Part shown: in pieces, positions 1 through 64,000 of the stretch
Layout of the letters: each line of letters starts with the position of its first letter
Position numbering within the stretch: the first letter of the stretch is position 1
Source: Quercus robur
Taxonomy: Eukaryota > Streptophyta > Magnoliopsida > Fagales > Fagaceae
DNA length: 64,000 bases
Assembly (NCBI RefSeq): GCF_932294415.1
Contig: NC_065537.1
Coordinates: 48,838,302 to 48,902,301 of the forward strand
Direction: 5' to 3'
Position numbers and translations under genes: made by a program
Notes under the pieces: model-generated
Told to the model about the DNA's origin: nothing
Database searches by the model: none
Seen by the model: only the letters and a program-made list of their open reading frames with translations

Positions 1-373
1 TTTTTATCCTTAAAGTTTCAAGGATTTTGAGATGGTTAAACTTAGACATTGATTTTTTCAGAAAAACACTGTCAATGTCAACTTTCCTTTTTCCGCTTTC
101 AGAGATGAAATACTGGTTGGAGAACTTTAATAACTTGATTTGGAATCTACGTAAACAATTAATTGCAAATGGATGAAAATGATCCACAAAACTTGTTAGG
201 TTATTATTCATTATTGGTTCTTATTCTACTTTCCCTTCGAGAAATAAAAATGATGATATTTATGAGCTACAGGAATCTTTTTTATTTTTAGTTTTTTTAG
301 AATCTAATTGCACAAAAATCATGTCGTACTCTACATTAAAAAAATTCAATTATCCACTTATTAATGGGTTAAG

Positions 374-562
374 AGTGCGTTTAGCACTGATTATTTTTGT
401 CAATTTATTTTACTATACAGCTTATTTTTTATACTATTTATGGGTTTTACTGTACTTTTTGTTATTATTTATGAGTCACACGGTATTATTTCAACTAACT
501 TTTATCTACATTATTTTCGGCAAAAAGTTTTTAATTTCAACTAAATAACATGTTCCTAAGCA
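374..562. mobile_element. Small MITE-like insertion in copy-1 flank
   Basis: This block interrupts sequence that is continuous in the second MFS copy (around 13,085-13,120), so it looks like an insertion in one paralogue. Its interior (TTTTGTCAATTTATTTTACT and TTCAACTAAATAA) recurs at about 13,980-14,330. The ends, TGCGTTTAGCAC and TTCCTAAGCA, are roughly inverted. I found no clean target duplication, so the borders are approximate. Confidence 0.4.
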
Positions 563-734
563 GATTAGTCAGTCTAAATAAAATGATTACTTTGTCAATT
601 TCCACGTATAGAAATTAGAAGCTTCTTATAGTAAATTAATTAACAATATAATAGTATTATTATTATATACGCTTATCTTTTTCTTTTAATTAAGGTTACG
701 ATTCAATTAGAATCTCTAACTCATGGTCATGGGT

Positions 735-1009
735 CAGTGGCGGAGTCAGAATTTTAGTTTAGGGGGGGCAAGATTAAAAGATAGTATTAAAAAAAATTAA
801 TACATTAATCGATTATAGTAACAAAATAAATAAACAATTGTAAACAAATTTAATAAAAAGTAAATGTTGCATATTGTTAAAAAAAAATAATAATAAATGG
901 CATTTCACTGTTTATTTATGGGACAAGTAATTTATGAGATATGAACAAGAAAGACAAATGCCATGAATAATGTAATAGGTAAAAAATAAGGGATATGCTA
1001 TGTATACAA

Positions 1010-1052
<43 letters not shown>

Positions 1053-1389
1053 ATTTTAGTGGTAAGTTCAAATTAAAACCAATTACATCTTACACATATA
1101 ATTTGTTATAAAAATATTTTAAATATAGCACTTATTTATATTTTTATCTTTTTTTTTTTTTTTTTTTTTTAGGAAAACTTTTTTCCTTACTTTCCGGTTT
1201 GCTTCTTTAAGGGTGGAGTGGACCAGCTTTTTCTCTTTTTCATGTCAAAAGGGTGGGTCAAAGTGTCAAGCACCTTAAATAAACAATGTAATGCCCCCCT
1301 ACAAAACTAGTAGTTTGGGGAATTTTTTTACAAAGTCGGGGGGGGGGGGGGGGAATTGCCCCCCTCGCCCCATGCTGGCTCCGCCAGTG
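735..1389. mobile_element. hAT-type MITE with perfect 8-bp target duplication
   Basis: The terminal inverted repeats are CAGTGGCGGAGTCAG at the left and CTGGCTCCGCCAGTG at the right. The element is flanked on both sides by TCATGGGT (727-734 and 1390-1397), a perfect 8-bp duplication as made by hAT transposases. The interior is AT-rich, non-coding, and holds a 38-nt poly-A run and G/C runs near the ends. No transposase is visible, so it is non-autonomous. A decayed left end of the same family lies at about 40,826. Confidence 0.85.
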
Positions 1390-1479
1390 TCATGGGTTAT
1401 GCATGGTATATACAAAGTTAGTAAAATATCATCTTTCATACAAACAATATATGATACCTATGGCTCCTTTCATAAATAG

Positions 1480-1938
1480 ACCATCAAGGTTGATGGATCA
1501 GCAAAACTCAAGTAATAAATTTACAAAGTAGTAAAAATAGAGATTCTAAAAATATATCTATATATATATATATATATATATATTTACAAGGGTAAGTGGC
1601 ATTAATTAATTATACGTTACGCAATTGATCTCTCCTATCATCACCTACACTCCCAAAATTATAAGTGAGAGTGAAGGTAGGATATGATAGGTAATTAAGT
1701 AAGTTGGCAAAATAAAGGAAATATGCTTATATGATTTTGATTTGGAAATGTCTTTAATTTTGAGCTCTGTAATTGTAAATTATGTAATGGCACTGTAATT
1801 GTTCCTTGTAAGCAATGTATACATCTTTTAATTTCGGGTGTGGGTCGTAGGGATGCCATATTCATGATATGCTTTAAAAAAAATGATTTGTTATTATTGG
1901 CCTCCTGAATTTTAATTTATTTTGTAATATTCATCTTT

Positions 1939-1977
<39 letters not shown>

Positions 1978-2920
1978 AGAAGAAAGAAAATAACCTTAAA
2001 AAGTGGGAGTAATTATTGTTGTGGTTGTAGACTTGTAAGTACCTTCATCAATTAATGTGACCATGTTGTGTACCAATATATAAAAAGACAAGTAACCATC
2101 ATAAAAAATATAATATAGAATAAAAAAAATAAAAATAAAAAAAGAAGAAGAAGAAGAAGAAGACAAGTAACCAGGGTCCCCCTCCTTCTAGGCTAGCTTT
2201 ACTCTTACCCTCTCAGTCTCACATTAGTATTTTTATTTTTATAATTTGGTTTTTGAAATATAGACAAGCGGCACACTTATCAAGAACACTTAAGAGGGAC
2301 AACTTATGGTCCTTCAAACTGTTCTCAGCTCAACTTTAACTTGAAAGGTCGCATGCTATTATACTATAGGCCTTCATGTGATACCCTTTCTCATCATCGT
2401 GTGGCTTTACGACATGTAGTTTCCTTCAATAACCATGGAGTCACAAAATTTTTCAAGGATAGTTAATAATGGGTTCAAAGAAGAATCAATTACAACTTAA
2501 CAATTCAATAGTTCTGAAATTTATTATGAAATATTGTGTATAATACTTGTCAGTTCCTGTTAATTGTGCCTTTAGGGCAATTGTTAACAAACTATTTTAT
2601 GAAAGTTTTGATATAACTTTTATGAGAAATAGAAAAAACTGTCAAAAAATATATATATATATATATTTTTTTTTTTTTCCATAAATTTTTTCTTAAAATG
2701 ATTCACCAACAAATGCCCTTAGCCATTAGGGCATCCGTTAACATTTTCCATACTTGTTTTACTTTATGCTCTTCAATTAAATTTCAATTATTTGATTGCA
2801 TTGAGCATGAGTCAGAAATCAGTTTCTTGTTAAAATGAGATGCAGAAGAAGACTGGGAAAGACAACATGGAGAACTTTCTTTAAATTAAGGTTTGACATA
2901 TATATTTTAAATGAATGCAG
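1480..2920 (+). other. Intronic or 5' flanking stretch of MFS copy 1
   Basis: No gene is seen. The stretch aligns in blocks with intron 1 of the second MFS copy (13,200-15,600). It holds TA microsatellites (about 1,558-1,582, 1,946-1,972 and 2,648-2,666) and a GAA repeat (about 2,143-2,163). The acceptor AG before the first visible exon is at 2,919-2,920. Confidence 0.6.
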
Positions 2921-5900
2921 GTGGTTGGAATTTTCAAAATGGTGGTGCTTCCACTGTTAGGTCAGCTTTCAGATGAGCATGGGCGTAAACCAATGCTCCT
3001 TCTTATTATATCCACATCTATATTCCCTTTTGGTATGTTTCATTTAAATAACCTACTTGATTATGTGAAGTAATATGTACAACACTGTTAGATATTTACT
3101 TCTGAACTTTGAGAATTAAGGATATGAAACCCCAAATATGTATCGCACTATGTGTGTGCATTAGCTGTTTCACAATTATGGTTTTTTTTAATTAACATTT
3201 TAGAAAAAATTTAATGTGAAATGTGATTCAGTCTAAGAAATTTACAAATGCTTTTGAAGACAGTGGATGAGATACTATAGACCATGTGCATTTCAAAAGA
3301 TTAATGGTTTAGCATTCAAGCCTATAAATCATTTCTAAGGCACGAATTTGGCTTCAGGCTAAACGAATTTGACAGACTCTGGACGAGAACCTTTTTTAAA
3401 AAAAAAACAAAAAAAGGGTAAAAGGTGATATTTTTTGTTTATGGTGGATATATATCTGAAAAACACAAAATTTTGAATTCCAGCTGATTCTGATTGAATG
3501 GCTACAGATGCCGCTATTCATCTGAAACTGATCTAAAGTAAGATAAGCACACTAAATGATGTATGAAAGATGAGAGACAAAGAAAAGTTAAATGTAATTA
3601 TAGTTCAACTATACATTTTGAAAGAATAAATTTATTAGGAAAAAAAAAAGGAAATTCCATTACAACTATACATGATTACCTTCTAAAATTTTGAATGACA
3701 TTAATAATTTCTTTGTATGATGCTACTAGCATTACATCAATGATACTGTCAAGATCATCAAGTGAATTTACAAATTTGATTTTTCTGTATTCTATTTTCA
3801 GCTGTACTTGCCTGGAATCAGTCTAAAGGATTTGTATATGCTTACTATGTTCTTCGTACCATATCTTATATTCTAAGTCAAGGGAGTATTTTCTGCATTT
3901 CCGTTGCTTATGCGGTAAGACTTGTTCCTCGATGATTAATGATCATGAATAGGGAATATTGGGGGTCACATATTCCCTTCCTTTGTAGGCGGATGTTATT
4001 GAAGAGAATAAGAGGGCAGCAGCTTTTAGTTGGATAACAGGCCTTTATTCAGCTTCGCATGTCTTGGGAAATCTTCTGGCACTTTTTCTCCCGGAAAAGT
4101 ACATTTTTCCGGTATGTTGCTGCTCTAAATTCAGCATTAGCCATACAGCCTCAATTCTGTCATCTTTTTCTGTAAAATCATTTTTACCAATTCAGCCTTT
4201 TGTTTCAGGTTTCAATAGCTCTCTTGATCTTATCTCCGATTTATATTCAAATCTTTCTGGTTGAGACAGTTAAGCTGGCTCCAAAGAGGGACCAAGATTC
4301 AGCTTGCTTAGCTAAGACAATTAAAATTATCCAGAAACGATACAAATCAATGAAAGATGCTGCTAGATTAGTTATGAGCAGGTAATTTTGTCTATAATCA
4401 AGACAGCTTAAAATATCCCCATCCTGCATTACGTAAAAACCATATCTGGAATCTCTTAGGCAGTCTGAGCATCCAAACCTTTATACCTGCAAAACATTAT
4501 ACATAAATTGTCTTTGTCTGGCTAAAAGTGCTTTGTTTTTATTTTACAGTCCGACTTTAAGGGGCATTTCTCTGGTTTCTTTCTTCTATGAATTGGGAAT
4601 GTCTGGCATCACCTACGTCTTGATGGTATGTTTCCTATTAATTTATCATTTTCACAAGCAAATAGACGGTTGCATGCTGGCAATTTCCTCTTGGTACCAT
4701 CATACAGCATCAGATATTTTAAATATATATATATATATATATATTTATATAATTTTCTTTCCGTTTTTCCATAATCATTTTTTTCTTTTTGACAAACGAC
4801 ATATTCTTTCAGCCTTTTCAGAATAGTTTCAGTCAGAATCTTTAAAGCAAATATTTTGAAAGAAAATCTTGAATAGAACTGAAAGCTTTTGTGATGCTTA
4901 TTGTTGCTACCAATCTTAGTTTGGCCAAAATCCAACTGTCATTATAAATCAGTAATTGGCACATTGTGTGATTTGGGGTTGAAAAAGAGGAGGAGAAAAT
5001 AAAGAAAAGGGAGTAGGGGAAATGCCCAGTAAACGTACCTTATTGGGGTAGGATTTGTATGCAATGTGCTCACCCGGAAAATATATAAAAATAATTTTGC
5101 TTATTATATACAGCCAAAGATGTCCAGTCTTGAAGGAAATATTTTAAAGACCTTATACAAATAGAATGTGGAAGGACTTGGAGAAAGAGAAATTGGTAGA
5201 GACTTAGACATGAAGCAGGGGACCCTATAAAGCTTTATTCAGGGGAGTATGAATCAGAGGAGTCATGAATTAGTTGGTTAGCAGTTGTCATTGGCAAACA
5301 GATCAAGCACATGTCCTGAACCCACCAAAGTAATGGGAGAAATTTTGCACAGAAACTCGTGCAGAAAAAGAAAAGGTGTGAGAGCTTCAGACTTCCTAGA
5401 GACTACAAAGCCAAAGGCTTTCTTAATCAACAGTTTAGGATAAGATAGTGCTAGATTTATCATCTCATAAGATAATTGCAACTAAACCAATCCGTGAAGT
5501 TGAGTAATGAAAATTTATGAAACAATGTTTTTGTTTTGATTCAATGAATTGATGGTTATGCTACTACCTGTGCAGTACTATCTGAAGGCCGCTTTTGGTT
5601 TCAACAAAAATCAGTTATCAGAAATTCTGTTGCTCGTGGGAGTAGGTTCAATTGTTACACAGGTGAAGTATATTATGGATCTAAAGTTTCCTTGTATTTA
5701 CTTATAAGAGTTTGATATACCTTTATACTGAAGATTGTGAATTGTTCTCATCTTTTGCCATCAATCAAGGCAGCATATCAATACTTACTAGTATGTTATT
5801 AACTTTATCTGCTTGGTATATGCCAGAGTTTTCCTTATAAATCCTCTGCTTTGTTGCTCAGAAGTTATCGAAAGAATAATTCTTCCAGTTGGTGTTGTAA

Positions 5901-8138
5901 TGGTTGATAATCTGTCTTCTCAACTAGAAAACAATGCAAAGGCATTGTGATTATAGAAATGAAACTATTCTTAGGGTCATATTCTGTTTAATTGTCTTCC
6001 CTTAATGAGCACATTGTTTGTCGTATGAAAATTTTGACAATTAAAAAGTTTATTTTATGAGTTCTGGAATTGAGAGTACTGTACCTTTTAGTACTCGATT
6101 CCTAATTGCTTATAATCCTTTCAAAGTCTTCGGAGTTGAGAGTACTGTTCAGTGCTCATACTATCAGCATGAACGAAACCTCTTTTGTCAAAAATATTCC
6201 ATATGATGATTGTGTTGAGCTTCTTGTTTTCTTTTATGAAAATTTTAAATTCCTTCAGAAATGCTCTTCCTATAACATGTTGGTTTGTGGTTCCAGATGT
6301 TGGTGCTTCCATTAATAAATCCATTGGTTGGAGAGAAAGTGATATTGTGCATAGGTTTACTTGCATCAATAGCTTATGTAAGTCTCTTATAACCATTTCT
6401 TTTAATCCTTCCAGCACAAATTACAAAATAAAATAAAAACTAATGATTCTTTTTGCTGTGTAGGCATTATTCAATGGCCTTGCATGGGCGGCATGGGTAT
6501 GTACATACTTTATGAATGCGTTATTAAATTCTATGCTAAAGGAAAATTTTCTGACACATAAACACTTGAGTTGGCTTGCAAGCAAATATTTAGCCTTAAA
6601 TGATTTTTGGACATATCGATGTTATTTCTATTTTCTTACATGAATCATGTTTAGATACGTAATTTGTAGTTTGAAAATTTTAAATTTTGGAAACAAATTT
6701 GTAAAACGTATTACATGAGGAATATAAAAATACTTTATGCTCTAAGAGTTTCATGTGCACGTAGGGAACTTGAGTGCTTCTTTTATGAAAGAATCTGTGG
6801 TTCAAAAAGCACTAGTGACATTGATCAGAAACTTTTCTTTCTTTTCTTTTTTATTTAGGCTATTTTGAATTTTTTAATTTCCATTCCTCATATGGAGTTA
6901 TAAATTCGATCATGTGTTAATCATGGCTTTGTGAAAGTAAAACTAAAGTTTCCTAGTTCTGTTTATTACTTTTCAACTGTGGATACATTTCTCAGTCAGT
7001 AACAATGCAACATTGCCACAATGCAGGTACCATATATGAGTGCCACATTTAAAGTTGTAGTCGTCTTTGTAAGCCCTGCTGTAAGTATTGGAATCATAAA
7101 TTTTTTCATAAAATAATATTCAATGTGGTTATTCAGTTCACTTTTAATTCTAATGGTGTTTCAATTTTTCCTGTCAAATTATATCCAGACTTATGCAATT
7201 ATTTCAAGAGCATCGAGCTCAAAAAATCAGGTTTGGAAAATACATGTGATCCCATTACCTACAGTTCTGCATTCCATAGTTCTTAATATTCTTTCTAGCA
7301 ACCAAAAATAATAATAATCTTCTACTCTTACTGTCAATACAAGGAAAGTCCTGGTTTCTCTATTTTCACCTTTCGGTATTATTATACATTGGGAGAGGCT
7401 GTTGAATTTGATAAAGTTGTTTGAGTAAAGCTAATGCATCTCATAAGTTACACTACTCATCTAGAACTGGCTGTTTTCTACTTCTTTAGATTAAACTTTG
7501 AACTCAATTAAAAAAAATGAGGCAGGTTCATCAACATGTGTTCAGAATGAATCAGATCAGCATGTGTCCAGTAGTGAGTTTTCAGTTTAAAATGGTGGCT
7601 TTCTATGAAAATTGGTCCAATTATTTTTATCTTTTGTTCAGTTATCTATGGTTATCAGATGCTTTATGCCACGAAAATTGCTACTTTTACACCTGAAATT
7701 GCTGCATTCACTTAACTGATGGAGAATTTCAGGAGTATGCCAAACAAAAAAGAAATAAATGTAGACATAGGGTTCTCCCGCATCACAATAACTTGTTTTG
7801 TGTTGAGTTAGTTCTTGAGCTAAATACAGTACAAAGCACATGACCGTGGTCATTCCATTGACATGTATGTTCGATTGTTTGTGCAGGGAAAAGCACAAGG
7901 ATTTGTGGCTGGTGTGGAATCAATAGCAAGTTTGTTATCACCGCTCGTAATGAGTCCATTGACTTGTGAGTAGACTAACCCATCATTTTTTTTTAGTTGA
8001 ATGTTAGAATCAATTCATATGTATTGCTAACAAGCTAAATTTTTATCTCAGCATGGTTCATATCTAGCAGTGCACCTTTCAACTGCAAAGGTTTCAGTAT
8101 TGTATGTGCATCTGTATGCATGGTAAGCACATACTCCC

Positions 8139-8179
<41 letters not shown>

Positions 8180-8310
8180 CCAACTCTGCATCTTATTCTC
8201 CTCAGATGATTTCATTATGTTATGCTTGCCTGCTTAAACCTGGGGTACCTTCAACTTCAAGCAGTGATTCAGAGGATGACATTGAAGCACCATTGCTAAG
8301 TGAGAGTTGA
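2921..8310 (+). CDS. HIAT1/TetA-like MFS transporter, copy 1 (5' exon not in window)
   Basis: This is a multi-pass membrane transporter of the plant family related to hippocampus abundant transcript 1 and bacterial tetracycline-efflux MFS proteins; the substrate is unknown. Thirteen exons, all in phase: 2921-3032, 3802-3914, 3989-4111, 4209-4381, 4550-4625, 5576-5662, 6297-6377, 6464-6496, 7027-7080, 7189-7230, 7887-7965, 8052-8122, 8206-8310. They encode 382 residues ending APLLSES. The first visible exon carries an MFS motif A variant, [15 protein letters not shown]. Exon lengths match the paralogue at 12,608-20,865 except the last, which is 6 nt longer. The first coding exon (about 76 residues in the paralogue) is not found in positions 1-2,920 and probably lies left of the window. 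I see no stop or frameshift, so this copy may be functional. Confidence 0.85.
8142..8176. repeat. CT microsatellite in last intron of MFS copy 1
   Basis: A run of CT dinucleotides lies just upstream of the last-exon acceptor. The same intron of the paralogue has a longer run (20,686-20,737), so the microsatellite predates the duplication and has changed length since. Confidence 0.95.
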
Positions 8311-8795
8311 TTGTTTGTCCCGAGTAATTTAAAATATTTTTTCTATGCTGGCTGATGTAAATATTTGGGATCCCTTGCATAGGGCAATGTAATTGTATTA
8401 GTGCAAACAAGCTTCCAATGTGTTTATCCCTCAGAATGTTCTCTTAAACTTTATGTGCTGCAGAGGATAACATTGAAGCTTCACCTCCAAGTGTTATAGT
8501 TCATTGTTGTATTTCCCAAGCACTTTGTAATAGCTTTTATAGGCAGTGATGTATATATGCATCCCTTTGGTAGAGTAAGAATGTAATTATATTGATACAT
8601 ATAAATTTTGACCATGCATTTTACCTCAAAAAGTTGTTCTCTTCTCTTCAACATTTGCGTGTGTAAATGAATATGTAAACTTTAATTCAAACACTATAAC
8701 TGAACAAGCAGCACTGCTGAATACTAGCCTAAAAGATAACAAACAACAATGTGTACATGACTCAAATACAACAGGAGTTGTTTACCTGGGGTGGA
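8311..8795 (+). other. 3' flank of MFS copy 1
   Basis: No gene is seen. The sequence aligns with 20,866-21,110 downstream of copy 2. Positions 8,464-8,500 echo the end of the last exon (GAGGATAACATTGAAGC against GAGGATGACATTGAAGC), suggesting a small old duplication of the exon end within the 3' UTR, shared by both paralogues. Confidence 0.6.
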
Positions 8796-9180
8796 GGGGA
8801 TTATATTTGGTGTAACTTTAAATAATGTTACACCACTTAATATTTTTTAATTGGATCCAAATTTTGACAAATGCATTGTTAAATTATATTATTTTCATAC
8901 ATTCTCCATGTTTGCAAAATTTTAAGATAATCAAAGATCAATAGTCACATATCAATCAGTTGTTTAAATTCAAATTTTTGTCATTTAAAATAATGCATAA
9001 AAAATGAGTTTTTGATCAAACAATAAATAATATCCAATTAGCATTAAATTTACATGCATATTAAAAAAAATATAAAATATGTAATATATTAGAAGGATTT
9101 TCAAAATATGAATTCAATAACAAGTTATTAGATGGTATAACATTACTTAGAGTTACACTAGATGTAACTTACCCAATCCT
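8796..9180 (-). mobile_element. Dispersed MITE homologous to the 345-bp satellite monomer
   Basis: The reverse complement aligns along its length with the tandem monomers at 56.0-64.0 kb; shared stretches include GAATTCATATTTTGAAAATC, AATTTGAATTTAAACAA and TTGTCAAAATT. Unlike a monomer, it has a stem-loop at each end: TGGTGTAAC-N10-GTTACACCA at 8,808-8,835 and TGGTATAAC-N10-GTTACACTA at 9,133-9,160. It is missing from the corresponding flank of copy 2, so it inserted after the gene duplication or was lost there. No coding capacity is seen. Confidence 0.8.
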
Positions 9181-9405
9181 CTCTCTCTCTCTCTCTCTAA
9201 AATATAATAAAATATAGTCCTAGATTTTAAAAAAGTTTCAATTAAAAACTCAAATTTTAAATTTATATAAATTTGCCCATTCAAAGACTTCATGTAAATA
9301 TCAAGTGGAATGTTAGTACAAACTAATCCACAAAATAATAGAACTCTTATTAAATTGTATTTTTCTATTAGAATTTTTTTGTTGTTTTAAAGTAGTTTTA
9401 GTGTT
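9181..9405 (+). other. Duplicated 3' flank, no gene
   Basis: After a short CT run (9,181-9,198) the sequence aligns with 21,150-21,320 downstream of copy 2. Nothing coding is seen. Confidence 0.6.
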
Positions 9406-9410
9406 TGTAT

Positions 9411-10551
9411 TGTTAGGACATATGTGATTTAATGTTAGGAACATATGTCACTATTTTATGTAATTGGCTAATCCTTTGACAAAACGCACTTTACTTGTAA
9501 TTGGGTAGATCTATGATATATTTAATACTTCAAGGAACAAGAGTTCAAGTCTAGTATTGAAGCCATGCAAATCTGTCAAAGAAACAAGTAAAGATGTGCT
9601 GATTTTTTAAAGCTGGATAGCTGCTTGACACCTCTCAACAGCTAGGCTATCTATCGAGCTCTATAGCTTCTTTTTATCGCAATCCCGATACCTCTCGATA
9701 GCTAGGTCGATCGATCGAGCAACTTTTTTTCCCTTCGATAGCTCCTCGATAGCTCACAACAGATAGGCTTGACACCTCCTTGACACCTCCTTGACACCTC
9801 TCGATCAATCAAGCAACAGGCTCGATAGATAGCTATCTATTGAGGTATCTATCGAAAATTACGAAATTCATATTTATGGATCTGATTTTAGGCCTATACT
9901 TATGTATTTGTGTAGGGTTTCTTTTCTCATAACCCTAGACATATATAAGACTTATTTTAGAGGCCGTCACATAAGAGAATACAAGGAGAACACATGCAAA
10001 AAGTGATCGATGCCTTATTCTCTCCGAAAGAAGCTACTGCGTCTTTGTGCCTTAGGATTTTGTAACCAAGTGCTTCGTGATCTTTATTGTTGATGAAATG
10101 AAAAACTTTGCAACCAACATATTCTTCAAGTTGGTGTGTTAATCACGTATTAGGAGCCGTACATCTTTGATTAGTTACGTATTGGGATTCATGCAAAAAT
10201 GGTGGCGTTCATATATTGAAGAGTTCAAAGATTCTAAAGCGGTAGAAGGTTTCTACTGTAAATTCATCTACGGGGATTGTAGAGTCTAGGGATAAAGGTT
10301 TTGTACTAGATTTGAAACTTCTCTTTACTATAGTGGATTGCTTTTCGGGAAGATTTCCCCCCAGGTTTTTTACTGTGAAACTAGTTTGTTTCATTGGTTT
10401 TCTTGGGTTATCATATATTGTCTTATTTACTTTTCCGCTACATGATATTGATGTTTGTTTATTTTAACAAGTTTTATTCATAATAAATCTAATTAACAAC
10501 TTGGGTTTAAAATTTGTTAATTCTATCAACCGGGGTCTAAATTTCCCAACA
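9411..10551 (+). mobile_element. Solo LTR, family shared with 33,529-34,545
   Basis: The element starts TGTTAGGACATATGTGATT and ends TTTCCCAACA, the TG...CA signature of an LTR. A second copy of the family lies in the last ORRM1 intron in the opposite orientation. There is no internal region, so this is a solo LTR left by recombination. The 5-bp flanks (TGTAT, ATTTG) do not match. It appears to sit inside the left tip of a hAT-type MITE. Confidence 0.75.
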
Positions 10552-10761
10552 ATTTGGTTTGCGTCCGCGTTTCAGGCTTTTTTTTTTTCATTTTTTTATT
10601 TTTTAACCAGCGCCTATTGCACTGTTCATGAGTCATAAACAGTGCAAATAGGCATGTGAACAGTAATTTTAAAAGTGAACAGTAACCAAAAAATTATTTT
10701 TTATTGTTTTCAATTTTTAGTTTTCAGTTTTCAGCAAAACAAGCGGTATCCAAACGCATAC
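10552..10761. mobile_element. hAT-type MITE interrupted by the solo LTR
   Basis: Left part TTTGGTTTGCGTCCGCGTTTC, right end ATCCAAACGCATAC, with an inner inverted pair GCACTGTT/AACAGTGC. TTAGTGTG follows the right end (10,762-10,769) and TTAGTGTT lies just left of the solo LTR (9,398-9,405), as expected for an 8-bp duplication with one change if the LTR entered the MITE's left tip. Copy 2 at about 21,310-21,345 shows the matching site without either element. Confidence 0.6.
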
Positions 10762-11053
10762 TTAGTGTGAAATTACCATATGCAATTCACATGGATTTGA
10801 CATGAAGTTTTAAATACAGTTTATGTGAATTTGTTACTTTTAATTAGTAGTGACTCACTTCACTTTGAGACGGATTTGGGTTTGAAAAATGGGTTCGAGT
10901 CTTTGTGGCTTGAGTTGTTGTATTTAATATACGATGTTGATCAGTTCAGTAGTGATTAGGAAGACTTCATTATCAAGACTGAGATCCTCGGGTATATGCC
11001 TAAACAAAATAGGATGTCTACAATTACTTTTCTTTTCAACTATGTCGCTTCAC

Positions 11054-11646
11054 TGTTTTGAAACCCGGACTGGACCGAGAGGTCTGACCAGGAAAACCTG
11101 AAACCGGGATGAAAACCGATTTTTTGAGTATAGAGAACTGGAATTATTGTTAATTCCATGAACCCCTTAAACCGAGGTTGGACCACACGGTTCATGTAGA
11201 ACCGATGGCATGAACCGTGCGATCAACCCCGGTTCATTTTCTTTTATAAAAACAACTTAACACAATTCTATTCTACTTAATCAAATTATCTATCTCTTAC
11301 AAGGAATATAAAAAAAAAAAAAAAAAAATTATAATTAAAATCCTTCAAAGATATTCAACCTTACTTTAAAAATTAATCATAAATTTTAATGTTTTCATGG
11401 TTATTATTTTATTTTATTGACTTTCTTATTTAATTATTAAATATATTCTTGAAAATCATTAAATTTCCCTCACATATATAGATATATTAATCAATTTTGC
11501 TAGTTTTATAAATTTAATATCTATATTTATGCTTTAATTAATTATTAAATTAATTATGATGTCATCACGGTTCAACCTTGGTTCAACCTCAAAAATCTTG
11601 AACCTCTTCCTTTTGCAGTTCAATAAACGGTCCGGGTTTCAAAACC
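11054..11646. mobile_element. MITE with GTTTTGAAACCCGGAC terminal inverted repeats
   Basis: The left end GTTTTGAAACCCGGACTGG and right end GTCCGGGTTTCAAAAC are inverted copies. The subterminal GGTTCAACC/GGTTGGACC-type motifs also face each other. The interior is AT-rich and non-coding. No target duplication is clear. A fragment of the same family lies at 41,573-41,712. Confidence 0.65.
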
Positions 11647-12480
11647 ATGCGTTGCTTCTAAGAATGAAAGTTAAAAACTGAATAGGACAATCCATTTTTT
11701 TGGACATATATATCTAAGAGTCTACCTATACACGGTTCTCTCACACAAAAACATACAATGGGCCATTAGGATACGACACAACATGTCGTTTGCTAACCCA
11801 AAGGCCACAAGATGTGAAACGGGGGTGGCGTGCAAGCAAGTGGAGGGGTAGTCTCTACTCTAGGAGGATTTGCAAAATGGACAAGAGGACCGTAGCGCAA
11901 GTAATTTTTATTTTATTTTGGAAATAATTATAATATGCTGCTAATTTGACAGTTTGAATCATTTCCTTTTTATACCTCTAAGCATTTTATACATGAAAAA
12001 ATGCCAATTCAGAAAAGGCGCTTGGCAAGTAAAATTCAACTAATCAAATGAATTTTTTGTTTAATAATACACTTAAATCTATCTAAACTTCTTAAGTTCA
12101 AAACTGATGGTATGAAATTTAATCCATTGTACCGAAATTTATATTTCTAAAATTTGAATATTATTTGAGGGTGGAATAGTCCGGTAAAATGTTAGGATTC
12201 TACTTCCTTTTATTAAAATATCATGAAGATTATCTTATCATTATTAAAAAAAGTTTATAGACAACTATTTGACACCCATTGATAAAAAATTATTTCTGTA
12301 GTTAATTTAGACAAGAACCCGTACAAGTTGTCGCGTCAGCAAAGTAGAGAGACAGCTTGGCTAAGCCAAGATCATAATCACCAAACATCCACAAGCAAAC
12401 AAGGCAATGCCACAAGCAGAACCCAAACCAGCATGTGCATTCTCCTGCAGAGCCTCCGATCACCACAAGATCTCCCGTTT
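11647..12480. other. Intergenic stretch upstream of MFS copy 2
   Basis: I see no gene. It should contain the distal promoter of the MFS gene starting at 12,608; no specific regulatory motif can be assigned. Confidence 0.4.
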
Positions 12481-12488
12481 TTTCACCT

Positions 12489-12496
12489 TATAAATA
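12489..12496 (+). promoter_or_regulatory. TATA box of MFS copy 2
   Basis: TATAAATA lies 112 bp before the start codon at 12,608, in a TC-rich context typical of plant core promoters. That leaves a short 5' UTR of roughly 80 bp. It is the only good TATA match in the proper range. Confidence 0.6.
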
Positions 12497-12607
12497 CTTC
12501 CCAACATTATTGCCACCACACCAACCAGTCAAATCTCAGTTTCACTCTCTCAATTCAAGTCCCACATCGAAATAACTTCTTCCTTATAATAAATTTTCAA
12601 CTAGACC

Positions 12608-13719
12608 ATGTTGTTCGACAAATTACTAGCAAAACGACAAGACAGTAGTAGCAGTAGTAGTAGTGGCGGCATGGAGGGAATGAAGCTGATGTTTCACTTG
12701 CTACTACCACTCTGTGTCCATTGGATCGCTGAAGAAATGACTGTTTCTGTTCTTGTTGATGTTATTACCAACGCTCTATGTCCTGGAGAGTCAACTTGTA
12801 CTCAAGCTATTTATCTTAATGGCTTTAAACAGACGGTAGGTAACAAATTCTGTCTTCTTCTTTGTTTTTTATGTTTTTGAGTGGACGACTGGACTTTGTT
12901 GAATTTAGCTCCTGAAAAATATAGAGTAAATATGAGCCATTTTAGTTGGTAAAGTCTCTTACCAATTAAGAAGCACCGACACAGATACATGTACATATAC
13001 GAGTATTGGTAGGATACGTTGATATAGACATGCAAAATGATTCCACATGTCGTACTCTGTATAAAAAATTCAATTATCCGTTTATGAATGGATTAGGTTG
13101 ATCTAAAATAAAAATATCAATTTGTCAATTTCCACAACATATAGAAAGTAGAAGCTTCTTAAAGTAAATTAATTAATAATATAATAGTATTATATATCTT
13201 ACAGCCAGTAGTAGTTGAGTCAAAAAATTTCTTCAGGGGCAGAATAAATTTACAAAATGGTAGAAAGAGAAAACAAATGTTGATGAGAGAGAGATTTTTT
13301 TTTTTTTAAATAAATATTTACAAGGGTAAGTAGCATTCATTAATTATAGGTTACGTAATTGAGATCTCTCCTCTCATCACCTGCACTCCCAAAATTATGA
13401 GGGGATGTAGGGTATGATAAGACTAGATGCTCTATTATTTGGAATAATAATAGAGCATCTAGTCTTTTGGCAAAATAATACTTTTATGATTTTGGATTTG
13501 GAAATATCTTTAATTTTGAGCAACGAAATTGCAAATTATGTATTGGCCGAGTGGATTTTGAGAGCAGTAACTAAATTGTTCCTTGTATGCAATGTTCACA
13601 TCTTTTAATTAAAGGTGTGGGTCCCCGGTCATAGAGATGTCATATTCATGATATGATTTTTTTTTTTTTTGGTTTGTTATTGGCCTCTTGAATTTTAATG
13701 TATTTTAGAATATTCATCT

Positions 13720-13766
<47 letters not shown>

Positions 13767-16420
13767 AAAAGTGGGAGTAATTATTGTTGTTTGCTTCATC
13801 TTTAATTTAGTAGAGTCGTGACTCATGAAATACAAGACAGAAAGTTATAGTTGTGGTAGTACCTTAATAAATGTGACCAAGTTTTGTACCAAAATATAAA
13901 AAGAGAAGTAACCAGGGTCCCCCACCTTTATTTATTTATAATATATTAGCTAAAAGAAATTACAAAGTAATTAAGTGGAATTATTTTTGTCAATTTATTT
14001 TACTATTTAGTTTATTTTTGCTATTATTTATGAGTTTTACTACACGTTTTGGTACTATTTATGAACCTTACTGTACTATTTTAACTAACTTTTAGCTTTA
14101 TTTATAATATTTTTAGAAAAAAATTTTCAATTTCAACAAAATAAATGGATTCCAAAAGGATCCTTAGTGCATTTGGCTCCAAATTAAAAAGCCAACTTAT
14201 ATTACTATTCATTTTTTTTCTATTATTTATAAATACGACGATACTATTTCAATTAACTTTTACCTTTATTTATAATACACTAAACAAAAAATTTTCAATT
14301 TCAATAAAATAAACAAATCCCAAATAGGAGCTAAATACATAGATCCCATGCAATTAAAGGCAGGAGGGTGAACAAAAGAGATAAAAACGCCATCTCTTTT
14401 AAGGCCCAGAGTTCAGCAATAATACCAGAGGCAAGTGATAAGCATTTTTGGGATCAAAGTCCCCAGAAGGAGAAGATTCCCAAATGATGGAATCATCAGT
14501 AGTAGAGACAGACCTGATGGGAATGGCCTTGACGAGTTGATAAGTTCTAGGAAGAGATAACAAAGGAGAGATGCAGCGGAGGTTCCAAAACCCCATTAGA
14601 GAGTACATCTTTAACCATGAGTTTTTCCTCATCAATGTCAGAAGACCTTCAATGAGGTTTTTCACAATACCAAGAGGACACAACTTGTCATACCATAATT
14701 TCAGCTGAAAGAGTTACTTCCAATTTGCCATCTGGTGCATTTAGAAAAGATAGTATTGCCCTTTTTTATTTTATTTTATTGCGGACCATCTATCAGAGCA
14801 AGGTTCAAGGGACTCTTTTTCATGGAAAAGTCTCCATCTCAGCTTGGCTAAAAGAACTAATATAAGAAGGAATGGCAGAAATGGTGGCTTGAGAAAGAAC
14901 AACTCTGCCAGCAAAAGATAACAAGTTTGCTTTCCAGCCAGCCAACTTAGCATGAACTCTCTCAATAATAGAGCTATAGTCCTGGGAAGAGGAACCCACA
15001 TGTTTCAGAGGGAAGCCAAGATATTTGCCTAACAGTTGGGGGTAGATTGGAAGCCAAGGACATCACAGAGAGAGGATCTGAGATTAACAGAGACATTAGG
15101 GGAGAAATACACTCTAGACTTGCTAGAGCTCACCTTCTAGCTTTCCTCTTTCCCTCTCAATCTGACATTAGTATGTGTCTTTATAATTTGGCTTTTGATA
15201 TATAGACAAGCGGCAAACTTATCAAGACACTTGAGATGACCAACTTATGGTCCTTTAAAATGTTCTCGGCTCAACTTAACCTTATAGGACGCATGCTGTT
15301 ATACCATCACTTTAAGAGTCATTTTTCCAAAAATAGATAATAAAGTCGTACTAGTAGTGGTTTCAAAAAAAAAAAACCTTAATAACTCAACAATTCTGAA
15401 ATTTTGTGAAAAATATTTTGTATCTAACATTGTTCAAAAGATACTTGTCTTACCTTATGCTCCTCAATTTAATTTTAATCATATGATTGCATTGAGCGAT
15501 TCAAAAAGCAATTTCTTGTTAACATGAGATGTAGAAAAAGATTGGGAAAAACAACCGGTGAAATTGTCTTTAAATTAAGTTGTGACATATATATTATAAA
15601 TGCATGCAGTTGGTTGGAATTTTCAAGATGGTGGTGCTTCCACTTTTAGGTCAGCTTGCAGATGAACATGGGCGTAAACCACTGCTCCTTCTTACTATAT
15701 CCACTTCCATTTTCCCATTTGGTATATTTCGTTTGAGCAACTTTCATGATTCTGTGAAGTTACATGTACAATGCTGCTATATATTTCCTTCTGAACTATG
15801 AGAATTATATATGGATATGAAACCCCTAATATGTGTGGCATTAATATTATGTGTTTGTCCCTCCTGTTTCGTTATTTTGTTTGTTTGTTTGTTTTTTTAT
15901 TTTTTATTTATTTTTAATTCAATTATAATTCTTTTTAAAATTTAATGTGATTCAGTACTATTGAAGTTACAAATGCTTTTCCTCTAAAAAAAAAAAGAAG
16001 TCACAAATGCTATTGAAGACAGTGGATGGGAAACCATAGATCATGTGCATGTCAAAAGATTGATGATTAAAGCATTCAAACCAAGAAACCATTTCTAAGG
16101 CATGAATTTGGCTTCAAGCTAAACAAATCTGACAGATAGTCTGGCCAAGAACTTTTTTATTATTGAAGGGTAATGTGATCTTTTTTGTTTTTGGTGGATT
16201 ATATATCTGACAAACACATGAAAAAATTTGAATTCCTGTTGATTCTAATTGAATGAATGGGTACTGACAACGTCATTCATCTGAAACTGATCTAGAGTAA
16301 GATAAGCACCCTACATGATGTATGAAAGATGAGAGACATAGAAGAGTTAAATGTAATTATAGTTCGACGAAAGAATAAATATAAAAGAAAAAAAAAAGGG
16401 AAATTTCAATTACCTATTCT

Positions 16421-16489
<69 letters not shown>

Positions 16490-19400
16490 ATACATGATTA
16501 CCTTTCAAAATTGTGAATGACATTAATGCTTTCTCTGTACGATGCTATTAGCAGTACATTAATGATATTGTCAAGATCATCAAGTGAATTTACAAATTTT
16601 ATTTTTCTGTATTCTTTTTTCAGCTATACTTGCCTGGAATCAGTCTACAGGATTTGTATGTGCTTACTATGTGCTTCGTATAATATCTTTTATTCTAAGT
16701 CAAGGGAGTATTTTCTGCATTGCTATTGCTTATACGGTAAGAGTTATTCCTCAGTGATTGATAATCATAAATAGGGAATATTGAGGGGTCTCATTTTCCC
16801 ATCTTTTGCAGGCGGATGTTGTTGAAGAGAATAAGAGGGCAGCAGCTTTTAGTTGGATAACAGGCCTTTGTGCTGCTTCGCATGTCTTGGGAAATCTTCT
16901 GGCACTTTTTCTCCCAGAAAAGTACATTTTTCCTGTATGTTGCTGCTTTAAATTCAGCATTAGCCACACAGCCTTAATTCTGTCAAATTTTCCTCTTGTC
17001 AATTCATTTTACCATTTCAGCCTTTTGTTTCAGGTTTCAATAGCTCTCTTGATCTTTTGTCCAGTTTATATGCAACTCTTTCTGGTTGAGACGGTTAAGC
17101 TGGCTCCAAAGAGGGACCAAGATTCAGCTTGCTTGACTACGCCAATCAAAATTATCCAGAAACGATACAAATCAATGAAAGATGCTGCTACAATAGTTAT
17201 GAGCAGGTAATTTTGTCTATGATCGAGACAGCTTAAAATATTCTCATCTTGCATTACGTAAATACCATATCTAAAATCTCTTAGGCAGTCTTTTCAACCA
17301 AACCTTTTTAGCTGCAAAACATTATAAATTTTCCGTCTGGCTAGAAGCGCTTCGTTTTTCTTTTGCAGTCCTACATTAAGGGGCATATCTCTGGTTTCTT
17401 TCTTCTTTGAGTTGGGAAAGTCTGGCATCAACTTTGTCTTAATGGTATGTTTCCTATTAGTTTGTCATTTTAACAAGCAAATAGATGGTTGCATGCTGCA
17501 ATTTCCTCTTAGTACCATCATACAACATCAGATATTTCAAAACTATATATAATTTTTTTTTTTTTTTTTTGACGAATGACATATTCATTCAGCCATTCCA
17601 GTGTAGTTTCGGTCAGAATCTTTAAAGCAATTATTTTGAAAAAAAAAACTTGTATGCAACAAAAAGCTTTTGTGAGGCTTATTGTTGCCACCAATCTAAA
17701 TTTGGCCAAAACCCGATTGTCATTATAAATCAGTAATTGGCACCTTGTGTGATTTGGGGTTGAAAAATCAAAGAAAAGGGAGAAAGGGAAAATGCCCTGT
17801 AAATGTAACTTGTAGGAGTAGGATTTTTTTGCAATGTGCTGACTCCAAAAATAGATAAAAATCATTTTGATTATAATATAGAGCTAAAGATGTCCAGTTT
17901 TAAAGGAAATATATCATAGAACTTATAGAAATAGAATGTGGAAGGACTAGGAGAAAGAGAAATTGGTAGAGACTTAAGACATGAAGCAGGAGACACTAGA
18001 GAGCTTTATTCAGGGGAGTTTGAATCAGAGGAGTCGTGACTTGGTTGCTTAACAGTTGTCACAAGCATATGTCCTGAACCCACCAGAGTAATGTGAGAAC
18101 TTTTGCGCTGAAACCCGTGCAGAAAAAGAAAAGGTTTTATGCTTCAGCCTTGCTAGGGACTACAAAGCCAATGGCTTTCTTATTAATCAATAGATTAGGA
18201 TAAGATAGTGCTAGATTTATCTGCTCATAAGATAATTGCAATTTAACCAATCCATGATGTTGAGTAATGATAGTTCATGAAACAATGTTTTCTTTTTGAT
18301 TCAATGACTTGATGGTTATGCTACTACCTGTGCAGTACTATCTGAAGGCAGTTTTTGGTTTTGACAAAAATGAGTTCTCAGAAATTCTGATGCTCGTGGG
18401 ATTTGGTTCAATTATTTCACAGGTGAAGTGTATTATAGAGCAAAAGTTTCCTTTTATTTACTTAAGAGATTGATATTCCCTTATACTGAAGATGTGAATT
18501 ATTCTTTAGCCATCAGTCAAGGTAGCATATCAATATCAGCTAGCATGTTATTTTGTTATTTGCTAGGCATATGCCACAGTTTTTCTCTAAATCCTCTGCT
18601 TGGTTGCTTTAAAGTTATCAAAATAAGAATTCTTCCAGTTGGTGTTGTAATGGTTGTTAATTTGTCTTCTAGATAGAAAACAATGCTAAGGCATCGTGGT
18701 TATAAAAATGAAACAATTCTTAGGGTTGTTTTGCGGTTTTATTGTTTCCCCTCTTAATGAGCACAATATTTTTCATATTTGAAAATTTTTATAATTAAGA
18801 AGTTTATTTAATGAGTTCTGGAATTGAGAGTACTGTGCCTTTTAATACTTGATTCCTAATAGCTTATAATAAGATAAGAGCACTGTCATACTACTGGCAT
18901 ACATGAATTCTCTCTTGTCCAAAATAATCCGTATGATGTTCATGTTAAGGATGTTGTTTTCCTTTATGAAAAATTTAAAATCCTTAAGAAATTCTCTTCC
19001 TATAATATGTTCGGTTTGTGGTTTGCTTCCAGATGTTGGTGCTTCCACTAATAAATCCATTGGTTGGAGAGAAGGTGATATTGTGCATAGGAATACTTGC
19101 ATCAATAGCTTATGTAAGTCGCTTGTTTTTTACTTTTAATACCCCCAGCACAAATTACAAAAGAAAAGAAAAACTAATGGTTCTTTTTGCTGTGCAGGCA
19201 TTATTCAATGGCCTTGCATGGGCGCCATGGGTATGTACACACTTGATGAATGTTTTATTTAACTCTATTCTAAAGGAAAATTTTCTGACACAGAAACACT
19301 TGAGCAGAATCTTTTATTTATTTGATTTTTCTTTAGGCTATTTTGAATTTTATAGTTTCTATTCCTCCTTTAGGAGTTATAAAATCAATCATGTGCTAAT

Positions 19401-19795
19401 CAAGACTTTGTGAAAGTAAAAACTAAAATTTTCCTAGTTCTTTTTATTTTTTTCAACTGTGGATACATTTCTCAGTCAGTAACAATGTAACATTGCCACA
19501 ATGCAGGTACCATTCATGGCTGCCACATTTAAAGTGGTAGTTGTCCTTGTAAGACCTGCTGTAAGTATTGGAATCATCAATTCTTTCATAAAATAATATT
19601 CAATGTGGTTATTCAGTTCACCTTTAATTCTAATGGTCTTTCAATTTTTCCCGTCAAATTACATGCAGACTTATGCCATTATTTCAAGAGCATCGAGCTC
19701 AAACGATCAGGTTTGAAAAATACCTATGATCCCATTACCTACAGTTCTGCATTCCATAGTTCTTGATATTCTTTCTAGAAAATTATGATTTCCAC

Positions 19796-19853
<58 letters not shown>

Positions 19854-20240
19854 CTGCTCTTACTACCAATATAAAGAAAGACCTAGTTTCTATATTCTCG
19901 GTATTGTCATATGTAGAGTGAGGCTGCTAAATTAGATAACGTTGTTTGAGGAAAGCTAATGCTATCATCTCATATGTCACACTACTCATCTAGACCTGGA
20001 TGTTTTCTACTTCTTTAGATTGAACTTTGAACTCAGTTGGGAAAAATCAGGTAGATTCATCATCATGTGTTTAGTACAAATCAGATCAGCATGACATAGT
20101 AGTGAGTTTTGAGTTTAAAGTGGCGGCTTTCTTGGCAAATTGGTCCAATTATTTTTCTCTTTCGATTGTTTATCTATGGATATCAAATGAAATTGCTGCA
20201 TTCACTTGACTGATAGAGAATTTCAGGAGTACGCTAAACG

Positions 20241-20304
<64 letters not shown>

Positions 20305-20683
20305 AAGTAGATATGGGGTTCTCCCTTATCAAAACAACTTGCTCTGTGTTGAGTTACTTCTTGAGCTAAATAAATTACAAAGAACTTGAATTGTGGTCAC
20401 TCCATTGACATGCATGCTCAATTGTTTGTGCAGGGAAAAGCACAAGGATTTGTGGCTGGTGTGGAATCATTATCAAGTTTGTTATCACCACTTGTAATGA
20501 GTCCATTGACTTGTGAGTGGACTAACTCATCTTTTATTTAGTTGAGTGTTAGAATCAATTCATATGTATTGCTAACAAGTTAAATTGTTGTTTCAGCATG
20601 GTTCTTATCTAGTAGTGCTCCTTTCAACTGCAAAGGTTTCAGTATTATATGCGCATCTATATGCATGGTAAGCACATACCCCC

Positions 20684-20740
<57 letters not shown>

Positions 20741-20865
20741 CTAACTCTGAATCTTAATCTCCTCAGATGATTTCTTTATGTTTTGCTTTCCTGCTTGAAC
20801 CTGGGGCACCTTCAAGCAATAATTCAGAGGATGACATTGAATCACCATTGCTAAGTGAGAGTTGA
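12608..20865 (+). CDS. HIAT1/TetA-like MFS transporter, copy 2 (complete)
   Basis: A complete 14-exon gene for a 456-residue membrane transporter of the plant HIAT1/tetracycline-efflux-like MFS family; the substrate cannot be inferred. Exons: 12608-12835, 15610-15721, 16624-16736, 16812-16934, 17034-17206, 17369-17444, 18336-18422, 19033-19113, 19198-19230, 19507-19560, 19669-19710, 20434-20512, 20597-20667, 20767-20865. All junctions are GT/AG and keep phase. The first exon has a serine run, then a first membrane segment ([20 protein letters not shown]). The second carries MFS motif A ([15 protein letters not shown]). The tail is acidic with a dileucine ([12 protein letters not shown]). A downstream Met (MEGMKLM) could also start translation. 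It is a tandem duplicate of the gene ending at 8,310; intron 1 has gained a MITE cluster and a LINE fragment. Confidence 0.9.
13419..13466. repeat. Perfect 21-bp stem-loop in intron 1 of MFS copy 2
   Basis: Arms AAGACTAGATGCTCTATTATT (13,419-13,439) and its exact reverse complement (13,446-13,466) are separated by TGGAAT. The matching intron of copy 1 (about 1,685-1,720) has no such palindrome, so it arose in this copy, perhaps by template switching. Confidence 0.9.
13725..13763. repeat. 39-nt poly-A run in intron 1 of copy 2
   Basis: An uninterrupted A run. The corresponding site in copy 1 (about 1,940-1,975) is a TA microsatellite instead. Confidence 0.9.
13975..14340. mobile_element. Two related MITE units in tandem in intron 1 of copy 2
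   Basis: Two blocks (about 13,975-14,160 and 14,165-14,338) share a core ending TTTTCAATTTCAA(C/T)AAAATAAA, also seen at 374-562. The second has inverted ends GCATTTGGCTCC and GGAGCTAAATA. Together with the following LINE fragment they form an insertion absent from the matching place in copy 1 (about 2,175-2,195). Confidence 0.5.
14395..15132 (-). mobile_element. LINE ORF2 fragment (RT C-terminal part)
   Basis: Minus-strand translation gives pieces typical of the end of plant L1-type ORF2: [10 protein letters not shown], then [15 protein letters not shown], then [13 protein letters not shown], spread over different frames with stops. The fragment is truncated at both ends, has no poly-A tail, and lies in intron 1 of MFS copy 2. 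The copy-1 intron lacks it. Confidence 0.75.
16422..16487. repeat. 66-nt poly-A run in intron 2 of MFS copy 2
   Basis: An uninterrupted A run upstream of the third exon. The same intron of copy 1 holds only a 9-nt A run near 3,640. Confidence 0.9.
19798..19849. repeat. 52-nt poly-A run in intron 11 of MFS copy 2
   Basis: An uninterrupted A run. The corresponding copy-1 site (about 7,306-7,318) is a short AAT/A tract. Confidence 0.9.
20241..20302. repeat. 62-nt poly-A run in intron 11 of MFS copy 2
   Basis: A second long A run in the same intron as the 52-nt run. Copy 1 has only about six A residues at the matching place (near 7,745). Confidence 0.9.
20686..20737. repeat. CT microsatellite in last intron of MFS copy 2
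   Basis: Orthologous to the shorter run at 8,142-8,176 in copy 1; it sits about 30 bp upstream of the last-exon acceptor. Confidence 0.95.
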
Positions 20866-21435
20866 CTGTTTGTCTCGAGCTGATATAAATATTTGGGGTC
20901 CCTTGCATATAGTAATGTTGTAATTGTATTAGAGCAAACAAGCTTCCAATGTGTTTGTCTTTCAGAAACTTCTCTTAAACTTTATACACCCTTGAGCTGC
21001 TGAGGATGACATTGAAGCTTTACCTCCAAGTGATATAGTTCGTTGTTGTTTTTCCCAAGTGTTTTGTAATAGCTTTTATAGGTGGTGATGTTATATTTGG
21101 CATCCCTAAAAACACATTCCTAGATACAAATATTTATGAATTAAATTCTAGATTTTAAAAAGTTTCAATTAAAAACTTAAATTTTAAAATTTATACAAAT
21201 TTGTCCATTCAGAAACTGTCATGTAAATATCAAGTGGAATGTTAGTACAATCTAGTTCACAAAATAATAGCACTTCTATTAAATTGTATCGTCTATTAGA
21301 ATTTTAATGTCGTTCTAAAGTATTTTTATGAGAATACAATATGCAATTCACATGAAATTATCAAAGGATTTTGATGTCAAGTAAGTTTTAATTACAGTTT
21401 TTGTGAATTTGTTACTTTTAATTAGCAGTAACTTG
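20866..21435 (+). other. Duplicated 3' flank of MFS copy 2
   Basis: No gene is seen. It aligns with 8,311-10,855 after removal of the MITE and the solo LTR/hAT block there, so it records the pre-insertion state. Alignment stops near 21,435 (TTTTAATTAGCAGTAACTTG), which marks the right limit of the duplicated segment. Confidence 0.65.
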
Positions 21436-21839
21436 TTAGAGATTAATTGATATGAAAAGATTTAGAAAAATCATATTGATTCAAAACTAACTCCAAATTA
21501 TAAGGGAAAAATATATAGTTTAGAGTTTAAATTGTTGCAAGAAAATGTTTGTATGATCTTAAATACTCCCAAGATCAAGACTTATCACTTACGTATGAAG
21601 AAATTTTCCAAAAATCTTGTAGTTGTATTTCAATTGACGTCTTCAAGTGTTTTTTTCTCTCTAGGTTCTCCCAGGAGTCCCAGAGGTGAAACTTTTTCGC
21701 TTCTATATGAACAGTTCTCTCATCAACACAGTAGAAACGTTTGGTTTACATTCCATGGTAAGAAAGTCATGGGTGATATCTTGAATAGATATGCGAGTTT
21801 ATAGCTATCGGGAGGGAGCAGAGGTTATTATAGATGCTC

Positions 21840-23325
21840 CAATGACAGAAAGTAACAGAGTGTTGGCCGGGAAGTTCTTCACGAAATGGCATGTGAACCT
21901 GGAGTCGGTGGCGTGAGTTCTAAAGATCAATCTGGAAACAAACCAAAGCTTCGAGGTTAGTGACTTAGGAGATAATAAGGCTCTCTTTCTTTTCCAAAAT
22001 GAGGATGATGCAGATAAAGTCTGACTTCAAGGTCTTTGGTCCTTTGATAAATACCTCCTTGCTCTGCACAAGCTGAAAACAAGAGAGGCAGTTAGCAAGA
22101 TCAAGTTTGACAGGATGGCACTATGGATCCAAATCCACGGCATCCCAACCACATTCCAAACCAAGGAGGTGGGGTACAACATAGGGTCCACCATTGGGGC
22201 GGTGGAAAGTGTAGACACAAATGAAACAGGCTTCTGCCTTGGAAGTTTCATGCGCATAAGGGTAATGATAGACATTTCAAATCCGCTGTGTAGAGGCCGG
22301 AAGGTTCGATTGGGAGAATCAAGTCAGTTTTGGGTTGATTTCAAGTATGAGCGAATGCCAATATTTTTCTACCTTTGTGGTATGGTGACCCACAATGAAA
22401 ATGATTGCTTGGTGGGGCTTCGACGTACTGAACGGATGAATGCAGAGGACAAGCCATATGGGCCATGGCTGAGAGCAACGCAAGAAAGACTTCAAAAACC
22501 TCAACTGGTCTTGGCACCATCTCGAGACAGCGATAAGGAGGTACAAAAGAACCCAGACCTCCATATTCAGGCTGTCACGGGATCAGACCGGCATTCGCAA
22601 AGTCCTATGAAGGGAACCGATCCCCAAACGATGGCGGTAAAGGACAATGAAAAAGGTAAAGCTAACGTGGGGGTTGTGGTCGCAACTACCGAGGTGAAAA
22701 TCTCGCAAATCCCTCATGAGCAGCGAGGTAGTTAGTTCGAGGAGCAACTAAAGGAGATTGACGCAGCGATTTTTGGGGATATGCCTGACACAACAAATCA
22801 CCATAAAGCAGTGCAAAGCACGGGTATGACCGAGGTGATTCAAACAAATGTTCAGGCAACCCATACGCAGATGAAGGTGGAAGATGATGCTAGGCATGAT
22901 GGGCCCCAGGAAATGTCAAAAAGCAATATGATGTCAACACCTGGGTCACAGCCACATAATGGGCCAGCCAATAAAGCCCAGGTAAACTTTACAACTCTCC
23001 CTCCTTTTATTATGGGCCCAACCTCACTGGCTAGCCCTACAAAGCCTAAACTGAAAAAGTCTAGCCAAATAAACTTAAGGAAAGGCCGAGTAGGACCAGC
23101 CATGCAAAGAAAAGAAAATGTTTTACGTAGAGGGATAGTGAGGGTGAAAAGTGATGACTTGGGGACGGGTACCATGATGGAGGTAGAACAAAATGTAAAG
23201 AGTGGTAAGCGTAGAACTCGCTCTCCCTTGAAAGATATTTCAGGTTTGGTGGAGAATGTGAAGAGGAAAAAGGTAGAAGGGGATGTCATGGGAACCCCCT
23301 CACAGTTAAAGCACTACACAAAGTA
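21840..23325 (+). pseudogene. LINE ORF1 (nucleic-acid-binding protein), broken
   Basis: The N-terminal part reads as a DUF4283-type domain (SDLGDNKALFLFQNEDDADK, then KYLLALHKLKTREAVSKIKF). It contains a TGA in the place of a usual Trp codon at about 22,020. The open stretch 22,115-22,735 follows; its zinc knuckle YLCGMVTHNENDC lacks the first Cys of the CX2CX4HX4C pattern. A TAG ends it and the same kind of basic, low-complexity tail continues at 22,781-23,326. The role in an active element would be RNA binding. Confidence is high for family, low for exact start. Confidence 0.7.
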
Positions 23326-24570
23326 GTGAAGGAGGAAGATCCCACTTTAGTCTTCTTAATGGAGACTAAGTATGATGTTACTGAGATGAAATGGGTACAA
23401 AGGAAGTTGGACAGAAAACAGGGGCTTGTGGTGCCTTGTATTCATCAAGGGGGTGGGCTTGCTCTCCTATGGAGGTGTTCTACAACTGTGGAGGTGCAAA
23501 CTTACTCTCCCAACCATATAGATGTTATCATTTCGGAGAATCAGGGTGCAAGGAAATGGAGGTTTACCGGTTTTTATGAGCACCCCAAAACTAGTAGGTG
23601 CAATGAATCTTGGACTTTGCTTTCAAGACTCAGTAGTCGCAGTGACTTACCTTGGGTGTGTATGGGGGATTATAATGAACTCATGTTCGCAAGTGAAAAG
23701 GAGGGTGGTAATACTAGACCTGAGGGTCAGATGAAACAATTCGAAGATGCAATAAATAGATGCAACCTCAGGGACTTGGGGTACAAGGGCTCGGCTTTCA
23801 CTTGGCGGCGGAGGTTAGGCAACCACGGGTGGATACAAGAAAGACTAGACCATGCACTGGTCTTCACCAATTGGGTTAGGATGTTCCCACGTTCCAAATT
23901 ACTTCATATTGCTTCCTCTACATCTGACCATAGTATTCTACTCCTAAAGGCAGCCAACCCCCTTCGACAGAAATCCAGGAGATCAAAACTATTTCGGTTC
24001 AAAGCCATGTGGTTCAAAGATGAGGCGTGTAGTGAGGTGGTTCAAGAAGTGAGGGCAAGAGGTGAAAACAGGGGCTCTCAATGGCCAATTGCTAGCTGCC
24101 TGGAAGAATGCCAATCCGCTCTAATGTCGTGGAACAAAAATATTTTTGGCCACGTAGGTAGAAGAGTCACTGCTCTGCAACAGAAGCTCCAAATTCTGGA
24201 GAATTTGAACATGGGAGGTGCGGCTTTGAATGACATTCATGAGGTTAGATTAGAGTTAAACAAAGCTCTTGCCATTGAGGAAGATATGTGGCTTCAGAGG
24301 TCAAGGAATAGTTGGTTGAAAGCAGGGGACAAGAATACGACTTTTTTCCACACCAAAGCATCCAACCGCATGCAGCGTAACACTATAGCTAGGGTGCTGG
24401 ACTCCAATAATGTGTGGATAGAAGATGAGGAGCAGATTGGTCATGAATTTGTACAGTATTTTGCTGGCCTCTTTACCTCCTCCAACCCTCGGATTGAGGG
24501 GGAGCTTATTGATGCAATTCAGCCAAAGGTATTGGATAGGATGAATGCCTCACTGATCAGGGAATTCTAG
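23283..24570 (+). pseudogene. LINE ORF2: APE-type endonuclease domain
   Basis: An open stretch reading GNPLTVKALHKVV, FLMETK, WVCMGDYNE, KGSAFTWRRR, WIQERLDHAL and STSDHSILLL, the standard order of plant LINE endonuclease motifs, including GDYNE and SDH. The usual WNCRG motif just after the start seems to have been removed by a small deletion: ATGTCATGG at 23,283 is joined directly to GAACCCC. That would remove an active-site Asn. The stretch ends in TAG at 24,568-24,570, in the same frame as the RT that follows. Confidence 0.8.
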
Positions 24571-24573
24571 ACA

Positions 24574-26501
24574 ATGGAAGTTGAGAAAGCCTTAAAGCAG
24601 ATACACCCCACGACGGCCCCGGACCTGGATGGTATGCCCCCTTTATTTTATCAACACTTCTGGCCTACTGTTAGAGAGACTGTTATATGTAATACCTTAA
24701 ACTTTCTTAACCATGGCATGGCCCCGCCCAAGTTCCATAAGACACATATTGTGCTTATCCCAAAAACGAAAGTTCCGGTAAGGGTCACGGATTACCGACC
24801 AATAAGCTTGTGCAACGTGGCTTATAAATTTGCTTCAAAAGTGATGGCAAATAGAATGAAGGTAGTGCTGCAGGAAGTTGTATGTGAAAACCAAAGTGCG
24901 TTTGTGACAGAGAGGTTAATCACTGATAATATTTTAGTGGCACATGAAGTGATGAATCATATTGGCAAACGAAGAAAAGCCAAAAGTGGGGAAATGGCGT
25001 TGAAATTAGACATGAGTAAAGCCTACGACCGGGTAGAATGGGAGTGCTTAAAGCAAATAATGTTAAAACTAGGCTTTCATGGGCATTGGGTGCAAATAGT
25101 CATGAGGTGGATGTCGTCAGTCTCTTATGCAGTGAAAATTAATGGCAAGCCTTGCAGAGAAATACGTCCGTCGCGTGGACTTCGACAAGGCGACCCACTC
25201 TCTCCATATCTCTTTATCATCTGTGCAGAAGGTCTATCTGCTCTAATCCACAGTTCAGTTCAACGGCAGAGGCTAAGAGGAGTGGCTGCTTTGGGTGGGG
25301 GACCTAGCATGTCTCACCTCTTCTTCGCAGATGATAGTCTCATTTTTGGGAGGGCCTCGTTGGAGGAATGTGCTGAAATATAGAGGATGCTTCAGGTCTA
25401 CGAACAGTCATCAGGACAAAAGTTAAATTAGTCGAAAACCTCCTTATTTTTCAGTCCTAACACAGCTGATGAGTTAAAGGAGTCAATCAAGGCAATGTTC
25501 GGTGCAATTGAGATTCGGCCTCATGAATCCTACCTCGGGTTGCCATCCTTGGTGGGCCGGTCAAAGAGCAATACTTTTACCAATTTAAAACAAAGGGTCG
25601 CAAACAAAGTGTCGGGTTGGAAGGAAAAACTCTTGACAACTGCTGGTAAGGAAATTCTGATCAAAGCGATTGCACAAGCAGTACCATCTTACTCCATGTC
25701 ATGTTTTCTCTTGCCGAAGAAATTATGTGATGAACTCACTTCCTTGGTTCGGCAGTTATGGTGGGGTCAGGTTAAAGATGAGAAAAAGCTAGCTGGGATA
25801 AGCTGTGCATGCCACAGGAAATGGGCGGCATGGGGTTCAGGGACTTGAGGATGTTCAATTTGGCGCTTTTGGCAAAGCAAGGATGGAGGTTACAAACCAA
25901 CTCTACTTCCTTGTTTGCCCGAGTGTTTAAGGCGAAGTATTTTTCCCACTGTTTCTTCTTGGAGGCAGATTTAGGCCGCCACCCCTCCTATGCTTGGCGA
26001 AGCATTATGGCGGCCCAAGGGGTGGTGAAAAGGGGAACGAGGTGGCAAATAGGCTCGGGGGAGAGTGTACGGGTGTGGTGTGACAAATGGATTCCTAAGC
26101 CGTCTTCCTACAGTGTGGTCACATGTGAAGATGCTTGCCCAAATGTTGCTCTAGTTTGCGACCTCATAAACAGAGCATCCATGGAGTGGAAAGCTGAGCA
26201 GATCCGAGGCTGTTTCACAAAGGAGGATGTAGATGCTATTTTAAGCATCCCTCTAAGTTTGCATCGGCCCAAGTACAAATTGATATGGGCAGAATCACCA
26301 AGTGGAAAATTTACGGCGAAAAGCGCATATAGGCTAGCATATGAGGTGAACAGGGGTGGCGGCAAAGCAGATTGCTCGAACCCCTCGGCGAGGAAGAACG
26401 TATGGAAGGGGCTGTGGAGAATGAACCTTCCTCAAAAAGTCAAGCATTTTGCTTGGAAGGCAACTAAAAACATACTGGCTTCCAAAGAGGTGCTACAGTA
26501 G
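24574..26501 (+). pseudogene. LINE ORF2: reverse transcriptase and zf-RVT part
   Basis: Positions 24,574-25,383 encode the RT core: DYRPISLCNVAYK, LDMSKAYDRVEW, RGLRQGDPLSPYLF and the catalytic FADD (about 25,324-25,335). The conserved APGPDGM is APDLDGM here. TAG stops at 25,381 and about 25,428 lie in the same frame as 25,495-25,848, in the stretch EQSSGQKLN-SKTSLFFS. The frame then shifts to 25,809-26,501, which carries the C-terminal connection region and zf-RVT start (FTAKSAYRLAYE). Several stops fit C-to-T decay of Gln or Trp codons. Confidence 0.85.
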
Positions 26502-26792
26502 AGGCACATTGAAGTGGAAGGTGGCTGTGCTCTATGCGGGAACCTGATGAAAAACGTTCTCCATATTCTCTGGTTTTGTGCTCATGCCAAGGATGTGTGG
26601 AACACGAGTAAGCTCTCTCTTCCTTTTGATATTGAACCCAACTAGTGTTTTTTGGATATTATGGAAAAGCTTCTACAAGATGAGGAAGTGCATCCCGGCC
26701 TGGCTGAACGGTTTATCTCAGTGTGCTAGGGTATCTGGAAAGAGAGAAATGTCATCCGTACCGATGGAAAGGGTAAACCTGGTAGGGTCAAT

Positions 26793-27380
26793 TTGAAAAC
26801 CTCCCTTGGCTTAATGGACGAGTTCCAGATGGCCAATGAGGGTCCATGGAAGCCAGCTGTAGTGAACCCCGAACTAGTTCACTGGGCGCCTCCACCACTG
26901 GGACAGTACAAGGTAAACTCTGATGGGGCTGTGTTTGCGAACCAGAGGAAGGTGGGGTTGGGCGTGATGATCCGTGATAGCAATGGGAATGTGATTGTTG
27001 CTCTAAGCAGCCCCATGGTGGCTCACTTTGGCGCCCTTGAGACGGAAGCCAAAGCAATGGAGGTTGGCATGCGCTTCGCACTTGACTTAGACATCCGAGA
27101 TGTGGTGGTTGAGTGTGATGCGCTGGCTGTCTTCAATGCTGTCCAAGGTTTAGCAACACCAAGCTCTTCGATCCTGTTCATCGTGGATAGCATCCTCCAG
27201 CAATCACGTTGGTTCAGGTCATGTTGTTTCTCCCATACAAAAAGGCAGGGAAATGTCCCTGCCCACATGTTAGCACAATATTCTAAGTCACTAGTTAGTT
27301 ATGTTGCTTGGGTAGAATCCTGCCCGAGCCATATTGAGCGGGCCTGTGCTCAGGATATTGATGTAGCAACTATTTCTTAA
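26793..27380 (+). pseudogene. LINE ORF2: C-terminal RNase H domain
   Basis: RNase H-like order of acidic motifs: YKVNSDGAV, GLGVMIRDSNGNV, ETEAKAMEVGM, VVVECDA and KRQGNVPAHMLAQ. It lies in the same frame as the RT segment at 25,809-26,501, separated by the zf-RVT stretch with stops (about 26,499-26,790). The four catalytic acidic positions (D, E, D, and the usual His/Asp region) look largely kept, but the parent ORF is broken. Confidence 0.8.
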
Positions 27381-27405
27381 CACTTGAATACAAGTTCAGT
27401 ATTTC

Positions 27406-27437
<32 letters not shown>

Positions 27438-27895
27438 GACATCAAAAGTTTAAAGCATCTCTCTACCAACTATCAAAATTATTAACCAAAAAAAAAAAAA
27501 TGATGTAAGTAGAAATTTGGGTTATAATGTCATGGAATGGCTATGGTTTTCAAATTTAACATTCAAATATTATGGTTTAATATGCTCAAATCTCAATTAA
27601 GTTAAAATTAGTTTGATTCTGATTCACGTTTAAAATTTTTTACAAATTTAGAAAATCAAAAACCCAAAAAAAAAAAAAAAAAAATTGTTTGAACCCGAAA
27701 TTGAATCGACCCAAACACCAACCCGCCCGTAACCTGTTTGCCCTTTCAGTCTTTCACGGACACTATTCTAATTTCTAAGCGCCCAAAAAATATCAGAAAC
27801 ACAACACAAACAGATGAGATAAACTGATAGCAGATTGGCATATTTGAGACTTTGAGAGAGCTTATAGTTTGCCATGAAACCTTAAAAAAGCAGCC

Positions 27896-30800
27896 ATGGA
27901 ACAAGCTCTCTCTTCCTCAACCATAATCTCTACAACACAAATATTTCCACTCAAACCTCTCAAAACCCATCTCCAAACTCCAACAATAAACCTCAAATTC
28001 TCCATTTCTCCAAAGAAAAACAACCACCTTCATCTTTCTTCTTTTTCTTCTTCTTGTCTATGTTTCTCTAATAAAGCAAGTGCCACTTCAACGACAACAC
28101 CACCAGCATTAACTTCCACTCCCAGTAGTGACAACCACCATTGGATGGTGCTCATGGAGGCTCCTCCACAAGGGGTCAATTCCAAACCACAAGTTATTGA
28201 ATTCTATGTTAAGACATTGGAAAGAGTTTTAGGCAGGTGGGTATATTTCAAAATATTCTTTTTTTGTCATGTTGCAAATGTTTCTTAGCTTTTGGTCTGA
28301 AATCCTGCTTTGGTTGTGATTTTTTGAATAACAGTGAGAAGGATGCTCAGATGTGTATATATGATGCTTCTTGGGATACCCACTTCGGCTTTTGCTGTGA
28401 CATTGATGAAGAAACCTCCCGTGAACTTGCCGGTAAGTTTCTATAGCAGAAAAAGTCTGAGTCATCTGATGTACTTCAATTCTGTACCATACTTTGCTTT
28501 CATGTTTGTGGAGAAACTAAAATTGTGAGAGTTACTTTCGTAGTTTCATTAATATTGATGTGTAATGAATATGTTTTAGGATTACCCGGCGTTTTATCAG
28601 TTAGGCCTGACCCAGATTATAGTTCTGTGAAAAAGGATTATAGTTTTTCAAGTATTCAATCCAGTTATCTGTCAAGCTCACAAATTGGAAGTAATCTGTT
28701 GTTTCCCATGGGGAGTACCAAACACGGGCTTGCTCGAATGGACAAACCAGGGATTGGAGTTGTTACAAAGGCTCAAATGGTTGATTATTATGCTCAAATA
28801 CTGACCAAGGTTTTGGGGAAGTAAGTAAATAACATTTGAGCTTGTTATTATGTTTCTGTTCCATTTTATTGTAACGTCTCTAACAGTGCATCAATGCAAT
28901 ATTCTTCCTTTGATTGCTTTATTTCTCTTCACCCTGAAAGTGGAATAATACTTTTTGTAGTGAGAAAGACGCACAAATGTGTATTTATCATGTTTCTTGG
29001 CAGTCCAACTTTGGATTCTGTTGTGAACTTGATGATGAATGTGCACGGGAACTAGCTGGTTAGTATTTGCATTGGGTTTCTCTTTGCACGGTTGTGATAT
29101 GTATTTTGCAGCTTGAAGACAAATGCTTCCATATGGTGTAGGTGTACCAGGTGTATTATCTGTTCAGCTAGATAAGAATTTTGAGTCAGAGAATAAGGAT
29201 TATGGAGGTTTGTACGTTTTTCAAATAATATCTTTGTGTGTTTTTTTAATGTTTGATCAGATAAAACATGCTCCACATCTTTTCTACCTTGCAACTTCGC
29301 TTCTCTTCAAGCATCGTATTCAGTAATATCTTGATCTCAGAGATATATTGCAAATTATTAACTTTGACTGTTTCTTTCTTTCTTTTCTTCTTTTAATAAT
29401 TTCTATTTGAAAGGCCTGTGTGTCAAAAAAGTATATAGCAGCAGCACCATGTAACTTATGCTAGTATATTTGTGTCGGTGTCATAACAAATACATGTTTT
29501 AGAGATTCTAATACTTAATCAACCAATATGTTTATGTGATTTCACTGTATGAGATGATCTCTCAAGTAATTTAGTTATGTAAATAAAGCAATTAACTTTA
29601 GACGTTTTATTAATTTGAGCTGGATTTTAGTGGAGGGGTAAATTCTATGTCATTGTAGATGGCCAGTCTTTGAAGCAGCTAAAGGAAAGTTCTATAGTCC
29701 AGTAGCAGCCATGTGTCTTTTCCTCGAAAGTGGAAGACTTTGTATTGAGTAGAAAAATAGGCTTTATAGTGGCTGCAGTTCTTTGTGGCAGAGATGAGTC
29801 TTTTCCTTGGTTAGAATCATGCATTGGGCTTGGGAACACTTTGTACTGTATAGCAGTTGTGATTCTAGAGTTTGTGGCAGAGCATGCCTTTGCAACAGAA
29901 AGCACACAATGTCAATTAATGACTTATAAAAGTGGACAGCGTTTGATACTGACTGTGAAAGTTGCTAAGTGAGCTTTAGCACAAGGGAAAGCTCAAGGAA
30001 GTAATTCCTGATCATATTTTATTGTCAAGCTCAATGAGAATGTTGCTGATGGAATTGGACATTCAAAGGGAAATATTATGTCAATTATACTGAGTCATGT
30101 AGTAGTTAGTAGAATTGTACAATATATGAAGTATTAACTATAGCCATGAGAAGTATACCCATGAAACTTTAACCATATGGCTTACAGAAGGTTTAACAAA
30201 ATGAGCAGATTAGGAAGGTATCTGATGCTGGGGTAAGAAAGAGGTAAGTATAGCCAATCTCGTCACAAAATCTGTTGTGCAAAGTTGCTGGAAGTCTTGA
30301 GCGAGGAGAAATGAATCAGATGCATTGAGAAAGAGAGATTCCCAATGTATCTATGTGAGGGGTGAGACTGAAAAAGGTAGGGTCCAACTTATTATATTCT
30401 TAAGTGGAATTCATCCAACTGGTTGGAGTTTAGGTGCAGGTGATAACTTTAAATGGGTAGAAGATTCAAATGCTGCTGAGGAAAGTAAATTGCTTACTCT
30501 CTGTTCTTGGAAAATTATTTTGGAAAGCCATGGGAAAAATAAATTATATTCCATAGACCCCAAAAAGTGATGTTTAACGTTATAGTGACATGTATGGTGG
30601 TGCATTTCTCAAATACTTGCTATTAAATTTGATAACAACTAGTTTATGTCAGAAAATGGCTTCAGGTCTGGTTCTTGTGTATTGATTAAGGCTCATCTTT
30701 AAATTGAAGTTCATGTATAAAAGGTGGTTTTGGAATATATTTTACAACATGCATGAAGTTTTAAGAAAAGGGGGGGGGTAAGGCTGCCTACCTACCATGA

Positions 30801-33800
30801 CCTCTCCTAGACTACGCAACAGTGGGAGCTTTGTGCAGCCTCTCCTAGACTCTGTAAAAGTGGGAGTTTTGTGCACTGGGTACGGCCATGAAGTTTTAAG
30901 AAACTCTGTTGCTGGTTGCTCAAGCAAATGAGGAGGAGGTATGCAATGCTGAAATTGGTGAAGATATTACAATAACATAATAAAATTGTTGTACCTAGTG
31001 CCAAAAACTCCTCTTTTGTGGGATTTGGGAGAGGTGATTGGTAGGCAATCTTAGTGCTTTACACCCAATTTTATTATGGAATGCCTGATTCCTAGACTCA
31101 AATCTGCAACTTGTCACTTTGGGTGGAACGCACTTGCTATTGTACTAAGGCCCAACCTCTCTGTTAAATTACCGATTCTCCCAAAAGCTTAAACTATTAG
31201 GAAATGGTGAATTTAATCACTTAACCATAATTCCAACACTCTCTTTAAATAGCATAAGAACTAACAATAGATTTTTTAATTCTTAATCCAATTGCTCTGA
31301 AACATGCCTTAGCCAAGATGGGTTACTGGCTAGTCCAACTTGGTTAATGATGATCAGATGATGTAAGTGAGACTGTCAAGATGATTTGGTTGTGTGAGAC
31401 AGAAATCTTCAATGGTTAATGCGAGGTATATTTGGTGCTAGTTAAGGTCTGTATGAAGGAGTGACTGATATCAGCCACCCCAACAAAAGCAAAAATATAT
31501 AATTTATTGAAAGCCTGTATTTTGTGCTTTGTGATAATATACTGATCTTTATCGGTGGACAATGCTTGAGGGTAGGTATTTAGGTGATATCACACTCGAA
31601 GCAGTCCCATTTAATATAATATTTTTCATTACATGATTAAGAAATTTTATAGTATAACCCGTCAAACATCATTTTTTTTTGTTTTCATTTATACAAATTT
31701 TGAATATTTTGGAATTTCTAAAAAAAACCTCATACAGTGTGATGGACTCCGGTTCTATCAAGTGCTATATGAACAGTAGGCGAAACAATCTACTTTGAGG
31801 CTGGCCAGCCTCCTAAAATAAGAGTGAGGGGGTGGGGAGACATTTGAGTCAGAATTATTCTGAGATTCCTTTATCGAATACAAAACCTACATAAATAGCC
31901 AACACCTCTCCTAACTCATTGAAAAGACTAATAGGAATGATAACCAATCTATTTTCTACGTTGTCTCCCGAGTCCAAGGAACTATTCTTCATTATTATTT
32001 GATAAAACCACGGCAAAATTTGGTAAAATAAATTTAATCTATCTAATCTATTTCGGTATCAAACATGCAAAACTTGCAGCCAACCTTGTGACATTACTTG
32101 CTGCCTGGCTAAAATCAGTGTTTTCACCTGTTCTGATACATTCACCAGTGAGGTGAACATACCAAGCACATTAGGTTATATTTTTTGTTAAGGAACTAGT
32201 CCTATAGAAACCATTAAATTTTTCAGTTTAGGATTTTAATGACATTTTATCACCTAGTGTAAACAGCTGGTTAGAGGATTGGTCGAGTATTTGATAGAAC
32301 TTGACTGCTTGCAGAATAGACATTTTCTGTTAACTATTAGAGTAAAATTCTGAAACCTTCCTCAATAGAGCGATTGATTGATGCCATGTTTACCAAGTGC
32401 TAGAGTACTTGTTTATTTATGTTTTTATCATGCTTCTGTTAGTTAGCTTAAGCATGTTTTATTATTATGGAGAGAAAATCTTCTAATGTGAAGTGGAATA
32501 TGTCATTACTCTTCAAGTTTTTTTTTTTTTATAAGTCTTACTGTTCAATTTTTTTTTGGATAAGGCTTACTCTTCAATGTTTTCTCAGTGGAAAATATGC
32601 AAATGATGATTTAATAACTGGATTACTATTGTTGTTATATGGGGTTAGAATAAACTACTGAAATTATTAATCTTGATTTGTTTTTAATAAGAGGCCAATT
32701 CCCAATGAATCATTTCAATGTCTTTCAGATTATATCTTTAGTTTACCATTGCAACAATTCTTTCCATTGTAGAGTAAACAAGCTGTATTTTCAGGTAATA
32801 ATCTACAGAGTTCCACAGATCTGCCAGATCCTTCAGAAGCAAGTCAAACAACCCCTATAAAAACAAAGAAACTATTCGTTACAGGTATGTTGCAAGACTG
32901 AGTTTGAATTCTTTGCTTGTAAATTTCATATTTTCGAAGACCACTTTTAAGAAATAATTCAAGATTCTTATTTATGAAATGTGCATGCTTGTTCTACTAT
33001 AATGGTTGTCTAATTATGCTTTTTTGAGTTTTACCTGATTAACATTTGGTTCTATTTAGTCTTTGGAGATTCCCTGGACCTTGCCATGGTGTCCTCTTAT
33101 GAGATCATAATGTATTACTTGTACTTTCCATTCTGAAATCCAAAAGTTTTCTGGTCCAGCAACTTTATTACTCCCTCTTTTTTTATTCACAAATGACAGT
33201 GATTTACAATCTTGATTTAAAAACAGGGCTGTCATTTTACACATCTGAGAAAACCTTACGTGCTGCATTTGAAGGCTTTGGTGAGCTTGTTGAAGGTATG
33301 TTTGCATTTCCATGCTCATAAATGACGTGTTTCATTAGTAAGGTTATACCCGTGCTGATGCACTGCTTCCTCAACAGTTAAAATTATAATGGACAAAATT
33401 TCCAAAAGGTCCAAAGGTTATGCATTTATAGAGTACACTACGGAGGAGGCTGCTAGTGCAGCACTCAAAGAGATGAATGGCAAGGTAAGTTTTCTTCCAT
33501 TACGAATCTTCCTTGTATTTTTCTTGTGTGTTGGGAAATTTAGATCCTAGTCAATAGAATTAATAAGTTTTAAACCCAAGTTGTTAATTAGATTTATGTG
33601 AATAAGCTTATTAAAACAAACAAACATCAATATCATGTCAAAATCATGTAGCGGAAAAAATAAATAAGGCAATATATGATAACCCAGGAAAACCAATGAA
33701 ACAAACTAGTTTCACAGTAAAAAAACCTAGGAGGAAACCTTCCCGAAAAGAAATTCACTATAGTAAAAAGAAGTTTCAGATCTAGTACAAAACCTTTGTC

Positions 33801-34746
33801 CCTAAACTCTACAATCTCCGTAGATGAACCCACAGCAAAAACCTTCTACCGCTTTAGAACCTCTGAACTCTTCAATATATGAACACCAACCTTTTTGTTG
33901 CACGGATTCCAATATGTGACTAACTCCTTTACACAAATCCCAGTACGTGACTCACTCACCAACTTGAGGAAGAAAAATGTTGGCTGCAAAGTTCTTCACT
34001 TCATTAACAATGAAAATTAAGAAGCACTTAGTTACAAAACCCTAAGGTGCAAAGACGTAGTAGCTTTTTTTAGAGAGAATAAGACATCGATCACCTTTTA
34101 CATATGTTCTCCTTATATTTTCTTATGTGACGGCTTCTAAAATAAGCCTTATATATGTCTAGGGTTGTGAGAAAAGAAACCCTACATATACATGTCAGCA
34201 TAGGCCGAAAATCAGATTTGAAATTCTGAATTCCTGTAACCTTGATAGATAGTATCTGTCGAGCCTTATTAAACCTCGATAGATAGCTATTTGTCGAGAA
34301 GCTGTCGAGCTATTTGTCCGTAGGTATCGAGCTTTTTGTCCAGCTTTAATGAACAACTTTCTTCACTTGTTTTTTAGTCCAATTTTCATGGTTTTAATAC
34401 TAGACTTGAACAACATGTTTTTTGAAATATTAAACACATCCTAAATCTACCCAAATACAAGTAAATTGCGTTTTGTCAAAGGATTAGTCAATTACATAAA
34501 ATACTGACATATGCTCATAACAAGTGAATCACATATGTCCTAACATTGTGCTTAATGTTCAAATGCAGTTTTGTTTTCCTTAAGCTTTGGTTCATAATTG
34601 TAGATAAAACAAATATAACTCTTTGAGTAAGAGAAAGGGTAATCTCTCCATTTTGTTCTTGGTTCTTGCAGATTATTAATGGCTGGATGATAGTTGTTGA
34701 TGTTGCCAAGACTAATCCACCAAGATACAGCAGGGGTCGCCCTAGA
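27896..34746 (+). CDS. ORRM1: Organelle RRM protein 1-like RNA-editing factor
   Basis: Predicted 394-residue chloroplast protein. In Arabidopsis, ORRM1 is required for C-to-U editing of many plastid transcripts and combines MORF/RIP-like boxes with an RRM. Nine exons keep phase: 27896-28236, 28335-28432, 28580-28820, 28961-29058, 29142-29207, 32795-32884, 33227-33295, 33378-33484, 34672-34746. Residues 1 to about 75 are Ser/Thr-rich and poor in acids, as in a transit peptide. Box 1 covers about 81-160 (WMVLMEAPPQG to PGVLSVRPDPDY). Box 2 covers about 195-280 (ARMDKPGIGVVTKAQMVDYY to PGVLSVQLDKNF). The RRM covers about 306-386, with RNP2 LFVTGL and RNP1 KGYAFIEY. Exons 2 and 4 are both 98 nt, same phase and homologous. 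Intron 5 (3.6 kb) and intron 8 (with a solo LTR) are large. No disruption is seen. Confidence 0.9.
30779..30890 (+). mobile_element. Au-SINE-like 3' end
   Basis: TAAGGCTGCCTACC, GACCTCTCCTAGACTACGCA, GTGGGAGCTTTGTGCA and GTGCACTGGGTACGGCC match the 3' part of plant Au-type SINEs. The CTCCTAGACT...GTGGGAG...TTTGTGCA block occurs twice in tandem, an internal duplication. The 5' part is absent. Confidence 0.65.
31000..31161 (-). mobile_element. SINE of the same type, minus strand
   Basis: The reverse complement contains a Pol III B-box-like segment (CAGATTTGAGTCTAGGA) followed by GATTGCCTACCAATCACC, CTCTCCCAAATCCCAC and GGCACTAGGTACAAC, resembling the Au-SINE 3' region seen at 30,779. Its 5' side abuts the mini LTR. 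Divergence suggests it is old. Confidence 0.55.
31162..31238 (-). mobile_element. 77-bp mini LTR (TRIM-like) with 5-bp target duplication
   Basis: On the minus strand it runs TGTTGGAATTATGG... to ...GGTAATTTAACA (TG...CA ends). CTCTC flanks it on both sides (31,157-31,161 and 31,239-31,243), as expected for LTR-element integration. A related stretch (AAAAGCTAAAACTATTAG to TTCTAACA) lies at about 45,140-45,205. Its size fits terminal-repeat retrotransposons in miniature. Confidence 0.6.
33529..34545 (-). mobile_element. Solo LTR in ORRM1 intron 8, 5-bp target duplication
   Basis: TG...CA ends, antisense to the gene, same family as 9,411-10,551. TTGTG flanks it exactly on both sides (33,524-33,528 and 34,546-34,550). 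No internal region is present. The perfect duplication suggests a fairly recent or well-preserved insertion. It sits between ORRM1 exons 8 and 9 without touching splice sites. Confidence 0.9.
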
Positions 34747-35280
34747 TAGGAATTTTGACAAGAGAACAATTACTGATCCACTGTCTTCAAGGTCAAGCAA
34801 GATATTCAGGCTACTGCTCTCAAGGTGTCGGACTATTCTCATACTGCCACCTAAATTTTGTTCGATTAGTACCTGCAAGAGGCAAGAGCCTTTATCAGCT
34901 CCAGATCTTCAACTGAAGCACTAGTCGTTCACATTGAGTTTTTAGTCATTAATATATTATGTGCGTCTCTGTAGTCTGTGAACGTCTATTATGTTGCATG
35001 CTCTTTGAAGGGGGAAATGAAATGCTCTATACTCAAAAGTTTCATGTCAGCATTATATGATGCATTTGTTATCTTTTTCTTTGGTACATTAAATACTATA
35101 ATTTTGAAGACATTACTTACATGTAGCCTATTCAATTATTCAATATATAATTTAGTTTGATTTTTACTAAAGCATTGAAGTAAATATTTTTTTAATCCTT
35201 GCAACATTGAAGTTTGGAGAAATGACATTCCATCCCAAAATTGAAGGGAAAAATATTTAAAAACATACATAATTAAAAAT
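34747..35280 (+). other. 3' flank of ORRM1
   Basis: Probable 3' UTR and intergenic DNA. No gene is seen. At about 35,190-35,245 a partial repeat of the MITE left end that follows (CATTGAAGTTTGGAGAAATG) is present. Confidence 0.5.
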
Positions 35281-36582
35281 AGGGGTAATTTTACTCCATT
35301 TCCTTGAGTTTGGGGAGATGACACTCCACCCCAAACTTGAAAAGAAAAAACACTTCCCCTTTTCACATCCGTTTGATCAAATTTTGTTAAATTAATATTA
35401 AAAATGTTGTGTACTAACTCATCCTTTGCTTAAGGCCATGTCTCCAAAATTATCCTCCATTTAAAAACTAAAATTCTTTGTTTTAAAGTTTATAAAATTT
35501 CAAGTATGACTTCTGCTTTTTCTTTTCTTTTTTTAATGGATTATGGAGAGATTTGTCATTGCAGGTGTTTTGATACTTGATAAATATTGCATTTTTATTT
35601 TAAATTTACCAATTATATTTTTTACTAACCATGCTTAAACTTTTGTAAAAAAATTCTTATGAAAATTTAAAATATTTTGTTACTAATATAAATAAAATTG
35701 AGTGTTAATTTCTTCAAACTTGAAGGGAAGAGAGTGTTGTGGGAGCAAGTAATCTAAGGACATTCTAAGGCCCATGGGCCTTGCTTGAGGATGATGAAAG
35801 GTCCATTCATGCGTCAACCCAAGTTTGACATGTGGGTTAAGACCGAAGAGGGAAGACGTTAAGACCACTCAGGTTCAGATTAAACTTAGAATAAGAGGTC
35901 TGAGGAAAGGAGGCAAGCAAGACCATCGTCCGAGGAACCCGAGAAGCAAATGCACCTTGGGAGTACCTTACTCAGTTTCCTACTCCAGAAAGTAAAGCAC
36001 GATGGAGGGCACTAGAGTCATGCAAGCAACGAAAAAGGGAAATATCTGGGAAGGTAGCCATTACTTCCACATTCAATGCTTTGCACCAACTAAGCTGGCC
36101 GCATTTATGAGGAAAAGACACCTGAACAGTGATTTCACAGCTCACAGCTCTCTTTACCTCCTCCAAAAGGGTCTTGATGGGACAAGCATCCCAATGATTC
36201 CCCTTAGACATACAGGTGGAGGGTTGAGATGCAACAAAAAAGACTATATAAGGAAAGGAACCCCTAGAAGAAGGGATGGACATTTTATGAATTGAGAGAA
36301 AGAGAACTTAAGATCTTACTATAAGAACTCAATTTTGACTATTAATGAACAATCCATCCTCAGACCTACCCAAGGAAGACTTTACACTAAATCACTGCTT
36401 CATTCGTTCATATTAATTACTTTTGTCCTTTTATCCTCAACTTTGTGATTTACTTAGCATTGCAATTGACTTGGAAATTCCCGCTCTCTTACAAATTTAT
36501 TATATTGAGCTTATAGTACTGGGTGCCACTATTCTAAGTGGGCTTGAGCTATTCTTTGGGTCCTTACAAGTGTAATTACTCC
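35281..36582. mobile_element. MITE split by a solo LTR
   Basis: Left end AGGGGTAATTTTACTCC and right end AGTGTAATTACTCC are inverted. The left 450 bp matches the complete family member at 40,907-41,389 (for example AATGTTGTGTACTAAC). Its right tip is interrupted by the solo LTR at 35,738-36,568, whose target duplication lies within the MITE end. Confidence 0.7.
35738..36568 (+). mobile_element. Solo LTR nested in a MITE, 5-bp target duplication
   Basis: Starts TGTGGGAGCAAG and ends GGTCCTTACA. AGTGT flanks it on both sides (35,733-35,737 and 36,569-36,573). A TATA-like CTATATAAGG (about 36,243) lies in the second half, as in LTR promoters. No internal coding region is present. A degenerate relative of this LTR is at about 42,010-42,310. 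Confidence 0.85.
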
Positions 36583-37085
36583 AAAAATAATTCTATCAAT
36601 ATTTAAATTTATTGGACTTTATATACATACATACATATAGGATTAACTTTTAGGGGATTTTTGGGATATTTTAAATGCATTATTAAAATGGATTAAGAAG
36701 CAGCTGAATAGTTGTATTAATAATACTATGCACATCACAGATTCCCTCTTTTTTCCTTTTAAGGCGTTATGTTCTAAAGTTTGTTTAATTTTAGTATTTT
36801 ATATTTAGTTCTTGGCCCACCCTTCAGTTGGTTTAGTTCTAATATTTCACTTTGTAGCTGGCCAACCTCTGCAGCGAGCTTTAGATCCATTAGAGGCTGA
36901 AGTCCATTTGAGTTAATTAAATTATATTTTTCATTGTTTTGGTTTTAAATTTAACAACTTATGTTCTTTCCTTATATGATTCAAAAAATTATGTTTTCCC
37001 TTGTTTCGGTTTTAAATTCAACAACTACTGTTCTTTCTTTGTATAATTCAAAAAAAAAACTAAAAATATTATAGGTGTATAACAT

Positions 37086-37209
37086 GAGTCCAAATCTACT
37101 GTCCTATTTTTCTTACTCCACCCTCTACTCCATCAATAAAAATTTGCCACATACACACCTATTAAATTCAAATATAATTTTCAGCCTTTTCTTACTTAGT
37201 TTCCTAAAA

Positions 37210-37241
<32 letters not shown>

Positions 37242-37892
37242 CCTCAAACAATCCCAACCACCACCACCGGTCCTCCACCTCCACCCTCGCCAGCCACTGC
37301 CAGCAACCTTCGCCTGTACCACTATGAATGGATCGTCAACGACATCAACGGCCACCCATGGCAGAGGAGACCAAAGGCTCAAATCAAAAAGTTCTCTTCA
37401 ATTTTTACGTTTCTTTTGCTTCCTCTTCAATCTTTATGGCACTGACTATTTTTCTTTTTTCATTCTTATATTTTAAATTACCACAGCACGCATGGTTTCT
37501 GACTTTTAATCCAAATCAGTGAATTATTTTTGGCTTGGTATGGTTCATAAATATGCAAATTTGGAGGAAACAATGAGTCATAGAAGAGAGGAGTTAACGG
37601 AGAGTTAAGAGAAATGTTTGGGTTTGTTGAATTAGGTGGTGTGGTTTGTGTGGGTTTGGTGGTGGTGGATGGCGGTGATTAGCGGTGTAGTTGATGCCAG
37701 CGAAGGTTGTTGGTGGTGGTGGAGGATTGGTGGTAGTAGGGGACGTTTTGGGTTTTTATTTTTATTTTTTTGGGTATATAAATAAATAAATAACATAAAG
37801 TTAAAATCTAATTAAATTGGGGGACACATGAAAAGTTTTGATTTGTGGAGCATAGAGTGGAGCAGAGAAAGTGAGACAGAAGATGTGGACTC
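37086..37892. mobile_element. MULE-type foldback element with 9-bp target duplication
   Basis: Long terminal inverted repeats of roughly 200 bp each: GAGTCCAAATCTACTGTC at the left, and the inverse of GAGTCCACATCTTCTGTC at the right. GTATAACAT flanks it exactly on both sides (37,077-37,085 and 37,893-37,901); a 9-bp duplication is the hallmark of Mutator-like elements. The inner arms are CCACCACC-rich on the left and GGTGGTGG-rich on the right, so an RNA copy would fold back. No transposase is seen. Confidence 0.85.
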
Positions 37893-37920
37893 GTATAACA
37901 TCTAGAACTTTTTCCTAAAG

Positions 37921-38105
37921 ATAACATTAAATAAAACCAGCAATAACATAAACATAAACAAAAAAAATATTGTTTCCTCGTAAACATATTTTTCTTTCTA
38001 CAAATACATACCCTAGAAAATAAATAAATAAAATAATTATAATTCCATCTATATGTAAATTTATTAGGCTTTTTACAAATTAATTTATTGAATATATATA
38101 CACAC
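37921..38105. repeat. Dispersed repeat, copy 1
   Basis: AACATAAACATAAACAAAAA, then CGTAAACATATTTTTCTTTC, then TTTTTACAAATTAATTTATT. The same order recurs at 39,655-39,830. Family not identified. Confidence 0.6.
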
Positions 38106-39654
38106 ACATATACATACAAGATGCTTCCAAAGCCACTTTTGGAGCCATTAGGAGCTAAGTAAAGTCCGTTTGACTTGATTCAATTTATGTTCTCCTTTGT
38201 TTTGGTTTCAACTTCAACAACTACTCTTTCCATAGATAATTAAAAATAATCTTAAAATGTTATTGGGACCATTGACTATAGGATTTAAAAGTGAAATTTT
38301 TATGTTTAAAAATTTAAGTTTTAACTTGGTATGTTTGACATTATAGGGTTTTTATTTGGACTGCCCCAAAACTATAGGGTTTAAAAGTGAAATTTACACT
38401 AACAAGAAAAAAAAAATTGTACTTGGTTCTGATAGGAAATGTACAAAACTCCTAATGCCTATAAAATATAAGACATTAGTACTCCTGCACTAAAGATCTT
38501 CCTTAGTTGATAGATTGATATGAGAGCTTTCCAAAATGATTTGAATGGAAATTAATCCTTAAAAAAAATAAAATAAGGGTAAGAAGAATGCAAATTCCAA
38601 ATACATAAAAACACACAATATTCTTCCAAAGTCTAAACTATTAGAAGGAAAATTATTATATTGCCCTATTAAAAATAACCGAATCACAAGCATTAAATGT
38701 GTCCTTTCTTACGTTCCCCAACTGAAGATAACCCAACTTAGGAGAAAAAAAACAAGATAATGAAATGGGTCACAATTAGCATTAGACCTTAGTAGTGTGA
38801 AATTTATGATACAATGACAATCTAACAATAAAAAAATCGACACATTGTAAAATCTAAAAGAGATAAATAACATACATGACAGTATGGCACACATTGAGTT
38901 ATTTGGATTATGAATTATGTTCCATTCCCCAGAGTAAAGGGTATATGTTCATATAGAACAAACTAAGAAGATGCTCAACATCATAGATTGAATTCCCATA
39001 GTATGGGGGTAACTTGATGCATTTAGGGTTCTAAGGAAAAAATTGATTATCTTGTTTTAGATGCAAAATTACTATTAATTAATGTGAACCACATATATTT
39101 ATTTTTTTAGAATGTTTATAGACAAAAAATTGGACAAAACTTTTCACACCTGTTGATGTGTCAGATTGATAATGGTAAGTAAAAGAGTAATGTTAGTGGT
39201 GAACTTATATGAGAACTAGTAAAAGTTTGCTAACTGAACTATTGTGAAAAATGTTATGAATTTTTTTGTGTATTGATCTTTTTTTTTAGAAGTGTTACAT
39301 TCACAATTTTTTCACAACAAATATTAAGTGTTAAGTTGTTAGTGGTTCTAATTTAAACCCACTACTAAATTTTATTTTATTTTTTTTTTTTTGCTATTAA
39401 TAATAGCCTGTAACAACCTACTACTTATAATTTGTTATAAAAGTGTTATGACAAATGTTGTAGATGTAGCATTTCTCTTTTTTATTTTGTTTGTTTTTCA
39501 TTTGATAAAAAATATTATTTTATTTATTGACTTATATTTGGGTTTAATACTATTACAATGAAATAAATAACTCTATTAGTTAAAATTTTGGGGCTTTTTT
39601 TTTTACTTGGGGCCTTAGGTGACCACATCAATTGCTTATACCATAGAGCCGGCA
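38106..39654. other. Intergenic AT-rich stretch
   Basis: No gene is recognised. The segment at 38,125-38,240 repeats a motif also present at about 36,885-37,050 (GTTTTGGTTT...AACAACT), pointing to another old dispersed repeat. Otherwise nothing identifiable. Confidence 0.4.
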
Positions 39655-39830
39655 CTACCAAAGTATAAACATAAACATAAACATAAACAAAAAAAATTAT
39701 TATTATACTCATAAACATATTTTTACTTTTACAAATACAAACCTTAGAAAAGATATAAAATTAAAAAAAAAAAAATCTATTAGACCTTATTAGGATTTTT
39801 ACAAATTAATTTATTAATTATATAATCATT
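39655..39830. repeat. Dispersed repeat, copy 2
   Basis: Direct repeat of 37,921-38,105 with modest divergence, including an added CATAAA triplication at its start. Confidence 0.6.
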
Positions 39831-40179
39831 TTAATATTTTCCACTAAAATCTATAATTTAATTTAGAAATGGAATTACAATCAAGCCTATGGGCACTAAA
39901 GACAATTATGGTTAATCTTGTAGTTATCCTTTTAGCCAATTAGCCTTGGCTAAATTAATTTCCACTAAGGTTTGTTCAATCACAGTTATCACTTATCACT
40001 TTCTTTTGGTTCTTATGGGTGATTTTGTAATACAATAGAAGAACTTGAACCTCTAGGATTGGAAGTTTTAAGAAAATATATAAACCTGGCAGTTTGGGCT
40101 ATTGGTCTTGTACTCCTTCAAGCCATGATTTCATCTTCCTCTAAATCTTTGATACACGTGTTATCGGCCAAAGAATCAG

Positions 40180-40590
40180 AAAACAAGCTGGGTCCTCGGT
40201 AGAGCAATGCATAGAATGGCTGAACTAGCACCAGGAGGTTTCGGTTTTGAAAATACAATTGGTGCTTTCCCAAATGATGGAACTTGCTATTGCTTTGGAA
40301 GAGAGTGGAATGCCATTTATTTGGGTCATTAGGCCACCTATTGGTTTTGACATAAATGATGAATTTAGAGCATACTGGTTATCAGAAGGATTTGAAAATC
40401 GATAAGAAAAAACAAACGGAGCTTGCTAGTAAATAACTAGGCACCCTAGTTGGAAATTCTACCACACAAAGCGACTGGAGCATTTCTTAGCCATTGTTGG
40501 TGGAATTTAGTGATTGATAGCCTAAGCCAGGGAGTGCCAATCATAGGTTGGCCATTGGCAAGAGAAAAGGCATATGGCGAATAACATCTC
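40180..40590 (+). pseudogene. UDP-glycosyltransferase relic (UGT92-like)
   Basis: Plant UGTs transfer sugar from UDP-sugars to small molecules and carry a C-terminal PSPG box. The remains read VEQCIEWL-like (about 40,200-40,225), QMMELAIALEESGMPFIWVI, RPPIGFDINDEF, then APxLEILPHKATGAFLSHC and GVPIIGWPLAREK. The PSPG box is damaged: a TAG stands where Gln of APQ is expected, HCGWN has become HCWWN, the Trp of WAPQ is missing, and the final Gln is Lys. Only the C-terminal third is present, with frame changes. RPPIGFDIN resembles the UGT92A group from memory. It is clearly non-functional. Confidence 0.8.
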
Positions 40591-40825
40591 TTGATTTTTA
40601 TTGCCTTGAAATTAATGTGTCATCTTCATCTATAATTTTGACAGCAAACAAAGTGACATATAATATAAGATTCATTTAGAGTAGCTCATTTTCATGGCTT
40701 TGTTTTGCTTTTTAAAAAAATGGTAAAAGTACAACTCTTCTTCCATCATGCTTATTAATATATACTCGATACACATAATATCCATAATTTCATGCACAAT
40801 GTCCACATTTTTTTGATATCCACAT

Positions 40826-40884
40826 TAGTGACGGAGTCAAGAATTTAAGTGTGGAAGGGGTGAAAGGGGGGGGGGGGGGGGGGG
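40826..40884 (+). mobile_element. Remnant of the CAGTGGCGGAG hAT MITE family
   Basis: AGTGACGGAGTCAAGAATTT followed by a long G run resembles the left end of the element at 735-1,389. The rest is missing. Confidence 0.5.
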
Positions 40885-40906
40885 AATATGTGTATAATAA
40901 AAACTA

Positions 40907-41389
40907 GAGGTAATTACACTCCCCTCTTTTAAGGTGTTGGGAAATGAGTCAAATGACATTTCACCTTAAACTTGAAGGGAAAAACATTTTCCCCTGTTGA
41001 CATTCATTTAATCAAACTCTATTAAATTAACAATGTTGTGTACTAACATATCATTTGCTTAAGGGGAGGTTTCCAAAATTTTCCTCTATTTCAAAATTAA
41101 AATCCATTGATTTAAAATTTTCATTAAAGAGTATTTTAAAATAAGTATGACTTTTTTATTTTTTTAGTTTGTCATTGGGTTGTGGAGAGATTTGCCGTTC
41201 CAAGTATTTTGGTGCTTGATAAATTTTTCATTATTATCAACAAATTTCATTATGTTTTTACTAATAATGGTTAAACTTTGGTAAAGAAAATTTCATAGAA
41301 ATTTAAAATATTTACTAATATGAACAGAAGGGGAGAGTTTTATTTTCTTCTAACCTCAAGGGAGGGGAGTATAATTAGTTAATTACCCC
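40907..41389. mobile_element. MITE, complete member of the GGTAATTA...CTCCCCTC family
   Basis: Left end GAGGTAATTACACTCCCCTC and right end GGGGAGTATAATTAGTTAAT with ATTACCCC are inverted copies. The interior matches the interrupted member at 35,281-36,582. It lies immediately downstream of the hAT remnant. No ORF. Confidence 0.7.
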
Positions 41390-41572
41390 TTAAAAAATTT
41401 CATTAAAAAAGTATTTAAAAAAAAAAACAATTATGTACTTTAGTTAGTTGAAATCATTAAATAATGAGAGTCGTATCTACGGAATATGATTGTGTCACTT
41501 GTTACTATTGATCCCGTGGATTCTTCGGAGATTGGTTCTATCATCTAACTAGTTACTTCCATTTTCTACCAT

Positions 41573-41712
41573 GGTTCTCATACCCGGACCGGACCGTATG
41601 ATCAGACCTGGTTAACCGTGAATCTCTCACGATTGCAATTCTTTTAACCCTAAGAACCTCTATATGAGAAAAAAGCATGGAATTGCTCAAACTGTGGTTG
41701 AACCGTGCGTGC
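41573..41712. mobile_element. Fragment of the GTTTTGAAACCCGGAC MITE family
   Basis: CATACCCGGACCGGACCG and GTGGTTGAACCGTGCG correspond to motifs near the ends of 11,054-11,646. It is shorter and degraded, and is followed by a CA microsatellite (41,716-41,729). Confidence 0.45.
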
Positions 41713-43268
41713 GCACACACACACACACAAGAAGAAGATGACGAAAAAAAGGAAGCACAAATTCAGGTCTTCGTGGACAAAGCTAAAGTTTGGCTGCCAT
41801 TTGAAACTCTTTTCTTCAAGGCTTGTGTTTCTGGAACTTCTAGAGTTGATTTGAAGATAGATGATTTTAGTACCTTGTCATTGCTTCGGAGGCTAAAATT
41901 GATTGGAAGGTGGAGAGATAATGTGTGCTAATTCTTTAGATTTCCAATAATCAGCACACGTCATCAAAATTGCCTTGGGAAACTCCACAAAGAGATAAGG
42001 ACCATAGAGCCAGTCACTTCCGCATTAATGAGATGTTCTCTACCTAACCTCTTCCACATTAAATGCTTATAGACAAGCCTGAATAGCAAAGGCACCCTCA
42101 AAATTCCTGTTACATGATGAAACAATGGCATAGCAGAGGGGTGATGGGACAAGCATCCCTGAATCTAGCTAGAGGCAAACTAGTTGGAGAGATAAGGAAG
42201 GGAAAGCTGCCTAAAAAAGGGAGGATGTGCAATAGGAAAAGGGGTTCAGAAAAATAGAGAGAGAGAAGTAGAATAAGACTGAGTTTTATAGCTTTCAATC
42301 CAACCTATTGTACCTCGGAAAAACAGTTTCCATATCAACAAACAACCATTTTGTTACTTGCTGCTTTGAAATCAGTTATTTAGATCTCCTATTGTGGAAT
42401 TTTGACCCTTTAGTTCTTATAAATTATTTGTGTAAGGTATCTACTTAGCACCAACCTTCATGAGTGTTTTTTATTGACGCACACAATTAGTATCCATATG
42501 TTAAGCTTTACAGGTTTTTTTTTTTTAACTTTACCTTTCTAGACTATGCTAGGAGTGCTATCTATGAGATATCTTCCACATGTTAAGGTTACAATGTGTT
42601 ATTTGACAAATTTTATGTTATTTTATTTTATTTTTTCACATGGATTAATTATTGATACTATTTTTATTATACATGAGGTGAACTCCATGACTCCAGAACA
42701 CCTTTTCCTTCTCTCCCTCCATTCCAAACATAAGAGTTTCATCCTTAGGTTACCTTACTTTTAATGATGGCGCTCTAGGGCATACTCAATAAGATAACAG
42801 TAGTTCTCTCGTAATGCTAAATTTTTTAGTTGTCATCATTTGCTAATTTTCATTAACGATATCAATCATATAGAAACTTGTTTTCTAAGTCTATTTTAGA
42901 TGTTCATCATTGGTTAATTACAAATTTGGTTCCAGCAGCAGCTAGGATATTGTTTCCAATGAGCATCTAGTGGCAAACCGGTAGGAGATCATACCCAGAT
43001 GGGAAAAAATTGGTAAGATTATCAATCATTATTGAATATGGAGACTATGACCAGTAACACTAAACATCAATTAAGAGCTTTCCACCTCTTCCTCTTCTGG
43101 TGAGACAGACAGAGATTGAAACAATATGGCATGGTGTTCTCTTAAAAAGACGCTGAACTTTCTATTACAAGCAATATTGACGACTATATATACATTTTTC
43201 ATTTACCTATACTAGTAGTTTTACCTGTTTCTAATAGTTAATCAGCCCTTGTGTTCAAACTCAAGCAA
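41713..43268. other. Intergenic stretch downstream of VPS4
   Basis: An 84-residue open frame (41,677-41,931) resembles nothing I recognise and overlaps a MITE fragment, so it is not called as a gene. Positions about 42,010-42,310 are a degenerate LTR relative (GATGGGACAAGCATCC shared with 36,177-36,192). Nothing else is identifiable. Confidence 0.45.
42010..42310 (+). mobile_element. Degenerate LTR-derived fragment
   Basis: Shares GATGGGACAAGCATCC and the preceding CACATTAAATGCTT / CCTGAA layout with the solo LTR at 35,738-36,568. No clear ends or target duplication; old. Confidence 0.4.
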
Positions 43269-45474
43269 TCAGCCTTCTTCCCCAAACTCCTCCGTGAATC
43301 TCTCATGCACCTCAAGATCGGCTTTACTTACAGTTGGCTTCTGTCTTGCAAGTACTTTATCAAAATCTGCTCTTGTGATTGGTGGTGGCTGGATCTGCAA
43401 GTCATACATTCCCAGAGCCAGTTACATTCAAGTCATTATATAAATTAAAAGAAGTGGATGAATGAGGCTAGAAAAGAAATACCACAAATTGACCTTCCTC
43501 CAAAGAATTGTGTAATTTTGATGGAAGAGAAAATCATCATTGAATGTGCATTAATGAAATTGAATGAGGCACATAAGATAGAGGCATGCTCTTGTTAAAT
43601 CTCTCCCCCACCCCCATCCCCCCTTCTCTTTTCCACTTTTTTCTACATTCCTACTTTTCTGAAATTGACTAACTACATAAGTCACAACATTGAATAAGTC
43701 TTTAATAGTTCTATTTAAGTTATTGATACCTAGCTCTAAATATGATTATAGTGCTAATTTTGGCAATGATTTCTGGTCTAGAGCTTTATGTAGTGCCCAT
43801 TAATAATAATAATAATAAGTAAAACAGTTTCCTACCCAATACTTACCTTTGAAGCTAGGCCTTGTGCATCAAGTTCCTGCAAGGTAACCTAAACAACTCC
43901 TCGTTCAGTAGGTTCGCAAGGGACCCACATGTCGCTAGAGTTCTTTTTGAAGAATTTTGCATCACGGGTTTGACGAACAGGTTCAAATAGAACGTCTTTA
44001 ACCTATCGAAAGAGAGGAGGTAGCTAACAGCTTTCAGCCATATAATATCTCAAAAGGGACACCAAAAACTAATGTAAACTGGACACTTACACAAACAGCT
44101 ATGTCTGAACCTGAAAATCCTTCTGTTTTGTGAGCTAAATGCTCAAAATCACTTTCAGTTAAGTTATGAGGAGTGTCTCCAAGATGGACCTGATTAAATT
44201 AAAAACCTATTGAGGATATTAAGCAAATCATAATCTCCAAAAGAATCAATTGCTATGGCTCTACCAAAACCACAGTGCCTTAAACATGTGCTGCCTTGCC
44301 TTCAAATCTGGGAGAGGGATGTAAATTCACTTATCGAAACGCCTACGGATGGCCTGTATTTAATTTTCCTTAGTCACAACCCCAAAGCAATGAAGGTCAT
44401 AAAACTCTATAACTTAGGTCCAATGGATCAGAGTTTTCTTACCTGATCCAGAGCATATGGAGTATTCGTGGCAACAAGAACCAGAACTTTCTGATCATCG
44501 CTGCCTACACCCTGAAATGTGGTAAAGAAAATTTCCATTTGAAGATTAACAGTAGAAAAACCAAAGGCAACAACCACTGTTTAATGAAGTTAAGAACTAA
44601 TGCAGGTCAAAGATAATTGTAGTAGGGAATAAGACGAAAGAGATGTGGGCTAAAGATGATGCACCAAGAATGCAAGAAGAGAGTAGGAAGGGATCTATGT
44701 CTTCGATCCAGGTCAGACTATACACTCCCGACTTGGCTATTGAGAGTTCAAATTGGAGAATTATCTGGTGGTAGGAGTTTGATCACTAGCCATTGCAATA
44801 ATTTGCATATTTCACTGCCATAAGATGGATTAGTGTGAGAACAGGGAAGAGATCCTATGGCTAGAATTTGAGTGAGCATGAGGAGAATGTGAAATGGAAC
44901 CTACTTTTCATATGGGCCATGGCCTAAGAGACTCAGCAATAACTAGGAAAATGCTTGATAGTCAACTGACATAGGTACAGCCTGCCTTTGTAACAAAATT
45001 AACTACATTCCAATAAGGCCCATACACCAATCTCTAAAGTAGAAGAACCAGTATTCTGTCCTTGTAACAAATTTAACACATATGATTGTAACCTTTTTTT
45101 GGGAGGTAGATTGGAGATAAGGCTTGAACTCAAGACCACTTTTTGTCACAAAAGCTAAAACTATTAGAAAATTGTGAATTTAATCATTTAACCATTATTC
45201 TAACAAAAATTTTGTTCATGGACAAAAGGAAAGGCCTAAGAATTTTAAGCTCCAAAAATCAAGTCTAAACGCTATACATACTGGTATTGGCAGGAAGTAG
45301 AATGCATATACATATATAAATTATATGACTTCTATAATCTTTCCCTAAAGTAACAGACAGATAGCTTAGCAACTGAAACAATAACTGGACCACTTATGGA
45401 AAGTAAAAGAGAAAAAGAAAATGCAGGGACAAAAAAAAAGTTGATGATTGGGAAGCTATTAATATTGCATATCA

Positions 45475-45777
<303 letters not shown>

Positions 45778-47303
45778 CTAGCACTCATCATGTGTTCGCA
45801 ACATTCCATTAATATAAAGACCAAAAAAAAAAAAAAAAAAACCCTACATCCATGGGCATACAACTGGAAGTGTAAATCATACATGCATTTGGAAATTCAA
45901 ATTCACTCGAATGATGTGACAATTACAATAAAAATCATGAGAAGCAGTCAACTCCAGCCATATATGAAGTATACGAAAAAAACTATATAAAAAAATTATT
46001 AAGAACTGTAAGCATACTGAAAATCAAATATCTTAAGTTAGGTATAAGAAAGAATTTTTGATCCATTAAATCCACATTTCATAATTTTTTTTTCCTGTCA
46101 TCTCACTTAGTGGACATCAGTATTCTGACTTGTTGCCTTTTAACAATGTTCTTATGAGACTATTTGACAAACAGGAGAAGTCATGGCTAACAGCACATTG
46201 AGGTAATTGGCATTGATTGCAAACTTCTTTGCTGCCTTTCTACCAAGTCATTAAAAGACTGAGAAAAAGGAACAAGATATGAAGAGAGCATCCTCATATG
46301 CTTACATTCACTCTCCAAGGTATACATTACACATTCTTGGTTTGTGTGCATCTTGCAAATTTCAGTGGAGATCGCATCATGGTCCCCTAACAAAGTTCTT
46401 CAAAATCATCCATTCTAATATGCTCATTTGGAACAGAAGTTCAAATTTCCTGCTTTACAAATAAGTCTAACCAAGCCCCTGTTTAACTATGACACACTAA
46501 TGAAAGCATAGAAAGCAAAGATCATCACTAAGATATGGGCATTAGTGCACAAACGAAACTTATCAACAGAAAATGGATGAGAATAAGAATGACATGTTGA
46601 CCATGCACAAATGAAACCTAACCAAGTTTGTAGGCTTCTTGCATTTTATTTATTTATTCATAAATAACATTACTTGTTAAATTTCTTTGCAAGAGAAACG
46701 AAATCTCCAAGCTTAATACATTTCCTTCAATGTTTTTTCCCCCCTCATAGAAGACCAAATGGAAAAATGGGAACTAGTGTAGAAATTCAACAATAAAATG
46801 GTTGATCAGCTGCTTGGGGGAAAAGGTTGATATCCTCCTAGGAAGCAACAGTATTACAATACTTGCATGGTCATATTTCTAAGTAAGTAATATAGCAATC
46901 TCTCATATAATCTAAACATTTAGACTAAGTCACCTAGAAAATTGATCATACTAGAACACAGAAGATGTATGGGAACACATTACATGACCTACCCTAGAAC
47001 ATGGAATGATGAGGTTACACTTATACTCAACGCACATGTTGTTTCATTAGAAGTTACAATACAACAAAGCTGTCCTCAAGTTAAACCCTTATTATTTTTA
47101 GCCTGGTTCTCTCCAGAAACTCTATAAAGCATATAAGATTTTCGTTTTACTTAAAATATCCTCTTTCAAAAAGAAAAGGGAGAAAAAAAAGGAGGAAACT
47201 TTTGGTTTGTGAAAATTTGCATGTTAGAACAAAGGTGTACCACATTTTAGATTATCCTGGATTGTTGTGTGCTAGTTGTTGATTGGTGCTATATGTGCAA
47301 GAG

Positions 47304-48630
47304 TTTTTTTTTTTTTTTTTGATAAGTAACTTAAAAGTTTATTGAAAGAACACAGCCCCGTACATAGGAAATGTACTAAAGAGGCAAAAACATCAAGAAA
47401 TCAAAGTACAATGATCAAGCAACCCAGAAAGGGAAATACAAGAAAAAGAAGGTAAAACCAAACACCATTCGAGAAGAGTAGAAAAGAAAAAAGACTTAAA
47501 GTCAAGAATGGACCGTTCGCGATCTTCAAAGCCTCTCAAATTCCGTTCCCGCCAGATACACCACATCAAACAGTGTGGCACAATCCTCCAAATAATTATA
47601 TTACGATGTTGCCTAAAATTGCAAGACCAGCAATCCAACAAATCCGTTACCCTTTGCGGCATCACCCAACAAATACCAAACAAGCAGAAGATCATACTCC
47701 ACATCTCAAATGCAATAGGATAGTGAAGGAGGAGATGATCTACAGATTCCCCACACCCTTTGCACATAAAACACCACTCAAGAAAAACAAAGTGCCTCTT
47801 CCGAAGATTATCTATAGTTAAAATCTTGCCTAAAGCCACAGTCCAAGAGAAAAAAGCAACCCAAGGAGGAACCTTCAATTGCCACGCCATTTTCTAAGGG
47901 AAGGGAATGACAATAGATGGGGAAAGAGAATGATAATACCCACTCACCCTGAAACCTCGACTGCAGGCAAGCTTCCAACAAAGTTTGTCAGCACCAAAAC
48001 CTTGGACCTTTGTGGAATAGATCAAGACCAAAAATGAATCCAAAGAAATTGACTCTTGATCGTTCACTAAGCGATGAAATTGAATGTCCCAAGAAACTCT
48101 CCCATTTGCGTAGCACATAACCTCAAAGACCAAAGCCTCCCTTGTCCTACTAATATTATACAAATCTGGAAATTCCTCCTTAAGAGGACAATCCCTACAC
48201 CACACATCATCCCAAAACTTCACACGAGTACCATCACCCACATCATATCGAAGGCACTTGGAAAAATTCAACCAGCCACTTCTAATGCACTTCCACAAAC
48301 AAACAGCATAAGCCCCCAACACAGATTTTGTACACCAACCACCCCATTCATTCCCATACTTCGCCCCAATGACCCTTCTCCAAAGGGCATCATTCTCCCA
48401 ACCATAACGCCACAACCATTTGGCTAATAAGGCATAATTAAACCTTCTCAAGCACCGAATGCCTAACCCTCCATTCTTCACTGGCCTACAAACCTTAGAC
48501 CAATTTACCAAATGAATTTTATGATCATCCCCAATACCAGTCCAAAGAAAATCTCTTTGTAATTTCTCCATCCTCTTAGCCACCTTAACTGGAATAGGGA
48601 GAAGAGAAAGGAAATACGTAGGTAAGCTAG
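47304..48630 (-). mobile_element. LINE 3' fragment with poly-A tail (minus strand)
   Basis: Minus-strand translation starts LPTYFLSLLPIPVKVAKRME, continues LQRDFLWTG, GGLGIRCLRRFNYALLAKWL, and ends with a zf-RVT domain (WVAFFSWTVALGKILTIDNL, then [14 protein letters not shown]-like). It ends in the 3' tail, visible as TTACTTATC plus a 17-nt A run. It is 5' truncated in the RT C-terminal region. The long open stretches (229 and 165 codons) show it is younger than the LINE at 14.4 kb. Confidence 0.85.
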
Positions 48631-49086
48631 TGGGGAGTCAGTGGATCATCTTCTACTTCATTGCCCCATAGCTTGTGAGTTGTGGTCGTTGGTGTTCTGT
48701 TTGTTTGGAATCCACTGGGTTATGCCTCACAAGGTTATTGAGTTGTTTGTCTTGGCAGGGTATGTTTGGACAACATCGTAACATACATTTTTGGAGACTT
48801 GTGCATCATTGCTTGATATGGTGTATTTGGCGTGAAAAAAATGCTAGAAGCTTTGAGAGATGTGAACATTCTACACTAGAGGTTAAGTCTTTTTTTTTTG
48901 CACTCTCTCCTTGATTGGAGTGTGGTTTTTTGTCATCTTTCTTGTTCTTCCCTTACTGTTTTACTTGATCGTTGTTATTTTGGTTCTTGATTTGTGCCCT
49001 CATAGTACATTCCCAATGTACTTGGGTTAGTTGTTTTCTTACTTTAATAAAATTTTCGTTACTTATAAAAAAAATAAATAAATAAA
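48631..49086 (+). mobile_element. LINE 3' fragment with A-rich tail (plus strand), same family
   Basis: Begins at GGGGAGTCAGTGGATCATC (GESVDHL of the zf-RVT domain) and ends GTTACTTAT plus an A-rich tail. It corresponds to the distal part of the minus-strand fragment beside it; the two abut at 48,630/48,631 with opposite orientation, both with their own tails pointing outward. Confidence 0.8.
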
Positions 49087-49839
49087 AAGTGTAGTAGACT
49101 AGTAGTGTATTATGGTAATCTTTCATCAATAAGAATCCTATATATCCAGCATCCTTTCAATACCATCAAAATTTATCCAGGCCTATAGTTTGGTAAACAA
49201 AAAAGATATTGTGTCCTTCATAGCATTTGAATGAGCACATTGGAGTTTTCCTAAAATATTTCATAGTAATTAAGGCGAACTCATTTATTATTGTAAAATA
49301 AACTAATGACTACACCATTTAAAGGAATTGATTCGTGTATCCAAATGTAATCTAACATAATGGAAGGATATCATTTTCTTGGAAATCTAAGGCTTCCAAT
49401 TAACTAGTGCGGATCTTGCAACTCTCTTGTAAAGTCATCATGAATATTTGCCTGTCAAGGGCCATAAAACCAAGATCCTTTTCAGTTATTCTACTTCCAA
49501 ACATTCATCGCTTACATCTCAGTGCATTGCACAATTTAAACTATGAAACTGATATTGTAAAATATTAATAAAAAATAAGCATAAGAGATCAAATGGTTCT
49601 TAGATATATATATATATATATATATATAAAAGTTATGTGGCAAAAATCAAAGAAGGAGAAGAAGAACTAAGATAGATGATCACATAGATTTCAAATATAC
49701 AACTCACAATTACGTGTCATTGGCAACAAATATAGACTTAGTTCTAAAGTTTGCTATTGCAGTCCAATAACTTGCCATCTATAGTTGCTTTATCTGTTAT
49801 TGTAGTCTAGTTACTTGCTATACATTGGTCAAATTTTTA

Positions 49840-51076
<1,237 letters not shown>

Positions 51077-51548
51077 CAGTAAAAAAGTGGGGAAACTTCA
51101 CAGGCAGTATTACAGCCTCTTGCAATGCCTGTTTGGCACTCTCAAGCCCGGCCACGTCACTCCACTTCACGTTTGGTTTCTCCCTGATTATCATAGAATC
51201 AAGGCCAGCCCTAAGCTTTGCTTGCTCTAGATCCTCCGCATCTTTCCCCACTCCTCCCTTCAACTTTGTCTTTGGTTGGCTAGCAACTGTTGCATCACCA
51301 CTAGGGGAAGGCCCACTCCCCCCATTATCGAGAATGGCCCTTATCTCGTCTGCCCTCTTCAAATATTCCATACATTTTTGAGTAATCGCTTCCTTAATCT
51401 TTGGATTCTTCTCATACTTCAAATGAGTCCTAAAGTACTCTAACGCATTCATATAGAGCGGAAATGCTTTGCTATAGTTTCCAACATCATCCTCCTGAAC
51501 TGCCTGCTTCACATACTCTATTGCGTGCTCCTTAAAATTGCTATACAT

Positions 51549-52240
51549 CTTTTACTTACAATAAATGCATAGAAATCAAAGCCACAAAAAATGACACTCA
51601 AACTAGTTTCAAACCACCACTCCTTCCCCCTAGAACCCAAAATCCAATACTGAGTTCGACTCTCCAATGATTTCTTTTTGGTAATGATATTATACACACT
51701 CTTATCACAATTCTAAAACTTGAATTCTCAGATAAGCAACTTATCCACACCCTTAGAACTTGCAACCAAAAACCCAATACTCAGTAACACCTCAGATTTT
51801 CTACTAATATTTCTGATGCTTCAAAATATAACCAAACCTGAAAGTAAAATGAAATAAACCATTCAACTTGAAATCAATCAAAAAGAAAAGAAAATAAAAC
51901 TGCCCAGTACTCAAATTTCATTGCATCATATATTTATGATAAGCCATTTACAATTCAAGATTTTTTATATATATATATTAAAAAAAAAAAAAAAAGTGAA
52001 TTTGCAATCAAACCCTGAAATCTAGTTCAAAAAGTACAGAAATGAAAAACCCAATTCTCAGAATTTGTTTCTATGATGATAGTGATGTTGTTCAAGAAGC
52101 CATAACAGGTAAGCTTCACAGGTCCGAATAGAAGACTCTGAACAGAAAATTTCGGTTACAAACCTGAAATTCAAGCTTTATTTTCTCTCTGGTGCTTTGC
52201 GTTTTGATAATGAAAATGAAACTTTGGAAACAAAGAGAGA
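51549..52240 (-). promoter_or_regulatory. 5' UTR with probable leader intron of SKD1/VPS4
   Basis: On the minus strand, a purine-rich leader (GAGAGAAAATAAAGCTTGAA) ends in TTTCAG|GTTTGT at 52,164/52,163, and an acceptor-like AAAAG directly precedes the ATG at 51,548. A 5' UTR intron of about 0.6 kb is therefore plausible; such introns are common in plant housekeeping genes. The transcription start would lie near 52,230-52,300. Confidence 0.45.
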
Positions 52241-52442
52241 ACCAACCAATAGGTGCAATTCAAGTCCGGTCTTCTTCACATGAAGAGACAGAGCCTTTAA
52301 TCATAGAAATTGCACAACTTAGATCATAATTACGTCGGCTCTCAAGTCTTTTCATGTTTTAATTACAAATGATTGGAAAAGATTAAATTTTAGACACTTT
52401 TAAGGAATTTTTTTTCTAAATAACAATAAATATTAAAAAATT

Positions 52443-52912
52443 TAGTTAATTGTCACGTTTCAAAACAATGTTGAAAACTAGCATCTCGAGTGTCTAAAAC
52501 TCGAGTTCCAAGATAAAAATCGAGTTTTTAAATCTCGATTTGTAAGTGGATTAGTTTAAAGTGGGAAAAAATTAAGCTGAAAATCGAGTTTTAAAGACTC
52601 GATTTCCATAAATTGAATAAAAACACCGCTATAGGTCTATAAAATGTCACTATAGGGCTTGAAAATGCCACTATAGGACTCCATAAATCTGTACTTAAGA
52701 AAAAAAAATTTCCAGGAAAACGCCGCTATAGGGATTTAAAACGTCACTGAAAGGCTTAAAAACACCACTATAGGTGAAATTTTTTTCACATGAAACTCGA
52801 GTCTTAAAGACTCGAGATCTATGTGACCTTTTTCTAATATGGATCTCGAGTTTCTAAAACTCGAGATGCTACTTTCCTTTATTGTTTCAAACGTTGCCTA
52901 ACTAACTATATA
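52443..52912. mobile_element. Foldback element with CTCGAG stem-loops and CTATAGG repeats
   Basis: Long imperfect terminal inverted repeats (TAGCATCTCGAG at 52,479-52,490, CTCGAGATGCTA at about 52,860-52,871, extending outward with ACGTTTCAAAACAAT/ATTGTTTCAAACGT). Inside are nested pairs such as AACTCGAG/CTCGAGTT and AATCGAG/CTCGATT. The centre carries about six tandem variants of a roughly 20-nt motif AAAAC(G/A)CC(G/A)CTATAGG. No ORF. It lies about 0.2 kb upstream of the SKD1/VPS4 leader. Confidence 0.65.
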
Positions 52913-54068
52913 CAATTCTTTTGCATTGCTGTTTTGCACATTACCTCCACTTTTAAGTTTTAAGGTGTTTGGTAGAAGAGTTGGAGTGTTTTTTGATATA
53001 TGTGTGGGTGGAAAAGTGTATGAAAAAGTGTATAAGTGTGTTTGAAATGTTTAAAAGATTGCTCAAAATAGGTTGCCAAACGGGAAAAAAAAAATTAGAG
53101 TAGTATTTTAATTTCTTTTATATCTTTATTATTTTATAATTGAAGTAGTCTTTTAATATGTATTTCTTTAGAAACATTGACGAAAAGTGGCATTTTTCAA
53201 GTATGAAAATAGAACATAATATATGTGTGTATTAGGAAATAAAAATAAAACTTGTACCATATTTCAAGAGTGAAATTTTTTTTCTAATAAAAAAAATTTG
53301 TAAAAAAAATTATTTTATTTTCAAAATATTTTAGTTTTAAGCTTTGCTTATGTGATTTTTATTCTTAAAATATTTTAGTGCTCAAGTCAGTCCTTTTGTT
53401 TCTTTTCCATTATTTTGCTTGCTTACGAAATTTGCTCCTGCAATCTCTCTCTCAATCTAAGAGAGGAAAAGAGTGACTTTTGTGGGAGATCAAAATTTTC
53501 TCTATTTGTTTGTGTTCTCAACCAATTATTAATTGTTTTATGTTTGTGTTTTGTTGCAAATCAAAGATTATTGTGGCTTATTATTATCATCGTGTTCATG
53601 TTTTTCCTTTTTAAGAGGTTTTTTTTTCTTTATATTATTATTGTTGGTATTGATTGGAGAATTGTATTTTGGACCAAGTTTTAGGATAGACGTTTGCAAA
53701 TTTGACAAATATGTTTGGGATATATGGTCATTTTATGTGTTGTTAAACTAGAAAAATTCATTGTGAAGGCTAAAAAAATTGTGGTATCCAAGTATAATAC
53801 ATGAAAATTGTTTGGCCACATTTCACCCAACCGTTTATGGTCAAAACTCAAAACTAACTAAAAAAGAGTAAAATAACTTCTGTGAAAAATCAATTTACTC
53901 CACCACCAGTTGACTCCTAATGTGAGCCTATTTATGTAAGATTTTTACAAATCAGTGAATTGCAAAGCACAAATAAGTATTACATTTATAACCAAGTTTG
54001 CAACGTTATTCACAAAGCTACAATTTTGTAACATAAAACCAGCTTAGCAATCAAATTTATGGATATAA
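52913..54068. other. Intergenic AT-rich stretch
   Basis: Short open frames at 53,415-53,751 are hydrophobic, low in complexity and have no recognisable domain; I do not call them genes. Nothing else is identifiable. Confidence 0.4.
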
Positions 54069-54513
54069 CTAAGAGATCCTTACTTGTGTTTTCTCCTTTG
54101 AAGCACTATTCATTGTAATCGAAACCTGTAATTACAGTTTAGGAACTCAAATTTTCAACTTCATTTCCATAAACCTCTCAATTCAATAACAAACACTGAA
54201 ACACACTCACACACATGTATATGTACAAGCATGCTACACCAAAAATATGTACCTTCATAATGTTTGAACTAACACTGTCAAGTTCATACAGACGGCATAT
54301 CTCTATAATCTGCATAAAAATATAAGTGAATTGAATCACTCACAAATATCTCCATCAAATTATAGGACACTAAAATCCAAAAAACCTTACATTGAAAGGT
54401 GAATCAATTACCTTAAGTAGTACTTGATTATTTTGAACAGGTTGCTTGCTCAATAAAATCTCTAGCAAACCCATTCCCTGCTTTATGCATGATGCCAAAT
54501 AAATTGGAGCTAT
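54069..54513 (-). pseudogene. Nucleoporin NUP85-like fragment, three exons
   Basis: Three consecutive minus-strand exons with GT/AG borders keep phase: 54412-54513 (APIYLASCIKQGMGLLEILL, then SKQPVQNNQVLLK), 54253-54309 (IIEICRLYELDSVSSNIMK), 54069-54125 (VSITMNSASKEKTQVRIS, stop). The first two resemble the nuclear-pore Y-complex scaffold protein Nup85, where a Cys-x-x-x-Gly helix precedes P-x-N-x-x-x-L-K and an IC...L helix. After this point a real NUP85 continues for many residues; here a short unrelated tail ends in a stop. No upstream exons could be placed before a tandem duplication at 54,521, so it is probably a gene fragment or a heavily reduced copy. Assignment is from memory of the family. 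Confidence 0.5.
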
Positions 54514-54520
54514 CTGAAGA

Positions 54521-54968
54521 CATAGGAGCATCAAACTATATGAGGATTACTTGAGATGAGCACATACACTAGTTCAAATAAAAAAATAAAAAAATAAAAA
54601 ACAAAAAAAAGCACCTAAGAAGAGATACTGATAGACATGTTGATTAATAGCCAACCACAAGTCAACTTTTACAGTTGATACACACACATGCGTGCAAAAA
54701 CTAAAATGATATGATATTTTACAAGGTGCAATCTAGAATATGTTAGTGAGGATTACTTGACATAAGCATATAGGAGCATGAAACTTTATGAGCATTACTT
54801 GAGATGAGAAAAACACATTGGTTCAAATATCAAAAAGTGCCTAAGTAGAGATACTGATAGACCTGTTGATTAATAGCTAGGCACAAGTCAACTTCCAACA
54901 GTTCATATGCACACAAAAAGAAAAAGAACTTCATATTTTACAAGGCACAGTCTAGAATAAGAAAGTGA
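54521..54968. repeat. Tandem duplication, unit about 248 bp
   Basis: Two direct copies (starting CATAGGAGCATCAAACTATA at 54,521 and ATAGGAGCATGAAACTTTAT at about 54,769). Each continues through ATTACTTGAGATGAG, GAGATACTGATAGAC, TGTTGATTAATAGC and ATTTTACAAGG. They differ by substitutions and a small A-rich insertion in the first copy. Confidence 0.85.
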
Positions 54969-55202
54969 CCCTTAGAGATGGCACTAAAAATTTATTGAAA
55001 CTACTGAACACTGGGTAGCACAAAGGCAATGATGGTTACAAATTATGTTATGATGCAATTCAATAGGCAAATTAAGCAATAATGCGGTTGAAGTCCATGG
55101 GGATATATAGAACAGAGATTTAAATATCTAGTGTGTGCCATTTAGTAGCATTCAGTTCCATCACTTTGAGCAACTGAATCAAAAAATAATTAATAAATTG
55201 TA

Positions 55203-55310
55203 GATACTAAGCACGTATTCAGATGCATTTGCTCTTGGCAATGGATGAAGCATGATAACACTATTCACAAATCTTAATCCCAAGTCAGCCTCAGGAACCC
55301 TCCACTTACA
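55203..55310 (-). other. Possible isolated exon
   Basis: The minus-strand frame WRVPEADLGLRFVNSVIM, then LHPLPRANASEYVL is open with a plausible donor (CTTA|GTATCT). It has codon-like composition unlike its AT-rich surroundings. I recognise no family, and the upstream side is cut by a MITE end at about 55,311. It could be another relic of the fragment at 54,069-54,513. Confidence 0.3.
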
Positions 55311-55970
55311 GGCCCTGTTTGTTTCAGCATAAACTTTTTGCACAAAATGTTCCACTTTCATGCGTTTGGTGTGCTTAACAGTATTAGTCACCTTGAAAAC
55401 ATTTTGGTTGACCACGGAAAAGCAATCAAAGAGTCAAGATAAGTCATCCGAGGAGGGGGGAAAAAAGTCCCTCAAAGATGGTCTTGTGTACTCCTTCCCA
55501 CCCCTCAATCTCCAATTTTGCCTAACCCCCCTCTCTAAGCCGCCTCACATTTTTTCCCAGATATCTCTGTCATTTTTTCTTTAGGTGTCTCTTAATATTT
55601 TTATTTTGCTATACGTTTCTTGATTATTTTTCTTTCTTAAGTAACCAAGATATATTGAGATCTACAAATTCCTTGGTTATGCCTTATGTATGTATCTCTT
55701 CTTAAAAATAGTTTTTAAGTTGATTTTCCATATGAAGAAAATGCCGGAAAATGTTTCCAAAGTATTACCAATCTCTAGTAGAAAAGAAAAAGACTCTTAA
55801 TAATTTTTTTGATTATACATAATTATATAATTGCCAATACAAATTTAGCTATAACAAAAATTGAAAAAATATTTCCTTTTCATTGGAGACTATCAAAAAA
55901 ATCCGAAAATGTTACAAAATTTATATTAACTGCATTTAGTATTTCTTAGAGTTGCAACCAAATAGCGGAA
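55311..55970. mobile_element. Probable hAT-type MITE next to the satellite array
   Basis: The left end GGCCCTGTTTGTTTCAGC, subterminal GCGTTTGGTGTGCTTAACAG and right end GCAACCAAATAGCGGAAAA resemble common plant hAT MITEs with Gly-Cys-type GTTTGG/CCAAAC ends. No target duplication is clear. The satellite starts about 20 bp further right. Confidence 0.4.
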
Positions 55971-55987
55971 AATAAGCAATTTATTCT

Positions 55988-58900
55988 TGAATTCAGAAAT
56001 ATAGAGTTGGGTTCAAGTTACATTTGATGTAACTCCAGAAAATCTTACGCCAACCAATAACTTATTCCTGAATTCATATTTTGAAAATCCAACCATTCGA
56101 TCACATTTTCTATATGTTCTTAACATGCATGCCAATTTTCATGACAATCGGATGTAATTTACCATTTCATCTTTAAACTCATCTTTTCTGCGTTATTTTA
56201 AATTACAAAAACTTGAATTTAAACAATTGATTGATAACATGGCCATTAAGCTTTGATCATCTTGAAATTTTTTAAGCATGAAAAATATATGAAGATAATG
56301 TAATCTAACGGTAGATTTGTCAAAATTCACATCGAATTAAGCAATTTAGAGTTAGATTCAAGTTACACTTGATGTAACTGTAGAAAATATTTCGCCAATC
56401 AATAACTTATTACTGATTTCATATTTTGAAAATCCAACCGTTAGATCACATTTTTTATATTTTCTTAACATGCATGCCAATTTTCATGTCAATCGGATGT
56501 AATTTACCATTTGATATTTCAACTCATCTTTAATGCGTTATTCTAAATTACAGAAATTTGAATTTAAATAATTGATTGATGACATGACTATTAATCTTTG
56601 ATCATCTTGAAATTTTATAAGCGTGAAAATTATATGAAGATAATGTAATTTAGTAGTAGATTTGACAAAATTCACATCGAATTAAGAAATACAGGGTTGG
56701 GTTCAAGTTACACTTGATGTAACTCTAGAAAATGTTACGCCAACCAATAACTTATTCTCGAATTCATATTTTGAAAATCCAACCATTGGATCACATTTTC
56801 TATATGTTTTTAACATGCATGCCAATTTTCATGTCAATCAGATGTAATTTACCATTTGATCTTTAAACTCATCTTTCATGCGTTATTTTAAATTACAAAA
56901 ACTTGAATTTAAACAATTGATTAATGACATGGCCATTAATCATTGATCATCTTGAAATTTTTTAAGCAGAAAAAATATATGAAGATAATGTAATCTAACG
57001 GTAGATTTGTCAAAATTCACATCGAATTAAGAAATATAGGGTTGGGTTCAAGTTACATTTGATGTAACTCTAGAAAATGTTACGCCAACCAATAATTTAT
57101 TCTTGAATTTATATTTTGAAAATCCAACCGTTGGATCACATTTTATATATTTTCTTAACATGCATGCCAATTTTTACGCCAATCGGATATAATTTACCAT
57201 TTCATCTTTAAACCCATCTTTTATGCGTTATTTTAAAATACAAAAACTTGAATTTAAACAATTGATTGATGACATGGCTATTAATCTTTTATCACCATGA
57301 AATTTTGTAAGTATAAAAAATAAATGAAGATAATGTAATCTAACGGTAGATTTGTCAAAATTCAAAATGAATTAAGAGATATAAGATTGGGTTCAAGTTA
57401 CAATTGATGTAACTCTAAAAAATGTTACACCAACCAATAAATTATTCTTGAGTTCATATTTTGAAAATCTAACATTTGGATCACATTTTCTATATGTTCT
57501 TAACATGTATGAAAATTTAAATGCCAATCAGATCTAATTTACCATTTGATATTTAAACTCATCTTTTATGCATTATTTTAAATTACAAAAATTTGAATTT
57601 AAACAATTGATTGATAACATGACTATTAATCTTTGATCACCTTAAAATTTTGTAAGCAAGAAAAAATATATGAAGATAATGTAATCTAACGATAGATTTG
57701 TCAAAATTCACATCGAATTAAGAAATTTAGGGTTGATTTCAAGTTACACTTGATGTAACTGCAGAAAATGATACGCCAATCAATAACTTATTCTTGATTT
57801 CATATTTTGAAAATCCAACCGTTGGATCACGTTTTTTTTTATTTTCTTAACATGAATGTCAATTTTCATGCCAATCGGATATAATTTACCATTTCATCTT
57901 TAAACTCATCTTTTATGCGTTATTCTAAATTACAAAAATTTCAATTTCAAAAATTGATTGATGACATGACTATTAATATTTGATCATCTTGAAATTTTAT
58001 AAGCGTGAAAATTATATGAAGATAATGTAATCTAGAGGTAAATTTGTCAAAATTCACATCGAATTAAGAAATATAGAGTTGAGTTCAAGTTACACTTGAT
58101 GTAACTCTAGAAAATGTTACGCCAACCAATAACTTATTCTTGAATTCATATTTTGAAAATATAACCACTGGATCACATTTTCTATATGTTTTTACCATGC
58201 ATGCTAATTTTCATGCCAATCGGATGTAATTTACCATTTGATCTTTAAACTCATCATTTATGCTTTATTCTAAATTACAAAAACTTGAATTTAAACAATT
58301 GATTGATGACATGGTTATAAATCTTTGATCATCTTGAAATTTTGTAAGCTAACGGTAGATTTATCAAATTTCACATCGAATTAAGAAATATAGGGTTAGG
58401 TTCAAATTACACTTGATGTAACTCTAGAAAATGTTACGCCAACCAATAACTTATTATTGAATTCTTATTTTGAAAATCCAATAGTTGGATCACATTTTCT
58501 ATATGTTCTTATCATGCCTGCCAATTTTCATCCCAATCGGATATAATTTATCATTTGATCTTAAAACTCATCTTTTATGCGTTATTCTAAATTACAAAAA
58601 CTTGAATTTAAACAATTGATTGATGACATTGTTATTAATCTTTGATCATCTTGAAATTTTATAAGCGTGAAAATTATATAAAGATAATGTAATCTAGTGG
58701 TAGATTTGTCAAAATTCACATCAAATTAAGAAATATAGGGTTGCGTTCTAGTTACACTTGATGTAACTCTAGAAAATGTTACGCCAACCAATAACTTATT
58801 CTTGAATTCATATTTTGAAAATCTAACCATTAGATCACATTTTCTATATGTTTTTAACATGCATACCAATTTTCATGACAATCAGATATAATTTACCATT

Positions 58901-61900
58901 TGATATTTAAACTCATCTTTTATGCGTAATTTTAAATTACAAAAACTTTAATTTAAATAATTGATTGATGACATGGTTATTAATCTTTAATCATCTTGAA
59001 ACTTTATAAGCGTGAAAATTATATGAAGATAATGTAATCTAGTGGTAGATTTGTCAAAATTCACATCGAATTAAGAAATATAGGGTTGGGTTCCAGTTAC
59101 AATTGATGTAACTCTAGAAAATGATACGCCAACCAATAACTTATTCTTGAATTCATATTTTCAAAATCCAATTGTTGGATCACATTTTCTATATATTCTT
59201 AACATGCATGCCAATTTTCAAGCCAATCGGATGTAATTTACCTTTTGATCTTTAAACTCATCTTTTATGCGTTATTTTAAATTACAAAAACTTGAATTTA
59301 AACAATTGATTAACGACATGACCAATAATCTTTGATCATCTTGAAATTTTGTAAGCATGAAAACTATATAAAGATAATGTAATCAAACGATAGATTTGTC
59401 AAAATTCACATCGAATTAAGAAATTTAGGGTTGGGTTCAAGTTACACTTGATGTAACTCTAGAAAATGATACGCCAACCAATAACTTATTCTTGAATCCA
59501 TATTTTGAAAATCCAACCGTTGGATCACATTTTCTATATTTTCTTAACATGCATGCCAATCGAATATAATTTACTATTTCATCTTTAAACTCATCTTTTA
59601 TACGTTATTTTAAAATACAAAAACTTGAATTTAAACAATTGATTGATGACATGGCTATTAATCTTTGATCATCTTGAAATTTTATAAGCGTGAAAATTAT
59701 ATGAAGATAATGTAATCTAGTGGTAGATTTGTCAAAATTCACATCGAATTAAGAAATATGGGATTGGGTTCCAGTTATAATTGATGTAACTCTAGAAAAT
59801 GTTACACTAAACAATAACTTATTCTTGAATTCATATTTTGAAAATCCAACCGTTGGACACATTTTCTATTTGTTCTTAACATGCATGCCAATTTTCATGG
59901 CAATCGGATGTAATTTACATTTTGATCTTCAAACTCATCTTTTATGCGTTATTTTAAATTACAAAAGCTTGAATTTAAACAATTGATTAATGACATGACC
60001 ATTAATTTTTGATCATCTTGAAATTTTGTAAGCATGAAAAATATATGGAAAAATGTAATCTAACGGTAGATTTGTCAATATTCACATCGAATTAAGAAAT
60101 ATAGGGTTGAGTTCAAGTTACACTTGATATAACTCTAAAAAATGTTACACCAACAAATAACTTATTCTTAAGTTCATATTCTGACAATCTAACCGTTGGA
60201 TCACATTTCTATATGTTCTTAACATATATGCCGATTTTCATGCCAATCAGAAATAATTTACCATTTGATCTTTAAATTCATCTTTTATGCGTTATTTTAA
60301 ATTACAAAAACTTGAATTCAAAAAATTAATTGATGACATGACTATTAATCTTTGATAATTTTGAAATTTTTTAAGCGTGAAAATTATATGAAGATAATGT
60401 AATCTAGTGGTAGATTTGTCAAAATTCACATCGAATTAAGAGATATAGGATCGGGTTCAAGTTACACATCATGTAACTCTAGAAACTGTTACGCCAACCA
60501 AAACTTATTCTTAAATTCATATTTTGAAAATCCAACCGTTGGATCACATTTTCTATATGTTCTTACCATGTATGCCAATTTTCATGCCAATTGGATGTAA
60601 TTTACCATTTGATCTTAAACTCATCTTTTATGCGTTATTCCAAATTACAAAAAACTTGAATTTAAACAATTGATTGATCACATGGCTATTAATTTTTGAT
60701 TATTTTGAAATTTCATAAGCATGAAAAATATATGAAGATAACGTAATTTAACGGTAGATTTGCCAAATTTCACATCGAATTAAGAAATATGGGGTTGGGT
60801 TCAAATTAAACTTGATGTAACTCTAGAAAATGTTACATCAACCAATAAATTATTCTTGAATTCATATTTTGAAAATCCAACCATTGGATCAAATTTTCTA
60901 TACGTTCTTACCATACATGCCAATTGGATATAATTTACCATTTGATCTTTAAACTCATCTATTATGCGTTATTTTAAATTTCAAAAACTTCAATTTAAAC
61001 AATTGATTGATGACATGGCTATTAATCTTTGATCGTCTTGAAATTTTATAAGCGTGAAAATTATATAAAGATAATGTAATATAGTGGTAGATTTGTCAAA
61101 ATTCATATCGAATTAAGAAATATAGTGTTGGGTTCAAGTCACACTTGATGTAACTCTAGAAAATGTTACGCTAGCCAATAACTTATTCTTGAATTTATAT
61201 TTTGAAAATGCAACCGTTGGATCACATTTTCTATACGTTTTTAACATGCATGCCAATTTTCATGCCAATCAGATATAATTTACTATATGATCTTTAAACT
61301 CATTTTTTATGCGTTATTTTAAATTATAAAAACTTGAATTTAAACATTTGATTGATGACATGGCTATTAAACTTTGATCACCTTGAAATTTTGTAAGTAT
61401 AAAAAATGAATGAAAATAATGTAATCTAATGGTAGATTTGTAAAAATTCACGGCGAATTAAGAAATATAGGGTTGGGTTCAAGTTACACCTAATGTAACT
61501 CCAAAAAATGTTACACCAACCAATAACTTATTCTTGAATACGTATTTTAAAAATCTAACTGTTGGATCACATTTTCTATATGTTCTTAACATGTATGTCA
61601 ATTTTCATGCCAATGAGAGGTGATTTACCATTTGATCTTTAAACTCATCTTTTATGCGTTATTTTAAATTACAAAAATTTGAATTTAAACAATTGATTGA
61701 TGACGTGACTATTAGTCTTTGATCACCTTGAAATTTTGTAAGCAAGATAAATATATGAAGATAATGTAATCGAACGGTACATTTGTCAAAATTCACATCG
61801 AATTAAGAAATTTAGGGTTGGTTTCAAGTTACACTTGATGTAACTGTAGAAAATGTTACTCCAATCAATAACTTATTCTTGACTTCATGTTTTGAAAATC

Positions 61901-64000
61901 TGACTGTTGGATCACATTTTATATATTTTCTTAACATGCATGCCAATTTTCATGCCAATCAGATGTAATTTACCATTTGATCTTTAAACCCATCTTTTAT
62001 GCGTTATTTTAACTTACAAAAACTTGAATTTGAACAATTGATTGATGACATGGCTATTAATCTTTGATCACTTTGAACTTTTGTAAGTATAAAAAATAGA
62101 TGAAAATAATGTAATCTAACGGTAAATTTGTCAAAATTGACATCGAATTGAGAAATATAAGGATGGATTCAAGTTACCCTTGGTGTAACTCTAAAAAATG
62201 TTACACCAACCAATAACTTTTTCTTGAGTTCATATTTTGAAAATCTAACTGTTGGCTCACATTTTCTATATGTTCTTAACATGTATGCCTGTTTTAATGC
62301 CAATCAGATGTAATTTACCATATTATCTTTAAACTGATCTTTTATGCGTTATTTTAAACTACAAAAACCTGAATTTAAACAATTGATTGATGACATGACT
62401 ATTAATCTTTGATGACCTTGAAATTCTGTAAGCATGAAAAATATATGAAGATAATGTAATCTAAAGGTAGATTTGTCAAAATTCACGTCGAAGTAAGAAA
62501 TTTAGGGTTGGTTTCAAGTTACACTTGATGTAAATGTAGAAAATGTTACTCCAATGAATAACTTATCCTTGATGTCATATTTTGAAATTCCAACCGTTGC
62601 ATCACATTTTTTATATTTTCTTAACATGCATGCCAATTTTCATACCAATCGGATGTAATTTACCATTTGATCTTTAAACTCATCTTTTATGCGTTATTCT
62701 AAATTACAAAAACTTGAATTTAAACAATTGATTGATGCCATGACTATTAATCTTTGATCATCTTGAAATTTTATACGCGTGAAAATTATATAGAGATAAT
62801 GTAATCTAGTGGTAGATTTGTCAAAATTCACATCGAATTAAAAAATATAGGGTTGGGTTCAAGTTACACTTGATGTAACTCTAGAAAATGTTACGCAAAC
62901 CAATAACTTATTCTTAAATTCATATTTTGAAAATCGAACCGTTGAATCACATTTTCTATATGTTCTTACCATGCATGCCAATTTTCATGTCAATCGGATG
63001 TAATTTACCGTTTTATCTTTAAACTCATCTTTTATGCGTTATTCTAAATTACAAAAACTTGAATTTTAACAATTCATTGATGACATGGCTATTAATCTTT
63101 GATCATCTTGAAATTTTGTAAGCATGAAAATTATATGAAAATAATGTAATCTAACGGTAGATTTGTCAAATTTCACATCGAGTTAAGAAATATAGGATTG
63201 GGTTCAAGTTACACTTGATGTAACTCGAGAAAATGTTTCGCCAACCAATAACTTATTCTTGAATTCATATTTTGAAAATCTAACCATTTGATCACATTTT
63301 CTATATGTTCTTAACATGCATGCCAATTTTCATGCCAATCGGATATAGTTTACTATTTCATCTTTAAACTCATCTTTTATGCGTTATTTTAGAATACAAA
63401 AACTTGAATTTAAACAATTGATTGATGACATGGCTATTAATCTTTAATCACCTTGAAATTTTGTATGTATAAAAAATAGATGTAGATAATGTAATCTAAT
63501 GGTACATTTATCAAAATTCACATCAAAGTATTAAATATAGGGTTGGGTTCAAGTTACACTCGATGTAACTCTAAAAAATGTTACACCAAACAATAATTTA
63601 TTCTGGAGTTCATATTTTGAAAATCTAACCATTGGATCACATTTTCTATATGTTCTTAACATACATGCCGATTTTCATGCCAATCAAATGTAATTTATCA
63701 TTTGATCTTTAAACTCAACTTTTACGCGTTATTTTAAACTACAAAAAATTGAATTTAAACAATTGATTGATGACATGACTATTAATCTTTGATCATCTTG
63801 AAATTTCTAAGGTTGAAAATTATATGAAGATAATGTAATCTAGTGGTAGATTTGTCAAAATTTTCATTGAATTAAGAAATATAGGGTTGGGTTCAAGTTA
63901 CACTTGATGTAACTCTAGAAACTGTTACGCCAACCAATAACTTATTCTTAAATTCATATTTTGAAAATCCAACCGTTGGATCACATTTTCTATATGTTCT
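55988..64000 (+). repeat. Tandem array of ~345-bp monomers (MITE-derived satellite)
   Basis: Monomer starts, taken at the G(T/A)TTCAAGTTACA motif, fall near 56011, 56356, 56701, 57046, 57391, 57736, 58082, 58400, 58745, 59090, 59435, 59768, 60111, 60455, 60799, 61132, 61478, 61822, 62167, 62512, 62858, 63202, 63547, 63891. That gives 23 complete units and one cut by the window edge. Most are 343-346 bp; one is 318 (a 28-nt deletion) and two are 333. Each unit has a short palindrome AGTTACA-CTTGA-TGTAACT and a stem-loop GATGTAAC-N10-GTTACGCC near its start. No open frames. A related single copy with both ends lies at 8,796-9,180 in reverse. Confidence 0.95.

Follow-up and report, generated by a model that had tools for sequence, protein, structure and literature searches.

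An oak satellite array whose unit may derive from a MITE-like element lacking one outer end

The unit of a head-to-tail satellite array in Quercus robur probably descends from a non-coding, MITE-like element of ~385 bp with terminal inverted repeats (TIRs), minus the outer ~44 bp of the element's tail end. We put the probability of this origin at about 0.65. The array lies at the right end of the window, by which we mean the whole stretch of 64,000 nucleotides that was analyzed, and a single dispersed relative of its unit lies near 8.8 kb. Two features support an origin from a two-ended element: the inverted tail of the dispersed copy and the remnants of a second arm in the array consensus. 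Because the window contains one dispersed copy, we infer past transposition, and the order of element first and satellite second, from structure; this order is the more economical reading.

The features discussed here are as follows (window coordinates, strand, description and basis).

8,567–9,217 (no strand assigned): flank stretch of 651 bp with 38 bp opposite it (21,108–21,145) in the paralogous flank; block comparison
8,796–9,180 (−): dispersed MITE-like copy, 385 bp, with two inverted ends; BLAST and alignments
8,796–8,839 (−): 44-bp tail end of the copy, which repeats its head in inverted orientation and was not detected at the tail side of any of the 23 array units; inverted-versus-direct test and unit scan
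9,127–9,180 (−): head end of the copy, retained in the array; alignments and four-arm comparison
55,978–55,995 (+): array's left edge, where 18 bp resemble the unit interior (17/18) and the sequence then switches to the unit junction; local alignment
55,988–64,000 (+): head-to-tail array with a modal unit of 345 bp; TRF, unit extraction and MAFFT
56,693–57,037 (+): example unit, from AGGGTTGGG to AAATAT, in the phase set by the start of the dispersed copy; alignment to that copy
56,693–56,747 (+): single terminus of the example unit, its head end, with an imperfect stem-loop; probe scan of 23 units

Structure of the tandem array

The array (TRF start 55,988 or 55,990) is cut by the end of the window at 64,000 and is at least 8 kb long. 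Counted from 55,990, it comprises 23 full units and a partial unit of 131 bp. Twenty of the 23 are 343–346 bp long, and deletions are present in units 7 (317 bp), 11 and 15 (333 bp each). In a MAFFT alignment of the full units, mean pairwise identity is 88.6% (range 84.1–93.9), so that in its long head-to-tail series of similar units the array resembles satellite DNA. C>T and G>A changes account for 216 of the 526 substitutions relative to the array consensus, an excess that would be in keeping with methylation and silencing of this DNA. At its left edge, the array appears to retain a truncated earlier unit: local alignment there scored 31, compared to 23 when 55,701–55,995 was searched with the unit in reverse orientation.

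Similarity between units does not decay with distance along the array (Mantel r 0.02, p 0.395), and subgroups of units are dispersed along it, for example units 2, 6 and 20, or units 5, 17 and 19. Extra similarity occurs at lags of 14 (p 0.006) and 18 (p 0.0045) units, with p-values uncorrected over the 20 lags. The scattered subgroups, the lack of decay with distance and the weak similarity at these two lags together suggest several old rounds of segment duplication. A simple star-like burst was rejected, since the residuals (0.0118) were three times those of a simulated star (0.0039). A higher-order repeat was also considered and is not firm, given the uncorrected p-values.

The 12-bp deletions in unit 11 (at 59,414) and unit 15 (at 60,778) fall at almost the same site, in alignment columns 143–154 and 150–161. 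By eye, both sit in a CATGCCAAT-like direct repeat, and either recurrent slippage or a shared ancestor could perhaps have produced them.

A dispersed copy that covers one unit and 44 bp more

The dispersed copy at 8,796–9,180 lies ~47 kb from the array and is inverted relative to it. The initial annotation had aligned the 345-bp monomer with this element over its full length, and our alignments agree. The copy matched all 23 full units and the partial unit by BLAST, with E values from 2e-16 (the partial unit) to 4e-77 and 73.2–78.7% identity; in the set used for tree building, its identity to the 23 units was 74.6–79.7%. Across positions 1–55,960, further copies did not rise above the control (best nhmmer E 0.89, compared to 0.41 for reversed sequence).

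Read on the minus strand, the dispersed copy starts with AGGATTGGG, spans one unit, reaches AAATAT and then continues for 44 bp. These 44 bp are absent from the array, where the next unit starts after AAATAT. Alignment of all monomers with the 8.8-kb copy, a check proposed in the initial annotation, thus returned one whole unit plus 44 bp. The fit of the ends was evaluated in units 2–22 of 23 (n = 21). In 16 of these, the alignment ended within 2 bp of the end of the unit; it ended early in unit 7, which carries a deletion, and 6–33 bp beyond the unit end in units 5, 12, 15 and 16. The alignment started within 1 bp of a common point in seven units, 3 or 11 bp inside it in three, and 9 bp farther out, through AG-rich sequence, in 11.

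In a tree of the units and the dispersed copy, the branch of the copy measured 0.35, compared to 0.04–0.10 for units. The tree is unrooted and the attachment of the copy among the units is poorly supported (0.36), so the tree alone does not order events. In its size, the copy resembles known MITEs, which are non-coding and shorter than ~500 bp: it measures 385 bp, and its stop-to-stop frames are all shorter than 100 codons.

Inverted ends of the element and a second arm in the array

The two ends of the dispersed copy are inverted repeats (70 bp, 77% identity), a feature it has in common with MITEs. Its inverted-arm score was 68, and the maximum over 2,000 dinucleotide shuffles was 39. Short palindromes within the ends could make a direct repeat pass for an inverted one, and for this reason we compared the two orientations using four scoring schemes, two heads and 1,000 base shuffles. 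The 44-bp tail aligned to the head with z-scores of 5.8–11.1 when inverted and 2.5–4.8 when direct. A mere fragment of a head-to-tail array would carry a direct copy, and the inverted tail therefore speaks against such a fragment.

A second arm is also discernible within the array. When the consensus was phased at AGGGTTGGG, its first 150 bp aligned to its reverse-complemented last 150 bp with a score of 51, whereas the best of 2,000 dinucleotide shuffles reached 35. Measured from the junction, the arms start at 62 bp on the head side and at 4 bp on the tail side, indicating that the second arm was kept in the array and that its outer end is missing. Taken unit by unit, the inner arm is weaker, exceeding the maximum of the unit's own 300 shuffles in 11 of the 23.

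We then aligned all four arms, those of the element and those of the array. At the outer ends, a comparison that covers 46–54 sites, the head and tail of the element were 73.9% identical (46 sites), the heads of element and array 77.8%, and the element tail and array head 69.6%. For the inner arms, head–tail identity was 56.7–61.7%, compared to 78.3% for both head–head and tail–tail. Ends that are kept alike over otherwise diverged arms would be the pattern expected of a mobile element, although a looser gapped pairwise alignment blurs the contrast between outer and inner parts (77–88% in all six inner comparisons).

The element had been described as having two inverted ends with the same stem-loop. 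The inverted ends are present; the stem is not the same at both. By eye and in a separate check, the perfect stem TGGTGTAAC-N10-GTTACACCA was found only at the left end of the element (8,808–8,835), and pairing is 7/9 at the right end and in the array consensus. The whole strands of the element (z −2.4) and of the unit (z −3.8) are predicted to fold more stably than shuffled sequences, which is in line with inverted arms and not diagnostic of them.

One terminus per unit

Each of the 23 units was scanned with probes for both ends of the element in both orientations, and a score counted as a match if it exceeded the highest value from 100 shuffled stretches by at least one. Of the 23 units, 18 matched the head probe, 19 the reversed tail probe, and 21 at least one of the two; in the remaining units, 2 and 6, it was the reversed head probe alone that matched, within the palindromic core. 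All matches lay at the head position, and none of the 23 units had a second terminus at its tail side. The initial annotation, which had noted one stem-loop or terminus per array unit, was thus correct on this point (23/23 at the head position, 0/23 at the tail side).

At the unit junction, AAATAT/AGGGTTGGG, the whole head end out to GGGTTGGG is joined to a tail cut at AAATAT. To the extent that such diverged copies can be compared, overlap does not evidently exceed 1 bp. A junction of this form suggests that the tail end suffered a deletion or was joined as a broken end. In three of 21 units, local alignment continues 20–33 bp into the next unit, which we read as palindrome matching and not as a hybrid end.

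The joined ends of the element were predicted to fold with −17.4 kcal/mol, and two array junctions with −15.1 and −14.4 kcal/mol. We rejected junction folding energy as a sign of palindrome instability, because these values are too close and the joined ends fold as local hairpins.

The paralogous flank and target duplication

Two tandem paralogous blocks, at 2,750–8,566 and 15,441–21,107 (both +), are 75–84% alike in their main matches. The initial annotation held that the element is missing from the paralogous flank and that it had therefore behaved as a transposable element. The element is indeed absent there, but the flank is not a clean empty site: 651 bp are missing and not 385, including non-element sequence of ~229 bp to the left of the element and 37 bp to its right. 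A deletion in the paralogue explains this difference equally well.

No target duplication above chance was found at the 8.8-kb copy. The best candidate, 5 bp (TTACC), lies inside the homologous part, and the same rule, which allows one mismatch from 8 bp up, returned duplications of 5 bp or more in 370 of 500 random site pairs. We rejected TTACC, which would put the end of the element inside sequence shared with the array. The right flank of the element is a TC microsatellite, which may have overwritten a target duplication. With neither a clean empty site nor a target duplication above chance, this flank does not show that the element transposed. As a target duplication, expected of a MITE, does not stand out at this single, eroded copy, we describe the element as MITE-like without assigning it to the MITEs.

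Origin of the unit

In the origin that we favor, the founder would have been either a circle formed on excision or a dimer in head-to-tail order, with its tail end trimmed and fused to an intact head. Such joining of broken ends could have produced the present AAATAT/AGGGTTGGG junction. The 345-bp unit would then have been multiplied, either by rolling-circle copying and re-insertion or by repeated unequal exchange, after which the copies diverged. Intact ends that abut would form an inverted repeat at each junction, and the loss of one end may have given tandem copies the stability they needed to spread. Because the fold energies are too close and no single long hairpin is predicted, palindrome instability is a step that we infer. 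It is rather doubtful that terminus loss was the enabling step from MITE to satellite, such that only one-ended circles or dimers spread and intact abutting ends make an unstable palindrome. If it was, the genome would hold several independent arrays that stem from a variety of MITE families and in each case have lost one outer end.

The satellite could instead have come first, the 8.8-kb copy being an old escaped unit to which an inverted duplicate of its head was later added, for instance by fold-back synthesis. We consider this unlikely. It would agree with the sole dispersed copy in the window, at which no target duplication exceeds chance and a clean empty site is lacking, and with the weak direct alignment of the tail of the copy to the next unit (z 2.5–4.8). 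However, the tail fits the head better inverted than direct, and the array consensus itself has a second inverted arm whose outer end is missing, both of which are at odds with an escaped unit. The copy also differs from the units by 20–25%, compared to ~11% among units, making late escape from this array unlikely unless the copy decayed much faster.

The initial annotation proposed that the termini of neighboring tandem MITEs recombined, leaving one terminus common to each pair. Each unit does have one terminus, and the short palindromes in the termini could pair in either orientation. Exchange within termini should give a hybrid end, though, and the terminus in the array is a complete head out to GGGTTGGG, while similarity to the tail stops at AAATAT, before the tail terminus. 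The claim that neighboring copies share a terminus is thus at odds with the complete head end, which does not look hybrid, and exchange between adjacent terminal repeats is unsupported by a junction that keeps one whole terminus without the other; we regard this route as quite improbable. Least credible of all is that no transposon was involved and that array and copy are remnants of some other dyad-symmetric repeat, such as a fragment of a larger element: it would fit the absence of a transposase domain (Pfam) from the 34 stop-to-stop frames of at least 100 codons in the window, a length limit that short or spliced coding parts would escape, but not the compact 385-bp form, the better-matched outer ends and the fact that all frames of the element fall below 100 codons.

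Comparison with known systems

MITE tandem arrays and MITE-derived satellites are already published, and the oak array adds an example. We compared it with the accounts given in excerpts of the papers cited here. In corals, CMITEs are short non-coding TIR elements that, like the oak unit, occur in tandem arrays, for which the authors suggest replication slippage (PMC2872659); as described there, CMITEs are full-sized with TTAA duplications, whereas the oak unit lacks one outer end and no duplication stands out. In Xenopus, Xstir and the Xmix MITE are likewise a case of MITE-related tandem repeats, for which stem-loop deletion between neighboring elements has been proposed (PMC12628747, PMC9659126). 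The source of those repeats is said to be the internal part of the MITE, whereas the oak unit comprises almost the entire element and has one terminus. The miDNA4 element of Xenopus tropicalis (Scalvenzi and Pollet 2014, as cited in PMC12628747 and PMC9659126) also links a MITE to satellite formation, and is reported to drive it, but that satellite expands within its MITE, unlike the oak array.

Tetris/TIR-220 of Drosophila virilis, a foldback-derived satellite, is similar in that an inverted-repeat element yields kb-size tandem arrays (PMC4079207); in the excerpt its repeats are just a ~220-bp part of a long TIR, whereas the oak unit is nearly the whole element. Among plants, VaccSat7 is a Harbinger-related satellite of Vaccinium in which part of a DNA transposon end is tandemly multiplied (PMC7290377). 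It differs from the oak array in having 3–5 units of the terminal part inside the transposon, and 3-bp duplications. The rye D1100 repeat is also listed in a review among MITE-derived satellites (PMC9659126).

The excerpts of open-licence literature that our search covered contain no account of a unit that equals a whole MITE except for one outer end, and such a unit may still be published. None of six 20-mers of the unit matched the literature. An exact-pattern scan of public viral contigs gave 0 matches and one of public genome contigs a single 23-bp match, in a Methylophilaceae MAG; both collections are non-plant, so these counts say little. We judged the MAG match to be chance, as its similarity to the unit or element is confined to 23–24 bp. 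If the proposed origin is confirmed genome-wide, a single plant genome would display a two-ended founder, a one-ended unit and the exact junction between units, and the junction sequence could separate the routes of slippage, stem-loop deletion and circle amplification.

Other features of the window

Scans of the window with Rfam (at the gathering threshold) and for tRNAs gave no matches. An inverted dispersed repeat, 83% identical between 9,411–10,551 (+) and 33,529–34,545 (−), begins ~230 bp past the 8.8-kb element, and no copy of the element is present at 33–34 kb. In the paralogous blocks, one of four scanned exon pieces gave a weak MFS_1 match, below the cut-off (E 0.014).

Pfam domains of an L1-like LINE are distributed over several separate open frames at 22,025–27,377 (+): DUF4283/zinc knuckle, endonuclease, reverse transcriptase, and weak zf-RVT and RVT_3 matches. 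A second zf-RVT fragment lies at 47,396–47,893 (−). Two adjacent frames, at 27,878–28,285 and 28,447–28,821 (+), each match positions 2–34 of the 93 in the Pfam MORF domain of organellar RNA editing factors, and they are perhaps a duplicated exon. Together with the LINE, these MORF domains would fit plant DNA. Fragments of AAA ATPase and MIT domains (Pfam) occur at 45,475–45,777 (−) and 51,075–51,551 (−); presumably, these could be exons of one VPS4/katanin-like gene.
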